Part shown: piece after piece, positions 1 through 64,000 of the stretch
Position numbering within the stretch: position 1 is the stretch's first letter
How the letters are laid out: the number at the start of each line of letters is the position of its first letter
Assembly (NCBI GenBank): GCA_030248195.1
Contig: JASAND010030463.1
Coordinates: 1 to 64,000, forward strand
Direction: 5' to 3'
Source of the DNA: Trissonchulus latispiculum
Taxonomy: Eukaryota; Nematoda; Enoplea; Enoplida; Ironidae
DNA: 64,000 nt
Translations under genes and position numbers: made by a program
The notes under the pieces: generated by a model
Seen by the model: only the letters and a program-made list of their open reading frames with translations
What the model was told of the DNA's origin: nothing
The model's database searches: none

Positions 1-1130
1 AATTGCTGTATACATTCGATGAGATAGCGATCTGAGCTTTTTCTAGGAGAAAAAAGGGGGATGGGGACAGCCGGGGGGGGGCCAGCCCACCCCTCCTCCT
101 CCCCACACTAAAAAACCCCAGACGTCACGAATCCACTCCATCCGACGTCACTCGGCCAAATGTCAGAATTTTACAAATTTTTGTTTTGGTAAAATTCAGT
201 GGCAGCAAAAATTACAAAACTACTGGCTTCCCACCTCCCGAGATTTTTTGGCCTTCACGTCAAGAAATCCAGGCTAATCTATGTATATTATAACTAACTG
301 TGCATCCATCCCCTATCTGGTTTTGTTAGACTTTTGGCAGCAGCCGCATAGGACGGCGGGCTCGGTAGCTGAGGAATTGCAGAAGTAGCTTCTCCTAAAA
401 AAAATATATATATATATATATATACATCCTCGTTACGTATACGTAATTGCCTGCGCATAGTAGGTTATGAAATGTTTATGTTACGGTTTTAGGGGGGGGG
501 GGGCGAGGTCGTCCACCCCCGGAATTTTCGCTACCCTCCCCGTTAGTTTTAGTGTGTTTTGGCCAAATTTTCGACGACAAAATGCAGATTATCCGACTTC
601 GCCGGAGATTTTTTCCTAAAATGGCTGTTTCTTGCCGACATTCAGATATTTTGGAGAACTTTTAGCGTTTCACCATGCAAAAATACTCCAAAAATATCAT
701 TTTGACTCATTTTTCGCAAACCCTCCCGGCCCCGGGAAAACGTCTTTTCTAAATTTTGGCCCGCCCTGGACTGGGGCCAGGCATCGTTGCGTCCCTACAT
801 TATAAATTATCCCCCCACTTTTGGACCCCCACTCGCCCCCACACTTATCCCCGCCATGGGCTTATCCAGGATTTTAAAAAGAGGGGGTCCATCCCGAACG
901 GGTGGGTCCGGATCGATTTTCCCCAAAAATTGCCAAATTTGAGCCAAAGGTATATACCGAAAACAAAACATTTGCCGAAAAGGGAGGGGGGTCTGGACCC
1001 ATATACCCCCCTAGATACGCCCCTGCTAGTGGTGTGGAAACTGTATATATATATATATAATTCGTCTTAAATTGCATTCAATTTTCTGGTATATTTGCAT
1101 TTTTCGGTTCTGGCACCTCATATAATACGT
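1..1130. other. Gene-free repetitive flank
   Basis: No gene is supported here. The stretch holds homopolymer G/C runs, a short (TA)n tract at about 403-424 and another at about 1045-1058, and pieces resembling repeats seen elsewhere in the window (phrases such as aattttcg and accccc). The open frames that occur are short and have no recognisable protein features. Confidence 0.5.
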
Positions 1131-1190
1131 AACGTTTGTTTTTAGCTGTTGAGTTTGGCGTATACCTTCACTGGGAGCTTGGCTCTCCCA

Positions 1191-1545
1191 TGGAATCTGC
1201 GGTCACCCCTCCCATCTTCTCCCGTGGAATCTGCGGTCACCCCTCCCCTCTTCTCCCGTGGAATCTGCGGTTACCCCTCCCCTCTTCTCCCGTGGAATCT
1301 GCGGTCACCCCTCCCCTCTTCTCCCGTGGAATCTGCGGTCACCCCTCCCCTCTTCTCCCGTGGAATCTGCGGTTACCCCTCCCCTCTTCTCCCGTGGAAT
1401 CTGCGGTCACCCCTCCCCTCTTCTCCCGTGGAATCTGCGGTCACCCCTCCCCTCTTCTCCCGTGGAATCTGCGGTCACCCCTCCTCTCTTCTCCCGTGGA
1501 ATCTGCGGTCACCCCTCCCCTCTTCTCCCGTGGAATCTGCTGTCA
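1191..1545. repeat. 34-bp minisatellite, about 10.5 copies
   Basis: The unit begins TGGAATCTGCGGTCACCCCT and recurs every 34 bases from 1191 to 1531 (eleven unit starts, the last one partial). Units are nearly identical; the main differences are C/T at the GGTCA/GGTTA position and a few single changes. Because 34 is not a multiple of three and the unit lacks stops, all three forward frames stay open, so three overlapping apparent proteins of the same repeating peptide arise. They are not taken as genes. Confidence 0.95.
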
Positions 1546-1550
1546 AACAT

Positions 1551-2640
1551 CCCTTCTCTAGTTGCCAGCTCATTGATAATGCTGATTACGTACGTACACA
1601 AAATTTTCAGAGGGGGGCTGACTTTGACGGGTTTTCGTTTCGGCACTACAATTACATGCACACTGCGTACGTATAACTGTAGATTGACTTATTAATATTT
1701 GCGTCAAAGTGTTAAAACCGGAAGAGGTCTACTAACATTCAAAACCGGGGGATCTGGGGGGCTGGTCTGGAATTGTAGTATGCTAATACTGGCATTTTTA
1801 GGGTTTTGAAAGTGGGGGGCTTCCGAAAAGTGGGTGCCGAGCCAAAGTTAATATATACCGAAATTTTTAGCGAAAAATTAGCATTTGTGAGGTAAAAACG
1901 CAAAACAATTGCTGCTTTGAGCTTAAAATGAGCTTATATGTCCATAAATTAGCTAAAAATTGAGAAAAGTTTTGAAAATTTGAACTAAAAACCTAATTTT
2001 TTGACACTTCTGTGCGACCCCAAAAAAAGTGAGTATGGGCTTGCCGAAAAGTGGGGGGGGCTCCGAAAAGTGGAGGGGGGAATCGAAAAGTGGTGCCCCC
2101 CCCACTAAAAAATGCCAGCTAATAATTAAAAATAGTATTTAGATATATAACTCAGCTAGCAAAATTTAGCTAATTTCTTAATAAACTAGAAATCGCTTTA
2201 ATCTCAATCAAACTTGGAGAATTACATTATATACCCATTGTTTATAATAAATGTAAACGGTTTGTAATAATGTAAAGTTTTTTAAAGTATAAGGGGCAGA
2301 TTATTTAATTAAGTAATTATTTTAAGGCTTGCTTATTATGCGCAAAGGTTTATGTCCATCACGTTTGCCAAAAACGAAAACTGTTTGACAATAATTTGTT
2401 GATTCCTGGGTTAAATGACTTGTTCCTCTGCCGAAATATTTTTTAGTTTTTGACAACAGCTTAAAGTTTCGTATTAATTTCTGGGTTGTTATTGAAAAGT
2501 CGAGGATGCTGCGGGTTGGTACTGAAATTCGAGGATGCTGCGGGTTCGCACTGCCACACTTGTATTGACCCCCGCACATATAACTTACGTACGTATATAT
2601 GGAGACAGTAACTGCAAAATTTATTACGTACGGGTGTACG
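1551..2640. other. Gene-free AT-rich stretch
   Basis: Nothing coding is supported. Between about 1,740 and 2,105 there are several short copies of a GAAAAGTGG-type G-rich word in an otherwise AT-rich sequence. A short duplication, GAGGATGCTGCGGGTT, occurs twice near 2,500-2,545. Confidence 0.4.
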
Positions 2641-2646
2641 TATTAC

Positions 2647-3200
<554 letters not shown>

Positions 3201-3351
3201 TAGCAACTCCTCGAGTTCGTTTTACAGGGGATTGTTGTGAGACTTTTAGCTCGTTTCCGATCTTTTAAGGGTGTAGACCGACCTAGGTAGTAACCTCGTA
3301 TATGCTTTACCGAAACTAAAACTAAACCGTTTCCGTTTATAATCCAAAACT

Positions 3352-3952
3352 AAGGGGTCTTATCTCGATTACCCCCCCCCACCACTCAAAATCTGTAAAA
3401 CTTGACCAAATGAGCTAAACTTTGGCGTGGGTATGTTTTCGACTACGCTTAGTTCAAATATCACAAAATTTTTCGATTTCGCGAAATTCTATTTTTTTCT
3501 ATTTCTAAGAGGGCACCAAGGGAAACCAAAAAATTTTTTGTCTTCGATATTGCCGAAAAGATTTATATAGGGGTTTTCGGCGTCGTGGAACACGAACCTG
3601 AAGTCCGTTTGCCGATTCAACTTTTCGTTATCTCAGTATAAGCTGAAGATTTAAGCTTAAGATGTAAGCTTATACTGAGCTAACGAAAAACTGACTCGAA
3701 AAACGGACTTCAGATTCGTGTTCTGCGATCCGAAAACCCCTATATACAGCTTTTCAGCAAAATCGAAGACGAAAAAGTTTTCGGTTTCCCCTGGTCCTCC
3801 CTTGGAAATCGAAAAACTCGAATGTTGCGAAATCGAAAAATTTTGCGATACTTGAACTCAGCGTAGTCGAAAACATACCCATAGTAAATTTTAACTCAAT
3901 TGGTTAAGTTTTAAGGATTTTGAGTGGTGGGAGGCTAATCGAGATGTGACCC
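3352..3952. repeat. Fold-back (palindromic) element, ~600 bp
   Basis: The two halves are inverted copies. The left arm reads GGGGTCTTATCTCGATTACC, then a polyC tract and accactcaaaat; the right arm ends with gattttgagtggtggg and taatcgagatgtgaccc. Inner matching blocks include tcgactacgctta.gttcaa on the left against ttgaactcagcgtagtcga on the right, and the centre reads ttaagcttaagatgtaagctta. No ORF is present. It resembles a non-autonomous foldback or hairpin transposon; related copies lie at 2647, 4298 and 62430. Confidence 0.75.
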
Positions 3953-4297
3953 AAAAGTTTCCAAAAAATTATCAAAATTTTAATCGTCTAGCTAATTTTA
4001 TAATTGTTTTGAATGTTAAATCGCAATTTGTCTGGATGAGCTTAAATAATTAAGCTACAGCTAAACTTTACTTTTAACATTCAAAATTTTTTAAAAAACT
4101 AGTTATTAGTTACAAATTGATTGGAAATATCTCCTGTTTGATCCATTTTTATGTGTATATCTGTATATTACACATGTGGTTGGTTTAATGCTAAATTATG
4201 TACAGTATACTCGTAATCATAACATTTATAGGCGTGTTTGTGTGTATGGAATCAAGTCATTGTTAGTTGTTGCGTGTTTAAAGACGGTTTCACCATT

Positions 4298-4575
4298 GCA
4301 AAAACAAAATTTTTGTTGTCTCCGATTTCGTTGAAAAGTTGCATATAGGGGTTGTCTAGGTCGCTAAACACAAATCAGAAAACTTTTTTCGGTCTAGCTT
4401 TTCGCTAGCTACGCTTAAACGTTACGCTTACAACTTTAGTTTATTTCTACCCAATGAAAAGCTGGATCGAAAAATGGTTTTCAGATTCCTGTTCAGCGAT
4501 CCAGAAAACCCTTATATGCAACTTTTCAGCGAATTCTGAGACAAAATTTTTTGGTTCCCCTTGTTCCCCCCTTGG
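4298..4575. repeat. Fold-back family, inner portion
   Basis: The left arm around 4300-4385 and the right arm around 4485-4560 are inverted copies: gttgaaaagttgcatatagg against cttatatgcaacttttcagc, and a gacctaggtcgct/agcgatcc pair. It is the inner part of the family at 3352 with diverged outer ends. Confidence 0.6.
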
Positions 4576-4607
4576 AAAACTTAAAAATAAATTGAAAATT
4601 TGGAACT

Positions 4608-4990
4608 CTTTAACTTTATTCTCCCCAACAAAAGTTGGTCGACTTCAAATGCTTATTGCAGGAGATCAACAGAACTTCAGAGCATGATTTATACATCGTA
4701 GGAATGCTCGAGATGTGCTCTATTTGATGGTGTAATGCAGTTTGCTATAGCTTGCTGCTATAAAACGTTAAGCGTAACAAACTATCAAAGTTACTGCTTT
4801 TTGCAGTTTTTGGTAGTTTTTACGCTTAACTTTTTATAGCAGCAAACTACAGCACACTGCTTTACACCGTTATATAAAGCACATCTCGAGCATTCCAACG
4901 ATGTATAAATCATGCTCTAAAGTTCTGTTGATCCTTTGCAATAAGAAATTGACCAACTTTTGTTTGGGGGGGGAGGGAATAATGTTAAAG
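4608..4990. repeat. Palindrome, ~380 bp, separate family
   Basis: The arms match over long stretches: tttatacatcgtaggaatgc and ctcgagatgtgct on the left against agcacatctcgagcattcc and aacgatgtataaa on the right. The outer ends caacaaaagttggtc and gaccaacttttgtttg also pair. The centre holds ttactgctttttgcagtttt. No coding potential is seen. Confidence 0.75.
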
Positions 4991-5118
4991 AGATCTTAAA
5001 TTAAAAGAGATTAAACTTTTACTGCAGAGTGCAGATCGATCAGAAATTTGTGCAAATGCACGCATACTAAATTTGAACTTAATCAAACTTTAATTCTGTA
5101 AATAATTGGATGACTTAC

Positions 5119-5155
5119 CCTTGACTTCCAGTTTTGGTAGTCCTCGCTTGCTCAT
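5119..5155 (-). CDS. Possible first coding exon (12 codons)
   Basis: On the minus strand an ATG is followed by twelve open codons (MSKRGLPKLEVK) and then G|GTAAGT, a near-consensus splice donor at 5118-5113. An acceptor-like tract ends upstream in ATCCAG|CAG, so the exon could also have a 5' untranslated part. No continuation could be matched further left, where palindromes intervene. It may be a real gene start, a remnant, or chance. Confidence 0.2.
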
Positions 5156-5159
5156 AATC

Positions 5160-6860
5160 GGATGACTGCTGGATAAAGGATAAAGGATAAATAAATAAGT
5201 ATCCTGAAAAACAAAATATATATACAATATGTTAGTGTAACAAGTTAGCAAAGAAAGTTGGAGCTCAAGAAAAATGTTGAGAAAAATTACATTACATTTA
5301 GAAAAATAAAACTACAGCCCTCCTCTGCCCTTTGGCCATTAGGACAGAGTAAGAGCTGACCTCTTATGTCCATTGCAAAAATAATATATACGTGTGTGTT
5401 AGTGCATATGCAACATTTGTGTGCGCCTTTTGCGCGCACTAGACGACGTATTGTCTAATCAGTGAGCCCTTAGGGAAAACGTTACCAAACCCTCAAGTGT
5501 GGTCCTAATCCTCTGATTTGAAATTGCACCTTTTGTTTCCGTTTTGCGGTAGGCTACACCCTGCTGAGGTGCAATAAATTGCTCCTCATTTTGACTGTAT
5601 TTGTTCGGGTCTTTTACATTTGATGGGAACTGTAATAAATCCTTTGTCCTTGATGTAAGATACCCTCCCATTGCAAGACTAAAGTCTCAGGCCCCCCTAT
5701 CAACGCTATCCCAGTTGCAATACTTACAACAGAAAGACTAATCAGTTTACGCTATATGGTCAGCGATTGTCCAGGAAAGGTGTGTTTGAAACCGCTTTAA
5801 ACTTGATAAATTACAAAAACTCTAACACAGGTATATAGATACTTAAGATTCGTAACATTTAGTGGACAAATGGATATATACGTACTCTTGGTAATTTATG
5901 TAGATACATGACAAATTACGTACTACGTTCAGTTTTATTGAATTACCTAAGAATAGCGGCAATACTTTAGCATTGTAGTTATTTTGTAACTTTTGATTTG
6001 GAAACGTAAACGTATCTATTGAGCTATTGAATTTGCTGAAAAAAGTAAAGCGTTGTATTATCGGTTCATTGGACGCGTTAAATGTCAAATGGGATCATTT
6101 TTGCTTTGGTTGAGGTATTGATGATTCTACCGTATACACATTTTATCACCGCTAAGGGGTCTGTATAAAATCCCATTGTATATATTGGCTTCCATCCACT
6201 GTAATGTCTGAGACTACTTTAGTGTCTGTTTTTTTCAAAACTGTAACAGACCTTTTGCAATTTCGCACATATAACTACTCACCCTTTTTATTAGCCATCT
6301 AAATGTTCTATCACACCCGCTCCTGTATTTCATCTTCTTTGTCATCATTCTCATTTTTGTTTTAGATCCATTGGGCGTCGGTTGTGTTCGCTCCGTGTTC
6401 TCCGAACTTCATCCGTTCCTGATTTTGTATGTAATCTGTAATATTTAATGCATCTGTATTTTAGTCATGTAAGGGGGTAATGTAATTCGGCGCCTGTTTT
6501 AGCTTCTCTATTCGGGTTTCTTGCGCTTTCCCCCCAGCCCTAGCTTTTAATTTTTTGGCCAATGACTTTGAAATTTTGTATGGGTGCAGTGGGGGGTGAT
6601 GAATTCAAAAATTTTAAATCTGAGTTTGGTATGGGGGACCAGGGTCTATTCTATATATAGAGTGACTTTCAATGTATTACGTAAGTAATGTGTCTGTTTT
6701 GCTTTAATGTCCCAGACCTCGCCTGTTGTGTGGTAGAGCGCCAATAGGGTTCGGCTTTAAGGTGCGCCGATTTAAATTTTAGACTAATAAATCTTGTTAT
6801 ATAATTTTAATGCACAATTAAAGCACATGGCGAGGCTGGAAGTTATTGTATTATTATATC
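5160..6860. other. Gene-free stretch
   Basis: No coding region, RNA gene or clear repeat family is supported. Short open frames occur on both strands without recognisable features. Confidence 0.4.
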
Positions 6861-6875
6861 CAACAACTTATGTGT

Positions 6876-8990
6876 CGGGCGCAACTTCAAGTTTGCGCCT
6901 TCGAATCCACTCCTGTCCATGTTCAATATTAGACTTCGCGAAATGTAGTTTGATTAGAGGTTTTTTCTTCCAGTGAACTCCCGAATGTGCAATGTGCCCT
7001 CCTGGAGGCGCGACTGCTGCGGTTTGCGCCTTCTGGATTTCGTCCACAGGGAATTTGCCGATCGTATTACTAAAATGTGTTCCATACGCTATTTTCCCAA
7101 ATCTTGCCAATGTGTAGTTTTTACTCAGTACAAAGGCGCGACGACTCGTCTGCGCCTTGAGGAAGTAGCAACTCCTGAAGGCAAATACAATTTACTGTTA
7201 TTAAATTAAAATTAAATTAAATATTAAAATTTAATTAGGACAATTTAATTAACAGTTACAAACGCTTAATTTGTGTCACCTACAAGCTCCCTTAATTTGA
7301 TTGATTTCCTTGAAGTGCGGTAGTTGTGTAGTAGTAGTAGTTGTAAAAAGAAAGTTACTGTCTGTACCTATGCTTCATGACTAATAAACGAGACTTGACT
7401 AACTAGTTGCAGGTTCACAATCGGTAGTGTATGCCTACCGCTCCTCCTCGTGCCTATCAAGTAAAACCCTAATTAAAATCAGCAGAATTTCACACGATAC
7501 TTTAATCTCAAATTTACACTAAACTATCAGATAACATTTCCATAAAATATAAGAAGACAACACACGTAAGTATTTCACCTGACAACTCAAATTATACTAA
7601 ATCACAACAATAAGTCTCAGCTGCCAACACACTCGAGGAAATCCCAAAGAACCCAACCAACTACGCTTCGAATACCACCAAGACTGTAGACAACCCCTTT
7701 CGAATATTGAACTCCATCTTGATAAGCTATCAAAGTAGCTAAGATTCAAAATTAGTTTCATCATTCATGAGATAATTTACAAAATTGACATCGTTTCCAA
7801 CGAATATTTCACATAGTGTAGTAGTAGTAGTGGAGTTGTAGTAGGTTTCCACACCGATGAACCCCGGAATGAGCAAGCTTTCTGTGAAGGCGCGACTGCT
7901 CCAGTTTGCGCCTTCTAGATTTAAAATTAATCATTTTCGCTCACAGTGTTGAAACAGTTAAACAGTTCATTTTAACTCGGCAGCAGGGTTTAAATAATTA
8001 AATTTTTAAGTCTACTTAACTCTCTTGACTCTGTTGCAATTAAATGAAGATGCGACGACCATCGTCTGCGCCTTCTCGAATTTTCAAGCAAGAACTCGAC
8101 TTTTTTTCACTCTGCAATTAAATTGAGGCGCGACGACCTTCGTCACCTAGCTCCCTTAATTTGATTGATTTCCTTGAAGTACGGTAGTTGTGTAGTAGTA
8201 GTAGTAGTGTAGTAGTAGTGGAGTTGTAGTAGGTTTCCACCGATGAACTCTGGAATGAGCAAGCTAGATTTAAAATTAATCATTTTCGCTCACAGTGTTA
8301 AAAGAGTTAAACAGTTCATTTTAACTCGGCAGCAGGGTTTAAATAATTAAATTTTTAAGTCTTCTTGACTCTGTTGCGATTAAATGAAGGAGCGACGACC
8401 ATCGTCTGCGCCTTCTCGAATTTTCAAGCAAGAACTTGACTGTTTTCACTCTGCAATTAAATTGAGGCGCGACGACCTTCGTCTGAGCCTTGTGTTAGTA
8501 ACCTCATTTGTTTTATTTTTAAGTTTTCCAAGGGGGGAACCAAAAAATTTTGTCTCAGAATTCGCTGAAAAGTTGCAATTGCAATTAAATGAAGGCGCGA
8601 CGACCATCGTCTGCGCCTTCTCAAATTTTCAAGCAAGAACTTGACTGTTTTCACGCTGCAATTAAATTGAGGCGCGACGACCTTCGTCTGATCCTTGTGT
8701 TAGTAACCTCATTTGTTTTACTGAAAAGAAAACTAACCCGTTTCCATTTAAATTAATCCAAAACGAAGATCCAAGAAATGCTAATGGTTGTCCCATTACT
8801 AACTCCCCTTAATGTGATTGATCTCCTTGTAGTACGGTAGTTGTAGTTTTTGCCTTGGTTTCGTCTCCGTTTCAGAGTGTCTTCACAGACCAGTCGCAGC
8901 ATTATGTGTAGTTGGATGTGAAGTATGTTTCCTCCCGTGAACTCGGAATGAGCAAGCTGTCTTTGAAGGCCGACTGCTGCAGTTTGCGCT
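6876..8990. repeat. Cluster of ~11 covarying short hairpins
   Basis: About eleven copies of a ~25-30-base inverted repeat of the form GGCGC-(G/A)-[ACNN]-loop-[NNGT]-(T/C)T-GCGCC. They start near 6878, 7006, 7133, 7887, 8046, 8124, 8386, 8464, 8591, 8670 and 8965. The outer stem (aaGGCGC / GCGCCtt) is constant, while the inner stem differs between copies yet keeps pairing: ACTT/AAGT, ACGA/TCGT, ACTG/CAGT. Several copies (8124, 8464, 8670) have lost the right outer arm. The cluster overlaps longer tandem duplications. Confidence 0.8.
7267..8910. repeat. Tandem/segmental duplication, ~340-380-bp blocks
   Basis: The order of words (ctcccttaatttgattgatt, GTAGTAGTAG microsatellite, gatgaac..ggaatgagcaagct, cagcagggtttaaataatta, then two hairpins) is present at about 7,800-8,150 and again at about 8,150-8,510. 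Partial copies lie at 7,286-7,345 and 8,570-8,860. A short piece of the fold-back family (ccaaaaaattttgtctcag) sits at about 8,523-8,575 and separates two copies, so insertion and duplication both shaped the array. Confidence 0.75.
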
Positions 8991-8999
8991 TATACGCAT

Positions 9000-10060
9000 A
9001 CGACATACGTGAAATCGACATACGTGAAAACCCCCCAAACCCCCCCCCCCCCAAGCACACGTATGGTAAGGTACCAAAATGTCAAAGTTAAAGGTCAAAA
9101 AATTAAAAGTTACGGGGGGGAAGCGCAAAAGATCCAGAAAAGATCCAGAATTCATACTTCACAAGTTTAATCAACTAGGATTATAATTAACATTTACATC
9201 CAACAAAAGTCCAAGTAGACATGTAAACAACGGTATCATTAATGTTTATTTGAGGCAACTCTTCACTTCATTGTCTTTTCGCAAACTAACCGCAGCCGTT
9301 AACCGCGTCTCCTGAAATATGAAAAACATCTTATTATAATTACAAAACATGATATACATGAAACTATATAATTCCGAATTTAGAATTTTTGAACACCAAC
9401 CTTGTTTTATAATGAAGGCTCTACGACTTTTGCGTGCGCCCTGGTGCGAAAATTAATCATAAATACTTTTAGAAAATCTAGTTTTTTAAAATTTATATAA
9501 ACTTTTTGCAGGTACAAATTGGTTACGAGTATCTGTTGTCAGTTCCATTTGTGTATGTTGCATTCGCGGTTACTTAATACGACTCTAATCTAATCTACCG
9601 TCCTGATATAAAACAATCCTTTTTCCAATTTAATGCGTTACAATTTACATGTTAATTCAAGTTAGTTTTCACCTTTTAACGTTGTAAATTAGACGGGTCA
9701 TCAAACCTCTTTAGGAGTCAACGTCATTAACATGTGAGTTGTAAACCTCACACGCGTATAGTTGACAGGCCTGCTTAGAATAATTATTTGTCATAAGGGC
9801 CTTTAAGCTAGCGTTAGCTTTGTATGCTTGCGCGTACGCACTTTCAAAGCGTTCTCCCGTTGAGCTAACGCCAAATAAATTGCCTAGCTTGCGCTTGCTT
9901 GCAAGCTATGTGAAGATAGGTTAAAGTTCGTAGGCCACCAACCGAGCTTTAACAAATAGGTGCTGGAATATGCTAGACACGTATGCTTAGAAGCATTAAA
10001 CTTCATCTGAAAGCTAATGAAGCTTTAATCATTTAGCGTGCTTGTGCGTATGTCGTATTT
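9000..10060. other. Gene-free stretch left of the Gypsy element
   Basis: No gene is seen. A 3' LTR of the adjacent minus-strand Gypsy element would be expected here, but no block matches the sequence right of 20,040, so the 3' LTR is lost or too diverged to recognise by eye. Confidence 0.45.
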
Positions 10061-10062
10061 AC

Positions 10063-10933
10063 CTAAAGTGAGGGAACACTTTGTGCTAAACATTTTGACG
10101 CATGCATAAGTCGGCATAACTCAAGGAATAATTCAGCAGGGGGAGCGCTCCGATCATAATGCAACGTAGGCGGAGAAAAGACAATATGTCGGCGACGATG
10201 CGTTGGATCTACATGACAAGGCAAGGGTGGTTCGGCAAGTAGAATAATAGTTTCCGCCAATCTATCCAACATAGCTGGATGAACTGGATGAGGAAGAAAC
10301 TTCGGTTGTCCAGCCCGCTCCACGCGCTGAAGGCGGCGGACATGCTGGTCAATCAGCTGCTGTGGAGTCACACCATCAAAATGCGCACCTGCCATTTGAC
10401 GAAAACGAGCATATTCGTGTAAAAGTTTAAAGTGCTGTGGAACCGGGGCGGTCCCCCCAGCCTTTTGAGGGCTGTTACATGGTAGACCCTCGAAGAAGGC
10501 CTCCATAGCAGCGATATCATCAGCATGTATACCCGACTCGTCCGAAGGTAAAACGGACGAAGGCACCGAAATTTCCTCCTGTTCATCCAACAAAGGTGAA
10601 CTTGCCGCCCCTAGGTTCACATCTTGAGGAATTTGATCAAAGTCTGCATATGTAAACGGGCGACCCCTTTTCTTAGAACTTTTTGACCCCGCTTTAGACT
10701 TTTTAGGGCTCCCAGCCGAAGCACCTTGAGAGGAAAGATCCCGCCCTGACACTCACTGACTGGTGAGACATAGGAGAGGAAATTTCCTGCAATTGAATAG
10801 AATTAGCGATCCGAGCGAAATCTTCATACGTAACAGGGTTACCTAAAGGTTCTGATGGCTCAGATCGGACAACTTGATAGCTTCGAACGACATAATCGTC
10901 CTCGTCAGAAGGGGGTGAGGTCTTTTCTGCCAT
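10063..10933 (-). pseudogene. Gypsy env-position protein B (frameshifted), function unknown
   Basis: The reading frame opens at 10933 with an acidic N-terminus (MAEKTSPPSDEDDY) and passes to a second frame near 10,745, running on to 10063 with about 290 codons in total. The N-terminal part is low-complexity, with a Ser/Lys/Gly-rich basic patch (KKSKAGSKSSKKRGRP). The C-terminal half contains PHPVHPA and PTLHYD, which correspond to PHQVHPA and PMIHYA in the neighbouring protein A. No signal peptide or membrane segment is visible, so it does not look like an envelope glycoprotein. I do not recognise the family. It sits between protein A and the element's lost 3' end. Confidence 0.55.
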
Positions 10934-11100
10934 ATTGAAATAAACGACCCTATCTAAATATAAATGAATGAAACAAAACTAACCTAAAAATCAAGAAGAA
11001 AGAAGGAAATAAGACGGGACGTACAAAAGGGAGAATGAAGTAATCTAGAATACAGAAAAGAGGAATATAATGAAGAAAAACAAAAAAGGAAAAAAGGAAT

Positions 11101-12204
11101 TTATGACGACTCCTCCGATGAATCAAAATAGAAGTCAGAATCGTCGCCCTTGGCACGCGCATCCACTATTTTTTGTTTCCACTGATCAAGCCGATTCTTT
11201 ATGCATTCAATCTCGTAGTACAAATCCGGAGCATAATGAATCATTGGATGAATGGCTGCCAAGCGCAGACGTTTACGAGCCGATTTAGAGTGGCGTCCCA
11301 CCAAAACTGGTCGAAAAGCAGAGGGCGGAACAGATCCTTTAGCTACCGCAGGATGTACCTGATGCGGGACCGTTCGCGGCTTACCCGGATTCGCGAGTAC
11401 GTATATGCGCCGATTGACTGCTGATAATAGGTCTGGTAGGGAGGAGAAAGCCTCTTCAGGTAGAGCGTTCGGAAAATCCCGACGGAATACGCAAAGGCGC
11501 ACTAGATAACGAACACGATCATCAATATGACGTCCCTGCTCCGGGGTAAAGGGGGGAACTAAATTCATTGGGGGAAAGGGGGCGTCAAAACAAAAAATAT
11601 TCCTGAACGGGGGAAAACCATACGGGTTAGCAATAACCCTCCGTTTATAATCAGGGAAATTCGGGCCCAAAAAGGGGTGTGGATCCCTTTCCGGATGTGC
11701 ATCCAGAAATCTTTCGATCTCCCGCTGGCATCGTAGCCAAATTGGGAGGTCAGCCAACGTAAACGGAAAGGTTGCAATCATAGAATTTCTGGGTGGGAGA
11801 AACATAACTGTCGGATCAAAATGAGACATCGGCTCAGGAACAAGAAAACGAACTTTCTTGGGAGAAAAAATTTTCGAAGCTGTAGGGTCTAAAAATTCAC
11901 CCCGGCTACTGGATAAATTCAAATTTCGCATGGCTTCACTAGTTTCGGAATCAAGTGAAGAGGGAGAAGATGGGGGAGGGGGTAAGTGTGACCCCACCCG
12001 AGCTGACCCCGGAGCAGAAACGTCCGGATCTTCAGCTAGATGATCGTGTTGCGCCATTTCTCGCAATTGTGCAGGCGAAACCTGTTGGACCCGCGGAGGA
12101 GAGTGTTCTGAACCCCCGCGTGTTGCGACAATACGGAAGTGCTGAGAGACAAACTCTAATTTATCTGCTAGAGAAGCATTATCCAAATCTTTACGGTTAG
12201 ACAT
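11101..12204 (-). CDS. Gypsy env-position protein A, 367 aa, function unknown
   Basis: This is a complete open frame directly downstream of the integrase on the same strand, with the first ATG at 12204 (MSNRKDLDNASL). Residues ~60-110 are Pro/Ser-rich; from ~120 onward it is more ordered, with IWLRCQREIERFLDAHPE and ANPYGFPPFRNIFCFD segments. Its C-terminal third (PHQVHPA ... PMIHYAPDLYYEIECI) shares spacing and motifs with protein B, so the two are likely ancient duplicates. There is a short acidic/Ser C-tail (DDSDFYFDSSEESS). No transmembrane helix, zinc knuckle or catalytic motif is seen. It remains intact although gag-pol of the same element is shattered. An accessory protein or a captured gene are both possible. 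Confidence 0.6.
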   Translation of the reverse strand: MSNRKDLDNASLADKLEFVSQHFRIVATRGGSEHSPPRVQQVSPAQLREMAQHDHLAEDPDVSAPGSARVGSHLPPPPSSPSSLDSETSEAMRNLNLSSSRGEFLDPTASKIFSPKKVRFLVPEPMSHFDPTVMFLPPRNSMIATFPFTLADLPIWLRCQREIERFLDAHPERDPHPFLGPNFPDYKRRVIANPYGFPPFRNIFCFDAPFPPMNLVPPFTPEQGRHIDDRVRYLVRLCVFRRDFPNALPEEAFSSLPDLLSAVNRRIYVLANPGKPRTVPHQVHPAVAKGSVPPSAFRPVLVGRHSKSARKRLRLAAIHPMIHYAPDLYYEIECIKNRLDQWKQKIVDARAKGDDSDFYFDSSEESS

Positions 12205-12536
12205 AATTTATTCAAGGAAAAGTTTTCACAGGTGGCCACACAATTTTATGAAAACTATCTGATCAAGAAAAGATTCAAAAGGAAAGAAAAAACATGTACA
12301 AATCAGAACCTAAAATGTGCAAAACTGACCGAAAAATCCTGAAAATAAGCATAAAAGGGCAACGCCCACTTCCAAAATTCAGATATAAACCTAAACATAG
12401 AAGAAAACACAAATATAGGTAAAACAGTTATATACGTATAAAAGCTAAAACAGAAAAAGTTAACATAATACAACAAAGAGATCAGTAATGTGAGATACAT
12501 ACATACTACAGTTGAGGGGGAAAATAAAACAAAAGT

Positions 12537-13730
12537 TCACTGGTCGGGTGTCAATTCCATCAAAAACGGTTTGAGTCTATTCACGTGAACAGTTTCAGGG
12601 GGGGCGTCTGAGTTGAGAGTAGATTGAATTTGACAATTGGTAGGAGAAATAACTTTAAGGACCCGAAACGGCCCCTCAAAAGCCGGGAGGTATTTACGGC
12701 TTGCCCCCTTCGGAATATTTGCCTTTGTAACGTCCTTCCAAACCATCATGCCTTCTTTATACGCAATAGTTTTGACTTTCGAATCATATTTATCCTTGCG
12801 TTTTTTCTGTGTGCAATATAATCATTCAAAAGTTTTCGAATATGTCGCATACGAGCACGAAGTTCATCTACATATGATGGTAAGAAATCAATAATTCGAG
12901 GTATAGGCGTTGTCAAAAAATTATCCGAAAAAAGCCGGGGGTCACGACCAAACAAGACATAATAAGGCGATTCCCCGGTCGAAGCATGTGGGACTGCGCG
13001 GTACGCAAACAGCACCCACGTGAGGAGTTCATCCCACCCCCGTTCATAGGCCAAAAGACATTTTCGTAGCATCCGTTTCAAGGTACCATTAAGTCTTTCA
13101 CACGCCCCATTGGATTCTGGGTGATAAGCTGTAGGACGTACATTTTTGGTGCCCATCAATTTACACAATTCCTCCATAAGGTGTGAGCAAAAGGGGCTGC
13201 CCCTATCGGTTAAAACCTCCCGGGGGGCCCCGTGAACCGCAATTATCTGTTCTGCAAAAATTCGTGCAATAGTAAGAGTCTGTTCATTTGGCATGGCAAA
13301 TGCCCAACCCCAACGTGAGAAAAAAATCGACCACCACCAATACTCTAGAATTTCCTTCCTTTGAGAGAGGAGCATGCATCACATCCATGCTCAACCTCTC
13401 AAAGGGAGCTTCGACCGGGGTAAACGCCTTCAGGTATGCCTGTGGTTTTGAGGGCCCCGGATTGCAAGCCGCACATACCCGACACCGGCTAATGTAGACC
13501 CCAATGTCCTTACTCATAGTGGGCCAATGGTATTTGAGGCTCAAAAACCTATACATTTTGGACCGTCCATTATGGCACCCACCCAATAGATCTTTGTGAC
13601 ATTCATCCAATACATACGTATAACAATTTTCCTGAACGACAATCAGTTTTGGGCGTTCCTGACGCTGAGATTTGCCAAGACGGTATAGGACACCCTCCTC
13701 CAGAAAAAATTCGCTCGAATGTTTTCGCAA
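12537..13730 (-). pseudogene. Gypsy integrase (HHCC, DDE core, GPY/F), frameshifted
   Basis: The upstream piece (13730-13284) carries a zinc-binding region (H..LLGGCHNGRSKMYRF ... CRVCAAC) and the first catalytic Asp in RLSMDVMHAP. A second frame (13375-12746) carries the second Asp in EVLTDRGSPF and the Glu in NGACERLNGTLKRM. A third frame (12749-12537) carries the GPY/F-type module (AFEGPFRVLKV, then VHVNRLKPF). There is no chromodomain after it. At least two frame changes (near 13,330 and 12,748) disable it. Confidence 0.85.
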
Positions 13731-13780
13731 AAACGTAGCGAAGTTTGCTTCAGATGGAAATTGCTTTTTCTCTAAAAAGT

Positions 13781-16275
13781 CTATAATTGCCTTAGTAAAC
13801 TGATCTTGCTGCAGAGCTTTTTCCAGACAGCCATAGCTGTAGCGGTAGGACGGGGGGCATTCACGCCCTCCTCAGGAGCCTCTTCCTCGAGAACATCTTC
13901 AAGAATTGACCCCACAAAAATATCTGGAATACGTGGATGGTCAGCAAAAGACCCTGCCTCCTCCCAGGGTGGGGGATTTCTAGACAATGCATCCGGGGCC
14001 CCATTAGTAATTCCTGGGCGGTGGATGACCCGAAATTTGAAGCCACGAAGAAAAGACACCCACCGGGCAATCCGTCCCGCTACAGCTTTGGACTTAGGCT
14101 CTCCGCTAAACATATATTCCAAAGCTTGATGGTCCGTAATTACATCAAAGTGCTGTAAAATAAGGTAATGTTGGAAATAGGAGACACCAAAAAAGACCGC
14201 TAAGCCCTCCAGCTCAGTTGTAGTATAGTTTTTCTCCGCTCGCGCTGGAGCGAGCGCACGAGCGGCGTATGCAATAGGATGAAGTTTCTGCTTATCATCG
14301 AGTTGTTGGAGGACGGCCCCTATACCGTAATGGCTAGCGTCAGTTGCCAACGTAAAAGGTTTTGTAAAGTCCGGATACATGAGAACCGGTGCCGTGATAA
14401 GTTTCTCCTTGAGTGTTTCAAAGGCCGGCTGGCAGGCTGCGTCCCAAATGAATTCCCGGTCCTTTTTCAAGAGGGCGACAATAGGGCTTGCAATTTTCGA
14501 AAAATTTGGGACAAAACGACGGTAATAGCCAGCTAAACCCAAAAAACTTTGCACATCTTTCACAGATTTAGGCGCTGGAAACGTTTGACAACCCGTACTT
14601 TTTCGGGATCAGTCGAAATACCAAAAGCAGATAGAATATGCCCCAAAAAAGCCATTTCAGACCGCCCAAATTCGCATTTAGAAAGTTTCAGTAGGACATG
14701 CTCCCTTGAACAGCGGAGGAAAGCCTCCAAAAGTCGCTTCAAGTGATCCAACTGGGTGGCCGAGGTAACGAGGACATCATCAATATACACTATGAATCCC
14801 TCCATGATTCTGTCAATAATGCGTTGAAACGTACTAGGGGCGTTGCAAAGCCCAAACGGCATGACTTTAAATTCATAAAGTCCTGAATGAGTAATAAAAG
14901 CCGTTTTTTCTCTATCTGGAGGGTAAATAGGAATCTGATGAAAACCCGACGCAAGATCTAACTTCGAAAAAATAGAATGTCCCAAAATGCTCTCAAAAAG
15001 ACCTGTAATATATGGGATGGGGTAGCAGTCCTTTTTTGTGACCGCATTGAGTTTTCTATAGTCAACACACAACCTCCAATCCCCGTCCTTTTTCGCGACT
15101 AAAATGATGGGGGAGGCCCATGGACTACGAGAGGGTTGAATCAACCCCTGTTCTAGCCAGGCTGCCAACTTCTCATCAATAATTTTCTTTTGCGCCGGGT
15201 TTACTTTATAGGTCCGAGCTTTTATTGGGCGCTTACCAGGCTCGATTTCAATATAGTGATAGTCGATGTCCGTCTTACCGAAGCCCCCAGCTGCATCCCA
15301 AATTTGAGGAAAATTCAAAATCATAAGGCGTAACCGTCGCTGGTTACGCCGAGTTAAACAGCAATTATGTAATTGAATCTTGCTGTTCAGGAGAGCACGT
15401 ACCTGTAAATCCGAGAGGGGCACCGCGGAGCCCCCCGAGACAAGACCTGCCAGCTGACTTTCTGGTTGTGTACGTATATACGTATATTCCAAAATAGTGC
15501 CGGAAAAAAGGTCAGGCCACGGAATACGTATATAACCAAGCTCACCGGGATGTGCCTTGAGGGATACATAATAATGGTGCCAATTATCATTCAAAGTTTG
15601 AGACAGACTTGTATCAGACACAGAAAAAGTTCGTACAGAAGTCATAAGATCGGGATAAGATAAGTTCGGGGTAGAAAGTTCGGGATGGCTTGAACTTGAA
15701 AAAATAAGTTCGGGATGATCCTCGGACGGAGGTTCAGCAGCTAAACTGGTCCGGTCGAACCCGGGCGCAAGTTGAGCTGACGAAGAAAACGAAGGAGACT
15801 CCAGGAGGGCGGGGTCGATCCCCCTCACCTCTTGTGGCCAACCTTCCCCCCGTACAAGGCCAAACTTAGAAGAGGGAGGAGCCAAAAGAGTTTCTGACTC
15901 CTTCCGTAGCCGAAAAACCGGCTGGTCTTCTACCCAGACTTGAACGTCGTCTGAAAATGTTACAGAGACAAGAGGTAAACCCAGACTCTGACCTTCTGCG
16001 ACAGGAGAGAGGTCCTCCCCCTGCAAAAGACACGATTTCAAAACTTTCTCCCCGCAATCTCCCAAACTCGAGTCACTTGTCAGGGGAGGGTCGGGGGGTT
16101 CGAGTGGAGCTGTTACCCCTTTTTGCGCAGATTTCACTTCTGGAAGTTCATCTTGGTCCTCACAAGCGTCTACCGGAAGAATTTCGGCCATAGGACTTTT
16201 TGGTGTCTTTACCCCCTCTTTTTGGGGTAGACTCACGGCTACCCCCTCTTTTTGGGTGGATCCTCTGTTGGCCAA
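13781..16275 (-). pseudogene. Gypsy reverse transcriptase-RNase H, frameshifted
   Basis: The frame at 16275-14560 (571 codons) begins with a long Ser/Pro-rich linker, then RT. It contains CVDYRKLNAVT, FSKLDLASGFHQIPI, MPFGLCNAPSTFQ and the catalytic YIDDVLV box, then FLGHILS. A frame change near 14,562 leads into the connection and RNase H at 14563-13781. That part has SFLGLAGYYRRF, the RNase H Asp in TLATDASHYG, Glu in TELEGLA, Asp in VITDHQALEYM and APDALSR. Motifs are undamaged, so only the reading frame is broken. Confidence 0.92.
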
Positions 16276-17497
16276 AAGGCAAGAGAAAAAACGCTATCAT
16301 CTTCAAAATCTGAATCAGTTGCCAACTTATACGTAAGGGCTGAGGCGACATGAAGGGGAGGAATACCCAAATTATCGTCGACTGCAAAGACCATATCATT
16401 GATATAAGGGTCCTGAGAGACACGAGCTTGAGAGACCACCAAAGGTTTCGAAAAGTTCGAACCGTCAGAAGCATAGTCTAAAGTGGGAATCACAGACCCC
16501 ACTACCGTAGATCGTGAAATAGATATGGGGGAATTTGTGGGATTGACCAATAAATACTCGAAAAAATGATCTTGTACTTCCACTACCCCAGCGTAGGGCA
16601 AAACTTTGTTGTCGTCAATAAAAGAATCGAACGGCTCAAAAAAATATAGAGGATCAGCGAGAGTAGAGGAGATACGGGCCTTTGCCCATTTCTCCGTGGA
16701 CGGGGGAATTTGTACGTCAATGGCCAGAACCACGGCAAAAGCCATTGCATCACCCAAGTCCCATTCGGCCCGAATTTCCTCAGGAGTGAGCATTTTTAGC
16801 CTCAATCCATTCATACTAACACGATTTTCAGAAAAAATAATATCCCAACTGTAAGCTTTCAAAAAATCAGTTCCGAGTAAAATATCACGATAAAATTGGG
16901 AGCAAGATGAAAATGCCACCCAAATTGAATTCCGCCCACTTCAAAAGGGATATAAACTTTTCCTTCGATACGTAGTGTGGTATCCCCCGAAGTTCTAGCC
17001 CTAACAGCATCTGGAAATTGAACCACAATGTCTGCTCCCGCTCTCAAAAGACGATCTAGGCCTCCCTGACTAATAATTGAAATAGAAGCGCCCGTTTCTA
17101 CAATGGCCATCAAATATTGACCCTTAATATTGATCATAACTGCTTGTGTATTGTCCCCAGCAGCTAAAACGGGTTCAGATTGCAAATCAGAAATAGAGTT
17201 GGGCACGACCACCAAAGAATGTAGGGGCTTTTCCGGAGCCGACACACCCCCCGGGGCGGGTCTGGATGGTGGATCCGCCGCACACCCAGACGCGCCCCCA
17301 CTGGCCCCAGTCCCAGAGGCCGCGTCAGCCACCGCACCCTGAGACTGAGGCACAGCGAGTCCCGCAGTCTGTTCCCAAGACGTCACAGTCGGTGAGGAAG
17401 ATTCCCCATTCAGAGAGAGCAGAGAGGGGGGGTCGGAACCCTCCTCCACGGGTTGGGCAACTTCGTCAGTTTCGGGCACCGTCACCTCACAGCCCAA
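16239..17497 (-). pseudogene. Gypsy protease region, frameshifted, Asp to Glu in active site
   Basis: A Ser/Pro/Ala-rich stretch is followed by a retropepsin-like segment with AIVETGASISIIS at about residues 132-144 of the 17497 frame. The usual catalytic motif is D-T/S-G; here the first residue is Glu. The downstream flap/GTDFLKAY-type segment (LLGTDFLKAYSWDI) lies in the next frame (16919-16239) after a frame change near 16,890. Either the protease is dead, or the change is a late mutation in a decaying copy. Confidence 0.75.
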
Positions 17498-17524
17498 AAT
17501 ATCTTCCCGTTCAAGCTTTTCTGG

Positions 17525-20014
17525 CTACGCGTCCGCAATGGCATGGCCCAAATCAAAAATCTGTTTCTTCAAAACCTCAGTAAACTTTTTCATGTGAGTA
17601 TACGTATGCATATGAATAGCTGCCAACGTCGTAAAATTCGACTGAATCATAGAAAAAGACTGAACGATTTGTTCGCGAGTCGTATCTGCTGAAGAACCTA
17701 CCCCGAATACGTGTGGCTCCGAAGGCTGCGACAATGCGACAATGCCTCCCCTGGGGTAGATCGTGGGGTTCGGGCGTCAAGTTTGTCGATCACCCGCAAG
17801 ATGTCCTTCATAGACGGTTCCCCGTAAGCCCCCAAAGGAACGAACGACGCCGCATATTTGTCATTTGCCCCGGCATAAACCTGCTGGACACAGTGCTTCT
17901 CCCGGTCACCCGGGTCATTCTAAATATCTAGCGCCAAAGCTTGAAGTTCCGAGATATACTTGCGTATATGTTCTCCGGGACGTTGAAGTCGATTGACGAA
18001 AGCTGTGTATTTTTGCTGGTAAGACAACTGCGGTTTAGGAAACTGAGTTTTCAAAAGTTTCAAAATACTGTCGTATGAATCGATCATAGAAAGACCCGCA
18101 CGGGAGGCATAAATTTCAGCCTTACCCGCCAATTTACTGTATAGAAGACGAGGCCACTGATCTTTGGGAATTTGATACGTTTCCACTGCCGATTCAAATT
18201 GTGGAAACCAGTCTTCAACGTAAACTTGTTCTGGGTCAAGCCGCGGAACGTCCCGGAGAATTTCTATATACGTACGAAAAAGGCTGGTGGAGGGGGTGGG
18301 TCGGAAGCCACCCTTGAATTTCCCAGTACGAAATCTGACGTTTGGACATTGCGTGGACTGGTTTCCACCGTCTGATTTACAGCTGGTACTACCGGACCCG
18401 TAACCACTTGGTTAGGCACCGGTACGTACATATGAGCCGCCGGCTGTACAGCAACAGAAGTTCCAGCAGAAAATTGTGCCGGAGAATTATATACGTATAC
18501 TGGGTTCCCGTGCATATCAACGGCATAATAGCCGGGTTGTGCCGAAGGCGGCACAGGCTGCACAATCTGAGGTGTATACGTATATAATGGCTGCTGAGCC
18601 GGGGATTGTGAAAAACCCGGCATAGACGATGACATTTGGGCCGGTTGTTGAACATTTTGAGCGGCCTGTGCTTGACCTGACGGAGAAGCACGCTGAAACG
18701 TACCTTGCGGGTGCTGTACAGACGGTGGACACCAAACATGTCCTGAATTTTGGCCAAAATTAGGTGATCTCCCTTGGGCGCCGTTTACAAGACTGGGGAC
18801 TCACAGAGTGGGTTGGCCCACCTGTCCCCGGACGACAAAGCCGAACTGCACCCTTGATCTGACGTAAAATTAGACGTACTTTTCGACTGAGACTGGCACT
18901 CAGGCGCAAGAGATTCGGATCGTCTCTGGGGAGGAGGAACGAACGCCCCCCGATTCTGATCGTAACCACCCAACATTCTGTCGGGTTTTTCTGCGGTGTC
19001 ATGCTGGGCCTGGGGAGGAGCCACAGCTGCAGACTTCGCGGGAGTGGGAGGGACTTGCTGATGTTGTAACTGAATCAAATCATTTTCAGAAGTTTGGTTC
19101 AAAACAGGTTCGGGATTATTTTCCCCCGAACTTCTCTCCCCCGAACTTTTTGATCCCGAACTTTTCCCCCCCAACAGTTCAGAAACCGTGACTGGTGCCA
19201 GGCCGAGATTTTTTCGCCTGTAGTCCACATAATCTTGCATAGCTGTCAAAAGTTGCTCATCTTGGGAGTCGGAGTCGTCAATTTCAACTGATTCGTCAAA
19301 GGCATCAAATTGAGGGCCGGGAGTGAGCATTTGCCCCTCCTGAGGCGAATCTGAAGTCTGCAGCAATTCTGGTCCCCCAGACAAAGATTTTACCGTAGTT
19401 TCTTCCCCAGAAACTACTATTCCTGGGGGAATGGCATCTGATAGTACTTGGGGGCCCCCGACTGCGACACTGAGGACCGGGAACCTGCAGACTGCGAAAC
19501 TTGTGAGCGGATAGCTCCGGATTGTGACCGAGTCACTGGCCCCCCAAAAGTTTTATTTAGGTGACCGCCATACGGGGCCTCTGATGATGTAGACGGGGCC
19601 GTGGAGGTCGAAACCCTCAACTGGGACTGGGTTCGCCGAGAACTTGTGGGTGGGGGGGGAATCCGGGAAGGTCCCCCACGCCCCCCCGATCCTCTATCTG
19701 TGACTGGTTTGGCCTTAGAATATTGCCCTTCCCGTAATTGTGGGGGGGATGTCAGGAACATAGCCTTCCGGTCTTCTGGGGGTCCCCCTTCCAATGCCTG
19801 GAGCAGTTCCTCCCGGACTAGTGTTGGGGGAGGCACCCCCCCCCCGACCACGACCCCCCGATTTTGCAATACCTTGCTTTGAAGCCATGGGAGTCCCTCT
19901 ATCTAAATCAACCGGTCCGTCAAAGTATGATAAGAGCCCCCAAAGTTGTGCTCTTTGCTTCTCTCGCTTATCGTGCTCCCTTTTCTTCTCAGAAAAGGCT
20001 AGAACTTTGGACAT
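17525..20014 (-). pseudogene. Gypsy gag, multiply frameshifted
   Basis: The start is taken at 20014 (MSKVLAFSEKKREHDK), 12 bases inside the primer site. The coding signal runs through at least five frame segments: 20014-19715, 19869-19417, 19384-18785, 18635-18264 and 18186-17920. The N-terminal half is low-complexity (Gly/Pro/Ser/Gln-rich). The capsid-like part is at 18186-17920 (WPRLLYSKLAGKAEIY, LLKTQFPKPQLSYQQKYTAF, PGEHIRKYISELQALA), typical of Gypsy retrotransposon gag. No zinc knuckle was recognised. Confidence 0.8.
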
Positions 20015-20025
20015 CTACTGAAAAA

Positions 20026-20037
20026 TCACGGTCGCCA
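20026..20037 (-). promoter_or_regulatory. Primer-binding site, tRNA-Arg type
   Basis: On the minus strand the sequence TGGCGACCGTGA lies just upstream of the gag start. It matches the primer site complementary to the 3' end of tRNA-Arg used by several Gypsy-family elements. It places the end of the 5' LTR near 20,040. Confidence 0.75.
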
Positions 20038-20040
20038 CTA

Positions 20041-20800
20041 TTTGTGAAGTACTGTGTGTGTACCTCTGTAATAAACTATGTTGGACTTCACTAGATGATT
20101 GCAAGTAGGTGCTCAGTGTGTGATATCCAGTCCTAGCCAATTGAGAGAAGGTGCGAGAGTACTGTAGATTAGCGAGTAGATTAAGATAGAATTACTTGTG
20201 AGCCCTAAGCGACCGTCCCTAAAGCTGATAGACCAAATACCGCTAGATTTTACTATACCAAATACAAAATGCTCACACTAACTTTGGAATTGACATACAC
20301 GACTAATATAAAATACAAGTAGGGGGCACAATAAGCAGGTGCAAAGTACACAAGGGAGGGCGTTACCCAACTCCCAAATACCTAAACCTTGCCCAACGAC
20401 TCCTACCCACTAGTAAAATCGCCCAACCCCGACGCTGTAGACACTCCAACTGAACTTAAGCCTACACTTTTCTCACTTATATATGCTTTGTGCTACGGGC
20501 GTAGTTAGCCCAAAAGAAATCACTTTCATCATTCATGAATAAAACAATTATCGAAATAGTTCAAAGTTATATGGTTTCATCAAGTAGAATATACTTTAAG
20601 TCACACATATGAAGATAGCACTACGTGTAATTTTCAGTGCTGCGCTGCAGCGCAGCTAGCTACTAGTGCCCTAATGGGTAATATCCCACACTGTTACTAT
20701 AAAACCGACTTTTACTTCCTTTTCTGGCAACTTTTATTCTACTGTGTTCTGTTTATGCAAATTAGTTTCATGGCAAACTTGTTTGCTTTTCAGTCTTATT
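20041..20800 (-). other. Probable 5' LTR remnant of the Gypsy element
   Basis: By position the 5' LTR should occupy part of this interval, ending next to the primer site at about 20,040. No second copy was found, so the outer edge cannot be set. No gene is seen. Confidence 0.35.
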
Positions 20801-20805
20801 GAAGT

Positions 20806-21462
20806 AGTCTGATCAAGAGTTTATAATACCAAGAGTAAGGCACTCAGCTTTTCCTGATAGAACAAGCTTCGAATGCTTCGAGCTTAGAAAATGCTCGAAA
20901 CATTAAGGCCGAAATCTCGGGGGGCTTCTCAGCGTGTAAACATACTACGCTGACATTTTTCAAAAACGGGCGTTTTCGCCAAATTAAATACTATAACTTA
21001 AGCTAGGAAACTAGTACAGCAATAATATCTAGATCATTATGTTACGTAGAACGAGATCTTTTTAACTGTATAAAAATTATATAGTTCGGTTTAGGTAATC
21101 CCTCATAAATTCAGCAACAACGTAGGCATTTCTACGATATATGAAATTCCCAGAATTTTCGTGGCAAGGCTGCTTTATTGCCGGTTTTGTAAGAGATTAC
21201 CTACACCGAACTATATAATTTTATATAGTTAAAAAGAACTCGTTCTACGCAACATAATGATCTAAAAATTATTGCTGTACGAGTTTCCTAGCTCAAGTTA
21301 TAGTATTTAATTTGGCGAAAACGCCCGTTTTTGAAAACTGTTTACACGCTAGAAGCCACCACCCGAGATTTCGGCCTGAATGTTTCTAGCATCTTGCATA
21401 TTCTATTAGGAAGAGCTGAATGTCTTACTCTTGGTATTATAAACTCTTGGTCTGACTGTCTA
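20806..21462. repeat. Palindrome, ~650 bp
   Basis: Both ends carry the same inverted sequence: gtctgatcaagagtttataa and taccaagagtaaggcactca on the left, gactcttggtatt-type ends on the right at about 21,420-21,455. Inner pairs include cattatgttacgtagaacga on the left against tcgttctacgcaacataatg on the right, and aacgggcgttttcgcc against ggcgaaaacgcccgtt. The arms have only scattered mismatches. There is no ORF; it looks like a fold-back element or inverted duplication and may have cut the BEL element's 5' LTR. Confidence 0.8.
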
Positions 21463-21668
21463 TATCTTTATTGGTGTGTGTATTTTTCTCCTGCCATGTA
21501 ATGGCTAATTAAACCCAGATCAATTTTGTTTTCTTTGTATTAAAGACATACATCTTTTACATGGTGCACTTTTGAACCTGGTATTTCCTATTGTTCTCTT
21601 TATTAGCTTCTGATCTTTTCGGTGCCCGAGGGGCTCCAGTTTCTGGTGGATCGAATTTGGCTTATTTA

Positions 21669-21698
21669 TGCTGCTTTATCGGTTTCGATAAAGCAGCA
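21669..21698 (+). other. Perfect 13-bp stem hairpin in BEL leader
   Basis: TGCTGCTTTATCG and its exact complement flank a GTTT loop. It lies between the presumed end of the 5' LTR (about 21,555, followed by TGGTGCACTTTTG) and the gag start. It could be an RNA dimerisation or packaging signal; only the pairing is seen. Confidence 0.5.
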
Positions 21699-22079
21699 CA
21701 CTCGAATGAGAGCATAGTGATTTGTTTTTTGGATTTGCTGTTGGAGAGTCCAGATTAGATTTACAGTTTGCTTCAGTTTTTGAATTGCGAAGAAGCCATT
21801 GACTTCTGCTGCTGGGTATTCAAAGGTGAGTTTCGTTACGCTACAGCTGTTGTCTTAGTTGTCCTAAACTCAATTGGAAATCTTCTAGATTTTCAAGACT
21901 TGCCTTTTTGATTCTGAATACCAAAGCTCAATTCTAAAGAAGAGTCGCACACCTCTGTTTGAGTGTGTCTCGTTCCGAGTAGTAGTAGTAGTAGCAGTAA
22001 TGAACTGGTGCTTTGTTTGTTTGTTGCTTTTTGATGGACGCTAAGACTTTGAAAAGGCTTCAACGCCAATGATGAGCCA

Positions 22080-23395
22080 TTCGAGCTCATGTCACTCGCA
22101 ACTTGAATGCGGCGGAGGAAAGACTCAACGAAGGTTCAGAAACTGATCTTGAGAAGTTGATGAATATTGGAGATGCCTTGGCTAAATTTCAGGAGCAATT
22201 AGAAGAGTTTGACTTGCAGATTGTTGAGGACTTATTGAGGACGATGAAGCTGAAGCTGGCATTGAGGATGCTGTCGAAGTTAATGCCAGGATTACTGAAG
22301 CGATGATCAGCTTAGAGAATCAAAGACAGAAGCTTGAAAGCAGTGCTGAAGCACATGAAGGAAGTCAGAGTGGAGCTACAGCTATATCTGGGTCACATAA
22401 GAAGTTGTCTGCGAAGCTGCCCAAACTGAAGATAGAGATGATTGACGGTCATTCACTGAAATGGCAGGAATTTTGGGATCGCTTTGAGTCAGCAATCCAT
22501 AACAATGGGGATTTGAATCCTGTTGATAAGTTCAACTACCTCAAAGGTCTTTTACGGGAGAAGCTGACCGATTCGTCTGAGGGATTGTCGTGACCAATGC
22601 CAACTACAAGATAGCTATTGATACAGTTAATGAGAGATTTGGTGAGTGGTGATAAGCAAGTTGTCATCTTTTCTCATTTTGATGAACAGTTCCGTCTGCC
22701 TGTGGCGACATTAGAAGCTGCGAAATTGATAAGAATCTACGACATTCGCGGACTTGAGGCATTGGGCATTAAGGAAGACAACTTCAGTGTTGTATTTGTA
22801 CCACTTGTTTTGCAAAGTTGCCAGAAGAAATTCGGATAGATTTGAGACAAAGAATGGTTGACAAAACTGGGATCTGACTCAACTAAGGAAGCTGATGAAG
22901 GAAGAGATTGTAGGTCGTGAACTTGGTGAAAGCAAGCTTCAAGCTCCACCTAGTACACAGAAGAGATCAGCAGTAGGGAAGCTGTGTGCTACTTCCGAAG
23001 CCCTTGGTGCTTCTGTATCAAGGACCAAATGTGCGTTTTGCAAAGTACAACACTATTCGGGCAAATGCAGAAAATTTCCTGACGTGCCTACGAGAAAGCA
23101 GCAACTGAAAGATCGATGTTTTGGTTGCATACGAATGAGTCAATTTGGTTCAGTATGTCCTAATCCGAAGAAATGTTATCAGTGTGATGGCAGACACCAC
23201 AGAAGCTGTGTGCAAGGAAGTTTGAACATCAAAAGGAAATGGCTGTTAAAGCAGCTGAAGCACTTGATGAGCAGCAGGATTCCTATGAGACGTCCCAACC
23301 AGCCATGTTGTCTACTAGTCAAGAGGTTGTCATGCTACAGCTACATTGGAAGCGTCTGGAGGGAAAATGAAAGCCAGATTGTTTTTGACACGTGA
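22080..23395 (+). pseudogene. BEL gag, broken
   Basis: Fragments at 22103-22306 and 22303-22593 give a coiled N-terminus and a capsid segment (LPKLKIEMIDGHSLKWQEFW, FDRFESAIHNNG-like, FNYLKGLL) typical of BEL/Pao gag (DUF1759). The part after a frame change at 22,590-22,840 is degraded. At 22895-23395 two zinc-binding stretches follow (CAFCKVQHYSGKC, then CFGC ... CPNPKKCYQCDGRHHRSC). A (AGT)n run at about 21,979-21,995 precedes the gene. Confidence 0.82.
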
Positions 23396-23860
23396 AGCCA
23401 TAAACATTATGCAACGACCAGTGTTCAAAAAAGGCTCGGCTTGAAGTCAGTCAGTCATCAGACAATATGTGTCTGCACATTCGGTTCTGATCAGAGCACT
23501 GTATCGAATTGTCCACTTGTGAATTTGAAACTCAAATTATTGGATGGTTCCTATAAAAACCTCCAAGTCAATGTTTTTCCTGCAATCAGTGCACCGGTAC
23601 AACGAATTTTGGTTGATATCAACAGTTATCCTACTTTGAAGATCTACACTTAGCTGATTCGTCGACCAAAGAGTGCGATATGACTACAGTCGATCTGCTG
23701 ATCGGCAATGACTACTACATGGATCTTCTTTCAGTTGAAAGAATTCATCTGGACGATAGACTTTTCGCTATCCATTCATTTTTGGATGGGTACTTTCTGT
23801 ATGGCATAGTGAACACAACAGCATCAGTAGAACTAATACCCCCAGTTGTGGACAGCTAAC
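23396..23860 (+). pseudogene. BEL aspartic-protease domain, broken
   Basis: In one frame TFGSDQSTVSNCPLVNLKL is readable, and in the next MTTVDLLIGNDYYMDLLSVE followed by a GYFLYGIV-like end. These are characteristic of the DUF1758/peptidase-A17 region between gag and RT of BEL elements. At least one frame change and stops separate them. Confidence 0.7.
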
Positions 23861-24890
23861 TACTTAGACTCGTCAAGAATTGTCACCTGATGCTTTTATG
23901 TTAGAACAGTTTTCGAAGCAGTAAAATATAGGAATTAAGGATTCTCCTACTGAGAACGATGATGATGTTGCCATAAAGCTCAATGATTCCAATCAGTTTC
24001 TGAATGGTCGTTATCATGTGAACTGGCCATGGAAACAAGTTCACTCTCCATTGCCAACCAATTACGGTTTAGCACTTGGCCGTTTGAAAAGCTTGTACCG
24101 AAGATTAAGCGAATCTCCTGATTTGATGAAGAAGTACGACGAACATACAGCACTAGCTCAGCCTAGGAATTGCGGAAAAGATAATTAAGCAATCTGTTGA
24201 AAGTCAGAAGATTCACTATATCCCTCATCCCTCATCATTGCGTGATCGCAATGGCAAAAGCAACAACAAAGATTCGGATAGTGTACGATGCTTCGGCCAA
24301 AACAAAGGGGCATGTCAGTCTAAATGATTGCCTTTATAGAGGACCTGAAATACTGGCTGACTTATGTGGTCTGTTGCTACGACTAATGAACCAAATCTTT
24401 CTCATTAGTGATATGAAAAGCCTTTCTTCAGGGTGGGATTGCATCTATCCAAGCGGGATGTAATAACGTTTCTCTTGTTGAAAGATCTTCCGAATCAAAT
24501 TTGTAATTTTGTCTTGTAATTTTGCCGAGTACCTTTTTGTGTGATTTCCAATCCATTTCTGTTAGCTGCGACAATAGCTCGTCACCTTCGTTCGAAATGT
24601 ATAGACGTAGCTATTTCCGTTTTGGAGAATATCTACGTTGATAATGTATTTAATGGATCTTATTCTTTGGAAGAAACACAAGCCTTCTATCTCGAATCCA
24701 AAGCTTGATTTTGTGAACTTTCTATGAATCTTAGAGAATGGACTTCCATTTCGAAAGAGTTTCTATCACAGCTTCTAATAGAAGATCAAATTAAAGACAC
24801 CATGTCGAAGGCTTTGGGTCTTCGATGTAATTCTTTAGCCGACGCCATTCAGTTTGCCCCATTTAATAGAAAAAAGTCGGATGAACCACC
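23861..24890 (+). pseudogene. BEL reverse transcriptase, broken
   Basis: The segment at 24197-24463 gives IRIVYDASAKTKGHVSLNDC and LYRGPEILADLCGLLLR, diagnostic of BEL RT. After frame changes, FLLAATIARHLRS and the catalytic-box segment IYVDNVFNG follow at about 24,520-24,660 (YVDN in place of YVDD). Then FNLREWTS-type and FAPFNRKKSDEPPTKG occur up to the insertion point. At least four disruptions are visible. Confidence 0.82.
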
Positions 24891-24961
24891 TACTAAAGGG
24901 CTATCCTCTTGGATATTAATATTTTCGTCGGTATCAATATTTTCTACAAAGGTCACTTGTT

Positions 24962-25812
24962 TCATTGCCTCAGGCGGAAATGAAGAATCCATCGGCTCAC
25001 CAATTTCGGTGGCAGTGGCAAAATTTGCTGCACTGTTGGCAATGCTTGTTGTGGAGGTGGTGCAGGTAAAATCCCTGATGGTTCCAGCTGTTGTTGCTCT
25101 GAAACCGGTGGTTCAACCAATTCCAATTCCTCCTCTGAGATACCCAACTCTGAATCATCATCTGCTCTTGCTCTTGCATCTAGCTCTTCCAAAGCTTGAA
25201 TTTGGACACCAACATCATCCTCATAGTTCTCCATTCCTGAATTTCTATACCGTATTCCGGTCTATCCATAAGCTGAGCAAAATAGCTACAATACCACATT
25301 CCATGGCCCGCATGATCTGAAGGTAGGATCTCATTTGGCGTTTCCAACTCTAGTTGTGATTCACATACCTAGACATGACTTTTAGAGTTTCCGGACTCTT
25401 GGCAATTGGCATACCCGGATTCCTTAACAACTGTCCCCACCTAGTTGGATGGTTAGACTCAAACGGAACCATTGCCTCTCTTTCTTTTGCCTCATTTCTG
25501 TGGAACCAATGAATCCTCTTATATACTGCATCCATCATCAATATATTCTTGTTTATTCGGCAGCGTCTTATTATAAGACACTCTGGAATGTAACAAAGTA
25601 GGTGGGCCTCTGTATAGACCTAGATTGTTCCGAATAGTATTTACGGTCTTCTTCCATGTGGTGTATGCAAAAGCTAATGTCCAAGCTGTTACGAGTGTTT
25701 CCCACAGACCTTCACCTGGACAAGCTTGCATCAATTTCTGCGTAATTTCTACTAAAGCGATTAAATCTGCACACGAATATTCTGCATGCCAGGTTGAACA
25801 GTTACTCCTCAC
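24962..25812 (-). pseudogene. Unrecognised minus-strand coding remnant inside the insert
   Basis: Three open pieces follow each other on the minus strand. At 25812-25519 there is MRSNCSTWHAEYSCADLIAL ... WETLVTAWTLAFAYTTWKK. At 25541-25350 there is YKRIHWFHRNEAKEREAMVP. At 25234-24962 there is an acidic, Gln/Pro-rich piece (DSELGISEEELELVEPP). Composition suggests former protein coding, but no family could be named. The region belongs to the foreign DNA that splits the BEL element. Confidence 0.35.
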
Positions 25813-25854
25813 ATTTTTGCAGCACCCGGACAGCTTCCTTGGGGTCTTTGACTA

Positions 25855-26955
25855 ACCAAATTTCGCCAAACCATAGGCCAACACCTGCTGAGGAAGAAGT
25901 GCATCAGAAGCATATCAAACGTTTAGAAGATCCTAAGGGGAGACTCTATTTAGTCCAGACTCATCCAGTAAATTTGAGTTCCTATCAGGGGCCCGTTGCA
26001 TAAAGGGTATTACTAATAAATTATTAGTGATTAGTTGATTAGTGTAGCTGTTTGACTGAAAATAGCTAAAGTTATGGAAGAGCCTGAAGAATATTCTATA
26101 TATCGTTTTGAAGCTTGTGAGATGCTCTAACGAACTACATATTCTAAATTGGTGTAAAATTAAAATTTGGACTAAGCCAAAGGAATAATCTTAAAAAATC
26201 GCGTTTTCTCTGATACTAGTGATAAAAATTATTGAGATGGAGAAAATTATTGAACGTTTTGGCTATTTTTGAATTAATCACTTCATTATCGACAAAATAA
26301 TACCGAACACACCAAAATTTGTTGGTTCAATTAATAGCTTTGCTAATTAACACTGCTGCACTAATCAACTAATCACTAATAATTTATTAGCAATACCTTT
26401 TATGCAACGGGCCCAAGCTCGACGGGATAGATAGTAGGTGGAAGCCAAATAGCTATACTTTTTCCTGGAGTTATTCAGTCATTGTCTGTATGACATCGCT
26501 CAGGTGACAACATCTATTAAAGGAATAGTTTCAGAGAAATTTCAGAGAAGGCAATGGGAGATCAATGAAGTGTGGTACAACACGGAATTAAGTCAGTATT
26601 ATCATTTTTAAATCTTTTAAAGTATATTCCAATTTTGAAGGAAATGACATGGTCGGTACACCAAGGTCGGTACATCGTGATGGATCCAGAGGGAATAAGG
26701 CATGCGCCCTTTGGTCAAGAACAGTCAGCAACTGTGGGTACTACCCAGCTAGCAGGACCTATTCTTTTTGATCAGGAACAGCCTAGGCCTAAGCATAAGG
26801 TTGTGATTTGGCTCAGTGCAATCATGGCTACCAGTTTGGACAATCAAGGGCTGATCCATATGCTCAGGACGTTTTTCGTTCCGAAGAATGGAGCGTTGTT
26901 TTTCCGGCTACTCCTCAGCGTAGCCGGCTATTATACATTATTCTGTGTGCAGTAA
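25855..26955 (+). pseudogene. Unknown coding region, copy 1 (split by a MITE)
   Basis: TPAEEEVHQKHIKRLEDPK and LYLVQTHPVNLSSYQ are readable up to 25,988. A MITE intervenes, and the thread resumes at 26,415 (WKPNSYTFSWSYS-like, then ...IPILKEM, GQEQSATVGTTQLAGPILFD QEQPRPKHK near 26,690-26,800). The same order with the same peptides occurs on the opposite strand at 29,770-28,600. The shared parts define a real coding unit, probably viral or transposon-derived, of unknown function. Confidence 0.5.
25989..26414. mobile_element. MITE with 60-bp TIRs (GGGCCCGTTGCATAAA)
   Basis: The termini are GGGCCCGTTGCATAAAGGGT and its inverted copy; pairing continues with few mismatches through actaataaattattagtgat and tagttgattagtg for about 60 bases. 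Length is 426 bp. It interrupts the coding unit that is uninterrupted at the equivalent place in the copy at about 29,445, which gives an empty-site comparison. Confidence 0.88.
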
Positions 26956-26959
26956 TGTC

Positions 26960-28375
26960 TGCTCCTCATTGAAAATTTGTCGTCAGCTGAACTTGTCATG
27001 TGTTGAATATAGGAGGGGGTTTGATACAGTTCAACACTGTACTATTGTACATATATGCATATTCGTAATTTTGTGTACCAGAATTCGATTTGTCTGAGAA
27101 CGCATATCATCCTTACAGAAGGAAGTCTGTATATTTGTATATCTTAACAATTGGCCTTTTTTTTTTGGGGGTAAAAGGAGGAAAGAAAGAATGGGGGGAA
27201 GAAAAAAAAGGGGAAGGGAAAGAATATTTAAACCTAACAGACTACTAGATAAGGCTTTCTAAATGGACGAATCAATGCCTAACTATCGATCTCAAAAGGA
27301 ACTTTGAATAAATTAAATACACACTCAGTGAATAATTAACTTACCTAGGTCTGGAAATAACTCAGAACCCTACCTACCGACTATACAATTCTAATAAAAC
27401 CTAAACTACAACACCCTAACGGCTCAGTAACTGAGACCACATTTAATAAGAGACAAAAGGAACAAAGGGAGCGACTCCCGAAATGTTACAGGACAGCATA
27501 GGAAATTCGAGCAAAGGAACCATCATAATAACAATATAGAATACAGAATTTCAAACAGCAATAAGTTTTAGGGTTAATGAAATTTCCAGAGTAGACCCAG
27601 TGGATACATTCACAATTATAAGACAAAATACACAATACAACTCAACCCAAAAATTATAGGCCCACTCTAAATAGTGTCTCAAGAATAGGTCCCTAAGCCG
27701 TCGCGGCTGGCAACAGTACAGAACATGACACTTTAAAACTTTTCCTAAAAACAAAATACAATATTAGTTATTAAATAGAACAAAACAACATGCAAATAGA
27801 TTTAGACTGGACTCTCAGGGTCGCCTTGGAGTCGGGCAAAAACAAAAGAAAGTTCGCAACTTACAAATACCATAGGCTAAAAATCCAAGTTTAAAGGCAA
27901 AAGGGCGAGCGCACGTTAGAGAATAAACGACCACACGCTAGGCTGCAGGAAAATAAGACTGACTAGTTTTTGAAAGGGATGCTGAGAGAGGAGCCTGGTG
28001 AATTTTGATTGGTCCATTTTGAGACCCCTTTGCGGCGGCAGCATCCAGAGAAATATCAAAAGAAAAGCGCACCTAGCAGCTAAGTGGGCTGAATAAAACA
28101 CAACACATTTTAACATGGAAAATAATCAATTTCACACCAACTTCAACACAATTCTCAAATTTATAAATACAATTTCTTATAAAAAACCTTTCCACAAAAT
28201 TTCAATTAAAAAAACTCACTAAAAAAACAAAGGGGGGCAACGTCTCTTTTGATTTGTTTGTTTTTTTGTGGGGGGGAGAAAGAAAATATATATATTTTTT
28301 TTTTTTAAAAAAAAATTTTTTAAAAAACAAAAGGCAAAAACCTCCAACACATTACCACACATTCTAGCTAACCTC
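26960..28375. other. Gene-free part of the insert
   Basis: No gene is supported. It holds A- and T-rich tracts (notably 28,255-28,330) and no motif I recognise. Confidence 0.4.
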
Positions 28376-28377
28376 CC

Positions 28378-29770
28378 TCAAAACGTTATCCTTTGCTGCG
28401 TAGCCGGCACAATACTTTTAGAAAAGTTAAGCTCCATATCTTCCAACAGCCCTTTTGCATACATCTTATGCTTGTTCGCGGTTGGAACAGATTCAAATGC
28501 ATTGAGAATAACTAGGTTATGGGACTTGCCAGGTTTAGAACTTAACTCCGTCGAATTGACGGAATTATGGCGAAACCTTGGCACAGTCTTGAACTCAGTT
28601 AATTGTCCCAAAGATTATAAGCCAAAACTGTGTGCAGACAACCCAGATCGGGGTACTCCAGAACAATGTAAAGGAAATCTCTCAAACTAGGTCTAGGCCT
28701 ATGCTTAGGTCTAGGCTGTTCCTGATCAAAAACAATAGCTCCTACTAGCTGGATAGCACCCACAGTTGCTGATGTTCTTGACCAAAGGCCGCATGGCTTA
28801 TTCCCTCTAGATCCATTACGATGTGCCGACGGATCATTTCCTTCAAAATTGGAATACACTTCAAAAGATCTAAAAATGATAATACCAAGAGTACACAATA
28901 TAGGAGTGTGCCACTAGGCACACTCTATGTTATCAGAACAAAAACTATGCTCTGCTCGCCACCTCCCCCGCAAATCAGTACTTAGTCGAAACGGGGGTAC
29001 GCTTACTCGCTTTGTTTATGTGCTTAAGCTCGAAAACACAAGCAGTGCGTGCGCGAATTTTGTGCCTGCTTCGAGCTATAGAACACAAACATAGCGCCCA
29101 AAATTCTTTGAGGTGGTGGGTCTAATTTGCGGGGGAGGGTGGGCCGTTAGTGAGCAGAGCATAGGTTCTACTCTGATAACTTAGAGTGTGCCTAGTGGCA
29201 CACACTTATATTATGTATTCCTGATAATACTGACGTGTTGTACGCACGTATTGTTGTTGTGAATAAAATTCCGTGTTGTACGCACACTTCATTGATTTTC
29301 CATTGCCTTCTCTGAATTTTCTCTGGAACTCTTCCTGGAATAGATGTTGTCACCTGAGCGATGTCATACAAACAAGTTTCTGAATAATTCCAGGAAAAAG
29401 TATAGCTATTTGGCTTCCACCTACTATCTATCCCGTCAATTTGATAGGAACTCAAATTTACAGGATGAGTCTGGACTAAATAGAGTTTCTCCTTAGGATC
29501 TTCCAAACGCATGATGTGATTCTGATGCTCTTCTTCCTGAGCAGGCGTTTGGCTTAGGTTCAAATGATTCAATTACTTAGTCCGGCTGAAAATCCTCTTC
29601 CCATCCTTGGGACTTCTTCTTCTGCGGCATTCCTTGCGCCCTTTCTCTCCTTTTAGCATTTCTTTGCTTATTGGCAATAGCCTGTCGTTGAGAAGGATTT
29701 GTCGATACATCGTATGGTGTGACTTTAGGAGCAGTGCTCTCATCATTACTCCAGCCAGAGTGGACTCTTT
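28378..29770 (-). pseudogene. Unknown coding region, copy 2 (inverted, split by a MITE)
   Basis: Read on the minus strand from 29,770: a basic, Lys/Arg/Gln-rich stretch (SQRQAIANKQRNAKRRERAQ). Then comes 29572-29192 with TPAQEEEHQNHIMRLEDPK, LYLVQTHPVNLSSYQ and SYTFSWNYSETCLYDIAQ. A MITE follows, then 28898-28599 with SATVGAIQLVGAIVFDQEQP. A further piece (28611-28378, ANKHKMYAKGLLEDMELNF) has no counterpart seen in copy 1. Function is unknown; a basic N-terminus followed by a compact domain would suit a virion or DNA-binding protein, but that is only inference. Confidence 0.45.
28905..29206. mobile_element. MITE with self-complementary ends (AGTGTGCC)
   Basis: Each end is itself a small hairpin (AGTGTGCC-ACTA-GGCACACT on the left, its counterpart with TAGT on the right), and the two ends are inverted copies of each other, followed by ctatgttatcagaac/gttct.ctctgataac. 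The insert is absent from the equivalent place in copy 1 of the surrounding unknown gene. Confidence 0.75.
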
Positions 29771-30100
29771 TGGCCCCAGCTACAATGAGAGAAAGGTTAC
29801 TGATCCAAGATCTGTGGAAACTGCCTATTGGATGGGACGATGAGGTTGAACGCTGGATTGGTATGCGGGAAGATTTGCAAAGAGTATCGGTTTTCGATAT
29901 CCAATGCTTTGTTGGTCCCACGTCAAAGTCACAAATAGAACTCCATTGTTTCAGCGACGCATCAGCAAAAGTGTTTGCTACTTGTACTTACATTCGATTA
30001 ATCGAAGATCACGCTGTCCAAACTCATCTTGTGTTTTCCAAGGTCCGTTTGGCTCCAATTAAACTAGTCTCTCTGGAAAGTTCCGAACCAAGCACGTGAG
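29755..30100 (+). pseudogene. BEL RT/RNase H continuation after the insert
   Basis: The frame at 29719-30099 contains RERLLIQDLWKLPIGWDDEV and the RNase H-like ELHCFSDASAKVFATCTYIR, then VFSKVRLAPIK. All are standard BEL pol blocks that follow directly on the RT fragment ending at 24,890. The element is truncated here: integrase is absent. Confidence 0.8.
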
Positions 30101-30365
30101 AGAGAGTAGGTCATAAAATCTTTTTCAAAAGTTTCAAGCAAACGCATTCTAACTTCCAATGTTTGTCAGAATACAGCAAAAGAAAAAACCAAGAACTTTA
30201 AGATGCTTGAATTAATAAAAATCTGCGTTTATGTGAAGTCGCAAGAATCTTACTTAGGCAACAGGAAGCGAATAGAGGCTAGTGGTCGCACTCGCCTATA
30301 TAAGAGTCTAACACAAGTGTACGTCATTACTAATCTCCAAGCAGGAGTACTTAATAGAATTTTTG

Positions 30366-30744
30366 GCAGGTTTGGATGAGGCAATTTTGATACAACCTTG
30401 ACGCGACTTTTTGCTAACAACTTTGTAGCAACTGAAAGTTGCTTGGAAGTTGCCTATTGTGGCAGCTCGCAAAATTGCAAGAAACCAGCAAGCAACTTTC
30501 AGTCGGTCCAGAAGCTAATTTTTCAGACAACACACAAGCAACAGCCAATCGTGCAAAGCCATGTCTTCTGAATTTTACGCTCGCAGAATTGCCATTGGTT
30601 GTTAGAAAAAAGTTGCTAGATAAACTGTTGCCTGCAAATTGCCTCGTATAAACGTCAAATCGTAATCGATTCCTCAGCAACTAAACTTGCTTCAATGTTG
30701 CTTCCCAAAACGGTTCCTGGAAAGTTGCTTTGTGTAAACCTGCT
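30366..30744. mobile_element. Possible MITE rich in GTTGC words
   Basis: The edges gcaggtttggatgaggcaa and ttgcctcgtataaac/aaagttgctttgtgtaaacc are imperfect inverted copies, and the interior repeats aagttgcttg/gcaactt on both strands. No coding is seen. Confidence 0.35.
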
Positions 30745-31101
30745 TTACAAAACTCTTACGCTACTGTACACTAAACATTGCTAACCATATTTGGTGCGTT
30801 AATTTGAGAATTCCAAAACATATTTAAGGTGCCATTTTTTCTTGGAATTATAACTGATAGATGTCACAATTTACTTCCACGGGTAAGACATTTGGCTACA
30901 AGGGGAAAGAAAATGGATTAAAAACATAGGGTCAGAACAAATTTTCTTCGCTGTGGTTTAAGAAGTTATTATTTGTAATATGTAAAACTTTTCTGCTACA
31001 GTGCTATAGGGAAACTGTTTTCAGTAAGACTATCTAAATTGGTTTCCACGGGGGCAAGTGATGTGTGATAACCGTTCATGTAATGGGTCGAGCTGCTGGT
31101 T

Positions 31102-31567
31102 TCACAACCACAATCGCATCACTTGGCCATCAATCCAAACATTTAATAGTTTGTTTGTAACTGACCATATTAATCCGCATTGGTCATTACTTTTAAAAAC
31201 GACAAGACGAATTTCTTTTTCGAGCACTTCCGTACCTACCAATCTTCCCCGCTCTGTCCCATAGGCCTGGGTGCCGGATGGCTTCATACCAAAGAAGGCG
31301 ATTAGGTAAGCATTAGGTAGAGTTCTGAGATCTTGTCTGATTAAACCAGTCCAACATTTTCGAGGTCTTCCTTGACGTTTTTCCACCAGCTGAATATAAC
31401 AAGGTAATGAACTTAAATAGATACGTAGATACGCATAACGATAAGCTTACGGAACACGCGACCGAGCATTGGAAGCCTGTGCTTCCGTACTCTAGCCAAA
31501 GTCGACACATTTGGCATTTGCGAAGAAGGTCCTCGATTGAGTCACGATTCAATATGAGATAATGCAT
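31102..31567 (-). pseudogene. Possible non-LTR retrotransposon fragment
   Basis: The minus strand shows KRQGRPRKCWTGLIRQDL, which resembles the conserved G-R-P-K-W segment near the C-terminus of several LINE reverse transcriptases, and upstream a frame with HYLILNRDSIEDLLRKC. The evidence is a short motif only. Confidence 0.35.
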
Positions 31568-31689
31568 ATTGACAATTATTAATAAATGTATGGGTAGAGC
31601 GATAACATCTCCCGTGGAGCGACGGACTTCAAAATGTGCAGGACGATTGATATAACCAGTGCACAGAATAATCCAAGCTTGGTGCCATC

Positions 31690-31694
31690 ACATA

Positions 31695-31738
<44 letters not shown>

Positions 31739-31975
31739 AAATTTAACAAGCAAGATAACAAAGTAAAGAAAACTGCAACATTACGTATTACACCTAACAT
31801 CAAACAAGGTTTCCTTTATGCTCTTTTAAAGGAAAATAAGATGTCGGCATCAACTACTCTTTGAGGTAAATTATTCCAAGTATGAATTACCCGATAGGCA
31901 AACAACGCTTGAACCCCAGTCAGGTTAATTTTCGGTAATCTTAACTTTTAAGAATGGCCACGTGTTATCATATAT
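31690..31975 (-). mobile_element. LINE 3' end with (TAA)n tail
   Basis: On the minus strand the frame ending at 31816 reads ALFAYRVIHTWNNLPQRVV followed by DADILFSFKRA and a stop. This is the typical last block of CR1/L2-like LINE reverse transcriptases (F.R....WN.LP..V......FK). An upstream RGHS-K-L segment fits the same family. About 80 bases beyond the stop comes a (TAA)n/(TTA)n tract (31,690-31,737), as expected for a LINE 3' terminus. The 5' part is truncated. Confidence 0.7.
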
Positions 31976-34068
31976 CATGGCTTATAATTTCAGGATCGAT
32001 TTCAGGATTGGCTTTTAACTTCAGGATCCAGCTTAAGGGTGATCTTGAGTTCAGAATCGGGTGTCTTATGTCGAACCGGAAATGAATCCTGTTTTTAGAC
32101 ATCCGACTCCTGAACTCAGGATCCAGCCCAAAGTCGGATCCTGAAGTGACGAGCCGATCCTGAAATGGATCCTATTTTTAGTCAACCGATCCTGATCCTG
32201 ATCCTGAAATGGATCCGATCCTGGTTTTAGTCACCACGAAAAAATAGAAAAAATTTGAAGTTTTTAAATTTTACAAAATTTTAAATTATTTCAAAAATTT
32301 TCCTATTATCACGAGGATTCTGAAAATATGTGTTATGGGTCTCTGATAAATATTAAATGCAGTATAAGTAATCACAGTTTTCTACACACATTTTTGTGTC
32401 TCGTATATTTATATTTTGGAAGCAGCAAAATGTGATGAAGATAACCCTTTAGCTTTTAGACGAATCCAAACTGTATCTATTGCAGACATTTCAATAAATT
32501 TTAATAAACAAATGTTTTGAAATTTAAAAATATTCATGTCGTTAGTTGTTTCTCGAATTCTCCGCAGCTATTATCGATTTGTGATGGTTCACACAAGGCC
32601 TATACAGTACTATACAAATCGAAATCGCACCACATCACATTAGGATTACCAGCGGTCGGTTGGCGATCAACTCACATCGCAAACACAAAAATGAAACTAA
32701 ACCTCAAGGGAATCATTGTCAGCCTATTATTCTTATCGAGCAATCAATCATATTTACCTGAACGATACAGTACGTCTAGTGTAGTGGTTTAGACGTACAA
32801 CTGGCAGTGCGATAGCCTACGATCAATTCACAGTTGAATTGCAGTATTTTAGTTTTCTACTGGCTGTTCTTACACGTGTTCTTTGCGTCAGATGTGGAAA
32901 CAATACGACGATTCAGATATTTCAGAAAAGTATTGGAAAAGAACCCGCGTGTTTTCTAATGTAGAAACTTTAGACAAAGACACTGGTGTAGCAACTGCTT
33001 TGACTATTTGGTATACTTTCAGGAAACAATCTGAGAATTTGCATTTTGACACAAAGTTTTAAGTAACTTCAGTCGAACGGTTGCTTCTGCATTTTGCTTT
33101 TCAGTTTCTATCAATAATTAATAATTTTCATATCACTTCTATCTTCGAGTCAAAGTCGCAGCCATTGGATTAAGTAAATTAGGTAAATCTTTGGGAATTT
33201 GTATCAGTAAATTTTCAAATAAAGATATCTGAATGGCTCAACGGCGAAATATTCCCCTGTTAGAGGCAATGGTGTTCAACAAAAACCATTTACAGATTCT
33301 ATGTCTGTAGTAACGCAGTCTTTCGTGCGCTCGTTGATTTAATCACAGGAGAGATTTCATATTCGAGCGCGTGAAAATAGATCATACAACCTTTTGCAAA
33401 TGTTTCAACCAAAGGCATTCTGACTTCCTGTGGAAATTAGAATGCCGAAGTCTAGTACAAATACAAAGAGTTTAAGATGTCTGACCTAATAAAAATCAAC
33501 GGTTGAATTGTTAAAATTAAAAGATAAAAATTAGCTTCTTCCAAGCACACTAACACCTCCATTTTTATAATTATGCTCGTTTGAAAAATTTTGTCCAGCT
33601 CTACATGTTTGCTCGAATGATATAACCCGACGGTCGACTAAAAAATTTTCTATTCTGCAAAAATTCCGAAAGTTGCACCTATTTCATAAATTGCTGGTGT
33701 TAAAAACCGAAGCCACAGTTCGGCCGCAAGCATGAGAAAGAGAAAATGTAAAGCTACATTTTGATGTATAAAAGATTTTCTAACTCCAATCAACCAAAGA
33801 GTAATGATTGTTCAAATCTGGGTTCACCAAGAGGAACCACCACCTTAAGTTTCTGGATTGGCTCCAGCTTGAACTTATGCTCCCTTGGCAGTGTATCTAC
33901 CACATTTCTATGTAATATATGTGTTGTGCCACATTTTTTAGTGTAACATATTCAAATTATTCATCAAGAACCGAAACAAACAAAGAAACATGCAAACAAA
34001 CAAACAAAAACTTAGAAACCAGCAGAGCACACGTTTGAAATTCATGGGTTCAACGTATCGCAAGGGTT
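31976..34068. other. Gene-free stretch
   Basis: Degenerate short repeats of the form (a)TCCTGAA/tcaggatc run from about 31,990 to 32,235. The rest shows no gene or repeat I can name. Confidence 0.4.
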
Positions 34069-34811
34069 CTACATCCAATTATCTGTCATGATGTTGCACT
34101 GAATTTCTGATGAATTTCCAGGTTCACGTTCTTCTACGAGTGTAGACTGCTTAGATGCCAGTCGTTTGGTACTTCTAGTCTGAAATCTTGTATTCCAGGC
34201 ACTCTCCAAATGTTTGATTCTTAGATTGGCCTCGTTGCTTGTCTCCCCTTGAAGTGCCGAGGACTCATTGGTCCTTCTGCTACGTAGTTTCTTCCATTGA
34301 AGCTTCATCTTCTCACGAGTCGACTTCAAACAAAGTGCTCCATATGTTGGTGCTGCACAGAGAAAGACCGGATAGGTGGCATATTTCACAAACTCAACGG
34401 AAACAGCAACAGCATTTGGAGAAAAGCTCAGATCCAAGAGATTTAGCATCAGCTCTCCGCTAAATGCCCGAATTAATGTGATCAAAACGCATCCAATCGC
34501 AAGAGGAGCCATGATTTGTGTCAGCGATATAGTTCTGCGCAACTGCAGCCTCTCATTCAGTGAATATCTTGCTCGATTTAGAAATTTCCTTTCAAGAGTT
34601 GTACGACAGCCATAAAGGATGCACAGAAAGATCACAAAGCAAACAGATTGCATCGCAATGAAAAAAGTTCTAACAATGAAAGCTCGCTTGTTCCGGCAGC
34701 TGACTAATAGAAATTGCTGACAGAACCCAGCTGGAGCAACTCCACAGTAATACTTGTCAATCTTATTGGTGGCAATCAAACAGCTAACGAGTAACGTAAT
34801 AGCAAGTGTCG
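34069..34811 (-). CDS. Seven-transmembrane receptor, last exon (TM4-TM7 and tail)
   Basis: A splice acceptor (ATTTTCAG) ends at 34812. The frame after it (phase 1 junction) opens with hydrophobic LAITLLVSCLIA (TM4-like), a Cys-containing loop, then IVRTFFIAMQSVCFVIFLCI (TM5). Next come a basic loop, SLTQIMAPLAIGCVLITLI (TM6) and FVKYATYPVFLCAAPTYGAL (TM7), followed by a basic juxtamembrane stretch and a Ser/Thr-rich cytoplasmic tail ending at 34069. This is the layout of a class-A-like GPCR, although NPxxY is not visible in TM7. The ligand is unknown. It pairs in strand and intron phase with the exon at 53394-53652; a TM3 exon between them was not found. Confidence 0.6.
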
Positions 34812-36585
34812 CTGAAAATAGAGTAATACGAAATAGAAAATGAGAAAGATAAGAAAGGTGGTTTGTTGAACATCACCTTTTTAGGATCAATGTCAAAAGT
34901 ACAGTATAGATAAAGAGTGTGACACGCTGACAGGTAACTACAGATCTCCCCCACTCCCACAAATGTGTTCAGCTCCTATCTCTGTGTTCTAAAGATCTAA
35001 ACATACACATTTAGACTAAACAAAGTCTTTGCCTTTTCTAGCTTAATAGCTAACTCAATACGGAAATTAAGCATACAGAAACGTGTACTGGTCAGGGTTT
35101 TATTGCGTGCAATGTGAGTCTGGGTGCAAATTTTCTGATCCTGACCCATCCGAATCTTAACGGGAACTGGACGCAAGCTAATCGCAAAATGGAAACAACA
35201 AGCAATATTTTCTGCAAAAGATGTGTTTCCGTTGGGCGAACATTTTATCAAATTATAAGCCTGCTGCGCAGCCAATAATTGTTTATAACTGGCTTTCCTG
35301 CTTATTAACAGAAAATATATACGTGCAAAACATTGTGTTATTTTTATAAGATGTTTTAACAAATTACCGATACATCGATAAATGATGGAAAAATGTGTAA
35401 TTTGCCTATCTCTTCGTTTGTTTTATGCAGAATTTTCGCTGAGCAGTTAATGAAAAAATTTGATGAGTTATCAGAACACAGAATATGGAACTGTCAGATT
35501 AGCGAAGCAAACTACTTTCACATATGCGTAATTGCATTGATTGGAAGTAGAAACTTTGGAAATTAGAAATTCACAGACAAAAGATGCCGGCCCTATCCTA
35601 AGCCACTGCACATGTGCTGTTATGGCGAAACCTATCTTTTTCATGCAAAATGCGTGTGAGGGCATGGGCCGAGCAAACATAAGAGACCTGCTACGTTGAG
35701 GCGCAGCAGGAAAAAGGTTTTCAGCAACATTTTCCCATTATTTCAAATTTCCCCAGCTCTGAGAGTTCCGTCCCCTTGATCCCAGGTAGAGTGTCACTTT
35801 GTCTAAAAAGCTCCGTGTCATGTGCCGAATTGCACCACTTCTCTTTCCATGAGATCTAAATCTTTCTTTCTTCGCTTTTGCATTAATAAGTGAAGGTTTG
35901 TGTTGTATAGGTTATAACGACGTACGTAAGGGAGGAAAGTAGTCTCAAATTACATGGTTATAGATTGTTAATGATAGGACAACAGTCAAATTTTGCTTAT
36001 TTTGTATCCGCCTTTTTCTTAAAAATGAGATAAATACCAAAACATTAGTTTTCCTGATTCCAACCAAACATAAGCTTTTATAGTTTTCAACTTCGAAAAT
36101 ACCGTGAAAATTTTGCGCCTTTGGCCAGTTTTATTAAATTTGAACGGGTATATGTATAATATAGGTGTTTGTTGTCTCTTCATTTATATAGTGGTCGGTT
36201 ACACTTTTGTTTGCTTGTTGACATAGTTTTTGATCATAATTACAGAATAGCAGTTGTTAGGAAAGCTCCAAACTTATAATAACAAACTAATTTGTTAGGT
36301 TAGGGAGTGTACAGCCTCCATTCCAGACCCCCGGTTTACACAGTTCCAGCAAGAATCTTCAAGGTTTCATTAATCCCTGATTTTCGGAAAGATAGCCTTA
36401 TACTTAAACAGGGAACTTTCCTTTTAATAATTCTCATCTATTCAGACATTAAGGACATTATTTTAGTACATCCACAAATCGGAAAAAAGGTGTCAATAAT
36501 ATAAAACTCAACCAAATCATACGTTAGATCAATCTTTTTAAACATTTCCATTTCAAATATATGTGTAATTATAAAAAGTATTCAA
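34812..36585. other. Intronic or intergenic stretch without recognised features
   Basis: No exon with clear coding character was found, although a TM3 exon of the receptor would be expected between here and 53,394. AT-rich sequence without named repeats. Confidence 0.35.
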
Positions 36586-36589
36586 CTTC

Positions 36590-36975
36590 TGGGAGGACTC
36601 GCGCCATCGTTTATATGCATTCAATATTTTTTTAGTCCGCCTCACTCCAGTTAGCTCACGCCGGTTAGGAGTGGTGTCAGTACTGCACGAATTTGATTTT
36701 TGACTGGGGAGGGGAACTGACACCGACTAATTGCCTTCGCAATTAACCGAGGCGTTTGACAAGGCCGGCGATGTGCCTATTGCTGCTTATGCAATAAGCC
36801 CACCGCGGCAGCTCCACCCTAAGGCGGCCACCCCTTGGAATCTCGGTGAATTGCCAGCAGGGGGATAGCAGAAATTGGATGCTAGAACTTATTCTTCCCA
36901 AGCTCTAGACTTGACATGATCCTCCACTTTATAGCGCAGCAGTACGAAACCACTGCGCTAACGGAGGTTCCATTC
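36590..36975 (-). repeat. Possible tRNA-derived SINE
   Basis: Read on the minus strand, the head contains GTTAGCGCAGTGGTTTCG (36,962-36,945), close to a pol III A box, followed by a GC-rich body quite unlike the AT-rich surroundings. The body ends near a short A-run (ggactaaaaaaatat, about 36,620). A convincing B box is not visible. Confidence 0.35.
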
Positions 36976-36984
36976 AATATTATT

Positions 36985-38855
36985 GTGGTATATACTAGTT
37001 ATCTTCATTACTATCAAATAGCAACACCCTCAACGAGTTCAAGCTTTGCTAAGCTGTGTAACTAATCCAAATTTCTCAAAAGGAAACATTGTTGCGCAAA
37101 AATGCACTAAGGAATAAATTTTCCCAGGACGCAAAATTCCTTAACGGAATGCAATTTAAACTTAACTGGGCGCAAGATTGACGCACCGTCAAACAAAAAC
37201 CATTGGCTGCGCACACATTTGTGGTTGAGGCAGAGAGGTCAGTCGTTGGATGCAGAAGCAGATCATGTACCAAGAGCTGATAACACAGAACCTGCCATAT
37301 GCCGCACTCGCATCTACTACCTTGATATGGATATACTGAAAAATTCAGTAAGCAAGAATGCTCAATTCTGTAGCTCAGTGATGGTCTGTATTAAAATTGA
37401 TGAAGTATAAAAGTAAACTGATTCTGCAGGGTTAAGACAAATTCGAGGATGCCACAAAGCATCACGACAGTCAATTAAATTTGTTTGCCAAATTTCAAGA
37501 GGGTTAGTTGCTAGAACTAACTAAGAAACGGGGATTGAAACTGGAATTATGCAATTGTCGATATATGAATCCTCAAATTTCCCCACGGTCCGAATCCTGT
37601 TAGGGTTAGGGAAGGACATCTGGGATCACCTTAATGTGGCTTAATAAATACATATGGTAAAGGACTACCACGTTAACATCGCGGCATTGCACAAGATTCA
37701 TCAGAAAGATTTGATGGGAATTTGCCTTGTAATGTTTCGAGACCAATTGACAACCTCTGAAATAATGTCTCTTTTGGTACTTCCAAATCTTAGCGACAAT
37801 TTTAATTAATTAAGGTGACTGTTATAAGTATGTTTCTGGAAATATTGCTCAACTTTCTAGCAAGTTCAAAAGATACGCTATCATGTTTTCGTATTTCATT
37901 TGTACGTATTTCATTTGTTCATATGTCATTTGTTCGTAAATACAAACATAATTCGTTTGTTAAATTTTAGGGAATTATGAAATTTGCATCAGGATGACAA
38001 TATGTCAAGAAACAAAAGCAATATTTTGGATCTATATTTAGGGTCCAAATCTATTTAAATATATATTTAAACCCTGAATAGTCAACGTAGTCTAACTTTG
38101 TCCTCGAATTATCAGTTGTCGACATTGACTTACAAATTCTCATACTTGAACAAATTTTTACGTCAATTTCACATCTCAAGCTTGTATATGAAGAATATGT
38201 TTTTAAAATTTTCGTTTTATTTAACTTTCTATTAAAATAACGAAGCTTCCATAATTCAGTTTAATTTACGTAAAAATGAGCCACTTTTGCGTTTACGAAC
38301 AAACGAAATAAGAACAAACTTAACATACGGACAAGTGAATGGACACCAATTTAAAAATGGGTAACTTATCTTTCTGGAAAGTTCTCAACTTTAAAGTCAA
38401 TTTTTCACATGAAAAATTTCTAGTCTGTCTGTGAACATTTCAGAAACCTTCATTACTTTACTATTAAATTTAATCTGACATGCAGATAAGATTAACTTGA
38501 AAGCTAGCAACAAACAACCATGAACAACCCTAGCATTAGCTACTTTAACAAGTAACTACAAACATGTAGCCAAACTCATTTTGGCACGACACATACTCAT
38601 GTATGTGCGGATGTGAGAGGAGATAAGAAAACAGTTTGGGTCCATGAATGTTTGCATCTTTAATACATTTATAGTGATCTGGCTGTGTATTTTGTCACCA
38701 AACAAGTTCTGCAAATAATTGCCCAAGTGCTGGACAGCTGTGCCCATTATACCATTTTCCAGCTGGCTCAATAAATTTTTCAAATGCCTGAATTAAAGAT
38801 AAACTGCCTGGCCTGGCTGCACTGGAAAAGGGAAAATCCTGCCCAAAAGAAAAGC
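36985..38855. other. Gene-free stretch left of the Polinton
   Basis: No gene is supported. A short region at 38,690-38,860 is open on the minus strand but no exon could be confirmed. Confidence 0.4.
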
Positions 38856-38861
38856 TTCTAG
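38856..38861. repeat. Polinton target-site duplication, left
   Basis: TTCTAG directly precedes the left terminus; the same six bases directly follow the right terminus at 52402-52407. Confidence 0.95.
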
Positions 38862-39441
38862 AGTAGTATAGGAGAGATGAAATGACCGCAGTTTGTACAG
38901 GTATTTTGGCTTCATTCTGGCTTTGACGAATAGGGTCATTAATCATACAGGTAAGGTCATTAATCATGCAGGCAGATGTCTTTCAAGGTCATTGTTGGCC
39001 AATTTTCTTAGCTTACATAAGCTTTGTAACATTGTACTAAATTTTTAACACAGTGTTATTGGACTATATTGTCTACGTATGTAACTTTATCTACGTATTT
39101 AACTTTAAGTTTGCTAGACTATAGTTTGTTTACCTGCCTAATTAGTGTTTGTTAATTAACTGTCTAAGTACGTAAATTTAATTAAGTAACATTTTCAAAC
39201 TTTTATTTACCTGACTGTTTGTCAATGACGCTTCTGCTATCTATTTGCTTCAGAGTTGTAAAGCCCAACTATATTTCTACAAATTTTTTCCATTTTCCTT
39301 AAACAACTAAATTTTCCTTGCTTTTATTCTTCTATATGACATATGGACCTTTGTATTAACCTTGAAATGGAAGGAAGAAAATAAACACTTAAGGAATCCA
39401 AAATTTGTAGTTACGTACTTCAGATGACATGAGTCTCCCTA

Positions 39442-39831
39442 TTAGCTGCCTTTCTGCAGGCTCATAGGAATAACATACTGAGGACTCAAAGCTGTCACTA
39501 CTTTTCTCCCTGCTTGCTTAAAATTTTCTCTCCCTACTAGCGGGCTCATATGAATAACACACTGAGGACTCAAAGCTGTCAAAAGTCTTTCTCTCCCTAT
39601 TAGCAGCCTTCTAGCAGGCTCATAGGAATAACATACTGAGGACTCGAAGCTGTCAAAAGTCTTTCTCCCTACTAGCAGCCTTCTAGTAGGCTCATAGGAA
39701 TAACATACTGAGGACTCAAACCTGTCAAAACTCTTTCTCCCTACTAGCAGCCTGCTTGCTTTAAAAATTTTTCTCTCCCTGCTAGCAGGCTCATATGAAT
39801 AACACACTGAGGACTTTAACCTGTCTCCCAA
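39442..39831 (-). CDS. Outward-facing 129-aa repeat protein in left TIR
   Basis: The open frame consists of about five degenerate units (72-98 bp) each containing SSVCYSYEP and a RRLLVGRK-like basic block. The identical protein is encoded in the right TIR. The frame stays open because unit lengths keep phase. No signal peptide or known domain is seen. It could be an expressed protein or only a repeat array (a structural or binding-site role in the TIR) that happens to be open. Confidence 0.35.
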   Translation of the reverse strand: MGDRLKSSVCYSYEPASRERKIFKASRLLVGRKSFDRFESSVCYSYEPTRRLLVGRKTFDSFESSVCYSYEPARRLLIGRERLLTALSPQCVIHMSPLVGRENFKQAGRKVVTALSPQYVIPMSLQKGS

Positions 39832-40423
39832 AGCTTACCAATTCGCCTTATCTAGTTTGATTACGCCTGTCTCAATGAAATTAAAGACGTAAACAATAAA
39901 CATTGGTTGAAAATGAAAACTTTATGTCTCCAATTACGTAATATTGGCAACGCTTATCACATTAATTTTTGTGTCAACGTAAAGAGCAAACAATAGACTA
40001 ACTTCGGTCAACTAATTTTGTTTAGTAGTTAACTAATTAGTTAGTAATGATTTATTAAGTCAACTATGAAAATTGGTTGAAAATGGGTGATTATAATTTT
40101 ATATCTACGTAAGATTGGGAAAATTTGTTGGGTTAATTATGGTGCTAGTGTAATAAAATAATAATGAACTAACTTCGGTCACCTGTTGATAATTATAGGT
40201 TAACTAATTAGTTAATAATAATTAATTAAAGGTGACTCGGAAAATTTGTGTAATGAATATGACAATAATTACGTGATAATTGGGAATAGGCTAAAGGTTA
40301 AAAGAAAAGGACAATGCAACTTTTGTTCAATAATTAATGAACAAGGCAATACAAAATTGATATTTGTGTACAGTGTGCAGCCTATTTTATGAAACCTAGC
40401 ACAAGAATGCTGCAAAGTTTAGA

Positions 40424-40431
40424 CATATATT
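40424..40431 (+). promoter_or_regulatory. TATA-like box in left TIR
   Basis: CATATATT lies 66-73 bases before the ATG of the leader exon. The same box occurs in the right TIR (50832-50839). Candidate promoter for the end genes. Confidence 0.4.
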
Positions 40432-40496
40432 GCAAGTTTGGCAGGTTTATTAACCTTACTGACATTTGAATCACCATACTTTACATCACCACGACA

Positions 40497-40835
40497 ATGA
40501 ATTCCGGTAAGATATTTAATTGTAGCATTTTTAAAAGTTGTATTTTTAATGATTGCATTTTAGTAGTTGCATTTTTAGTCCTTCAAATTTTGATCGTCAC
40601 ATTTTTTAGCAGTTGTACAGTTTGAACATTCAACAATACTTCCCTGTTTACCTTACCTCGCCTCATCTCCAGCAGATCAGAATTGGATCGGTTTATTGAA
40701 GATATTGAAAGCAAAGATCATATTGAATGGGCGTTTCAACAGCGTCCTAACACTAAGTTTGTTGTACATGAAATTACTAATATGATGGTTACACTGTACT
40801 GTTTGACTGGCCATTGTGCAGTAAATATGCATTAA
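40497..40835 (+). CDS. Left-end gene, two exons, 54 aa, unknown
   Basis: Exon 1 is ATGAATTCCG (40497-40506) inside the TIR, followed by the donor GTAAGA. The acceptor is inferred at AGATCAG|AATTGG (exon 2 from 40681) because it is the choice that opens a frame with protein-like composition (LDRFIEDIESKDHIEWAFQQ) up to the TAA at 40835. Other nearby AGs (40667-40674) give a different, less protein-like frame. The intron is 174 bases, and the TIR ends inside it at 40631, so exon 2 is unique to this end. Function is unknown. Confidence 0.5.
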
Positions 40836-40857
40836 CAATGTAAATGCTATAGTCAAG

Positions 40858-41085
40858 ATTATTATTATTATTATTATGGTTACTACTTAATCACTGTTAT
40901 CAGTATTATTACTATCGTTATCAGTATTATTATTATTACTATTGTTATCAGTATTATTATTATTATCATTATTATTATTATTATTATTACTATTGTTATC
41001 AGTATTATTATTACTAATCCTATTATTATTATTATTACTATTATTATTACTATTATTATTATGGCTACTACTGTATAATCACTAT
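40858..41085. repeat. Imperfect (TTA)n/(ATT)n microsatellite
   Basis: Runs of ATT with interspersed ATC/ACT triplets lie between the left-end gene and the secreted-type gene. The apparent poly-Leu open frame across it is an artefact of the repeat. Confidence 0.9.
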
Positions 41086-41173
41086 GTTTATTATATTATT
41101 ACTAGTTATTATTGCATATTTTTACTAGTAAACTATTAACGAAATGTACAAGTCATTACATTAGACAAACTAC

Positions 41174-41512
41174 TTAGTAGTAGTATTCACTTAGGGCACC
41201 ACGTAGGTATTCAAGTTCTGTGGTGTTGGCAATCTTAAAGCCAGTCATTTTATCGTGGATAGACTGAAGGCGTCTGTCAGTATCGTAGCAGTACTCCCAA
41301 CATTGATCCCATTCAATGTAGCGACAGGCATTAGATCGATGGCTTAGATCACCCTCACGACACAGGTGTAGACTACAGTCCTTTAACCGGTGATATAGGT
41401 GATCACTTTCTAACACGGTGGTAACATTGCCTTGAGATAGCTGAATACCATTGTCGGTCTCTGTAATGTCTACAGAAGACACTATTGCGATTAGGCTCAG
41501 TAGTAGCAACAT
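41174..41512 (-). CDS. Small secreted Cys-rich Polinton protein, 112 aa
   Basis: The start at 41512 gives a clean signal peptide (MLLLLSLIAIVSSV) and then a mature part with six cysteines (CSLHLC, NACRYIEWDQCWEYC). An ATAAAAAG motif lies 40-47 bases upstream of the ATG. It is the last gene of the minus-strand block. A secreted or envelope-associated role is possible; no family recognised. Confidence 0.6.
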   Translation of the reverse strand: MLLLLSLIAIVSSVDITETDNGIQLSQGNVTTVLESDHLYHRLKDCSLHLCREGDLSHRSNACRYIEWDQCWEYCYDTDRRLQSIHDKMTGFKIANTTELEYLRGALSEYYY

Positions 41513-41543
41513 TATAACTTATAGCTCAAAATTATTAGTACAC

Positions 41544-42008
41544 CTATGCAGACTTTTTATGGGATTTCTGGCAGTAAGGTGTGGGTTCTAGTGTCACCCG
41601 ATCAACAAAGGTCTTGACAATGTTATCATTAGTGTCGCTTCTTCGCCTCAGATAGTTGACAATTGAGTCCATCGATCTTCCTCTAGCCCGGTGGTGAAGG
41701 AAGTATATACAGTACTCCCCACATACATCAGTAGTGAAATCTTGTAACTGAATGCGATTATACTGTAGTTCCCTCCTACCAATGTATGACATGAAGAGGA
41801 GAGGTGGTAGTCCGTAGCTGTCAAAATATTCTACCCTGTTATCCTCTAGCCACATTGCAACCCAGTGTTCTCCAGCCTCACCAGATGCCTCAGTGTTAGC
41901 AACAAGGCATCCTGGACGGTATCGTGGTAGCGTATCACTGGGAAATACTCCTAGGAGAGGAACTTTGCAATCTTTCCTTAAAGTCTCAAGGATCTCGCGT
42001 GTGTTCAT
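41544..42008 (-). CDS. Polinton adenain-like cysteine protease, 154 aa
   Basis: This is a maturation protease of the adenovirus/Ulp1 fold (C5/C48), expected to cut virion precursor proteins. The His lies in GEHWVAMW (H48), the acidic residue in EYFDSYG (D63), and the Cys in VCGEYCIYFL (C96/C100). Length is short but usual for Polintons. The start codon overlaps the stop of the capsid candidate by four bases (ATGA), indicating tight coupling. The C-terminus is basic (KSHKKSA). Confidence 0.88.
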   Translation of the reverse strand: MNTREILETLRKDCKVPLLGVFPSDTLPRYRPGCLVANTEASGEAGEHWVAMWLEDNRVEYFDSYGLPPLLFMSYIGRRELQYNRIQLQDFTTDVCGEYCIYFLHHRARGRSMDSIVNYLRRRSDTNDNIVKTFVDRVTLEPTPYCQKSHKKSA

Positions 42009-43321
42009 AGTGCGTAGTCAAAGAATGGCGTCCGATTATAGTCTATTGATATGAGATTATCAAATTCTCCGTATATAATGATTTCTACACCCTGGGGATA
42101 AGTGGCCGCTGGTAGGGCCTTTTCAAGTTGCATCCTCAGTGACACATCACCTTCCTTGATCAGTTGCATTGCCCCTGTATCAATATTGTCTGGTGTCAGG
42201 TCAAAGGCAAATATAGTGTATCCCTTGGCAAAGTCTTCGTAGGAAATGTCTGCTCCCTTGGTGGATCCGGCCATATCGTTGCCTTCGTAAAGGTATATAA
42301 AGGGCATCGTATATTGGAACTTATCCCATGCCATCTTCATTGGCTGCTTTGGTACAAACTCATCACCATACTTTAGGGCAATCTCACTGACATTACAGTG
42401 TTGGAACTCAAGGGGATTATGCTTCTGACTTCCATTGAATGCCTCTGACTTGACCATTGCCACTAGGACTCTACGAGGAAGTTGACCGGTGAATATGGAA
42501 TTCTCAACAACAGTCTGCACACCAGGAGCGATATGCCTTGTCACCAGTTTAGTCCTCCTGATTGGGTACTTGGCCGTCTCGTGATCTCTTAGTACACCTT
42601 CAATTGCCATGGTGAAGTCTTGTGGTCTGACTTTCCACACATACCAACGTATATCGTCGACTAAAAGTTTGTATCCACTGGTTGCTGACTGGAGGAGGAT
42701 GTCGTCACTGTTACGGTGTAATTCCAGACTCAACTGACACTCACTCAAAAGGTATCGGTCTTGCTTGAAGAGGTCGCAATGAAGGGGTCCTGCCACTACT
42801 ACATACCGGCCATCTGTAAATGGTATACCCCGATGCTTAGCTGCAGTAGTGGAGATATCATTGAAATCACTGTCCTTTGCAAATAGGTTACTCTGTAGGT
42901 GAGACGTCTTTGCTTCTTTCCCAAAGTTAGCTATAGTCTCCAGGTAGGCCCCATAGTGATAAAGGTCTCCACTATTGTAAATTTCTTTATCGGATAGTTT
43001 GACCACTAATCGTCTAATGAATGTCTTTGCTAGCATATTGATGGGTGCCACCGAGATACTACCATCGGCTGCCTTTGCTACTGCCTTTCCATCACTATCA
43101 GTTATCCTTAGCTTTAGGTAAAGGTAGTTCCGGTTCAGGTCAAGCATATAGGAGTCCTTTGGTACAAGGAATAGGTATGGACCATTACTGGTTACAGGAT
43201 TTAGGGGATAAATTTCTGCCATGTAGCCACTCTCCACACTGACCTGAGTTGGAGGTAGCGAGAAGAGATCCATTTCGGACTTGAAGCCCGGCATAGACCG
43301 TTCATCTACTTGCTTAGCCAT
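42005..43321 (-). CDS. Candidate major capsid protein, 438 aa
   Basis: The start at 43321 is followed by MDLFSLPPTQVSVESGYMAE, then the LDLNRNYLYLKLRITD segment and a long beta-rich sequence (VARRVLVAMVKSEAFNGS-like, IIIYGEFDNLISIDYNRTPF at the end). The N-terminal pattern (PPTQ.S.E, then L.L....L.LK.R) is shared with a family common in invertebrate Polinton-like DNA. Size, place beside the protease and high expression-style composition suggest the major capsid protein, but the double jelly-roll cannot be proven by eye. Alternatively it is a major tegument or penton-type protein. Confidence 0.55.
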   Translation of the reverse strand: MAKQVDERSMPGFKSEMDLFSLPPTQVSVESGYMAEIYPLNPVTSNGPYLFLVPKDSYMLDLNRNYLYLKLRITDSDGKAVAKAADGSISVAPINMLAKTFIRRLVVKLSDKEIYNSGDLYHYGAYLETIANFGKEAKTSHLQSNLFAKDSDFNDISTTAAKHRGIPFTDGRYVVVAGPLHCDLFKQDRYLLSECQLSLELHRNSDDILLQSATSGYKLLVDDIRWYVWKVRPQDFTMAIEGVLRDHETAKYPIRRTKLVTRHIAPGVQTVVENSIFTGQLPRRVLVAMVKSEAFNGSQKHNPLEFQHCNVSEIALKYGDEFVPKQPMKMAWDKFQYTMPFIYLYEGNDMAGSTKGADISYEDFAKGYTIFAFDLTPDNIDTGAMQLIKEGDVSLRMQLEKALPAATYPQGVEIIIYGEFDNLISIDYNRTPFFDYAL

Positions 43322-43362
43322 TGAAATAATTGTTAGCGTATTACTATAATTACACAGGGTAG

Positions 43363-43370
43363 GTTTTTAT
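43363..43370 (-). promoter_or_regulatory. ATAAAAAC motif before the capsid candidate
   Basis: ATAAAAAC is 42-49 bases before the ATG at 43321 and overlaps the end of the 128-aa gene. Confidence 0.35.
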
Positions 43371-43753
43371 GGGCTGTAAATATCGCGCTTCAATCTCTTA
43401 ACTTTGCGTCTATGTGGTCTGGAACCAATGCCTTCTCCTTGCTGTATTGCCTTTCCACTGTTCTCCAGCAGGCGTCCAATGGCTGCCTTCCCATGCCGTT
43501 TGAGTGCTTCTTTTGGATCTTCACCTCTATTCAAGTAATCACGAGCCACATCTCCGGCTGTCTGAAAGGCCTGCCTACCAGCCTCTAGACCTACACGACG
43601 TACTACTGGCCAAATAAAGCGTCCAATACCTCTCAAGAGGCTGCCTAGGCCATCTCCTCTCTGATAGCGTTGGCCGGCGTAGAAACCAGACCCTCTCTGT
43701 ATCAGGTGCAGTTGCCAGTCTTCAACGGTTTCTGGATGATATCTGGTCCTCAT
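43367..43753 (-). CDS. Small basic virion-type protein, 128 aa
   Basis: The protein is Gly/Arg-rich at the N-terminal part (GSGFYAGQRYQRGDGLGSLL, RGIGRFIWPVVRR) and ends in a basic tail (RPHRRKVKRLKRDIYS). The GLGSLLRGIGRF pattern resembles adenovirus minor core/pX- or pVI-like polypeptides and holds Gly motifs suitable as protease cleavage sites. It lies directly upstream of the capsid candidate. Confidence 0.5.
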   Translation of the reverse strand: MRTRYHPETVEDWQLHLIQRGSGFYAGQRYQRGDGLGSLLRGIGRFIWPVVRRVGLEAGRQAFQTAGDVARDYLNRGEDPKEALKRHGKAAIGRLLENSGKAIQQGEGIGSRPHRRKVKRLKRDIYSP

Positions 43754-44507
43754 CTTTCTTGAAGTGTAACTTGATAACTATACTACCATACTCAAAATGT
43801 ACACTTCTGCCAATGTGATTGTTTATATGGACTTTAATGCTATTGACCACATGCTTATTCACAGGGACGTAGTGAGGTTCAGGAGAGTACTGGATGGTAT
43901 CTCCATACTCTTCACCCGCCTTTACTACTGCCAGCAGGTTGCCGGTAGTTGTGCCCACCAGTTGTTATTTCACGATATCACAATGGACTTGAAGATAATG
44001 AAAGTTAAGGCTGGGTGGACGTTGTGCGTAGAATTTCTTTGTCCTAAGGGCATCTCTACCATCCTCTACAGTGAATTTCTGAGAGTCAAAGCCAAGCATG
44101 CGTACAATGGTAGGAGCAAATTGAATAAACCCGAAATTGGGTCTTTCAAGGTGTTCTGGATTTTCGTATAAGTCTAGGTAGACTCGATCCTTTTCCTGAT
44201 CATAGACGAAACGTATAGGAGGTGATTCCTGACGTTCATTTAGAATTGACTGAATGGTAAGGTTGATGGTGTTTATCAGATCGTGAAGGTTATAGTATCT
44301 CCGCCTGGGTATATTGCTAACTGCTCTCTCGTCTGCCTCAAATAGGACTATAATGAATGTGTCTGCATTAGAATTAATGGCTTTCCAAGTGTGAGGATAG
44401 ATAAAGTCAACCATTGCAACGGACCACCTGCCATGTAGATGCAGAGGGTGAGCTAGCTGGTTTTCAAAGGTTCCGTCCTTTCCGGTCACATACAGGTAGA
44501 AACTCAT
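43722..44507 (-). pseudogene. Structural protein paralogue 2, interrupted by one in-frame TAA
   Basis: The frame opens at 44507 (MSFYLYVTGKDGTF, then SVAMVDFIYPHTW). It runs 180 codons to a TAA at 43965-43967 and then stays open in the same frame to 43722, where the C-terminal segment (KVHINNHIGRSVHFEYGSIV) matches the C-terminus of the neighbouring 254-aa protein. Only one codon therefore breaks it. The downstream part could restart at a GTG at 43958, or the stop could be a recent mutation. The start overlaps the paralogue's stop by four bases. Confidence 0.7.
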
Positions 44508-45268
44508 CTTCGCTTTCGGAAGTGTAACTTAGCAAAGACCTTTCCGTATTCAAAGTCTACCGCCATACCGTGATCATCCTTTATATGTATTTCAATACTA
44601 TCAAACTCCTTTCTTAGCACTGGTATATAGTGTGGATTATTGTATATTCGATCAACAGTATCATTATGCTTACCCTCGATACTGACAACACGAATGATGG
44701 GAGCAATGGTGTTTCCTATCATTTGCGGTGCCACAACGTCGCAGTAGATGAAGAGGGAATATAGTCCGCCTCTCAGGTCTGGTGCATTAGCGGCCACTGC
44801 GTATCTAGGTGGTGAAACTGTCTTTTCCTTTGGAACGACCTTTGTGTCAGAGTATCCTAGCATATACTTTAGCTGTTTACTAAAGTGTAACGCCTTAAAG
44901 TCCGGCTCTTCATCTAGGGTAGTAGGTTTAAGTCCGACACGTCTATGAAGTTCATCATAGGCCAATTCACAATTGATCTTCTTTGTTAGCTCAAGGGTAT
45001 AGTTAATGGCATCACAGAGTTGAAATATTGATTCATAGTTGTTCAGTGGAATGTGATTATGGAATGTCTTCTTACCAACTGTCACTCCAAGTTTTGCATC
45101 ATCCTTGTTTCCTACATTGAACCAAGTGACAGGATATCCAAGCTCTACAAGTGCCACCTCCCATTCACCTTCGAGGTCAACACGATGAGGAAGTTTGACT
45201 CGGAAATTGTGCAGTTTGTTTGTTGGATAGTCTGCTGTATTACTGGGTAGGTATAGGTAAAAATCCAT
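44504..45268 (-). CDS. Structural protein paralogue 1, 254 aa
   Basis: The protein begins MDFYLYLPSNTADYPTNKLH, followed by WEVALVELGYPVTWFNV, and ends with IEIHIKDDHGMAVDFEYGK. The same N- and C-terminal blocks occur in the downstream neighbour, so the pair is a tandem duplication. Such proteins recur in invertebrate Polinton-like elements, and a minor capsid/penton or fibre role fits by position. The start at 45268 overlaps the integrase end by 28 bases. Confidence 0.55.
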   Translation of the reverse strand: MDFYLYLPSNTADYPTNKLHNFRVKLPHRVDLEGEWEVALVELGYPVTWFNVGNKDDAKLGVTVGKKTFHNHIPLNNYESIFQLCDAINYTLELTKKINCELAYDELHRRVGLKPTTLDEEPDFKALHFSKQLKYMLGYSDTKVVPKEKTVSPPRYAVAANAPDLRGGLYSLFIYCDVVAPQMIGNTIAPIIRVVSIEGKHNDTVDRIYNNPHYIPVLRKEFDSIEIHIKDDHGMAVDFEYGKVFAKLHFRKRR

Positions 45269-46359
45269 TGTCTTCAGTTATCCAACTGTTGAACTTGTCA
45301 GGGTATCCAAGCCACTTGACAAAATACTCTTTACAACCCTTTCGACGCCTGGTTTTTATAACTTTTTCTACCCAATAGGTGTCTGGTTCGTCAACCTTTT
45401 GTACTTCAGGCTGGTAGAATCCGCCGACCACCTCTTCGCCACCATAGTCTTCTAGGAGGTACATGGGTGGGTCACCTGTCCTGACACTTCTGATACGGAA
45501 CAACTCTTCTGACCAATTAGGGAGGTATCCTTTGTCAAAGAGACCCTTTGTTTTGCTAATTCGGACCATATCTTCCTTCTTCAATTTATTTTCACTTGGC
45601 TGACTCTGGGTTGTTTTCTGGGATGCACGTCTGAGTGCCCTGTTAACCTCTTCCATATTTTCAGGTTTCGATGCCTCCACTGGCGTCATACGAATACTCC
45701 TGTGGCGAGCATTGTTGTAGCCTTCCACGAGTTGAGGAAGGTCATCAATATACCTATACGATCTGGTCTTTGTAAAGTATTTCCATATCTTTGTCTTGAT
45801 GGTTCGATTGAAACGTTCAACGAGGCTACACTTGATCACTGGATTATTGCATGTATAAAAGTTGATGTGGTTCGCCTTGAGGAGTGACTGGAAATCTTTG
45901 TTCAAAAATTCTTTGCCTCTGTCTGACTGTAGGTGTTGTGGTCGTCTGCCATCTGCCAGTATTTTACGAAAAGCTCTAGTCATCTCTTGACCACCCTTGC
46001 TTTTAACTGGGATCACCCATGCGTACTTGGAGAAGACGTCAATACAGTTGAATAGGTACTTGTAGCCATCATTCTTGTCTGCTATAGCTACCATATCTGC
46101 CAGGTCTATTTGCCATAGGTCGTCGATACCGGCCACCTGATACCTCCTCGTTTGGAATCTGTGTCTAACTGGTTTATGGATGCTGTAAGTGTACTGTTTC
46201 TCCAACCAATCAGTGACCAACCAATTTGGACCTCGAGATTCCATGTCTTTTTGCCTCCTGATACACCCGATTAATACCGCCAAATGCTGCAGGACTTTGC
46301 GGATCATAGTAAATCTTCTCTAAGGTGGTGTTATCAGTATTCTCTAGTGCCGCTTCCAT
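45240..46359 (-). pseudogene. Polinton integrase with chromodomain, one frameshift
   Basis: The start is taken at the ATG at 46359 (MEAALENTDNTTLEK), which leads into YYDPQSPAAFGGINRVYQEA, the usual Polinton integrase N-terminus. A frame change near 46,230 separates this from the rest. The core has Asp in DLWQIDLADM, Asp in LQSDRGKEF and Glu in LVERFNRTIK (35 residues after the second Asp). The C-terminal chromodomain reads YWVEKVIKTRRRKGCKEYFV then KWLGYPDKFNSWI. The catalytic triad is complete, so the damage is the frameshift only (real or a sequence error). Confidence 0.9.
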
Positions 46360-46369
46360 TTGAGTTTTC

Positions 46370-46861
46370 TTAGGGCTGACCTAATTCCTTGCCCTGTCTG
46401 TACCGTGGGTTTCCGATAAGTTCTCGAGGTACGTTGCTGTCTCTTAGTGCCTTTGCCAAAGTTTGCCACCCTGTTGCCGGTGGTTGACTGGGTCTGTTAC
46501 GAATGAAGTCGTGAATCAGATCATATATTCTAGATCCAACTGCTGGCTGACCCTGATACTCTATTTCACCTCGACTGTTAACCTTGAGACCGGGTATACT
46601 CATAATATGTTCAATCAGATGTCTACCTTTCTGTTGCAGTGTTGGGGGTAAGGTAGATACAATGTCTGGCATAGCATGGGACTTGAGGGTCATCTCCGTA
46701 GGTCTATCTCGTAGTATTCGACGCCTGTAGTCTGCCTGTTTAAACAATTTACTCTTGATATCTGCTGGTAGTTTAGACTTGAGAACATTGCTAGCTTCCT
46801 TCTCCAACACCCTTGTGTGCTCATCAAAGTAGTCTGGCTTAACTAGTATTGAGTATTCCAT
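46370..46861 (-). CDS. Conserved Polinton protein of unknown function, ~163 aa
   Basis: The start at the ATG at 46861 (MEYSILVKPDYFDEHTRV) is preferred to the upstream start at 46879 because an AATAAAAACTG motif lies 24-31 bases before it. The middle part (TLPPTLQQKGRHLIEHIMSI, then YQGQPAVGSRIYDLIHDFIR) is helix-rich with a basic C-terminus. Position between integrase and the small hydrophobic protein is typical of Polinton core blocks. No enzyme motif is seen. Confidence 0.6.
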   Translation of the reverse strand: MEYSILVKPDYFDEHTRVLEKEASNVLKSKLPADIKSKLFKQADYRRRILRDRPTEMTLKSHAMPDIVSTLPPTLQQKGRHLIEHIMSIPGLKVNSRGEIEYQGQPAVGSRIYDLIHDFIRNRPSQPPATGWQTLAKALRDSNVPRELIGNPRYRQGKELGQP

Positions 46862-46884
46862 CGTTACTTTGCTCACCAATGTCA

Positions 46885-46892
46885 GTTTTTAT
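46885..46892 (-). promoter_or_regulatory. ATAAAAAC motif before the 163-aa gene
   Basis: ATAAAAAC(TGAC) is 24-31 bases before the ATG at 46861. It includes an AATAAA, so a polyadenylation signal of the preceding gene is an alternative reading. Confidence 0.4.
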
Positions 46893-47227
46893 TATCTTAT
46901 GAGATTTCCGAGTAGCCCACTGACGATACCTACAATAGGTCCCAGGAGAGCAGGTAAAAATCCTCCGTGCTGAATGATTAGTTTCTTCTTCTTCTTAAGA
47001 CTGACTCGTTTCTTTCTTAGGGCTCTTAGGGCGTGTTTATATCTTGCTAATCTCTTCTTGTCTTTCTGGGAAATCTTTACGTTGCCAGACAGGATATTTT
47101 CTGCACAGTCACATATAGCTTTAATGAGGTCGGAACTTCCATGAAGAACAATTGCCTCTCTTTGCTTACGACTTTTGCAACGACACAATAGTCGCAGTGT
47201 ATCGATATTTCTTTCAAAACGATCCAT
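46892..47227 (-). CDS. Small basic protein with hydrophobic C-terminus, 111 aa
   Basis: A Cys-containing N-terminal part (LLCRCKSRKQREAIVLHG) precedes a Lys/Arg-rich segment (RALRKKRVSLKKKKKL) and a hydrophobic Gly-rich C-terminus (FLPALLGPIVGIVSGLLGNL). This combination recalls membrane-active or DNA-condensing small virion proteins of adeno-like viruses. An ATAAAAAC motif lies 25-32 bases upstream of the ATG. Confidence 0.55.
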   Translation of the reverse strand: MDRFERNIDTLRLLCRCKSRKQREAIVLHGSSDLIKAICDCAENILSGNVKISQKDKKRLARYKHALRALRKKRVSLKKKKKLIIQHGGFLPALLGPIVGIVSGLLGNLIR

Positions 47228-47232
47228 GATTA

Positions 47233-47880
47233 CTATTTCTTGATATTGTCAGTTTTTATGGAATATACGTCGGTATAAGGATCATCTGGGAAAATATGCC
47301 CTCTGAGGCGGAGTTTCTCTGGTGTGTTCTGGTCTAGGTCTATCAGTAGATATCCATGTGGTCTACTGGTGGCATGCTCAAAAGCTTCCATAAATCCTTT
47401 CACTCTACCTGGATACATTTGTCTTGCCAAGTTCATCGGTGTTAGCTTATCTGCTGGATTCTTCATGAGGACAATATACTGACTATTTATCCGATTAGTC
47501 CGCTGCCTATCGTAGAATATATCTTGAGTGATATTGATGACACTACAGGACCAATGGTGGCAACCGCGGGTGAACAGTTGAACAAGGTTAGGTTGCTGCT
47601 TAATTTCGCTCATCAGGTCATCAAGTACTACCAATTTTGCGTCAGGAGTTTTCAATTTCTCTAGATCCGGTAGACCTTTGATAAATTCTACCTGGGGAAG
47701 TCTATCGTATGCATCTTGCCACTCAGTATAACACCAAATAATCTTCTCTGGAGGTTCTGATATCATTTCATCTGCATGTTCCACCAGTCGAGACACAAAG
47801 GTGGTCTTTCCTGCCTTTGTTGGAGCCGCCACGATACACGTGAACGGATGCTGAAACTTTGGTGTCCTAACTCTCTCCAT
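47233..47880 (-). CDS. Polinton DNA-packaging ATPase, 215 aa
   Basis: Walker A is AAPTKAGKTTF (residues 18-28), and Walker B is LVVLDDLM (83-90), followed by a SVINITQDIFYD sensor-like segment around residue 112. The length and the short N-terminus before the P-loop match the A32/FtsK-HerA-type ATPases of Polintons and adintoviruses, which pump DNA into capsids. An ATATAAAC motif lies 24-31 bases upstream. It sits in the usual neighbourhood of core genes. Confidence 0.9.
   Translation of the reverse strand: MERVRTPKFQHPFTCIVAAPTKAGKTTFVSRLVEHADEMISEPPEKIIWCYTEWQDAYDRLPQVEFIKGLPDLEKLKTPDAKLVVLDDLMSEIKQQPNLVQLFTRGCHHWSCSVINITQDIFYDRQRTNRINSQYIVLMKNPADKLTPMNLARQMYPGRVKGFMEAFEHATSRPHGYLLIDLDQNTPEKLRLRGHIFPDDPYTDVYSIKTDNIKK
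47252..47259 (-). promoter_or_regulatory. ATAAAAAC motif before the 111-aa gene
   Basis: ATAAAAAC(TGAC) is 25-32 bases before the ATG at 47227 and overlaps the end of the ATPase gene. See the promoter finding. Confidence 0.4.
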
Positions 47881-47903
47881 ACTTACTATGAAAACACCAA
47901 CGC

Positions 47904-47911
47904 TGTTTATA
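47904..47911 (-). promoter_or_regulatory. ATATAAAC motif before the ATPase gene
   Basis: ATATAAAC is 24-31 bases before the ATG at 47880, at the same spacing as the two ATAAAAAC motifs downstream. Confidence 0.4.
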
Positions 47912-48102
47912 TGACTTTATTGTAGTGCAAAACACAATAACGATTAGTCACGGTCATATTTCTTCATACAGTGCAAAACACAATACATATATACATACAC
48001 AATAGTCACTATAGTGTCAAATTTGTTCTTCGTTATCTTTCTTCATATCATTCTTCGTGATATTTGTATCATCATCATTTCGTAGTATCCATAATATCTT
48101 CA

Positions 48103-48318
48103 TCATTTCGTAGTATCCATCATATCTTCATCATCGAGAATAAGTTCTTCCACTACTTCGTCTTCATTGATCAGTTGCTTCATATCGACATGTAGAATTC
48201 GTCGCCATCCAATGCCAGGAATAGAAATGATTATCTTTTGCCTCGGATATCGTCTGCATTTATTCTTGTGATAGCGGCTGAGGCGGATCAGGCTTTGGAG
48301 TGCCTTATAGATACCCAT
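48103..48318 (-). CDS. Small Polinton protein, 71 aa, unknown
   Basis: The N-terminal half is basic (LSRYHKNKCRRYPRQK) and the C-terminal half acidic (NEDEVVEELILDDEDMMD). There are no motifs. Short direct repeats (gtgcaaaacacaata; atttcgtagtatccat) occupy the gap to the ATPase gene. It may be a real small gene or chance. Confidence 0.4.
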   Translation of the reverse strand: MGIYKALQSLIRLSRYHKNKCRRYPRQKIIISIPGIGWRRILHVDMKQLINEDEVVEELILDDEDMMDTTK

Positions 48319-48369
48319 GGTGCAATATATGGAATAAATGTGGTATTTACACCAGTATCGTAGGCCTAC

Positions 48370-48819
48370 TTATTGACTATAGAGCTGGTATATCTGGTCT
48401 GCTGTAAAACTGACAGGACCAACAAAGCCACAAAGGACACGCTTATCTTGATCCAGGCAAAGAGTTGTCTCGTTATATGTGGATGTGTAGGGACACGGTA
48501 TCGACCCGTTAATATAGACAGGGCACTGGAAGTTTAGACAGTTGTAGATGAATTGGCGAATCTCGTGAAAGCTATCAAGTGATACAAGGTGCTCGGTCCA
48601 ACCATTATGAATAAAGATGGCATTGTCTACCGTAACGGAGTCCTTCATTGGCGGTAGCTTACACTGGGTATGCTGTGACAACAAAATCGCTAATACAATC
48701 GTAGACAATAAAAATTTTATGAGAAGGCTTGTGATTATACAGGGAACTCCTTTGACCAATTGGAGTTTCGTATAGTTTAAAAAGGAATGCCCTTCTTGGG
48801 AATTTGCACCAGTAGCCAT
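48370..48819 (-). CDS. Probable membrane/secreted glycoprotein, 149 aa
   Basis: A hydrophobic segment PCIITSLLIKFLLSTIVLAI (residues ~26-46) could be a signal anchor or signal peptide. The following part has six cysteines and several N-glycosylation sites (NGSI, NETT). The N-terminal part overlaps the neighbouring frame (48659-48955). It may be a virion surface protein; family not recognised. Confidence 0.5.
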   Translation of the reverse strand: MATGANSQEGHSFLNYTKLQLVKGVPCIITSLLIKFLLSTIVLAILLSQHTQCKLPPMKDSVTVDNAIFIHNGWTEHLVSLDSFHEIRQFIYNCLNFQCPVYINGSIPCPYTSTYNETTLCLDQDKRVLCGFVGPVSFTADQIYQLYSQ

Positions 48820-48955
48820 AGTCAGGATCTTGTACGGCGCACTTTACCAGTACCTCTATTCGCTTCTTATTACCATAGAACTTAGATGCCGTCTTTGTAT
48901 TAGCCCTACTACCATGCTTTTTATAGACGTGAGGCGATACCTTAGTGTTCCACAT
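48659..48955 (-). CDS. Small basic protein, ~98 aa, unknown
   Basis: The first ATG in the frame is at 48955 (MWNTKVSPHVYKKHGSRANT); the open frame extends upstream without an ATG. Lys/Arg-rich with CAVQDPDYGYWC. It is divergent from the TBP-like gene and shares 161 bases with the start of the glycoprotein gene in another frame. Confidence 0.4.
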   Translation of the reverse strand: MWNTKVSPHVYKKHGSRANTKTASKFYGNKKRIEVLVKCAVQDPDYGYWCKFPRRAFLFKLYETPIGQRSSLYNHKPSHKIFIVYDCISDFVVTAYPV

Positions 48956-48990
48956 TAATAAGTGAGGGAGAGGATACCAAGGGGGTAACA

Positions 48991-49485
48991 ATGATTGTTA
49001 ATGTTGTTCTCAGTGGACGGTTTGACAGGGAACTTCACATTACGAACATTCCTAACATTAGACTCTATCGTGGGTTTATTGGCGGTAGTCTGAAACACGA
49101 AGAGGCGACTTTCCAACTGTTCACGAGTGGTAGTTTTGTTTGCCTCGGATGTAAATCAATCGAACGAGCTAATCAGTGCATTCGTCAACTAGCACGCGCT
49201 CTTAATGTCGGTATTCTTCGCGAAGGCGAAGTGGTGAACCTGGTGGGATCCTTCTCAGTTGGCAGGTATATAGACCTAAGGGATTTATATGAAAGTATCA
49301 GGCATACCCATCAAGTTTGCTATGAACCGGAGCTATTTAATGGTCTCACATGCAAGATTGCCGGGGTTACTGCACTCATCTTCCACACTGGCAAGGTCAT
49401 ATTAACTGGTGCTCGGAGTGAGTCTGCCCTATCAGATGCAAGGTCTTTAGTTAATAAGAAGGTGATAAGGTTTAAAGTTCATTAG
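48991..49485 (+). CDS. TATA-binding-protein (TBP) homologue, 164 aa
   Basis: TBP is the saddle-shaped factor that bends TATA DNA and starts transcription by RNA polymerase. Both TBP half-repeats are visible. Repeat 1 (residues ~2-73) includes FQLFTSGSFVCLGCKSIERA. Repeat 2 (~84-162) includes NLVGSFSVGRYIDL, CYEPELFNGL and TALIFHTGKVILTGARSE. The F-x-(S/T)-G-(K/S)-(hydrophobic)-(hydrophobic)-x-(T/L)-G-(A/C)-(R/K)-S strands that touch DNA are kept. The length equals one TBP core with no N-terminal tail. The gene is intact, on the opposite strand to the virion block, and followed after 6 bases by another small gene. Confidence 0.9.
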   Translation: MIVNVVLSGRFDRELHITNIPNIRLYRGFIGGSLKHEEATFQLFTSGSFVCLGCKSIERANQCIRQLARALNVGILREGEVVNLVGSFSVGRYIDLRDLYESIRHTHQVCYEPELFNGLTCKIAGVTALIFHTGKVILTGARSESALSDARSLVNKKVIRFKVH

Positions 49486-49491
49486 TGCATC

Positions 49492-49878
49492 ATGTCTGCC
49501 CGAAGCCTGTTGAACGAACTGTTACAAAAGGCCCTGCGCCAAAGTCCGCCTATTCGCATTGAGATTACCGGTCATTATGTTGCAGTCATGACTATAGGCA
49601 GTAAGTCCTGGACAAGCTCACAATGTCCTGACCCACGTACTGCCATTGAGGAGGTGTCTCGTAAAGCCTACGGTACGTTGTGTCACGGCGACGAACATCT
49701 GATCAGACGTGAATGCGGATTACCACCAAGACCTCATATCTACGAAATTGATGCAGTCAGGGATAAGATGAGGGACCTACGTGAATACAAAAGATATCGC
49801 AGAAGTATTCAACCTATCTACAATATGCTAGACAGGCTAGAAGCAGAAATGCTTAAAAATCCGTTTTTTCATGGCTAA
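49492..49878 (+). CDS. Polinton protein of unknown function, 128 aa (dsRBD-like?)
   Basis: It starts 6 bases after the TBP-like gene's stop, so the two are probably co-transcribed. Residues ~3-61 follow a helix (SLLNELLQKAL), strands (IRIEITGHYVAVMTIGSKSW) and helix (RTAIEEVSRKAYGTL) pattern that resembles the order of a double-stranded-RNA-binding domain. The hallmark GxGxSKK loop is missing. The remainder is helical and charged (RDKMRDLREYKRYRRS). Confidence 0.5.
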   Translation: MSARSLLNELLQKALRQSPPIRIEITGHYVAVMTIGSKSWTSSQCPDPRTAIEEVSRKAYGTLCHGDEHLIRRECGLPPRPHIYEIDAVRDKMRDLREYKRYRRSIQPIYNMLDRLEAEMLKNPFFHG

Positions 49879-49879
49879 C

Positions 49880-50090
49880 TGCCTACCTACCAACTAATGT
49901 TATCCGTAACATTTCGTTTACTGTATGCAACATTTTACAGTGTTATGCAATACAATACTGTTATTCAATAATAATGGTTAACAGTGTTATGCAATAATAA
50001 TAGTAATAATAACAGTCAATGGTTTACTGTACTTGAGTAATGCCATATGAGTCAATAATAGTAATAATAATAGTCAATGGTGCTATGCAA
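49880..50090. other. AT-rich gap between convergent genes
   Basis: Short AATAATAGT-type repeats and several copies of caatggt/cagtgttatgcaat; no gene. It probably holds the 3' ends of the plus-strand pair and of the CARD gene. Confidence 0.5.
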
Positions 50091-50093
50091 TTG

Positions 50094-50766
50094 TTAGTGT
50101 TCTTTGCAATCCTGATGATTCCACGGAGATACGAACCATTCCGGCACATTCCACTGTTTCACCATAGAATTTCCAATCCACTCGATGAATACGACGGCAA
50201 GGTTGTCGCATCCCAAGGGTCCAAGGGCCATCGCTGCGTCCAGTCTCGCTGCTTGTACCGTAGGGAAGGTGTCCTGGCTTTCTTTTAGCAAATATTTGCT
50301 CTTTGTGTAAATCTTCCACGTGACCCCTTTCTCCTTGGTTCCTCCTTCGAATAGTTTGGCCAAGTTGTACTGCTTCGACTTCACCAAGGCTTCGTGTAGA
50401 AGGGGCACGATATCTTTGCTCCGCTTCAGTCGCAGTAGGAGATCAAACACTCCATCGTATCTTGTTTCGGACTTGATGATATCTCGATAATCCGGGGTTA
50501 TGCGCCGATGTTCAACCATGTAGTCTGCCACGGGCGCTGGATCCATTTCATCACAAAGAATAACCAAATTATCAATTATTTTCTCCACAGATGGTGAGCC
50601 TGAAACAAATAATGCTAATCTAAAAACTACGGAATGTTCAAACTGTACAACTGCTAAAAAATGTGACGATCAAAATTTGAAGGACTAAAAATGCAACTAC
50701 TAAAATGCAATCATTAAAAATACAACTTTTAAAAATGCTACAATTAAATATCTTACCGGAATTCAT
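50094..50766 (-). CDS. Spliced CARD-domain protein, 171 aa
   Basis: Exon 1 is ATGAATTCCG (50766-50757) inside the right TIR, with donor GTAAGA. The acceptor TTTGTTTCAG ends at 50600 and exon 2 runs 50599-50094 in frame. Residues ~8-87 match a caspase-recruitment domain: LVILCDEMDPAPVADYMVEH, then ITPDYRDIIKSETRYDGVFD and LLLRLKRSKDIVPLLHEALV, ending YNLAKLF. CARDs bind other CARDs in apoptosis and innate signalling, so the protein is likely to act on host cell-death or immune pathways. The C-terminal ~80 residues (IYTKSKYLLKESQDTFPTVQ ...) are unassigned. The 157-base intron contains the TIR edge. Confidence 0.72.
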
Positions 50767-50831
50767 TGTCGTGGTGATGTAAAGTATGGTGATTCAAATG
50801 TCAGTAAGGTTAATAAACCTGCCAAACTTGC

Positions 50832-50839
50832 AATATATG
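50832..50839 (-). promoter_or_regulatory. TATA-like box in right TIR
   Basis: CATATATT counterpart of 40424-40431, 66-73 bases upstream of the CARD gene ATG. Confidence 0.4.
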
Positions 50840-51431
50840 TCTAAACTTTGCAGCATTCTTGTGCTAGGTTTCATAAAATAGGCTGCACACTGTACACAAA
50901 TATCAATTTTGTATTGCCTTGTTCATTAATTATTGAACAAAAGTTGCATTGTCCTTTTCTTTTAACCTTTAGCCTATTCCCAATTATCACGTAATTGTTG
51001 TCATATTCATTACACAAATTTTCCGAGTCACCTTTAATTAATTATTATTAACTAATTAGTTAACCTATAATTATCAACAGGTGACCGAAGTTAGTTCATT
51101 ATTATTTTATTACACTAGCACCATAATTAACCCAACAAATTTTCCCAATCTTACGTAGATATAAAATTATAATCACCCATTTTCAACCAATTTTCATAGT
51201 TGACTTAATAAATCATTACTAACTAATTAGTTAACTACTAAACAAAATTAGTTGACCGAAGTTAGTCTATTGTTTGCTCTTTACGTTGACACAAAAATTA
51301 ATGTGATAAGCGTTGCCAATATTACGTAATTGGAGACATAAAGTTTTCATTTTCAACCAATGTTTATTGTTTACGTCTTTAATTTCATTGAGACAGGCGT
51401 AATCAAACTAGATAAGGCGAATTGGTAAGCT

Positions 51432-51821
51432 TTGGGAGACAGGTTAAAGTCCTCAGTGTGTTATTCATATGAGCCTGCTAGCAGGGAGAGAAAAATTTTT
51501 AAAGCAAGCAGGCTGCTAGTAGGGAGAAAGAGTTTTGACAGGTTTGAGTCCTCAGTATGTTATTCCTATGAGCCTACTAGAAGGCTGCTAGTAGGGAGAA
51601 AGACTTTTGACAGCTTCGAGTCCTCAGTATGTTATTCCTATGAGCCTGCTAGAAGGCTGCTAATAGGGAGAGAAAGACTTTTGACAGCTTTGAGTCCTCA
51701 GTGTGTTATTCATATGAGCCCGCTAGTAGGGAGAGAAAATTTTAAGCAAGCAGGGAGAAAAGTAGTGACAGCTTTGAGTCCTCAGTATGTTATTCCTATG
51801 AGCCTGCAGAAAGGCAGCTAA
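51432..51821 (+). CDS. Outward-facing 129-aa repeat protein in right TIR
   Basis: Identical at the protein level to the frame at 39442-39831 in the left TIR, and likewise directed toward the outer end of the element. The sharing says only that the TIRs are homogenised, not that it is expressed. Confidence 0.35.
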   Translation: MGDRLKSSVCYSYEPASRERKIFKASRLLVGRKSFDRFESSVCYSYEPTRRLLVGRKTFDSFESSVCYSYEPARRLLIGRERLLTALSPQCVIHMSPLVGRENFKQAGRKVVTALSPQYVIPMSLQKGS

Positions 51822-52401
51822 CAGGGAGACTCATGTCATCTGAAGCACGTAACTACAAATTTTGGATTCCTTAAGTGTTTATTTTCTTCCTTCCATTTCA
51901 AGGTTAATACAAAGGTCCATATGTCATATAGAAGAATAAAAGCAAGGAAAATTTAGTTGTTTAAGGAAAATGGAAAAAATTTGTAGAAATATAGTTGGGC
52001 TTTACAACTCTGAAGCAAATAGATAGCAGAAGCGTCATTGACAAACAGTCAGGTAAATAAAAGTTTGAAAATGTTACTTAATTAAATTTACGTACTTAGA
52101 CAGTTAATTAACAAACACTAATTAGGCAGGTAAACAAACTATAGTCTAGCAAACTTAAAGTTAAATACGTAGATAAAGTTACATACGTAGACAATATAGT
52201 CCAATAACACTGTGTTAAAAATTTAGTACAATGTTACAAAGCTTATGTAAGCTAAGAAAATTGGCCAACAATGACCTTGAAAGACATCTGCCTGCATGAT
52301 TAATGACCTTACCTGTATGATTAATGACCCTATTCGTCAAAGCCAGAATGAAGCCAAAATACCTGTACAAACTGCGGTCATTTCATCTCTCCTATACTAC
52401 T

Positions 52402-52407
52402 TTCTAG
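52402..52407. repeat. Polinton target-site duplication, right
   Basis: TTCTAG, identical to 38856-38861. Confidence 0.95.
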
Positions 52408-53390
52408 GTTTTGAAGGGGGTTGTGCCGGTCGAGTCAAACACTAAAATAACGCTGAAAGAACCTGGTTGGTAAGCTTAGACAGTTCTCTAATTGATTTAG
52501 GCCGTATGCTGGGTTTCAAAAATCACCACTTCACTAAATAATTGTTACAACAGATCATTAAACAAAAGGCGTTTGACAATCATACGCATTTTAGCATAAA
52601 GCCTCTAGCAATGGAGATTATAGTACCATTTATGGTATAGAGCAACACAATTTGATAGACGAGTAGTTTTACGCTAACGTTTTGCCTTGTTCCAGAATGA
52701 CATAGAATCGTTCATATCTACCAACCTGCAACAGGCAGTTTCGATGCTTTATGATAATTACCAGGGTTCCACAACGAATATAGTCGTTCGCAAGCTAAAC
52801 TAGCTGTTGACAGGTTGAAGAAAGCCACACTAATTCTGTACGGGATTTCTAGTCGATCACAATATGAAATGGTCAGCCATGTTAGCGGATCTGAAACGTA
52901 TAACTTACCATTTTACAATTTCATAATTTGAAGCATCTCTGCTAGCAACCATCACTAGCAAACCTTCACTAGTATAGGTTGTTGCACAACAGAGTGCACT
53001 AGCTGATTTACAGGAACGTTAAGCGAAACTGCGAGGGGTTGTGATGCACGAGCGAAGCGAGTGCATTACAAACCCGAGTGTTTCGTGAAAGCTTGCACGA
53101 GAATTTTTTTGTGGTACGAGGGCGGAGCGAAGCGGAGCTACAGCGTGCTTCACAACTGGACTTGAGAAGCACGGTACAGCGTGCCTCACAAATGCAGTTG
53201 TGAAGCACAGTGCACATCGTGATTCACAACTCGGATGGAGGCACGGGGGTTACAGCACAGCAAATTTAAACTAAGCTATTTCAGAACAATATAAATGAAG
53301 TCGCAAGAGTCGAAAGCATATTTTCACAACTCTTCAATTTTAACTTATATAACAGCATTCCATCCTGTATTTATAATAATCAAAATCACT
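52408..53390. other. Intronic stretch with an interspersed repeat
   Basis: No exon was recognised. At about 53,020-53,240 there is a GC-richer block with gcgaagcga/gcggagcgaagcgg words and three related gtgcttcacaac / gtgcctcacaa units. It looks like a small interspersed repeat. Confidence 0.4.
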
Positions 53391-53393
53391 AAC

Positions 53394-53652
53394 CTATCAC
53401 TGAGACAATGTTCATAAGAGATCTAAATAAAAGTGCCACAGAGCCCAGCCAAGCCATAATTACAAAGGCTAAAACCAATAACCGTGCATGTCCTTCTGGA
53501 TCCGGTTTTGTACTGTATAACAAGGCAACCAAAGCTGAATTGGTTATCGCTGATAATCCAGACGTTGTAGCAGATATGAAGAATCCCATTTTCAAAGAAA
53601 GTTGTGGGGTCACATAGGTAATGTTGAGAACTTCGAAAGTATAATTTGCCAT
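53394..53652 (-). CDS. Seven-transmembrane receptor, first exon (TM1-TM2)
   Basis: The ATG at 53652 gives a short N-terminus with two N-glycosylation sites (NYT, NIT), then FFISATTSGLSAITNSALVA (TM1), a loop STKPDPEGHA and RLLVLAFVIMAWLGSVALLF (TM2). The exon ends at a donor (ATAG|GTTAGT) in phase 1. The last exon of a receptor with TM4-TM7 lies on the same strand at 34811-34069 and begins in the same phase. If they belong together, the ~18.6-kb interval includes the Polinton as an intronic insertion and a missing TM3 exon. Confidence 0.5.
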
Positions 53653-54405
53653 TGCAACAGCTCTTTTCAGCTAAACTAGGGTGGAAGTCTAAACAACCGT
53701 TTCCAACTTCCTGAATGCTGAAAATGCCTACTGTAGCTTCCTGTACTTGAAAAATATGACAAATGAGAACTCACTCATTTGATTTTGAAGGTACGTATTC
53801 GAGCTTTGACTAATTAGGTATACAAAACATTCATGCTCAATTAGTGAAGAGACTTCTGTTTCGAGGCACTTGAAGCAGCCATACCGACTGAAAGCGGACT
53901 GTACTGGGGGCATTTACGTAGTATGCCCTGAATTTGTTCGATAAGAGTGATACATTAGCTCGCTAGGGTCTAATTTAAAAGGATAGGTATAAATCTTCGA
54001 AAGCACTTCACAATACCTTAACACAGACTATTCTCTGATTAACATAGGTATGTGGAGGAACACTGACAGGTCCAAAGTAAAACTTCTGATCGACATATGG
54101 CATGAATTTTTACGACAAGTTTTGGAATAAAGTAAATCGATTTATTCAGAGGCTGGGTTTATTAACTTTTGAAAATTTAAAAAAATTGAGAAAAGCTTCT
54201 CAAAACATGACAAAGTTTTTCTAGAATTGTCTAATCTTCGAGTTCAGAGAACCTGAAATTGTAGTAATATGGTTAAGCTGCCTTCTTTCCGTCATGAGTG
54301 GTTCAGAATACCCGTAATAATATTATCAGTCGTCCAATTAAGGCCAAACTACGGGATTTTGCTAAAATTGGGTGTTTTCCAGTTCATCTCCCCGGCCCCA
54401 CTGCT
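53653..54405. other. Gene-free stretch
   Basis: Upstream region of the receptor exon; no gene or named repeat. The last ~25 bases (ctccccggccccactgctaaa) appear to be the outer end of the fold-back family that continues at 62,430. Confidence 0.4.
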
Positions 54406-54410
54406 AAAAC
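54406..54410. repeat. LTR element target-site duplication, left
   Basis: AAAAC precedes the 5' LTR; AAAAC (62430-62434) follows the 3' LTR. If the LTR is taken to end in ...GACA, the duplication would be AAAC (4 bp). Confidence 0.85.
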
Positions 54411-55355
54411 TGTGACAGAGCTAGTCTTGCAGTGATTTAAATTAAACTTGAAAATTGAAAATAAATTAGAAACCTGCAAACTTAGGTAAAAAAGAAATTA
54501 TACTTAGGTACAACAATACGAGTGCATAGCAAACAATACCTAACTAGTAATTAAGATGAAAACTGAACTTAGCTAACTAGCTCTTAACTCAAAGAAATTA
54601 ACCTTAGTCATGAGCAAGCTACATTAGGTAATCAAATTATGTACCAAACTAAATTATTGTAGGACATACGGTAGAGACTTTAATAATTGTCACGTCACTA
54701 ATAAATGTATATGTTCCTTGTATTCTTGTGTTGTGCTAATGTATTAATTATTATTGTCCATGCTTGTGATGTCTCGTAGTTGTTCTGGGGCTATCGTAAT
54801 TTAAAGAGAAGTGTTTGTAAGTCTAAGCAAAATTGGGCTTCCAAATTGGGTTTTCTGGAAAGACTTGGTCTCCTTAGTTTTGACAAAGATAGCTTTTAAG
54901 CAGGAATTGGAAATTGGCTTTAGGCTTGTTGCCTACGTCAATCGTCCAAAAGAAGGAATATTCTAGAAGCTTCTTAGCCCAAAAAGCTAGCAACAAGCGA
55001 GAGTATTTTGTTGGAAAAGCTAAGAGCTGGAAACTTGTAATACCTATGGGAAATTTAGGGAAAGCCTAACTTTAGATTATTCTTGGAATTGGAAACAAAT
55101 TGTAGGTATTACGTAATCGCAATTGTCTTACGGTACATCGGCTTGGAATAGTTTGCTTTTGTGTTATTCATTGGGGTCTTGGTATTTGTGCTGGTGGAGT
55201 CAAGTAGTGTTCAATAAACTGTGTGCTTGCTATATTGTCAAAGTAAAAGATCGTGAAGTGTACCTATTGCCTAAGCTAAGACTCCGATAAGGTTCGTGAA
55301 GATCCACTGCGCTTTAACTCTGCCTGCGCTGGTCGTCGACCCCACGGCCCGCGAC
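54411..55355 (+). repeat. 5' LTR
   Basis: It starts TGTGACAGAGCTAG and ends CGGCCCGCGAC. A late AATAAACTGTG at about 55,213 is a plausible polyadenylation signal. Differences from the 3' LTR are only a few single bases or A-run lengths. Confidence 0.95.
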
Positions 55356-55358
55356 TTT

Positions 55359-55370
55359 TGGTAGCAGAGC
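55359..55370 (+). promoter_or_regulatory. Primer-binding site, initiator tRNA-Met type
   Basis: TGGTAGCAGAGC starts three bases after the LTR and matches the complement of the 3' end of metazoan initiator tRNA-Met over about 11 bases, with partial similarity continuing. Confidence 0.75.
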
Positions 55371-55598
55371 GTGGTTAGTCCGACACGCTTCTGCTTACCA
55401 GAAAAATTTCTGTGATTTACTGGAACTGCTGTGACATTTTTACAAGCGTGGTTAGTCCGAACACGCTTCTGCTTTCCAGAACATTCGTGCACTTCAACTG
55501 GAATTACAGTGACTTTATAAGAGCGTGATTTGTCCGACACGCTGTTGCCTAGCAGAACCCTTCTGCATTGGAATTATTGGAAGCATTGAACTGTGACA
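55368..55598 (+). repeat. Three 77-bp leader repeats with hairpins
   Basis: AGCGTGGTTAGTCCGACACG begins at 55368, 55445 and 55522 (exactly 77 bases apart; the third is more diverged). Each unit starts with a hairpin AGCGTG...CACGCT, followed by a second inverted word around CCAGAA..TTCTG. The first unit overlaps the primer site. Confidence 0.85.
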
Positions 55599-55599
55599 T

Positions 55600-56045
55600 T
55601 TCCGCGCAACGTCTGCGCATTCAGTTTTGGACTTTATTAGTGTTGTCGACCCCTTGCCGCGCACTGTCAGCACAATTAGCTCTGAACTCTGTACTTTGGA
55701 TTTATATACTCGTCCTGCCAGCGTCTTCCTCTTTGAACTTTGAACTCTGGTTAACCTTACCTTACGAACTACGTACCGCGCATTTCCGGCGCCCGAACGA
55801 CTTTTCGAACTTTTGATATCTGACTAGGTTCTTGCCGCGCAACGCTAGCGCAAACCGAACCTAGACATTCAGCAACAAACATTATATTGATTATTGACTC
55901 TATTGGGGTTTTGCCGCGCAACGTTCAGCGCACTTGAACCCTTGAACTTTGACAACTCTTGTGACATTTACTATTACTGTTGGCTTGCCGCGCAACGTTA
56001 GCGCAATTGCCAATTGAACTTTTGCCGCGCACACCGCCTGCGTCC
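55600..56045 (+). repeat. Dispersed CCGCGCAACG..AGCGCA motif, 7 copies
   Basis: Near 55602, 55656, 55776, 55833, 55912, 55986 and 56023 the leader repeats a motif close to TTGCCGCGCAACGTTAGCGC, itself partly palindromic (GCGCaacgttaGCGC), spaced by 37-120 bases of AT-rich filler often containing GAACTTT. Confidence 0.7.
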
Positions 56046-56091
56046 GATACGAACTTTCTGATTAGTAATTGTCTACTTTAGTCGCTGTGGC

Positions 56092-56492
56092 GCGACCAAC
56101 GACATCATTTACTTGGCCGTGGAATTTGTCTTTACCTAACGCTGAATTTACCTAACGCTGAATCAACTCCTCTGCTCCTTCGCGATCCTCGATTACCTCC
56201 GATAGTCTATCCTACCCCGCTCGGCCCTGCTGTTGTGGTTCCTCCGACTGTAGTATCAACCGTTTTCACTTCCGCTTCAACCGATTCCATTACCGCCTTG
56301 CAGGTCTTCACCCGATCTGAAGTCTCATATCCAATCCATCGTCCAACCTATCCGAATCACCGTCCAGTTCTGCCTAGACCGTAGGCTCCAGTCACCCATT
56401 GCCATCACTGTGAGAGATTACTCCGCTTATTCCGCGAAGAACTGCGTCGCCGTCGACCTCGAGTTGAACCTACCGCTGAAACCTCAGTCTGA
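56092..56492 (+). pseudogene. Residual open frame of the LTR element, unknown
   Basis: From 56160 a frame stays open to 56490 except for one TAG at 56382, with a Pro/Val-rich part (PPIVYPTPLGPAVVVPPTVV) and a HCHHCERLLRLFREELRRRR segment after the stop. A 16-bp tandem duplication (ttacctaacgctgaat at 56131-56162) shifts the frame at its start. It may be the remnant of a gag-like N-terminus. Confidence 0.3.
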
Positions 56493-59400
56493 AGGTTGGT
56501 AATATTGTGTAACAATATATTGTGTACTTAGAATTTCTGAGTTTGTCTTAATTGATGTTGATGGTAGTTAAATAACTCTGCATCTATAAACAAATTAGTC
56601 GTTATCGTAAGCTTGTAACTGTATAATCTGAACATATAACGTGATCTCAGTATGGCTGGTACGGATGCTAAAAGTGAGAGTGATGACGATATGTTGGCTG
56701 AATCTAACCCAGATTTTGAACGTTTAGAAAGGCATTCACGTGCCATAAAGTTGCACGCAAAAATGTTAGAGGAGTTAAGGAATGCTGGTCCGCTTCCGCT
56801 CATTTCAGAATTCTTAACACAAAACATATATTTTAAGTTAAGTTGTTAGGCTTTGGCTCCTGGCCATAGCAAGTTTTATTTTTAATTGGTTTTGGCTAAA
56901 TTTATGAAAAGAGATTCAGCACATTAATTCCACGTAATGGTCCCAGTTTTAAAGAACTTTAACTAGTTGTAGCAAACTCCAAAAGATTTTTACTTCTGTA
57001 ATTCCGAAAGTGCTTTACACCTCCTATAAGTTCGTGGCTACTTTTTTCAAATTTTAGCATCTGTATTTATTTGGAAGTTACTGTACCATCGATTGCGATC
57101 CAATTGCGATGATCAAAGCCAGACAATACACTCTGAGCCAGTTTTCAATTTTTCAATCTTTTGCATTTTAAAATCTGAGCTTTGCGCCTTAATGGCTTGA
57201 GTTTTAATTTAATCAAAGAAAACAAATGCCCGTCTGTTCATGCTTTGGAATAATATAAACCCTATAGCCCAACTCGAAAAAAATAAGTCAAAGTAAATTG
57301 TTAAAATTAACCGCAATGCATATTGGAAGACAAGTCGTCAAACAATTGATGATTCTGGCTTCTGAATATTTCGGAGTTCTGATTTCGGATTTTGATTTTC
57401 CTTGCGATTACACAAACACAAACTTTTTACGGAAACAATTAGCTAATAACTATTTGGGAGACCCGCCTTCCAGGCCTGTGCTAAGTCTACAATTACGTAA
57501 TAACTAATAATTGTTGACAATACTTTCGCACTTCTTTCCTGGCATGATGACTTTGTTCTTAAGTTGTCTGAAAATCTTATTTCATTAGGATATATTGCAG
57601 AAATTATTACATATTGCGGAACTGGTTTTCCGTTGACATTGACTTGTTTTATTCGGAAACTTAGCGACACTTTCAAATTATTAAACAAATGGTTACATTA
57701 TTCTCTGTCGTAAAACTCCAAGTTTAGGGAATAGAAAAATTGTTGTACACTTAATTTAAACTTTATTGGGAAAATAATTTTTTGCAGATATACGAGCCTT
57801 ACAAATTACCATCTTGTAGAGTGATCAGTTGTAATCAGATAAAACAAACTACTTCGCGCAAGAAGGCATCTTTCCTGGAATCTCCTGATCCGCAGTTGGT
57901 TTACTTTTAACATTGACTCATTCTACTTCGGAAATTTTGTTTTGGACGTTTGAATTGATAAACAACTAATTTCTTCATTCTCTAATTCCGAAATTGGCGA
58001 ATTTCAAAATTTTCTGTATTTGATTGCAAATTTTCTTCGATTCCACCCTGCTCGGTTTGGTGTTTTCCCGCGATAACTTTATAACTTTATAAATTTATAT
58101 AAATATATAAATATAACTTTCCTTCAATTTTTCAATTTGAGCAAGTCTGGGGAGAAATAAACTTTGCTTATCCCATATTAAAACGTACCAGCTGGTGATG
58201 GCTCATTCATTCCTGGCATTGCGAAATCAGTAACATTCTGGAATAAGTGTCATTTTGAAGTAAAACCTGAAATAGTTAATGGACTAATTTTGCTCGGCCA
58301 AGCGTCACTCGAATTCAGCTCTTGAGAAGTCGCAGTCCGCATTAGTCGAAATCGCAGCATTGTAGTTTAGCCAATGTAATTTGTGACTGTACTTAGTTAA
58401 CTCAATCGATAAACTACTGGAAGGTTATTTCCAAATTACCGATTGCTTACACTTAACGTGCTGGTATCCTTTCGGGTGCTTTTGACTTATACGGTTTTAA
58501 TCCTTTGCGTAACTGGCTGTAACTTGCGAAATAACCTATTTCCGTGCTCTTTGGCATTCTGGGACCAGTCATAAGAAAGTTTGGTTTTTAGCCTTAGGCT
58601 CTCAATAGGTAGACGAGACACCGGATTGATTGTTACGTCTGGAAAGAAGGCACGAAACTAAACAATTTTTGCTTTTCCAATATTTGAGGTATCTCCAATA
58701 GTTAAGTCTGTAGAAGCAAAAAGCCATTTGGAGGGTTAAAAAATGGCCATTTTCGAGGAAATCAGTTTTTTCAAAATTACTGCCAAATCTTACGAACATG
58801 TTTGGTCCATTTGTACTCAATCGAAACAGCGTCCAAATGCATATTTTTGAAACCCTATTAGCCGGACTTTATTGCTTTCAGCTAGAGATTTGTCCAAAAA
58901 ACCAATTTGGCAAAACTTCGGTTATATTGTTTTAAACATCAATTTCTCAAAACCTACTTGACAGGTTCCGGAGATTTTGGCAGAGTGGAAAGTCGTATAT
59001 TGCGGAGGGACGTTTTTCTTGGTTTTAGCTAAAACCTTCCCAGTTTCGAGATAAATTCGAGCAAAGTTTAAAAATTTAGTGTCTCTGTGCATTTTGCGAA
59101 TTTTCGCACCAGTTAAGTACCACTGAGCGAAACCCAAAAAACGTCCCACAGCCCATGTCCTCTGTATGATAGCGCGAAAAGAAATTTTGGCTGGTTCCGC
59201 AGTTATGTGAAATCGACGTTCAAATATTTTTTGGTCTATATTTCGCTGTTATGTCGGAAAAGTTTTGCTAATTTTTTTTGCTAATTTTACTAATTTTGTA
59301 AGCTCAGGGAATGTCCTGATTATAAGCTTTGAAACGGTGTATAAAGTTCTTTCCAACTCCCAAAATTTATAGCTTTTTAAATGACCACAAAAGCATTGAA

Positions 59401-61469
59401 CAAAAGGATACCACCACCTTAAGTCCCCTCGTTTATCTAGGCGCACCTGCCAGCTAATTCACTAAATTTCTGCTTCGAACACGACCTTATGAGAATTTGT
59501 CAATTTCTAAATTGTTATTAATTTCAACAATTTTATTCGTTGTGCTAACCATACTTGCCACGATTGAGATTATACGGCATGCATTTTCAATTTTATTAAC
59601 TACTTCAGTTCGATTCGAAATTCCCTCCCAGCTGCAGCAGAAACTCCTTTTGGGTTTTAGTTTTAATTTTACAGCACTTGTAATAGCCGAAATAGCCTGT
59701 AGAAGTCATTTTTCTTGAAGCCTAAACCTAAGCCTAAACCGGTTGTTTACCCCATGTTCACAAATTGTTTTCGTGTTGTCGCCTTTTCAATTCAGGCAGT
59801 CGTACTTTATTTGGCTGTAACAAGTTAATTCTATGCTTCAAATTTCAGATATAAATTTATTGCTGAACTAAAAAAATTATCTAAATTCCAACATTTCAAT
59901 GTTCACTGCAGATACTCGAACCAACGGTACTTTAAACGAATTAACTTATCCTTTTCACCTTAACTTACACTTAACATAGTCGTCTGAGAGCAAATCCTTT
60001 AGTGTGAAGTAATCTTTGCACTACGGCTGTTTCTGGCTCAGACTGATTTCATGGAGCGAAAATGGTGAAGTTTCTTTCTAACATTTCTTTATTATTTATT
60101 GAAAAACTGCTGCGTTGAGTTGAGTTATGAGTTGAGTTACGAAGAAGAGTTGCTAGTAGTTTGCCGATAGACACATACAATAAAGTCATCTCATTGAAGC
60201 CATAAATGGAAAATTGCCGCGGCGCCGTCGTCTTTATCTATTTCCAAATTAAATGCATTATATGTAGACTCCTGACAGAAATTATACAAAGTTAGTTTAC
60301 TCCATTTCTTCACTACATATGTATCAAGCTCTTGGTGAAACAACAATTGCGCAAAATCCGTGATCATGAAACTTTTGCACAAAGTTAAATTAAAAGCTGC
60401 GAAATTTAATTGCTCGAACACATAATCTGAAATGACCTGAATTCCAGTTGCAGCCCTCAATTCAACCCATTTTACCTGCCAATTTATTCTCTACGTAATT
60501 TTGCTGTTTTCTACGGTTTCGTTTGCTATTACGGAAGGAAACCCAATTCAAATTAGTATATGCGTTGCCTGACCAAATTATTTTGACGTCCATTTTTCGA
60601 GTCCGGAAAAAACTTATTAAAGCTCAAAAGATTAAAGCTCTCATTTCTCAAAAGCTCAAATAAAACAGTTATTTCCTTGTAGGGTTTATAATTACACCAA
60701 AGCTGGACTTATTTTTGCTGCAATGTTTTTGCATTAGAGTCTCCATTTTGGATTTTGCAACCCCTCAACTCATCAACTCAGTCTTTACTAAAGTGTTTCC
60801 TCCAATATATCTGTCAAATTGGAATTTCCTGAAAGCACAGGATTCCTGAATAAAATTAGGTCTTCAACTACATCAATCTTACCTTGTGGGTAAATAATAA
60901 AGCAACACCTTCAATCTTACCTTGTGGGTAAATAATAAAGCAACACCTGCGGTAAACAAGCAATTTTAAGTAATCATACTGTACAACAGTTACTACACTG
61001 TCGACACATATAGGAACGCTCATTCTCCACACATTGAATTTCGACTTATAACGTAACACCGAACTTTCATGAATAAGGTAATTCCTTAACCTTGAAAGTA
61101 GCAACTTTCGAATGAAAACTATTACACACTGTCCTGGAATCATCTTTATTACATACGTTTCACCACATGCTGTGATTTAGACATAGTTTCCGTTGCAACC
61201 ATTCCAAACATTCGCAAGCAAACAATTACAGTAAATCATCACTATTACTATTGCAAAACAAATTCTTTTTTCACACATTCCCATATTTTTCGTTACACCC
61301 ACAAACAGTATTTGAATAAGGCTTGTAAAGACTCTTCCTGTTCCATTAGCGCCGACCAACTGGATGTCATCAGCTTTGATTTTCTGTTTATCGCTACTTT
61401 TTGCCTGCACGCATTCTCCACGTACTACGGAGCTGCGCTTCCTTTTCAAATTGGAGGACCAATTTTCGC
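56493..61469. other. Non-coding interior of the LTR element
   Basis: About 5 kb of AT-rich sequence. No gag, protease, RT, RNase H or integrase motif could be found in any frame. A perfect 2-copy tandem repeat of about 41 bp (tcaatcttaccttgtgggta...) lies at 60,873-60,950. Confidence 0.6.
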
Positions 61470-61481
61470 GAGGGAGGGAGA
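61470..61481 (+). promoter_or_regulatory. Polypurine tract
   Basis: GAGGGAGGGAGA lies two bases upstream of the 3' LTR, the expected plus-strand primer. Confidence 0.85.
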
Positions 61482-61483
61482 TA

Positions 61484-62429
61484 TGTGACAGAGCTAGTCT
61501 TGCAGTGATTTAAATTAAACTTGAAAATTGAAAATAAATTAGAAACCTGCAAACTTAGGTAAAAAAAAGAAATTATACTTAGGTACAACAATACGAGTGC
61601 ATAGCAAACAATACCTAACTAGTAATTAAGATGAAAACTGAACTTAGCTAACTAGCTCTTAACTCAAAGAAATTAACCTTAGTCATGAGCAAGCTACATT
61701 AGGTAATCAAATTATGTACCAAACTAAATTATTATAGGACATACGGTAGAGACTTTAATAATTGTCACGTCACTAATAAATGTATATGTTCCTTGTATTC
61801 TTGTGTTGTGCTAATGTATTAATTATTATTGTCCATGCTTGTGATGTCTCGTAGTTGTTCTGGGGCTATCGTAATTTAAAGAGAAGTGTTTGTAAGTCTA
61901 AGCAAAATTGGGCTTCCAAATTGGGTTTTCTGGAAAGACTTGGTCTCCTTAGTTTTGACAAAGATAGCTTTTAAGCAGGAATTGGAAATTGGCTTTAGGC
62001 TTGTTGCCTACGTCAATCGTCCAAAAGAAGGAATATTCTAGAAGCTTCTTAGCCCAAAAGCTAGCAACAAGCGAGAGTATTTTGTTGGAAAAGCTAAGAG
62101 CTGGAAACTTGTAATACCTATGGGAAATTTAGGGAAAGCCTAACTTTAGATTATTCTTGGAATTGGAAACAAATTGTAGGTATTACGTAATCGCAATTGT
62201 CTTACGGTACATCGGCTTGGAATAGTTTGCTTTTGTGTTATTCATTGGGGTCTTGGTATTTGTGCTGGTGGAGTCAAGTAGTGTTCAATAAACTGTGTGC
62301 TTGCTATATTGTCAAAGTAAAAGATCGTGAAGTGTACCTATTGCCTAAGCTAAGACTCCGATAAGGTTCGTGAAGATCCACTGCGCTTTAACTCTGCCTG
62401 CGCTGGTCGTCGACCCCACGGCCCGCGAC
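61484..62429 (+). repeat. 3' LTR
   Basis: Near-identical copy of 54411-55355; followed by the AAAAC target duplication. Confidence 0.95.
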
Positions 62430-62960
62430 AAAACTTTACGAGTTTGACCAATCGAGCAGAAATTTGGTATGCATTTGTTTTCGACCACGCTGAGTTCAAA
62501 TATCGCAAATGTTTTCTATTTTGGAAAATTCGATTCGATTTTTTCCATTAGAAAAGGCAAGGGGAACCGCAAAATTTTTTCTTAGACTTTGCTGATAGGT
62601 TGTATATGGTGATATTCTGGGCCGCAGAACACGAGTCTGAAGTCAGTTTCGATTCAGCTTTTCGTTAGCTTAATATGAGCTTTTGTTGTAAGCTTAACTT
62701 GTAAGCTTATAAGTAGCTAACGAAAAACCGAATCGAAAACCAGACTTCAGATTGGCGTTCAGCGACCCAAAAAACCTCTATAAACAACTTTTGGGCAAAA
62801 TCAAAGACAAAAAATGTTTTGGCTCCCCTTTGTCTTTTTTTGCGAATCGAAAAAATCGAATCTCGCGTAGCGAGGTCGCAAACATATCCATACCTAATTT
62901 TAGCTGATTCTTCAAATTTTAAAAATCTGAGCACGGGGGGTAATCTGGAAAAGACCCACA
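62430..62960. repeat. Fold-back family copy hit by the LTR element
   Basis: It shares the family layout of 3352-3952: ttcgaccacgctgagttcaa, aggggaacc.caaaatttttt, gcttttcgttagct and the inverted counterparts (agctaacgaaaa, tttttgcgaatcgaaaa, ggggggtaatctgg). Its left end is displaced to before 54,406 by the LTR retrotransposon. Confidence 0.7.
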
Positions 62961-63130
62961 AAATTTATTTCTGACGAAATCGGTGCAATTTGACATCAAA
63001 TGCCATAAAACCATGTTTTTATGCGCTATAATACTTAAACTGTAGATATTAGGCAAATTGCTAAAATTTCAAAATTAACCTATTTTTATGTACTGAGCAT
63101 ATAAATTTTGAAAGTTCAATTTGCTCTGTA

Positions 63131-63820
63131 TTTAAACAAGAGTACATAATAGAATAAGAGTATGAAACTCTTACGCTACTATGTACTAAACATGCTGGAC
63201 ATGCTCGGGTCGCTAACTCGGGACCCCCCCCCCCCGAAAGTCTCGGGGGGGGGTCCCACCCTACACTAATTACATGCTTTCATAAAAGTGTGTGTCTGCT
63301 CGCTGATTCGCTAATTAGCTTAGGCTTACGATAGGCATTTTATTAGTAATTTTTAATTAATTAATTATAACTTTAATTAGGTTAATGTAATTAAAAAAAC
63401 TAATTCGACAACTTTGTAGCATTTTTTCTGCTCTTTCCAACGATATAAAAATTGTTGCAGACTACGTTCCTACGAATTTTTGTCTTGTGCAACAATTTTT
63501 ATATCGTTGGAAAGAGCAGAAAAAATGCTACAAAGTTGTTGAATTAGTTTTTTTAATTACATTAACCTAATTAAAGTTATAATTAATTAATTAAAAATTA
63601 CTAATAAAATGCCTATCGTAAGCCTAAGCTAATTAGCGAATCAGCGAGCAGACACACACTTATATGAAAGCAGCATGTAATTAGTGTAGGGTGGGACCCC
63701 CCCGAGACTTTCAGGGGGGGGGGGGGTCCCGAGTTAGCGACCCGAGCATGTCCAGCATGTTTAGTACATAGTAGCGTAAGAGTTTCATACTCTTATTCTA
63801 TTATGTACTCTTGATTTAAA
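63131..63820. repeat. Near-perfect 690-bp palindrome
   Basis: Arms 63131-63459 and 63488-63820 are inverted copies with only a few differences (mostly in the C/G runs), separated by a 28-base loop (63460-63487). The inner ends are gttgca/tgcaac; the outer ends are tttaaacaagagtacataat and attatgtactcttgatttaa. There is no coding. A C/G homopolymer block (ggacccccccc) lies in each arm. Confidence 0.93.
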
Positions 63821-64000
63821 TAGCAGCACTTTTTGATGCAGGCGTATTTCGAATGGCACAGTCAAAATTGTTATAAACGCGCTTCTTGCGAGAGTTCTGT
63901 ATCTTTTGACCGTCAATACCATGCTCTATGTTTATATGTCCCGTACTCCCCCCCATCACATTTCGGGGGTCGAGTCGACCACCAAATTTCCGAAGTGTAC
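63821..64000. other. Gene-free end of window
   Basis: No gene, repeat family or RNA is seen in this last stretch. Confidence 0.4.

What the first reader, a model, noticed from the sequence alone, without database searches (positions are those of the whole stretch)
40497..50766. Inverted repeats act as a shared promoter-plus-first-exon cassette for two different end genes
Both TIRs contain the same TATA-like box, ATGAATTCCG start exon and GTAAGA donor, facing inward. In each case the TIR ends inside the following intron (40631 and 50632), so the acceptor and second exon are unique. At the right this gives an in-frame CARD protein, at the left an in-frame 54-aa protein. One regulatory cassette, kept identical by TIR homogenisation, would thus express whatever exon lies just inside it. 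This is a simple way for such elements to acquire and swap cargo genes.
Basis: partly seen in the sequence, partly recalled or inferred. Interest (0 to 1): 0.92.

Follow-up and report, generated by a model that had tools for sequence, protein, structure and literature searches.

The report
Shared start exon in transposon ends
A virus-like mobile DNA element carries the start of a split gene inside its long end repeats, so the same start exon sits at both ends; at one end it probably begins a real gene, while at the other end no convincing gene follows.

Summary
The sequence facts largely hold. The element is larger than stated: 38862-52401, with 1770-bp terminal inverted repeats (TIRs; 3 mismatches), AGTAGT ends and a 6-bp target duplication, TTCTAG. 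It resembles Polintons/Mavericks: it has an integrase domain and a TBP gene, but its longest ATG-started reading frame is 438 aa, so no PolB-sized one. Both TIRs carry the same ATG, 10-nt exon and GTAAGA donor.

Right end: a start exon spliced to a 167-codon second exon is well supported as sequence. The arrangement arose in 0 of 1000 shuffles and 0 of 13 other element ORFs; coding signal is present in exon 2 and absent just before it. Splicing was not observed. Four acceptors fit, two inside the TIR. The CARD label is weak.

Left end: the 54-aa protein is not supported. Its length is matched in 100 of 2000 shuffles, codon usage is unremarkable (109/1000), and acceptors with better pyrimidine tracts give another frame.

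The duplicated cassette is real; two expressed genes and cargo swapping are not shown. No related element could be retrieved. HSV-1 US1/US12 is a close precedent.

The parts
38862..40631 (+). left terminal inverted repeat, 1770 bp
   Evidence: 99.83% identical to the right one, 3 mismatches
50632..52401 (-). right terminal inverted repeat, 1770 bp
38856..38861 (.). target site duplication TTCTAG, left
52402..52407 (.). target site duplication TTCTAG, right
40497..40506 (+). leader exon (ATG plus 7 nt), left copy; donor GT at 40507
50757..50766 (-). leader exon, right copy; donor GT at 50756-50755
50600..50756 (-). putative right intron, if the acceptor before 50599 is used; other fitting acceptors before 50653, 50650 and 50614
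50094..50599 (-). right second exon with stop, 167 codons from 50597, CARD-like (unproven)
40673..40676 (+). alternative left exon-2 starts (40673, 40676) with better pyrimidine tracts, other frame
40426..40453 (+). weak TATA-like words TATATT (-71) and TATTAA (-49) upstream of the leader ATG
45240..46307 (-). integrase ORF: rve core and chromodomain
   Evidence: Pfam 3.4e-15 and 5.3e-09
42005..43321 (-). 438-aa ORF, possible double-jelly-roll capsid protein (weak)
   Evidence: Pfam DJR-like E 0.058, below cut-off
48991..49485 (+). TATA-binding protein gene
   Evidence: Pfam 6.1e-29; PDB TBP 8.4e-17

Best explanation
This is a Polinton/Maverick-like integrated element whose long TIRs reach past the promoter, start codon and first splice donor of an end gene and stop inside its first intron. 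Shown: the repeats, the duplicated leader, the phases, the target duplication. Inferred: on the right the leader is spliced to a unique second exon (best acceptor 50599) and yields a protein of about 171 aa that may be CARD-like. On the left the same promoter and leader are present and could make an inward transcript, but no supported second exon follows, so the left copy is most likely a by-product of the TIR having grown or been converted across the 5' end of the right-hand gene. A boundary inside an intron is harmless to the gene on the right, because everything before the acceptor can be exchanged between the ends without changing the protein. The layout is like that of HSV-1 US1/US12, with a start codon added to the shared exon.
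For: TIRs, ends and TSD. Right arm: four acceptors passing the same criteria join in frame to 167-185 codons; 0 of 1000 upstream shuffles, 0 of 13 other element ORFs, and one other place in the whole window on both strands (15324, minus strand, inside a retroelement-like region) meet the same criteria. ORF length not reached in 2000 shuffles. The frame has no ATG between the stop at 50672 and the junction. Codon usage like the core genes in exon 2 (2 of 1000 nucleotide shuffles as good; 12 of 1000 for its first 50 codons), no signal in the open intron part (760 of 1000). The weak CARD match disappears if the protein starts at the internal ATG 50546. Left arm: no coding support.
Against: No RNA evidence. 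No relative could be compared. The search criteria were fixed after seeing the case. Starting at the internal ATG at 50546 also gives 150 aa. No AATAAA or ATTAAA inward within about 0.9 kb (left) and 1.4 kb (right) of the leader ATG. The left ORF is borderline in length (5% of shuffles) and could be a real short protein: 10 of 46 core-gene pieces of 50 codons also failed the codon test.
Confidence: 0.6

Rival explanations
1. One reading: one TIR cassette drives two different functional split genes, a CARD protein on the right and a 54-aa protein on the left, and lets the element swap cargo exons.
For: Identical leader and donor on both sides and an in-frame 50-codon second exon on the left with acceptor 40681.
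Against: 50 codons or more arise in 100 of 2000 shuffles; codon usage 109 of 1000 although 36 of 46 core pieces of the same length reach p 0.05; no Pfam match; acceptors with stronger pyrimidine tracts lie upstream and give another frame.
Confidence: 0.2
2. The right-hand gene is unspliced and starts at the internal ATG at 50546; the ATG and donor in the TIR are a coincidence.
For: The 150-aa ORF from 50546. Indels and frame breaks show that not every feature of this copy need be functional. The reading of the context around that ATG as favourable is by eye.
Against: 0 of 1000 shuffles and 0 of 13 control ORFs show a comparable split start; the weak CARD match needs residues before that ATG, though a match this weak says little.
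Confidence: 0.17
3. The TIR ATG starts a complete, unspliced 42-codon ORF that ends at 40623-40625, six bases inside the TIR, so that the TIR carries a whole small gene in two copies.
For: The ORF exists in both arms.
Against: As long or longer in 149 of 2000 shuffles; no codon signal (319 of 1000); no use for the donor.
Confidence: 0.03

Closest known systems
HSV-1 US1 (ICP22) and US12 (ICP47)
   Same: One promoter is present in two copies in inverted repeats and serves a different gene at each end of the unique region (PMC10541914, passage; the passage prints ul12 for the second gene); both genes use the same splice sites in the repeat (PMC6597130, passages).
   Different: In HSV-1 the shared intron is in the 5' UTR and both genes are real; here the shared exon carries the start codon and only one second exon is supported. 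No relationship between the viruses is implied.
Polinton/Maverick elements
   Same: Integrase with rve core, long TIRs, AGTAGT ends, 6-bp target duplication (the end motif (AGT)2 and the 6-bp TSD are in PMC8097293, passages).
   Different: No PolB-sized reading frame; a TBP gene; a probable spliceosomal intron, whereas PMC8097293 reports no introns in genes of intact vertebrate elements (passage).
Tlr1 element and polinton-like viruses
   Same: Integrase without pPolB is described for Tlr1 (PMC11071308, passages).
   Different: Tlr1 has a large helicase protein; no ORF of such size is present here.
MuDR of maize (recalled)
   Same: A TIR next to mudrA and a TIR next to mudrB, and the inner part of the mudrA-side TIR corresponds to the mudrA transcript (PMC8224964, passages).
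   Different: That both TIRs act as promoters is recalled, not taken from the passages. No shared coding exon is known to me there.

Membership tests
Polinton/Maverick | retroviral-type integrase | tested here: met
   rve 3.4e-15 and Chromo 5.3e-09
Polinton/Maverick | long TIRs, AG-type ends and 6-bp target duplication | tested here: met
Polinton/Maverick | protein-primed DNA polymerase B | tested here: not met
   largest ATG-started ORF in the element is 438 aa; so it is called Polinton-like, not a member. Short PolB fragments were not searched for separately
Polinton/Maverick | double-jelly-roll major capsid protein | tested here: inconclusive
   DJR-like E 0.058, below the curated cut-off
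Polinton/Maverick | packaging ATPase and cysteine protease | tested here: inconclusive
   215-aa ORF with only Pox_A32 E 0.057; 154-aa ORF without a Pfam match. The names ATPase and ULP1-type protease for these ORFs are by eye
CARD proteins | significant match to the CARD profile | tested here: not met
   E 0.088, 13.3 bits against a cut-off of 23.9, though over profile positions 7-84 of 85; 4 of 10 shuffles hit some other family as well or better
CARD proteins | CARD fold in a model | not testable with these tools
shared-leader inverted-repeat genes of the HSV-1 US1/US12 type | spliced transcripts from both repeat copies | not testable with these tools
   no RNA data are held
shared-leader inverted-repeat genes of the HSV-1 US1/US12 type | first exon and donor inside identical inverted repeats, genes ending in unique sequence | tested here: met
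   (sequence level; right side only for a supported second exon)

The most novel reading that the evidence does not exclude
The TIRs of this Polinton-like element are an exchangeable early-gene cassette (promoter, start codon, donor) that is kept identical between the ends and can be joined to any exon placed just inside it, while the capsid-region genes use a separate ATAWAAA box that the element's own TBP may read, so that the element has two expression classes.
Probability: 0.15. Interest if true: 0.8.

Novelty: new variant of a known kind. Interest (0 to 1): 0.5.

Why it matters
If the right-hand gene is really started from the repeat, repeat conversion and gene regulation are linked: the promoter and start of an end gene are present twice and can be corrected from the other end. 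That would give these elements a simple route for changing end genes, and it gives a concrete prediction, spliced reads from one leader into different second exons. An intron in a Maverick-type gene would itself be unusual, since intact vertebrate Mavericks were reported to have none (PMC8097293, passage). The TBP gene and the shared ATAWAAA box suggest that such an element can direct its own transcription.

Tried and rejected
Homology between the unique parts next to the two TIRs: a MAFFT alignment showed, by eye, no likeness beyond ATT-rich tracts, and no further copy of the TIR, of the inner arms or of the 13 ORF proteins given was found elsewhere in the window.

Relatives: viral-contig scans with the 438-aa protein, integrase, 215-aa, 254-aa, TBP, right exon 2, an exact 21-base pattern over the leader, and the 154-aa protein found none (8 of 8 scans used); genome contigs with the 438-aa protein found none. 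These single-sequence scans reach close relatives only.

CARD by sequence against solved structures: three of four hits are designed filament proteins, one a conserved protein, no CARD chain. Rfam: no match in the window. NCBIfam: only transposase models for the integrase passed E 1e-3, all below their cut-offs.

Literature: no paper found describes a Polinton TIR carrying a first exon; this rests on the listings (2 of 2 and 20 of 21 papers shown), and the papers listed there were not opened for it. Polinton with TATA-binding protein: 3 papers, one opened in passages, not a Polinton. Polinton with caspase: 4 papers, none on this by title.

Codon test caveats: two of 13 core ORFs (149 aa and TBP) score below zero when left out of training, and the 149-aa ORF scores worse than one of its shifted frames; the TBP shuffle control was run with TBP in the training set.

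Full report
What is there. The element spans 38862-52401 (13,540 bp). Its TIRs, 38862-40631 and 50632-52401, are 1770 bp long with 3 mismatches; it begins AGTAGTATA and is flanked by TTCTAG on both sides. A 6-bp duplication and (AGT)2 ends are reported for vertebrate Mavericks (PMC8097293, passages). Inside are an integrase ORF with chromodomain, a TBP gene and a weak double-jelly-roll match. The longest ATG-started ORF is 438 aa, so no PolB-sized frame exists. It is therefore filed as Polinton-like, not as a full Polinton.

The leader. Both TIRs carry ATG plus 7 nt and then GTAAGA, 40497 and 50766, with the TIR ending 125 bases into the intron on each side. The only mismatches lie further out, at 39417, 39441 and 40266, so the leader and intron start are identical.

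Right arm. Four acceptors that pass one set of criteria join the 10-nt exon in frame to 167-185 codons: 50653, 50650, 50614 and 50599. The criteria (G before GTAAG, exon up to 60 nt, intron 50-300 nt, YAG with at least 60% pyrimidines, 100 codons or more) were fixed after the case was seen. With them, 0 of 1000 dinucleotide shuffles of the upstream stretch and 0 of 13 other element ORFs (at 90 codons or more) gave a candidate; scanning the whole window on both strands at 150 codons or more gave one other place, at 15324 on the minus strand. The exon-2 frame has no ATG between its upstream stop at 50672 and the junction. Codon usage matches the core genes from 50597 on (2 of 1000 shuffles as good; first 50 codons 12 of 1000), while the open stretch 50669-50598 shows nothing (760 of 1000). 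This places the start of coding near 50599.

The CARD label. The only Pfam hit is CARD, E 0.088, 13.3 bits against a cut-off of 23.9, over profile positions 7-84 of 85; it is lost if the protein starts at the internal ATG 50546. As a control, ten residue shuffles of the same protein were scanned: 4 of 10 hit some family at E 0.088 or better (0.0085, 0.029, 0.034, 0.083), none of them CARD. Sequence search of solved structures found no CARD chain. The label is a lead, no more.

Left arm. Acceptors 40673 and 40676 have better pyrimidine tracts and give 36 and 35 codons in another frame. An unspliced 42-codon ORF also fits inside the TIR, with 149 of 2000 shuffles as long. So the left arm is a copy of the 5' end of a gene without a supported body.

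Promoters. The best shared 7-letter word (one two-fold position allowed) in 14 upstream windows of the internal ORFs is ATAWAAA, in 8 of 14; 0 of 200 shuffles and 0 of 200 sets of random positions reach 8. CATAWAAA is in 6 of 14; 0 of 200 shuffles but 1 of 200 random-position sets reach 6. All seven interior CATAWAAA sites are on the minus strand, six of them 33-80 nt before an ORF start; none is in the TIR. The TIR leader has only TATATT at -71 and TATTAA at -49. If the TIR is a promoter, it is of another kind than those of the internal genes.

Mechanism. Most likely the TIR grew, or was converted, across the 5' end of the right-hand gene and stopped in its first intron. Everything before the acceptor can then be exchanged between the ends without harm. 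Shown: the repeats, leader, phases and controls. Inferred: transcription, splicing, direction of the duplication. I put the split start of the right gene at about 0.75, the whole statement at 0.6, a functional left gene at 0.2.

Known systems. HSV-1 has the closest layout: the US1 promoter is present twice in the inverted repeat and the other copy drives another gene (PMC10541914, passage), and ICP22 and ICP47 share their splice sites in the 5' UTR (PMC6597130, passages). The difference is the start codon in the shared exon. Intact vertebrate Mavericks were reported without introns (PMC8097293, passage). I saw no report of a TIR-borne first exon in Polintons in the listings.

Limits.

Noticed in passing
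48991-49485 (+): The element encodes a TATA-binding protein (Pfam 6.1e-29; PDB TBP 8.4e-17).
   Followed up: partly
41561, 43371, 43829, 44587, 47260, 47913 (minus strand): CATAWAAA boxes 33-80 nt upstream of six internal ORFs, absent from the TIR; a possible promoter class of the element.
   Followed up: partly
45240-46359 (-): The integrase looks broken: what I take, from recall, for its N-terminal part (46210-46359) lies in another frame than the rest. No family matched the short part.
   Followed up: partly
43722-45268 (-): Two paralogous genes in tandem: a 254-aa ORF and a second copy split into 180-aa and 78-aa frames (28% and 38% identity to the first).
   Followed up: partly
39533-39753 and its mirror in the right TIR: Three tandem copies of a 72-bp unit inside the TIR, of unknown role.
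   Followed up: no
39889-40249: Two direct repeats of about 190 bp, 67.5% alike, inside the TIR.
   Followed up: no
40858-41062: A long ATT tract between the left arm and the first core gene.
   Followed up: no
12746-16919 (-): ORFs that look by eye like reverse transcriptase and integrase of an LTR retroelement; not searched.
   Followed up: no
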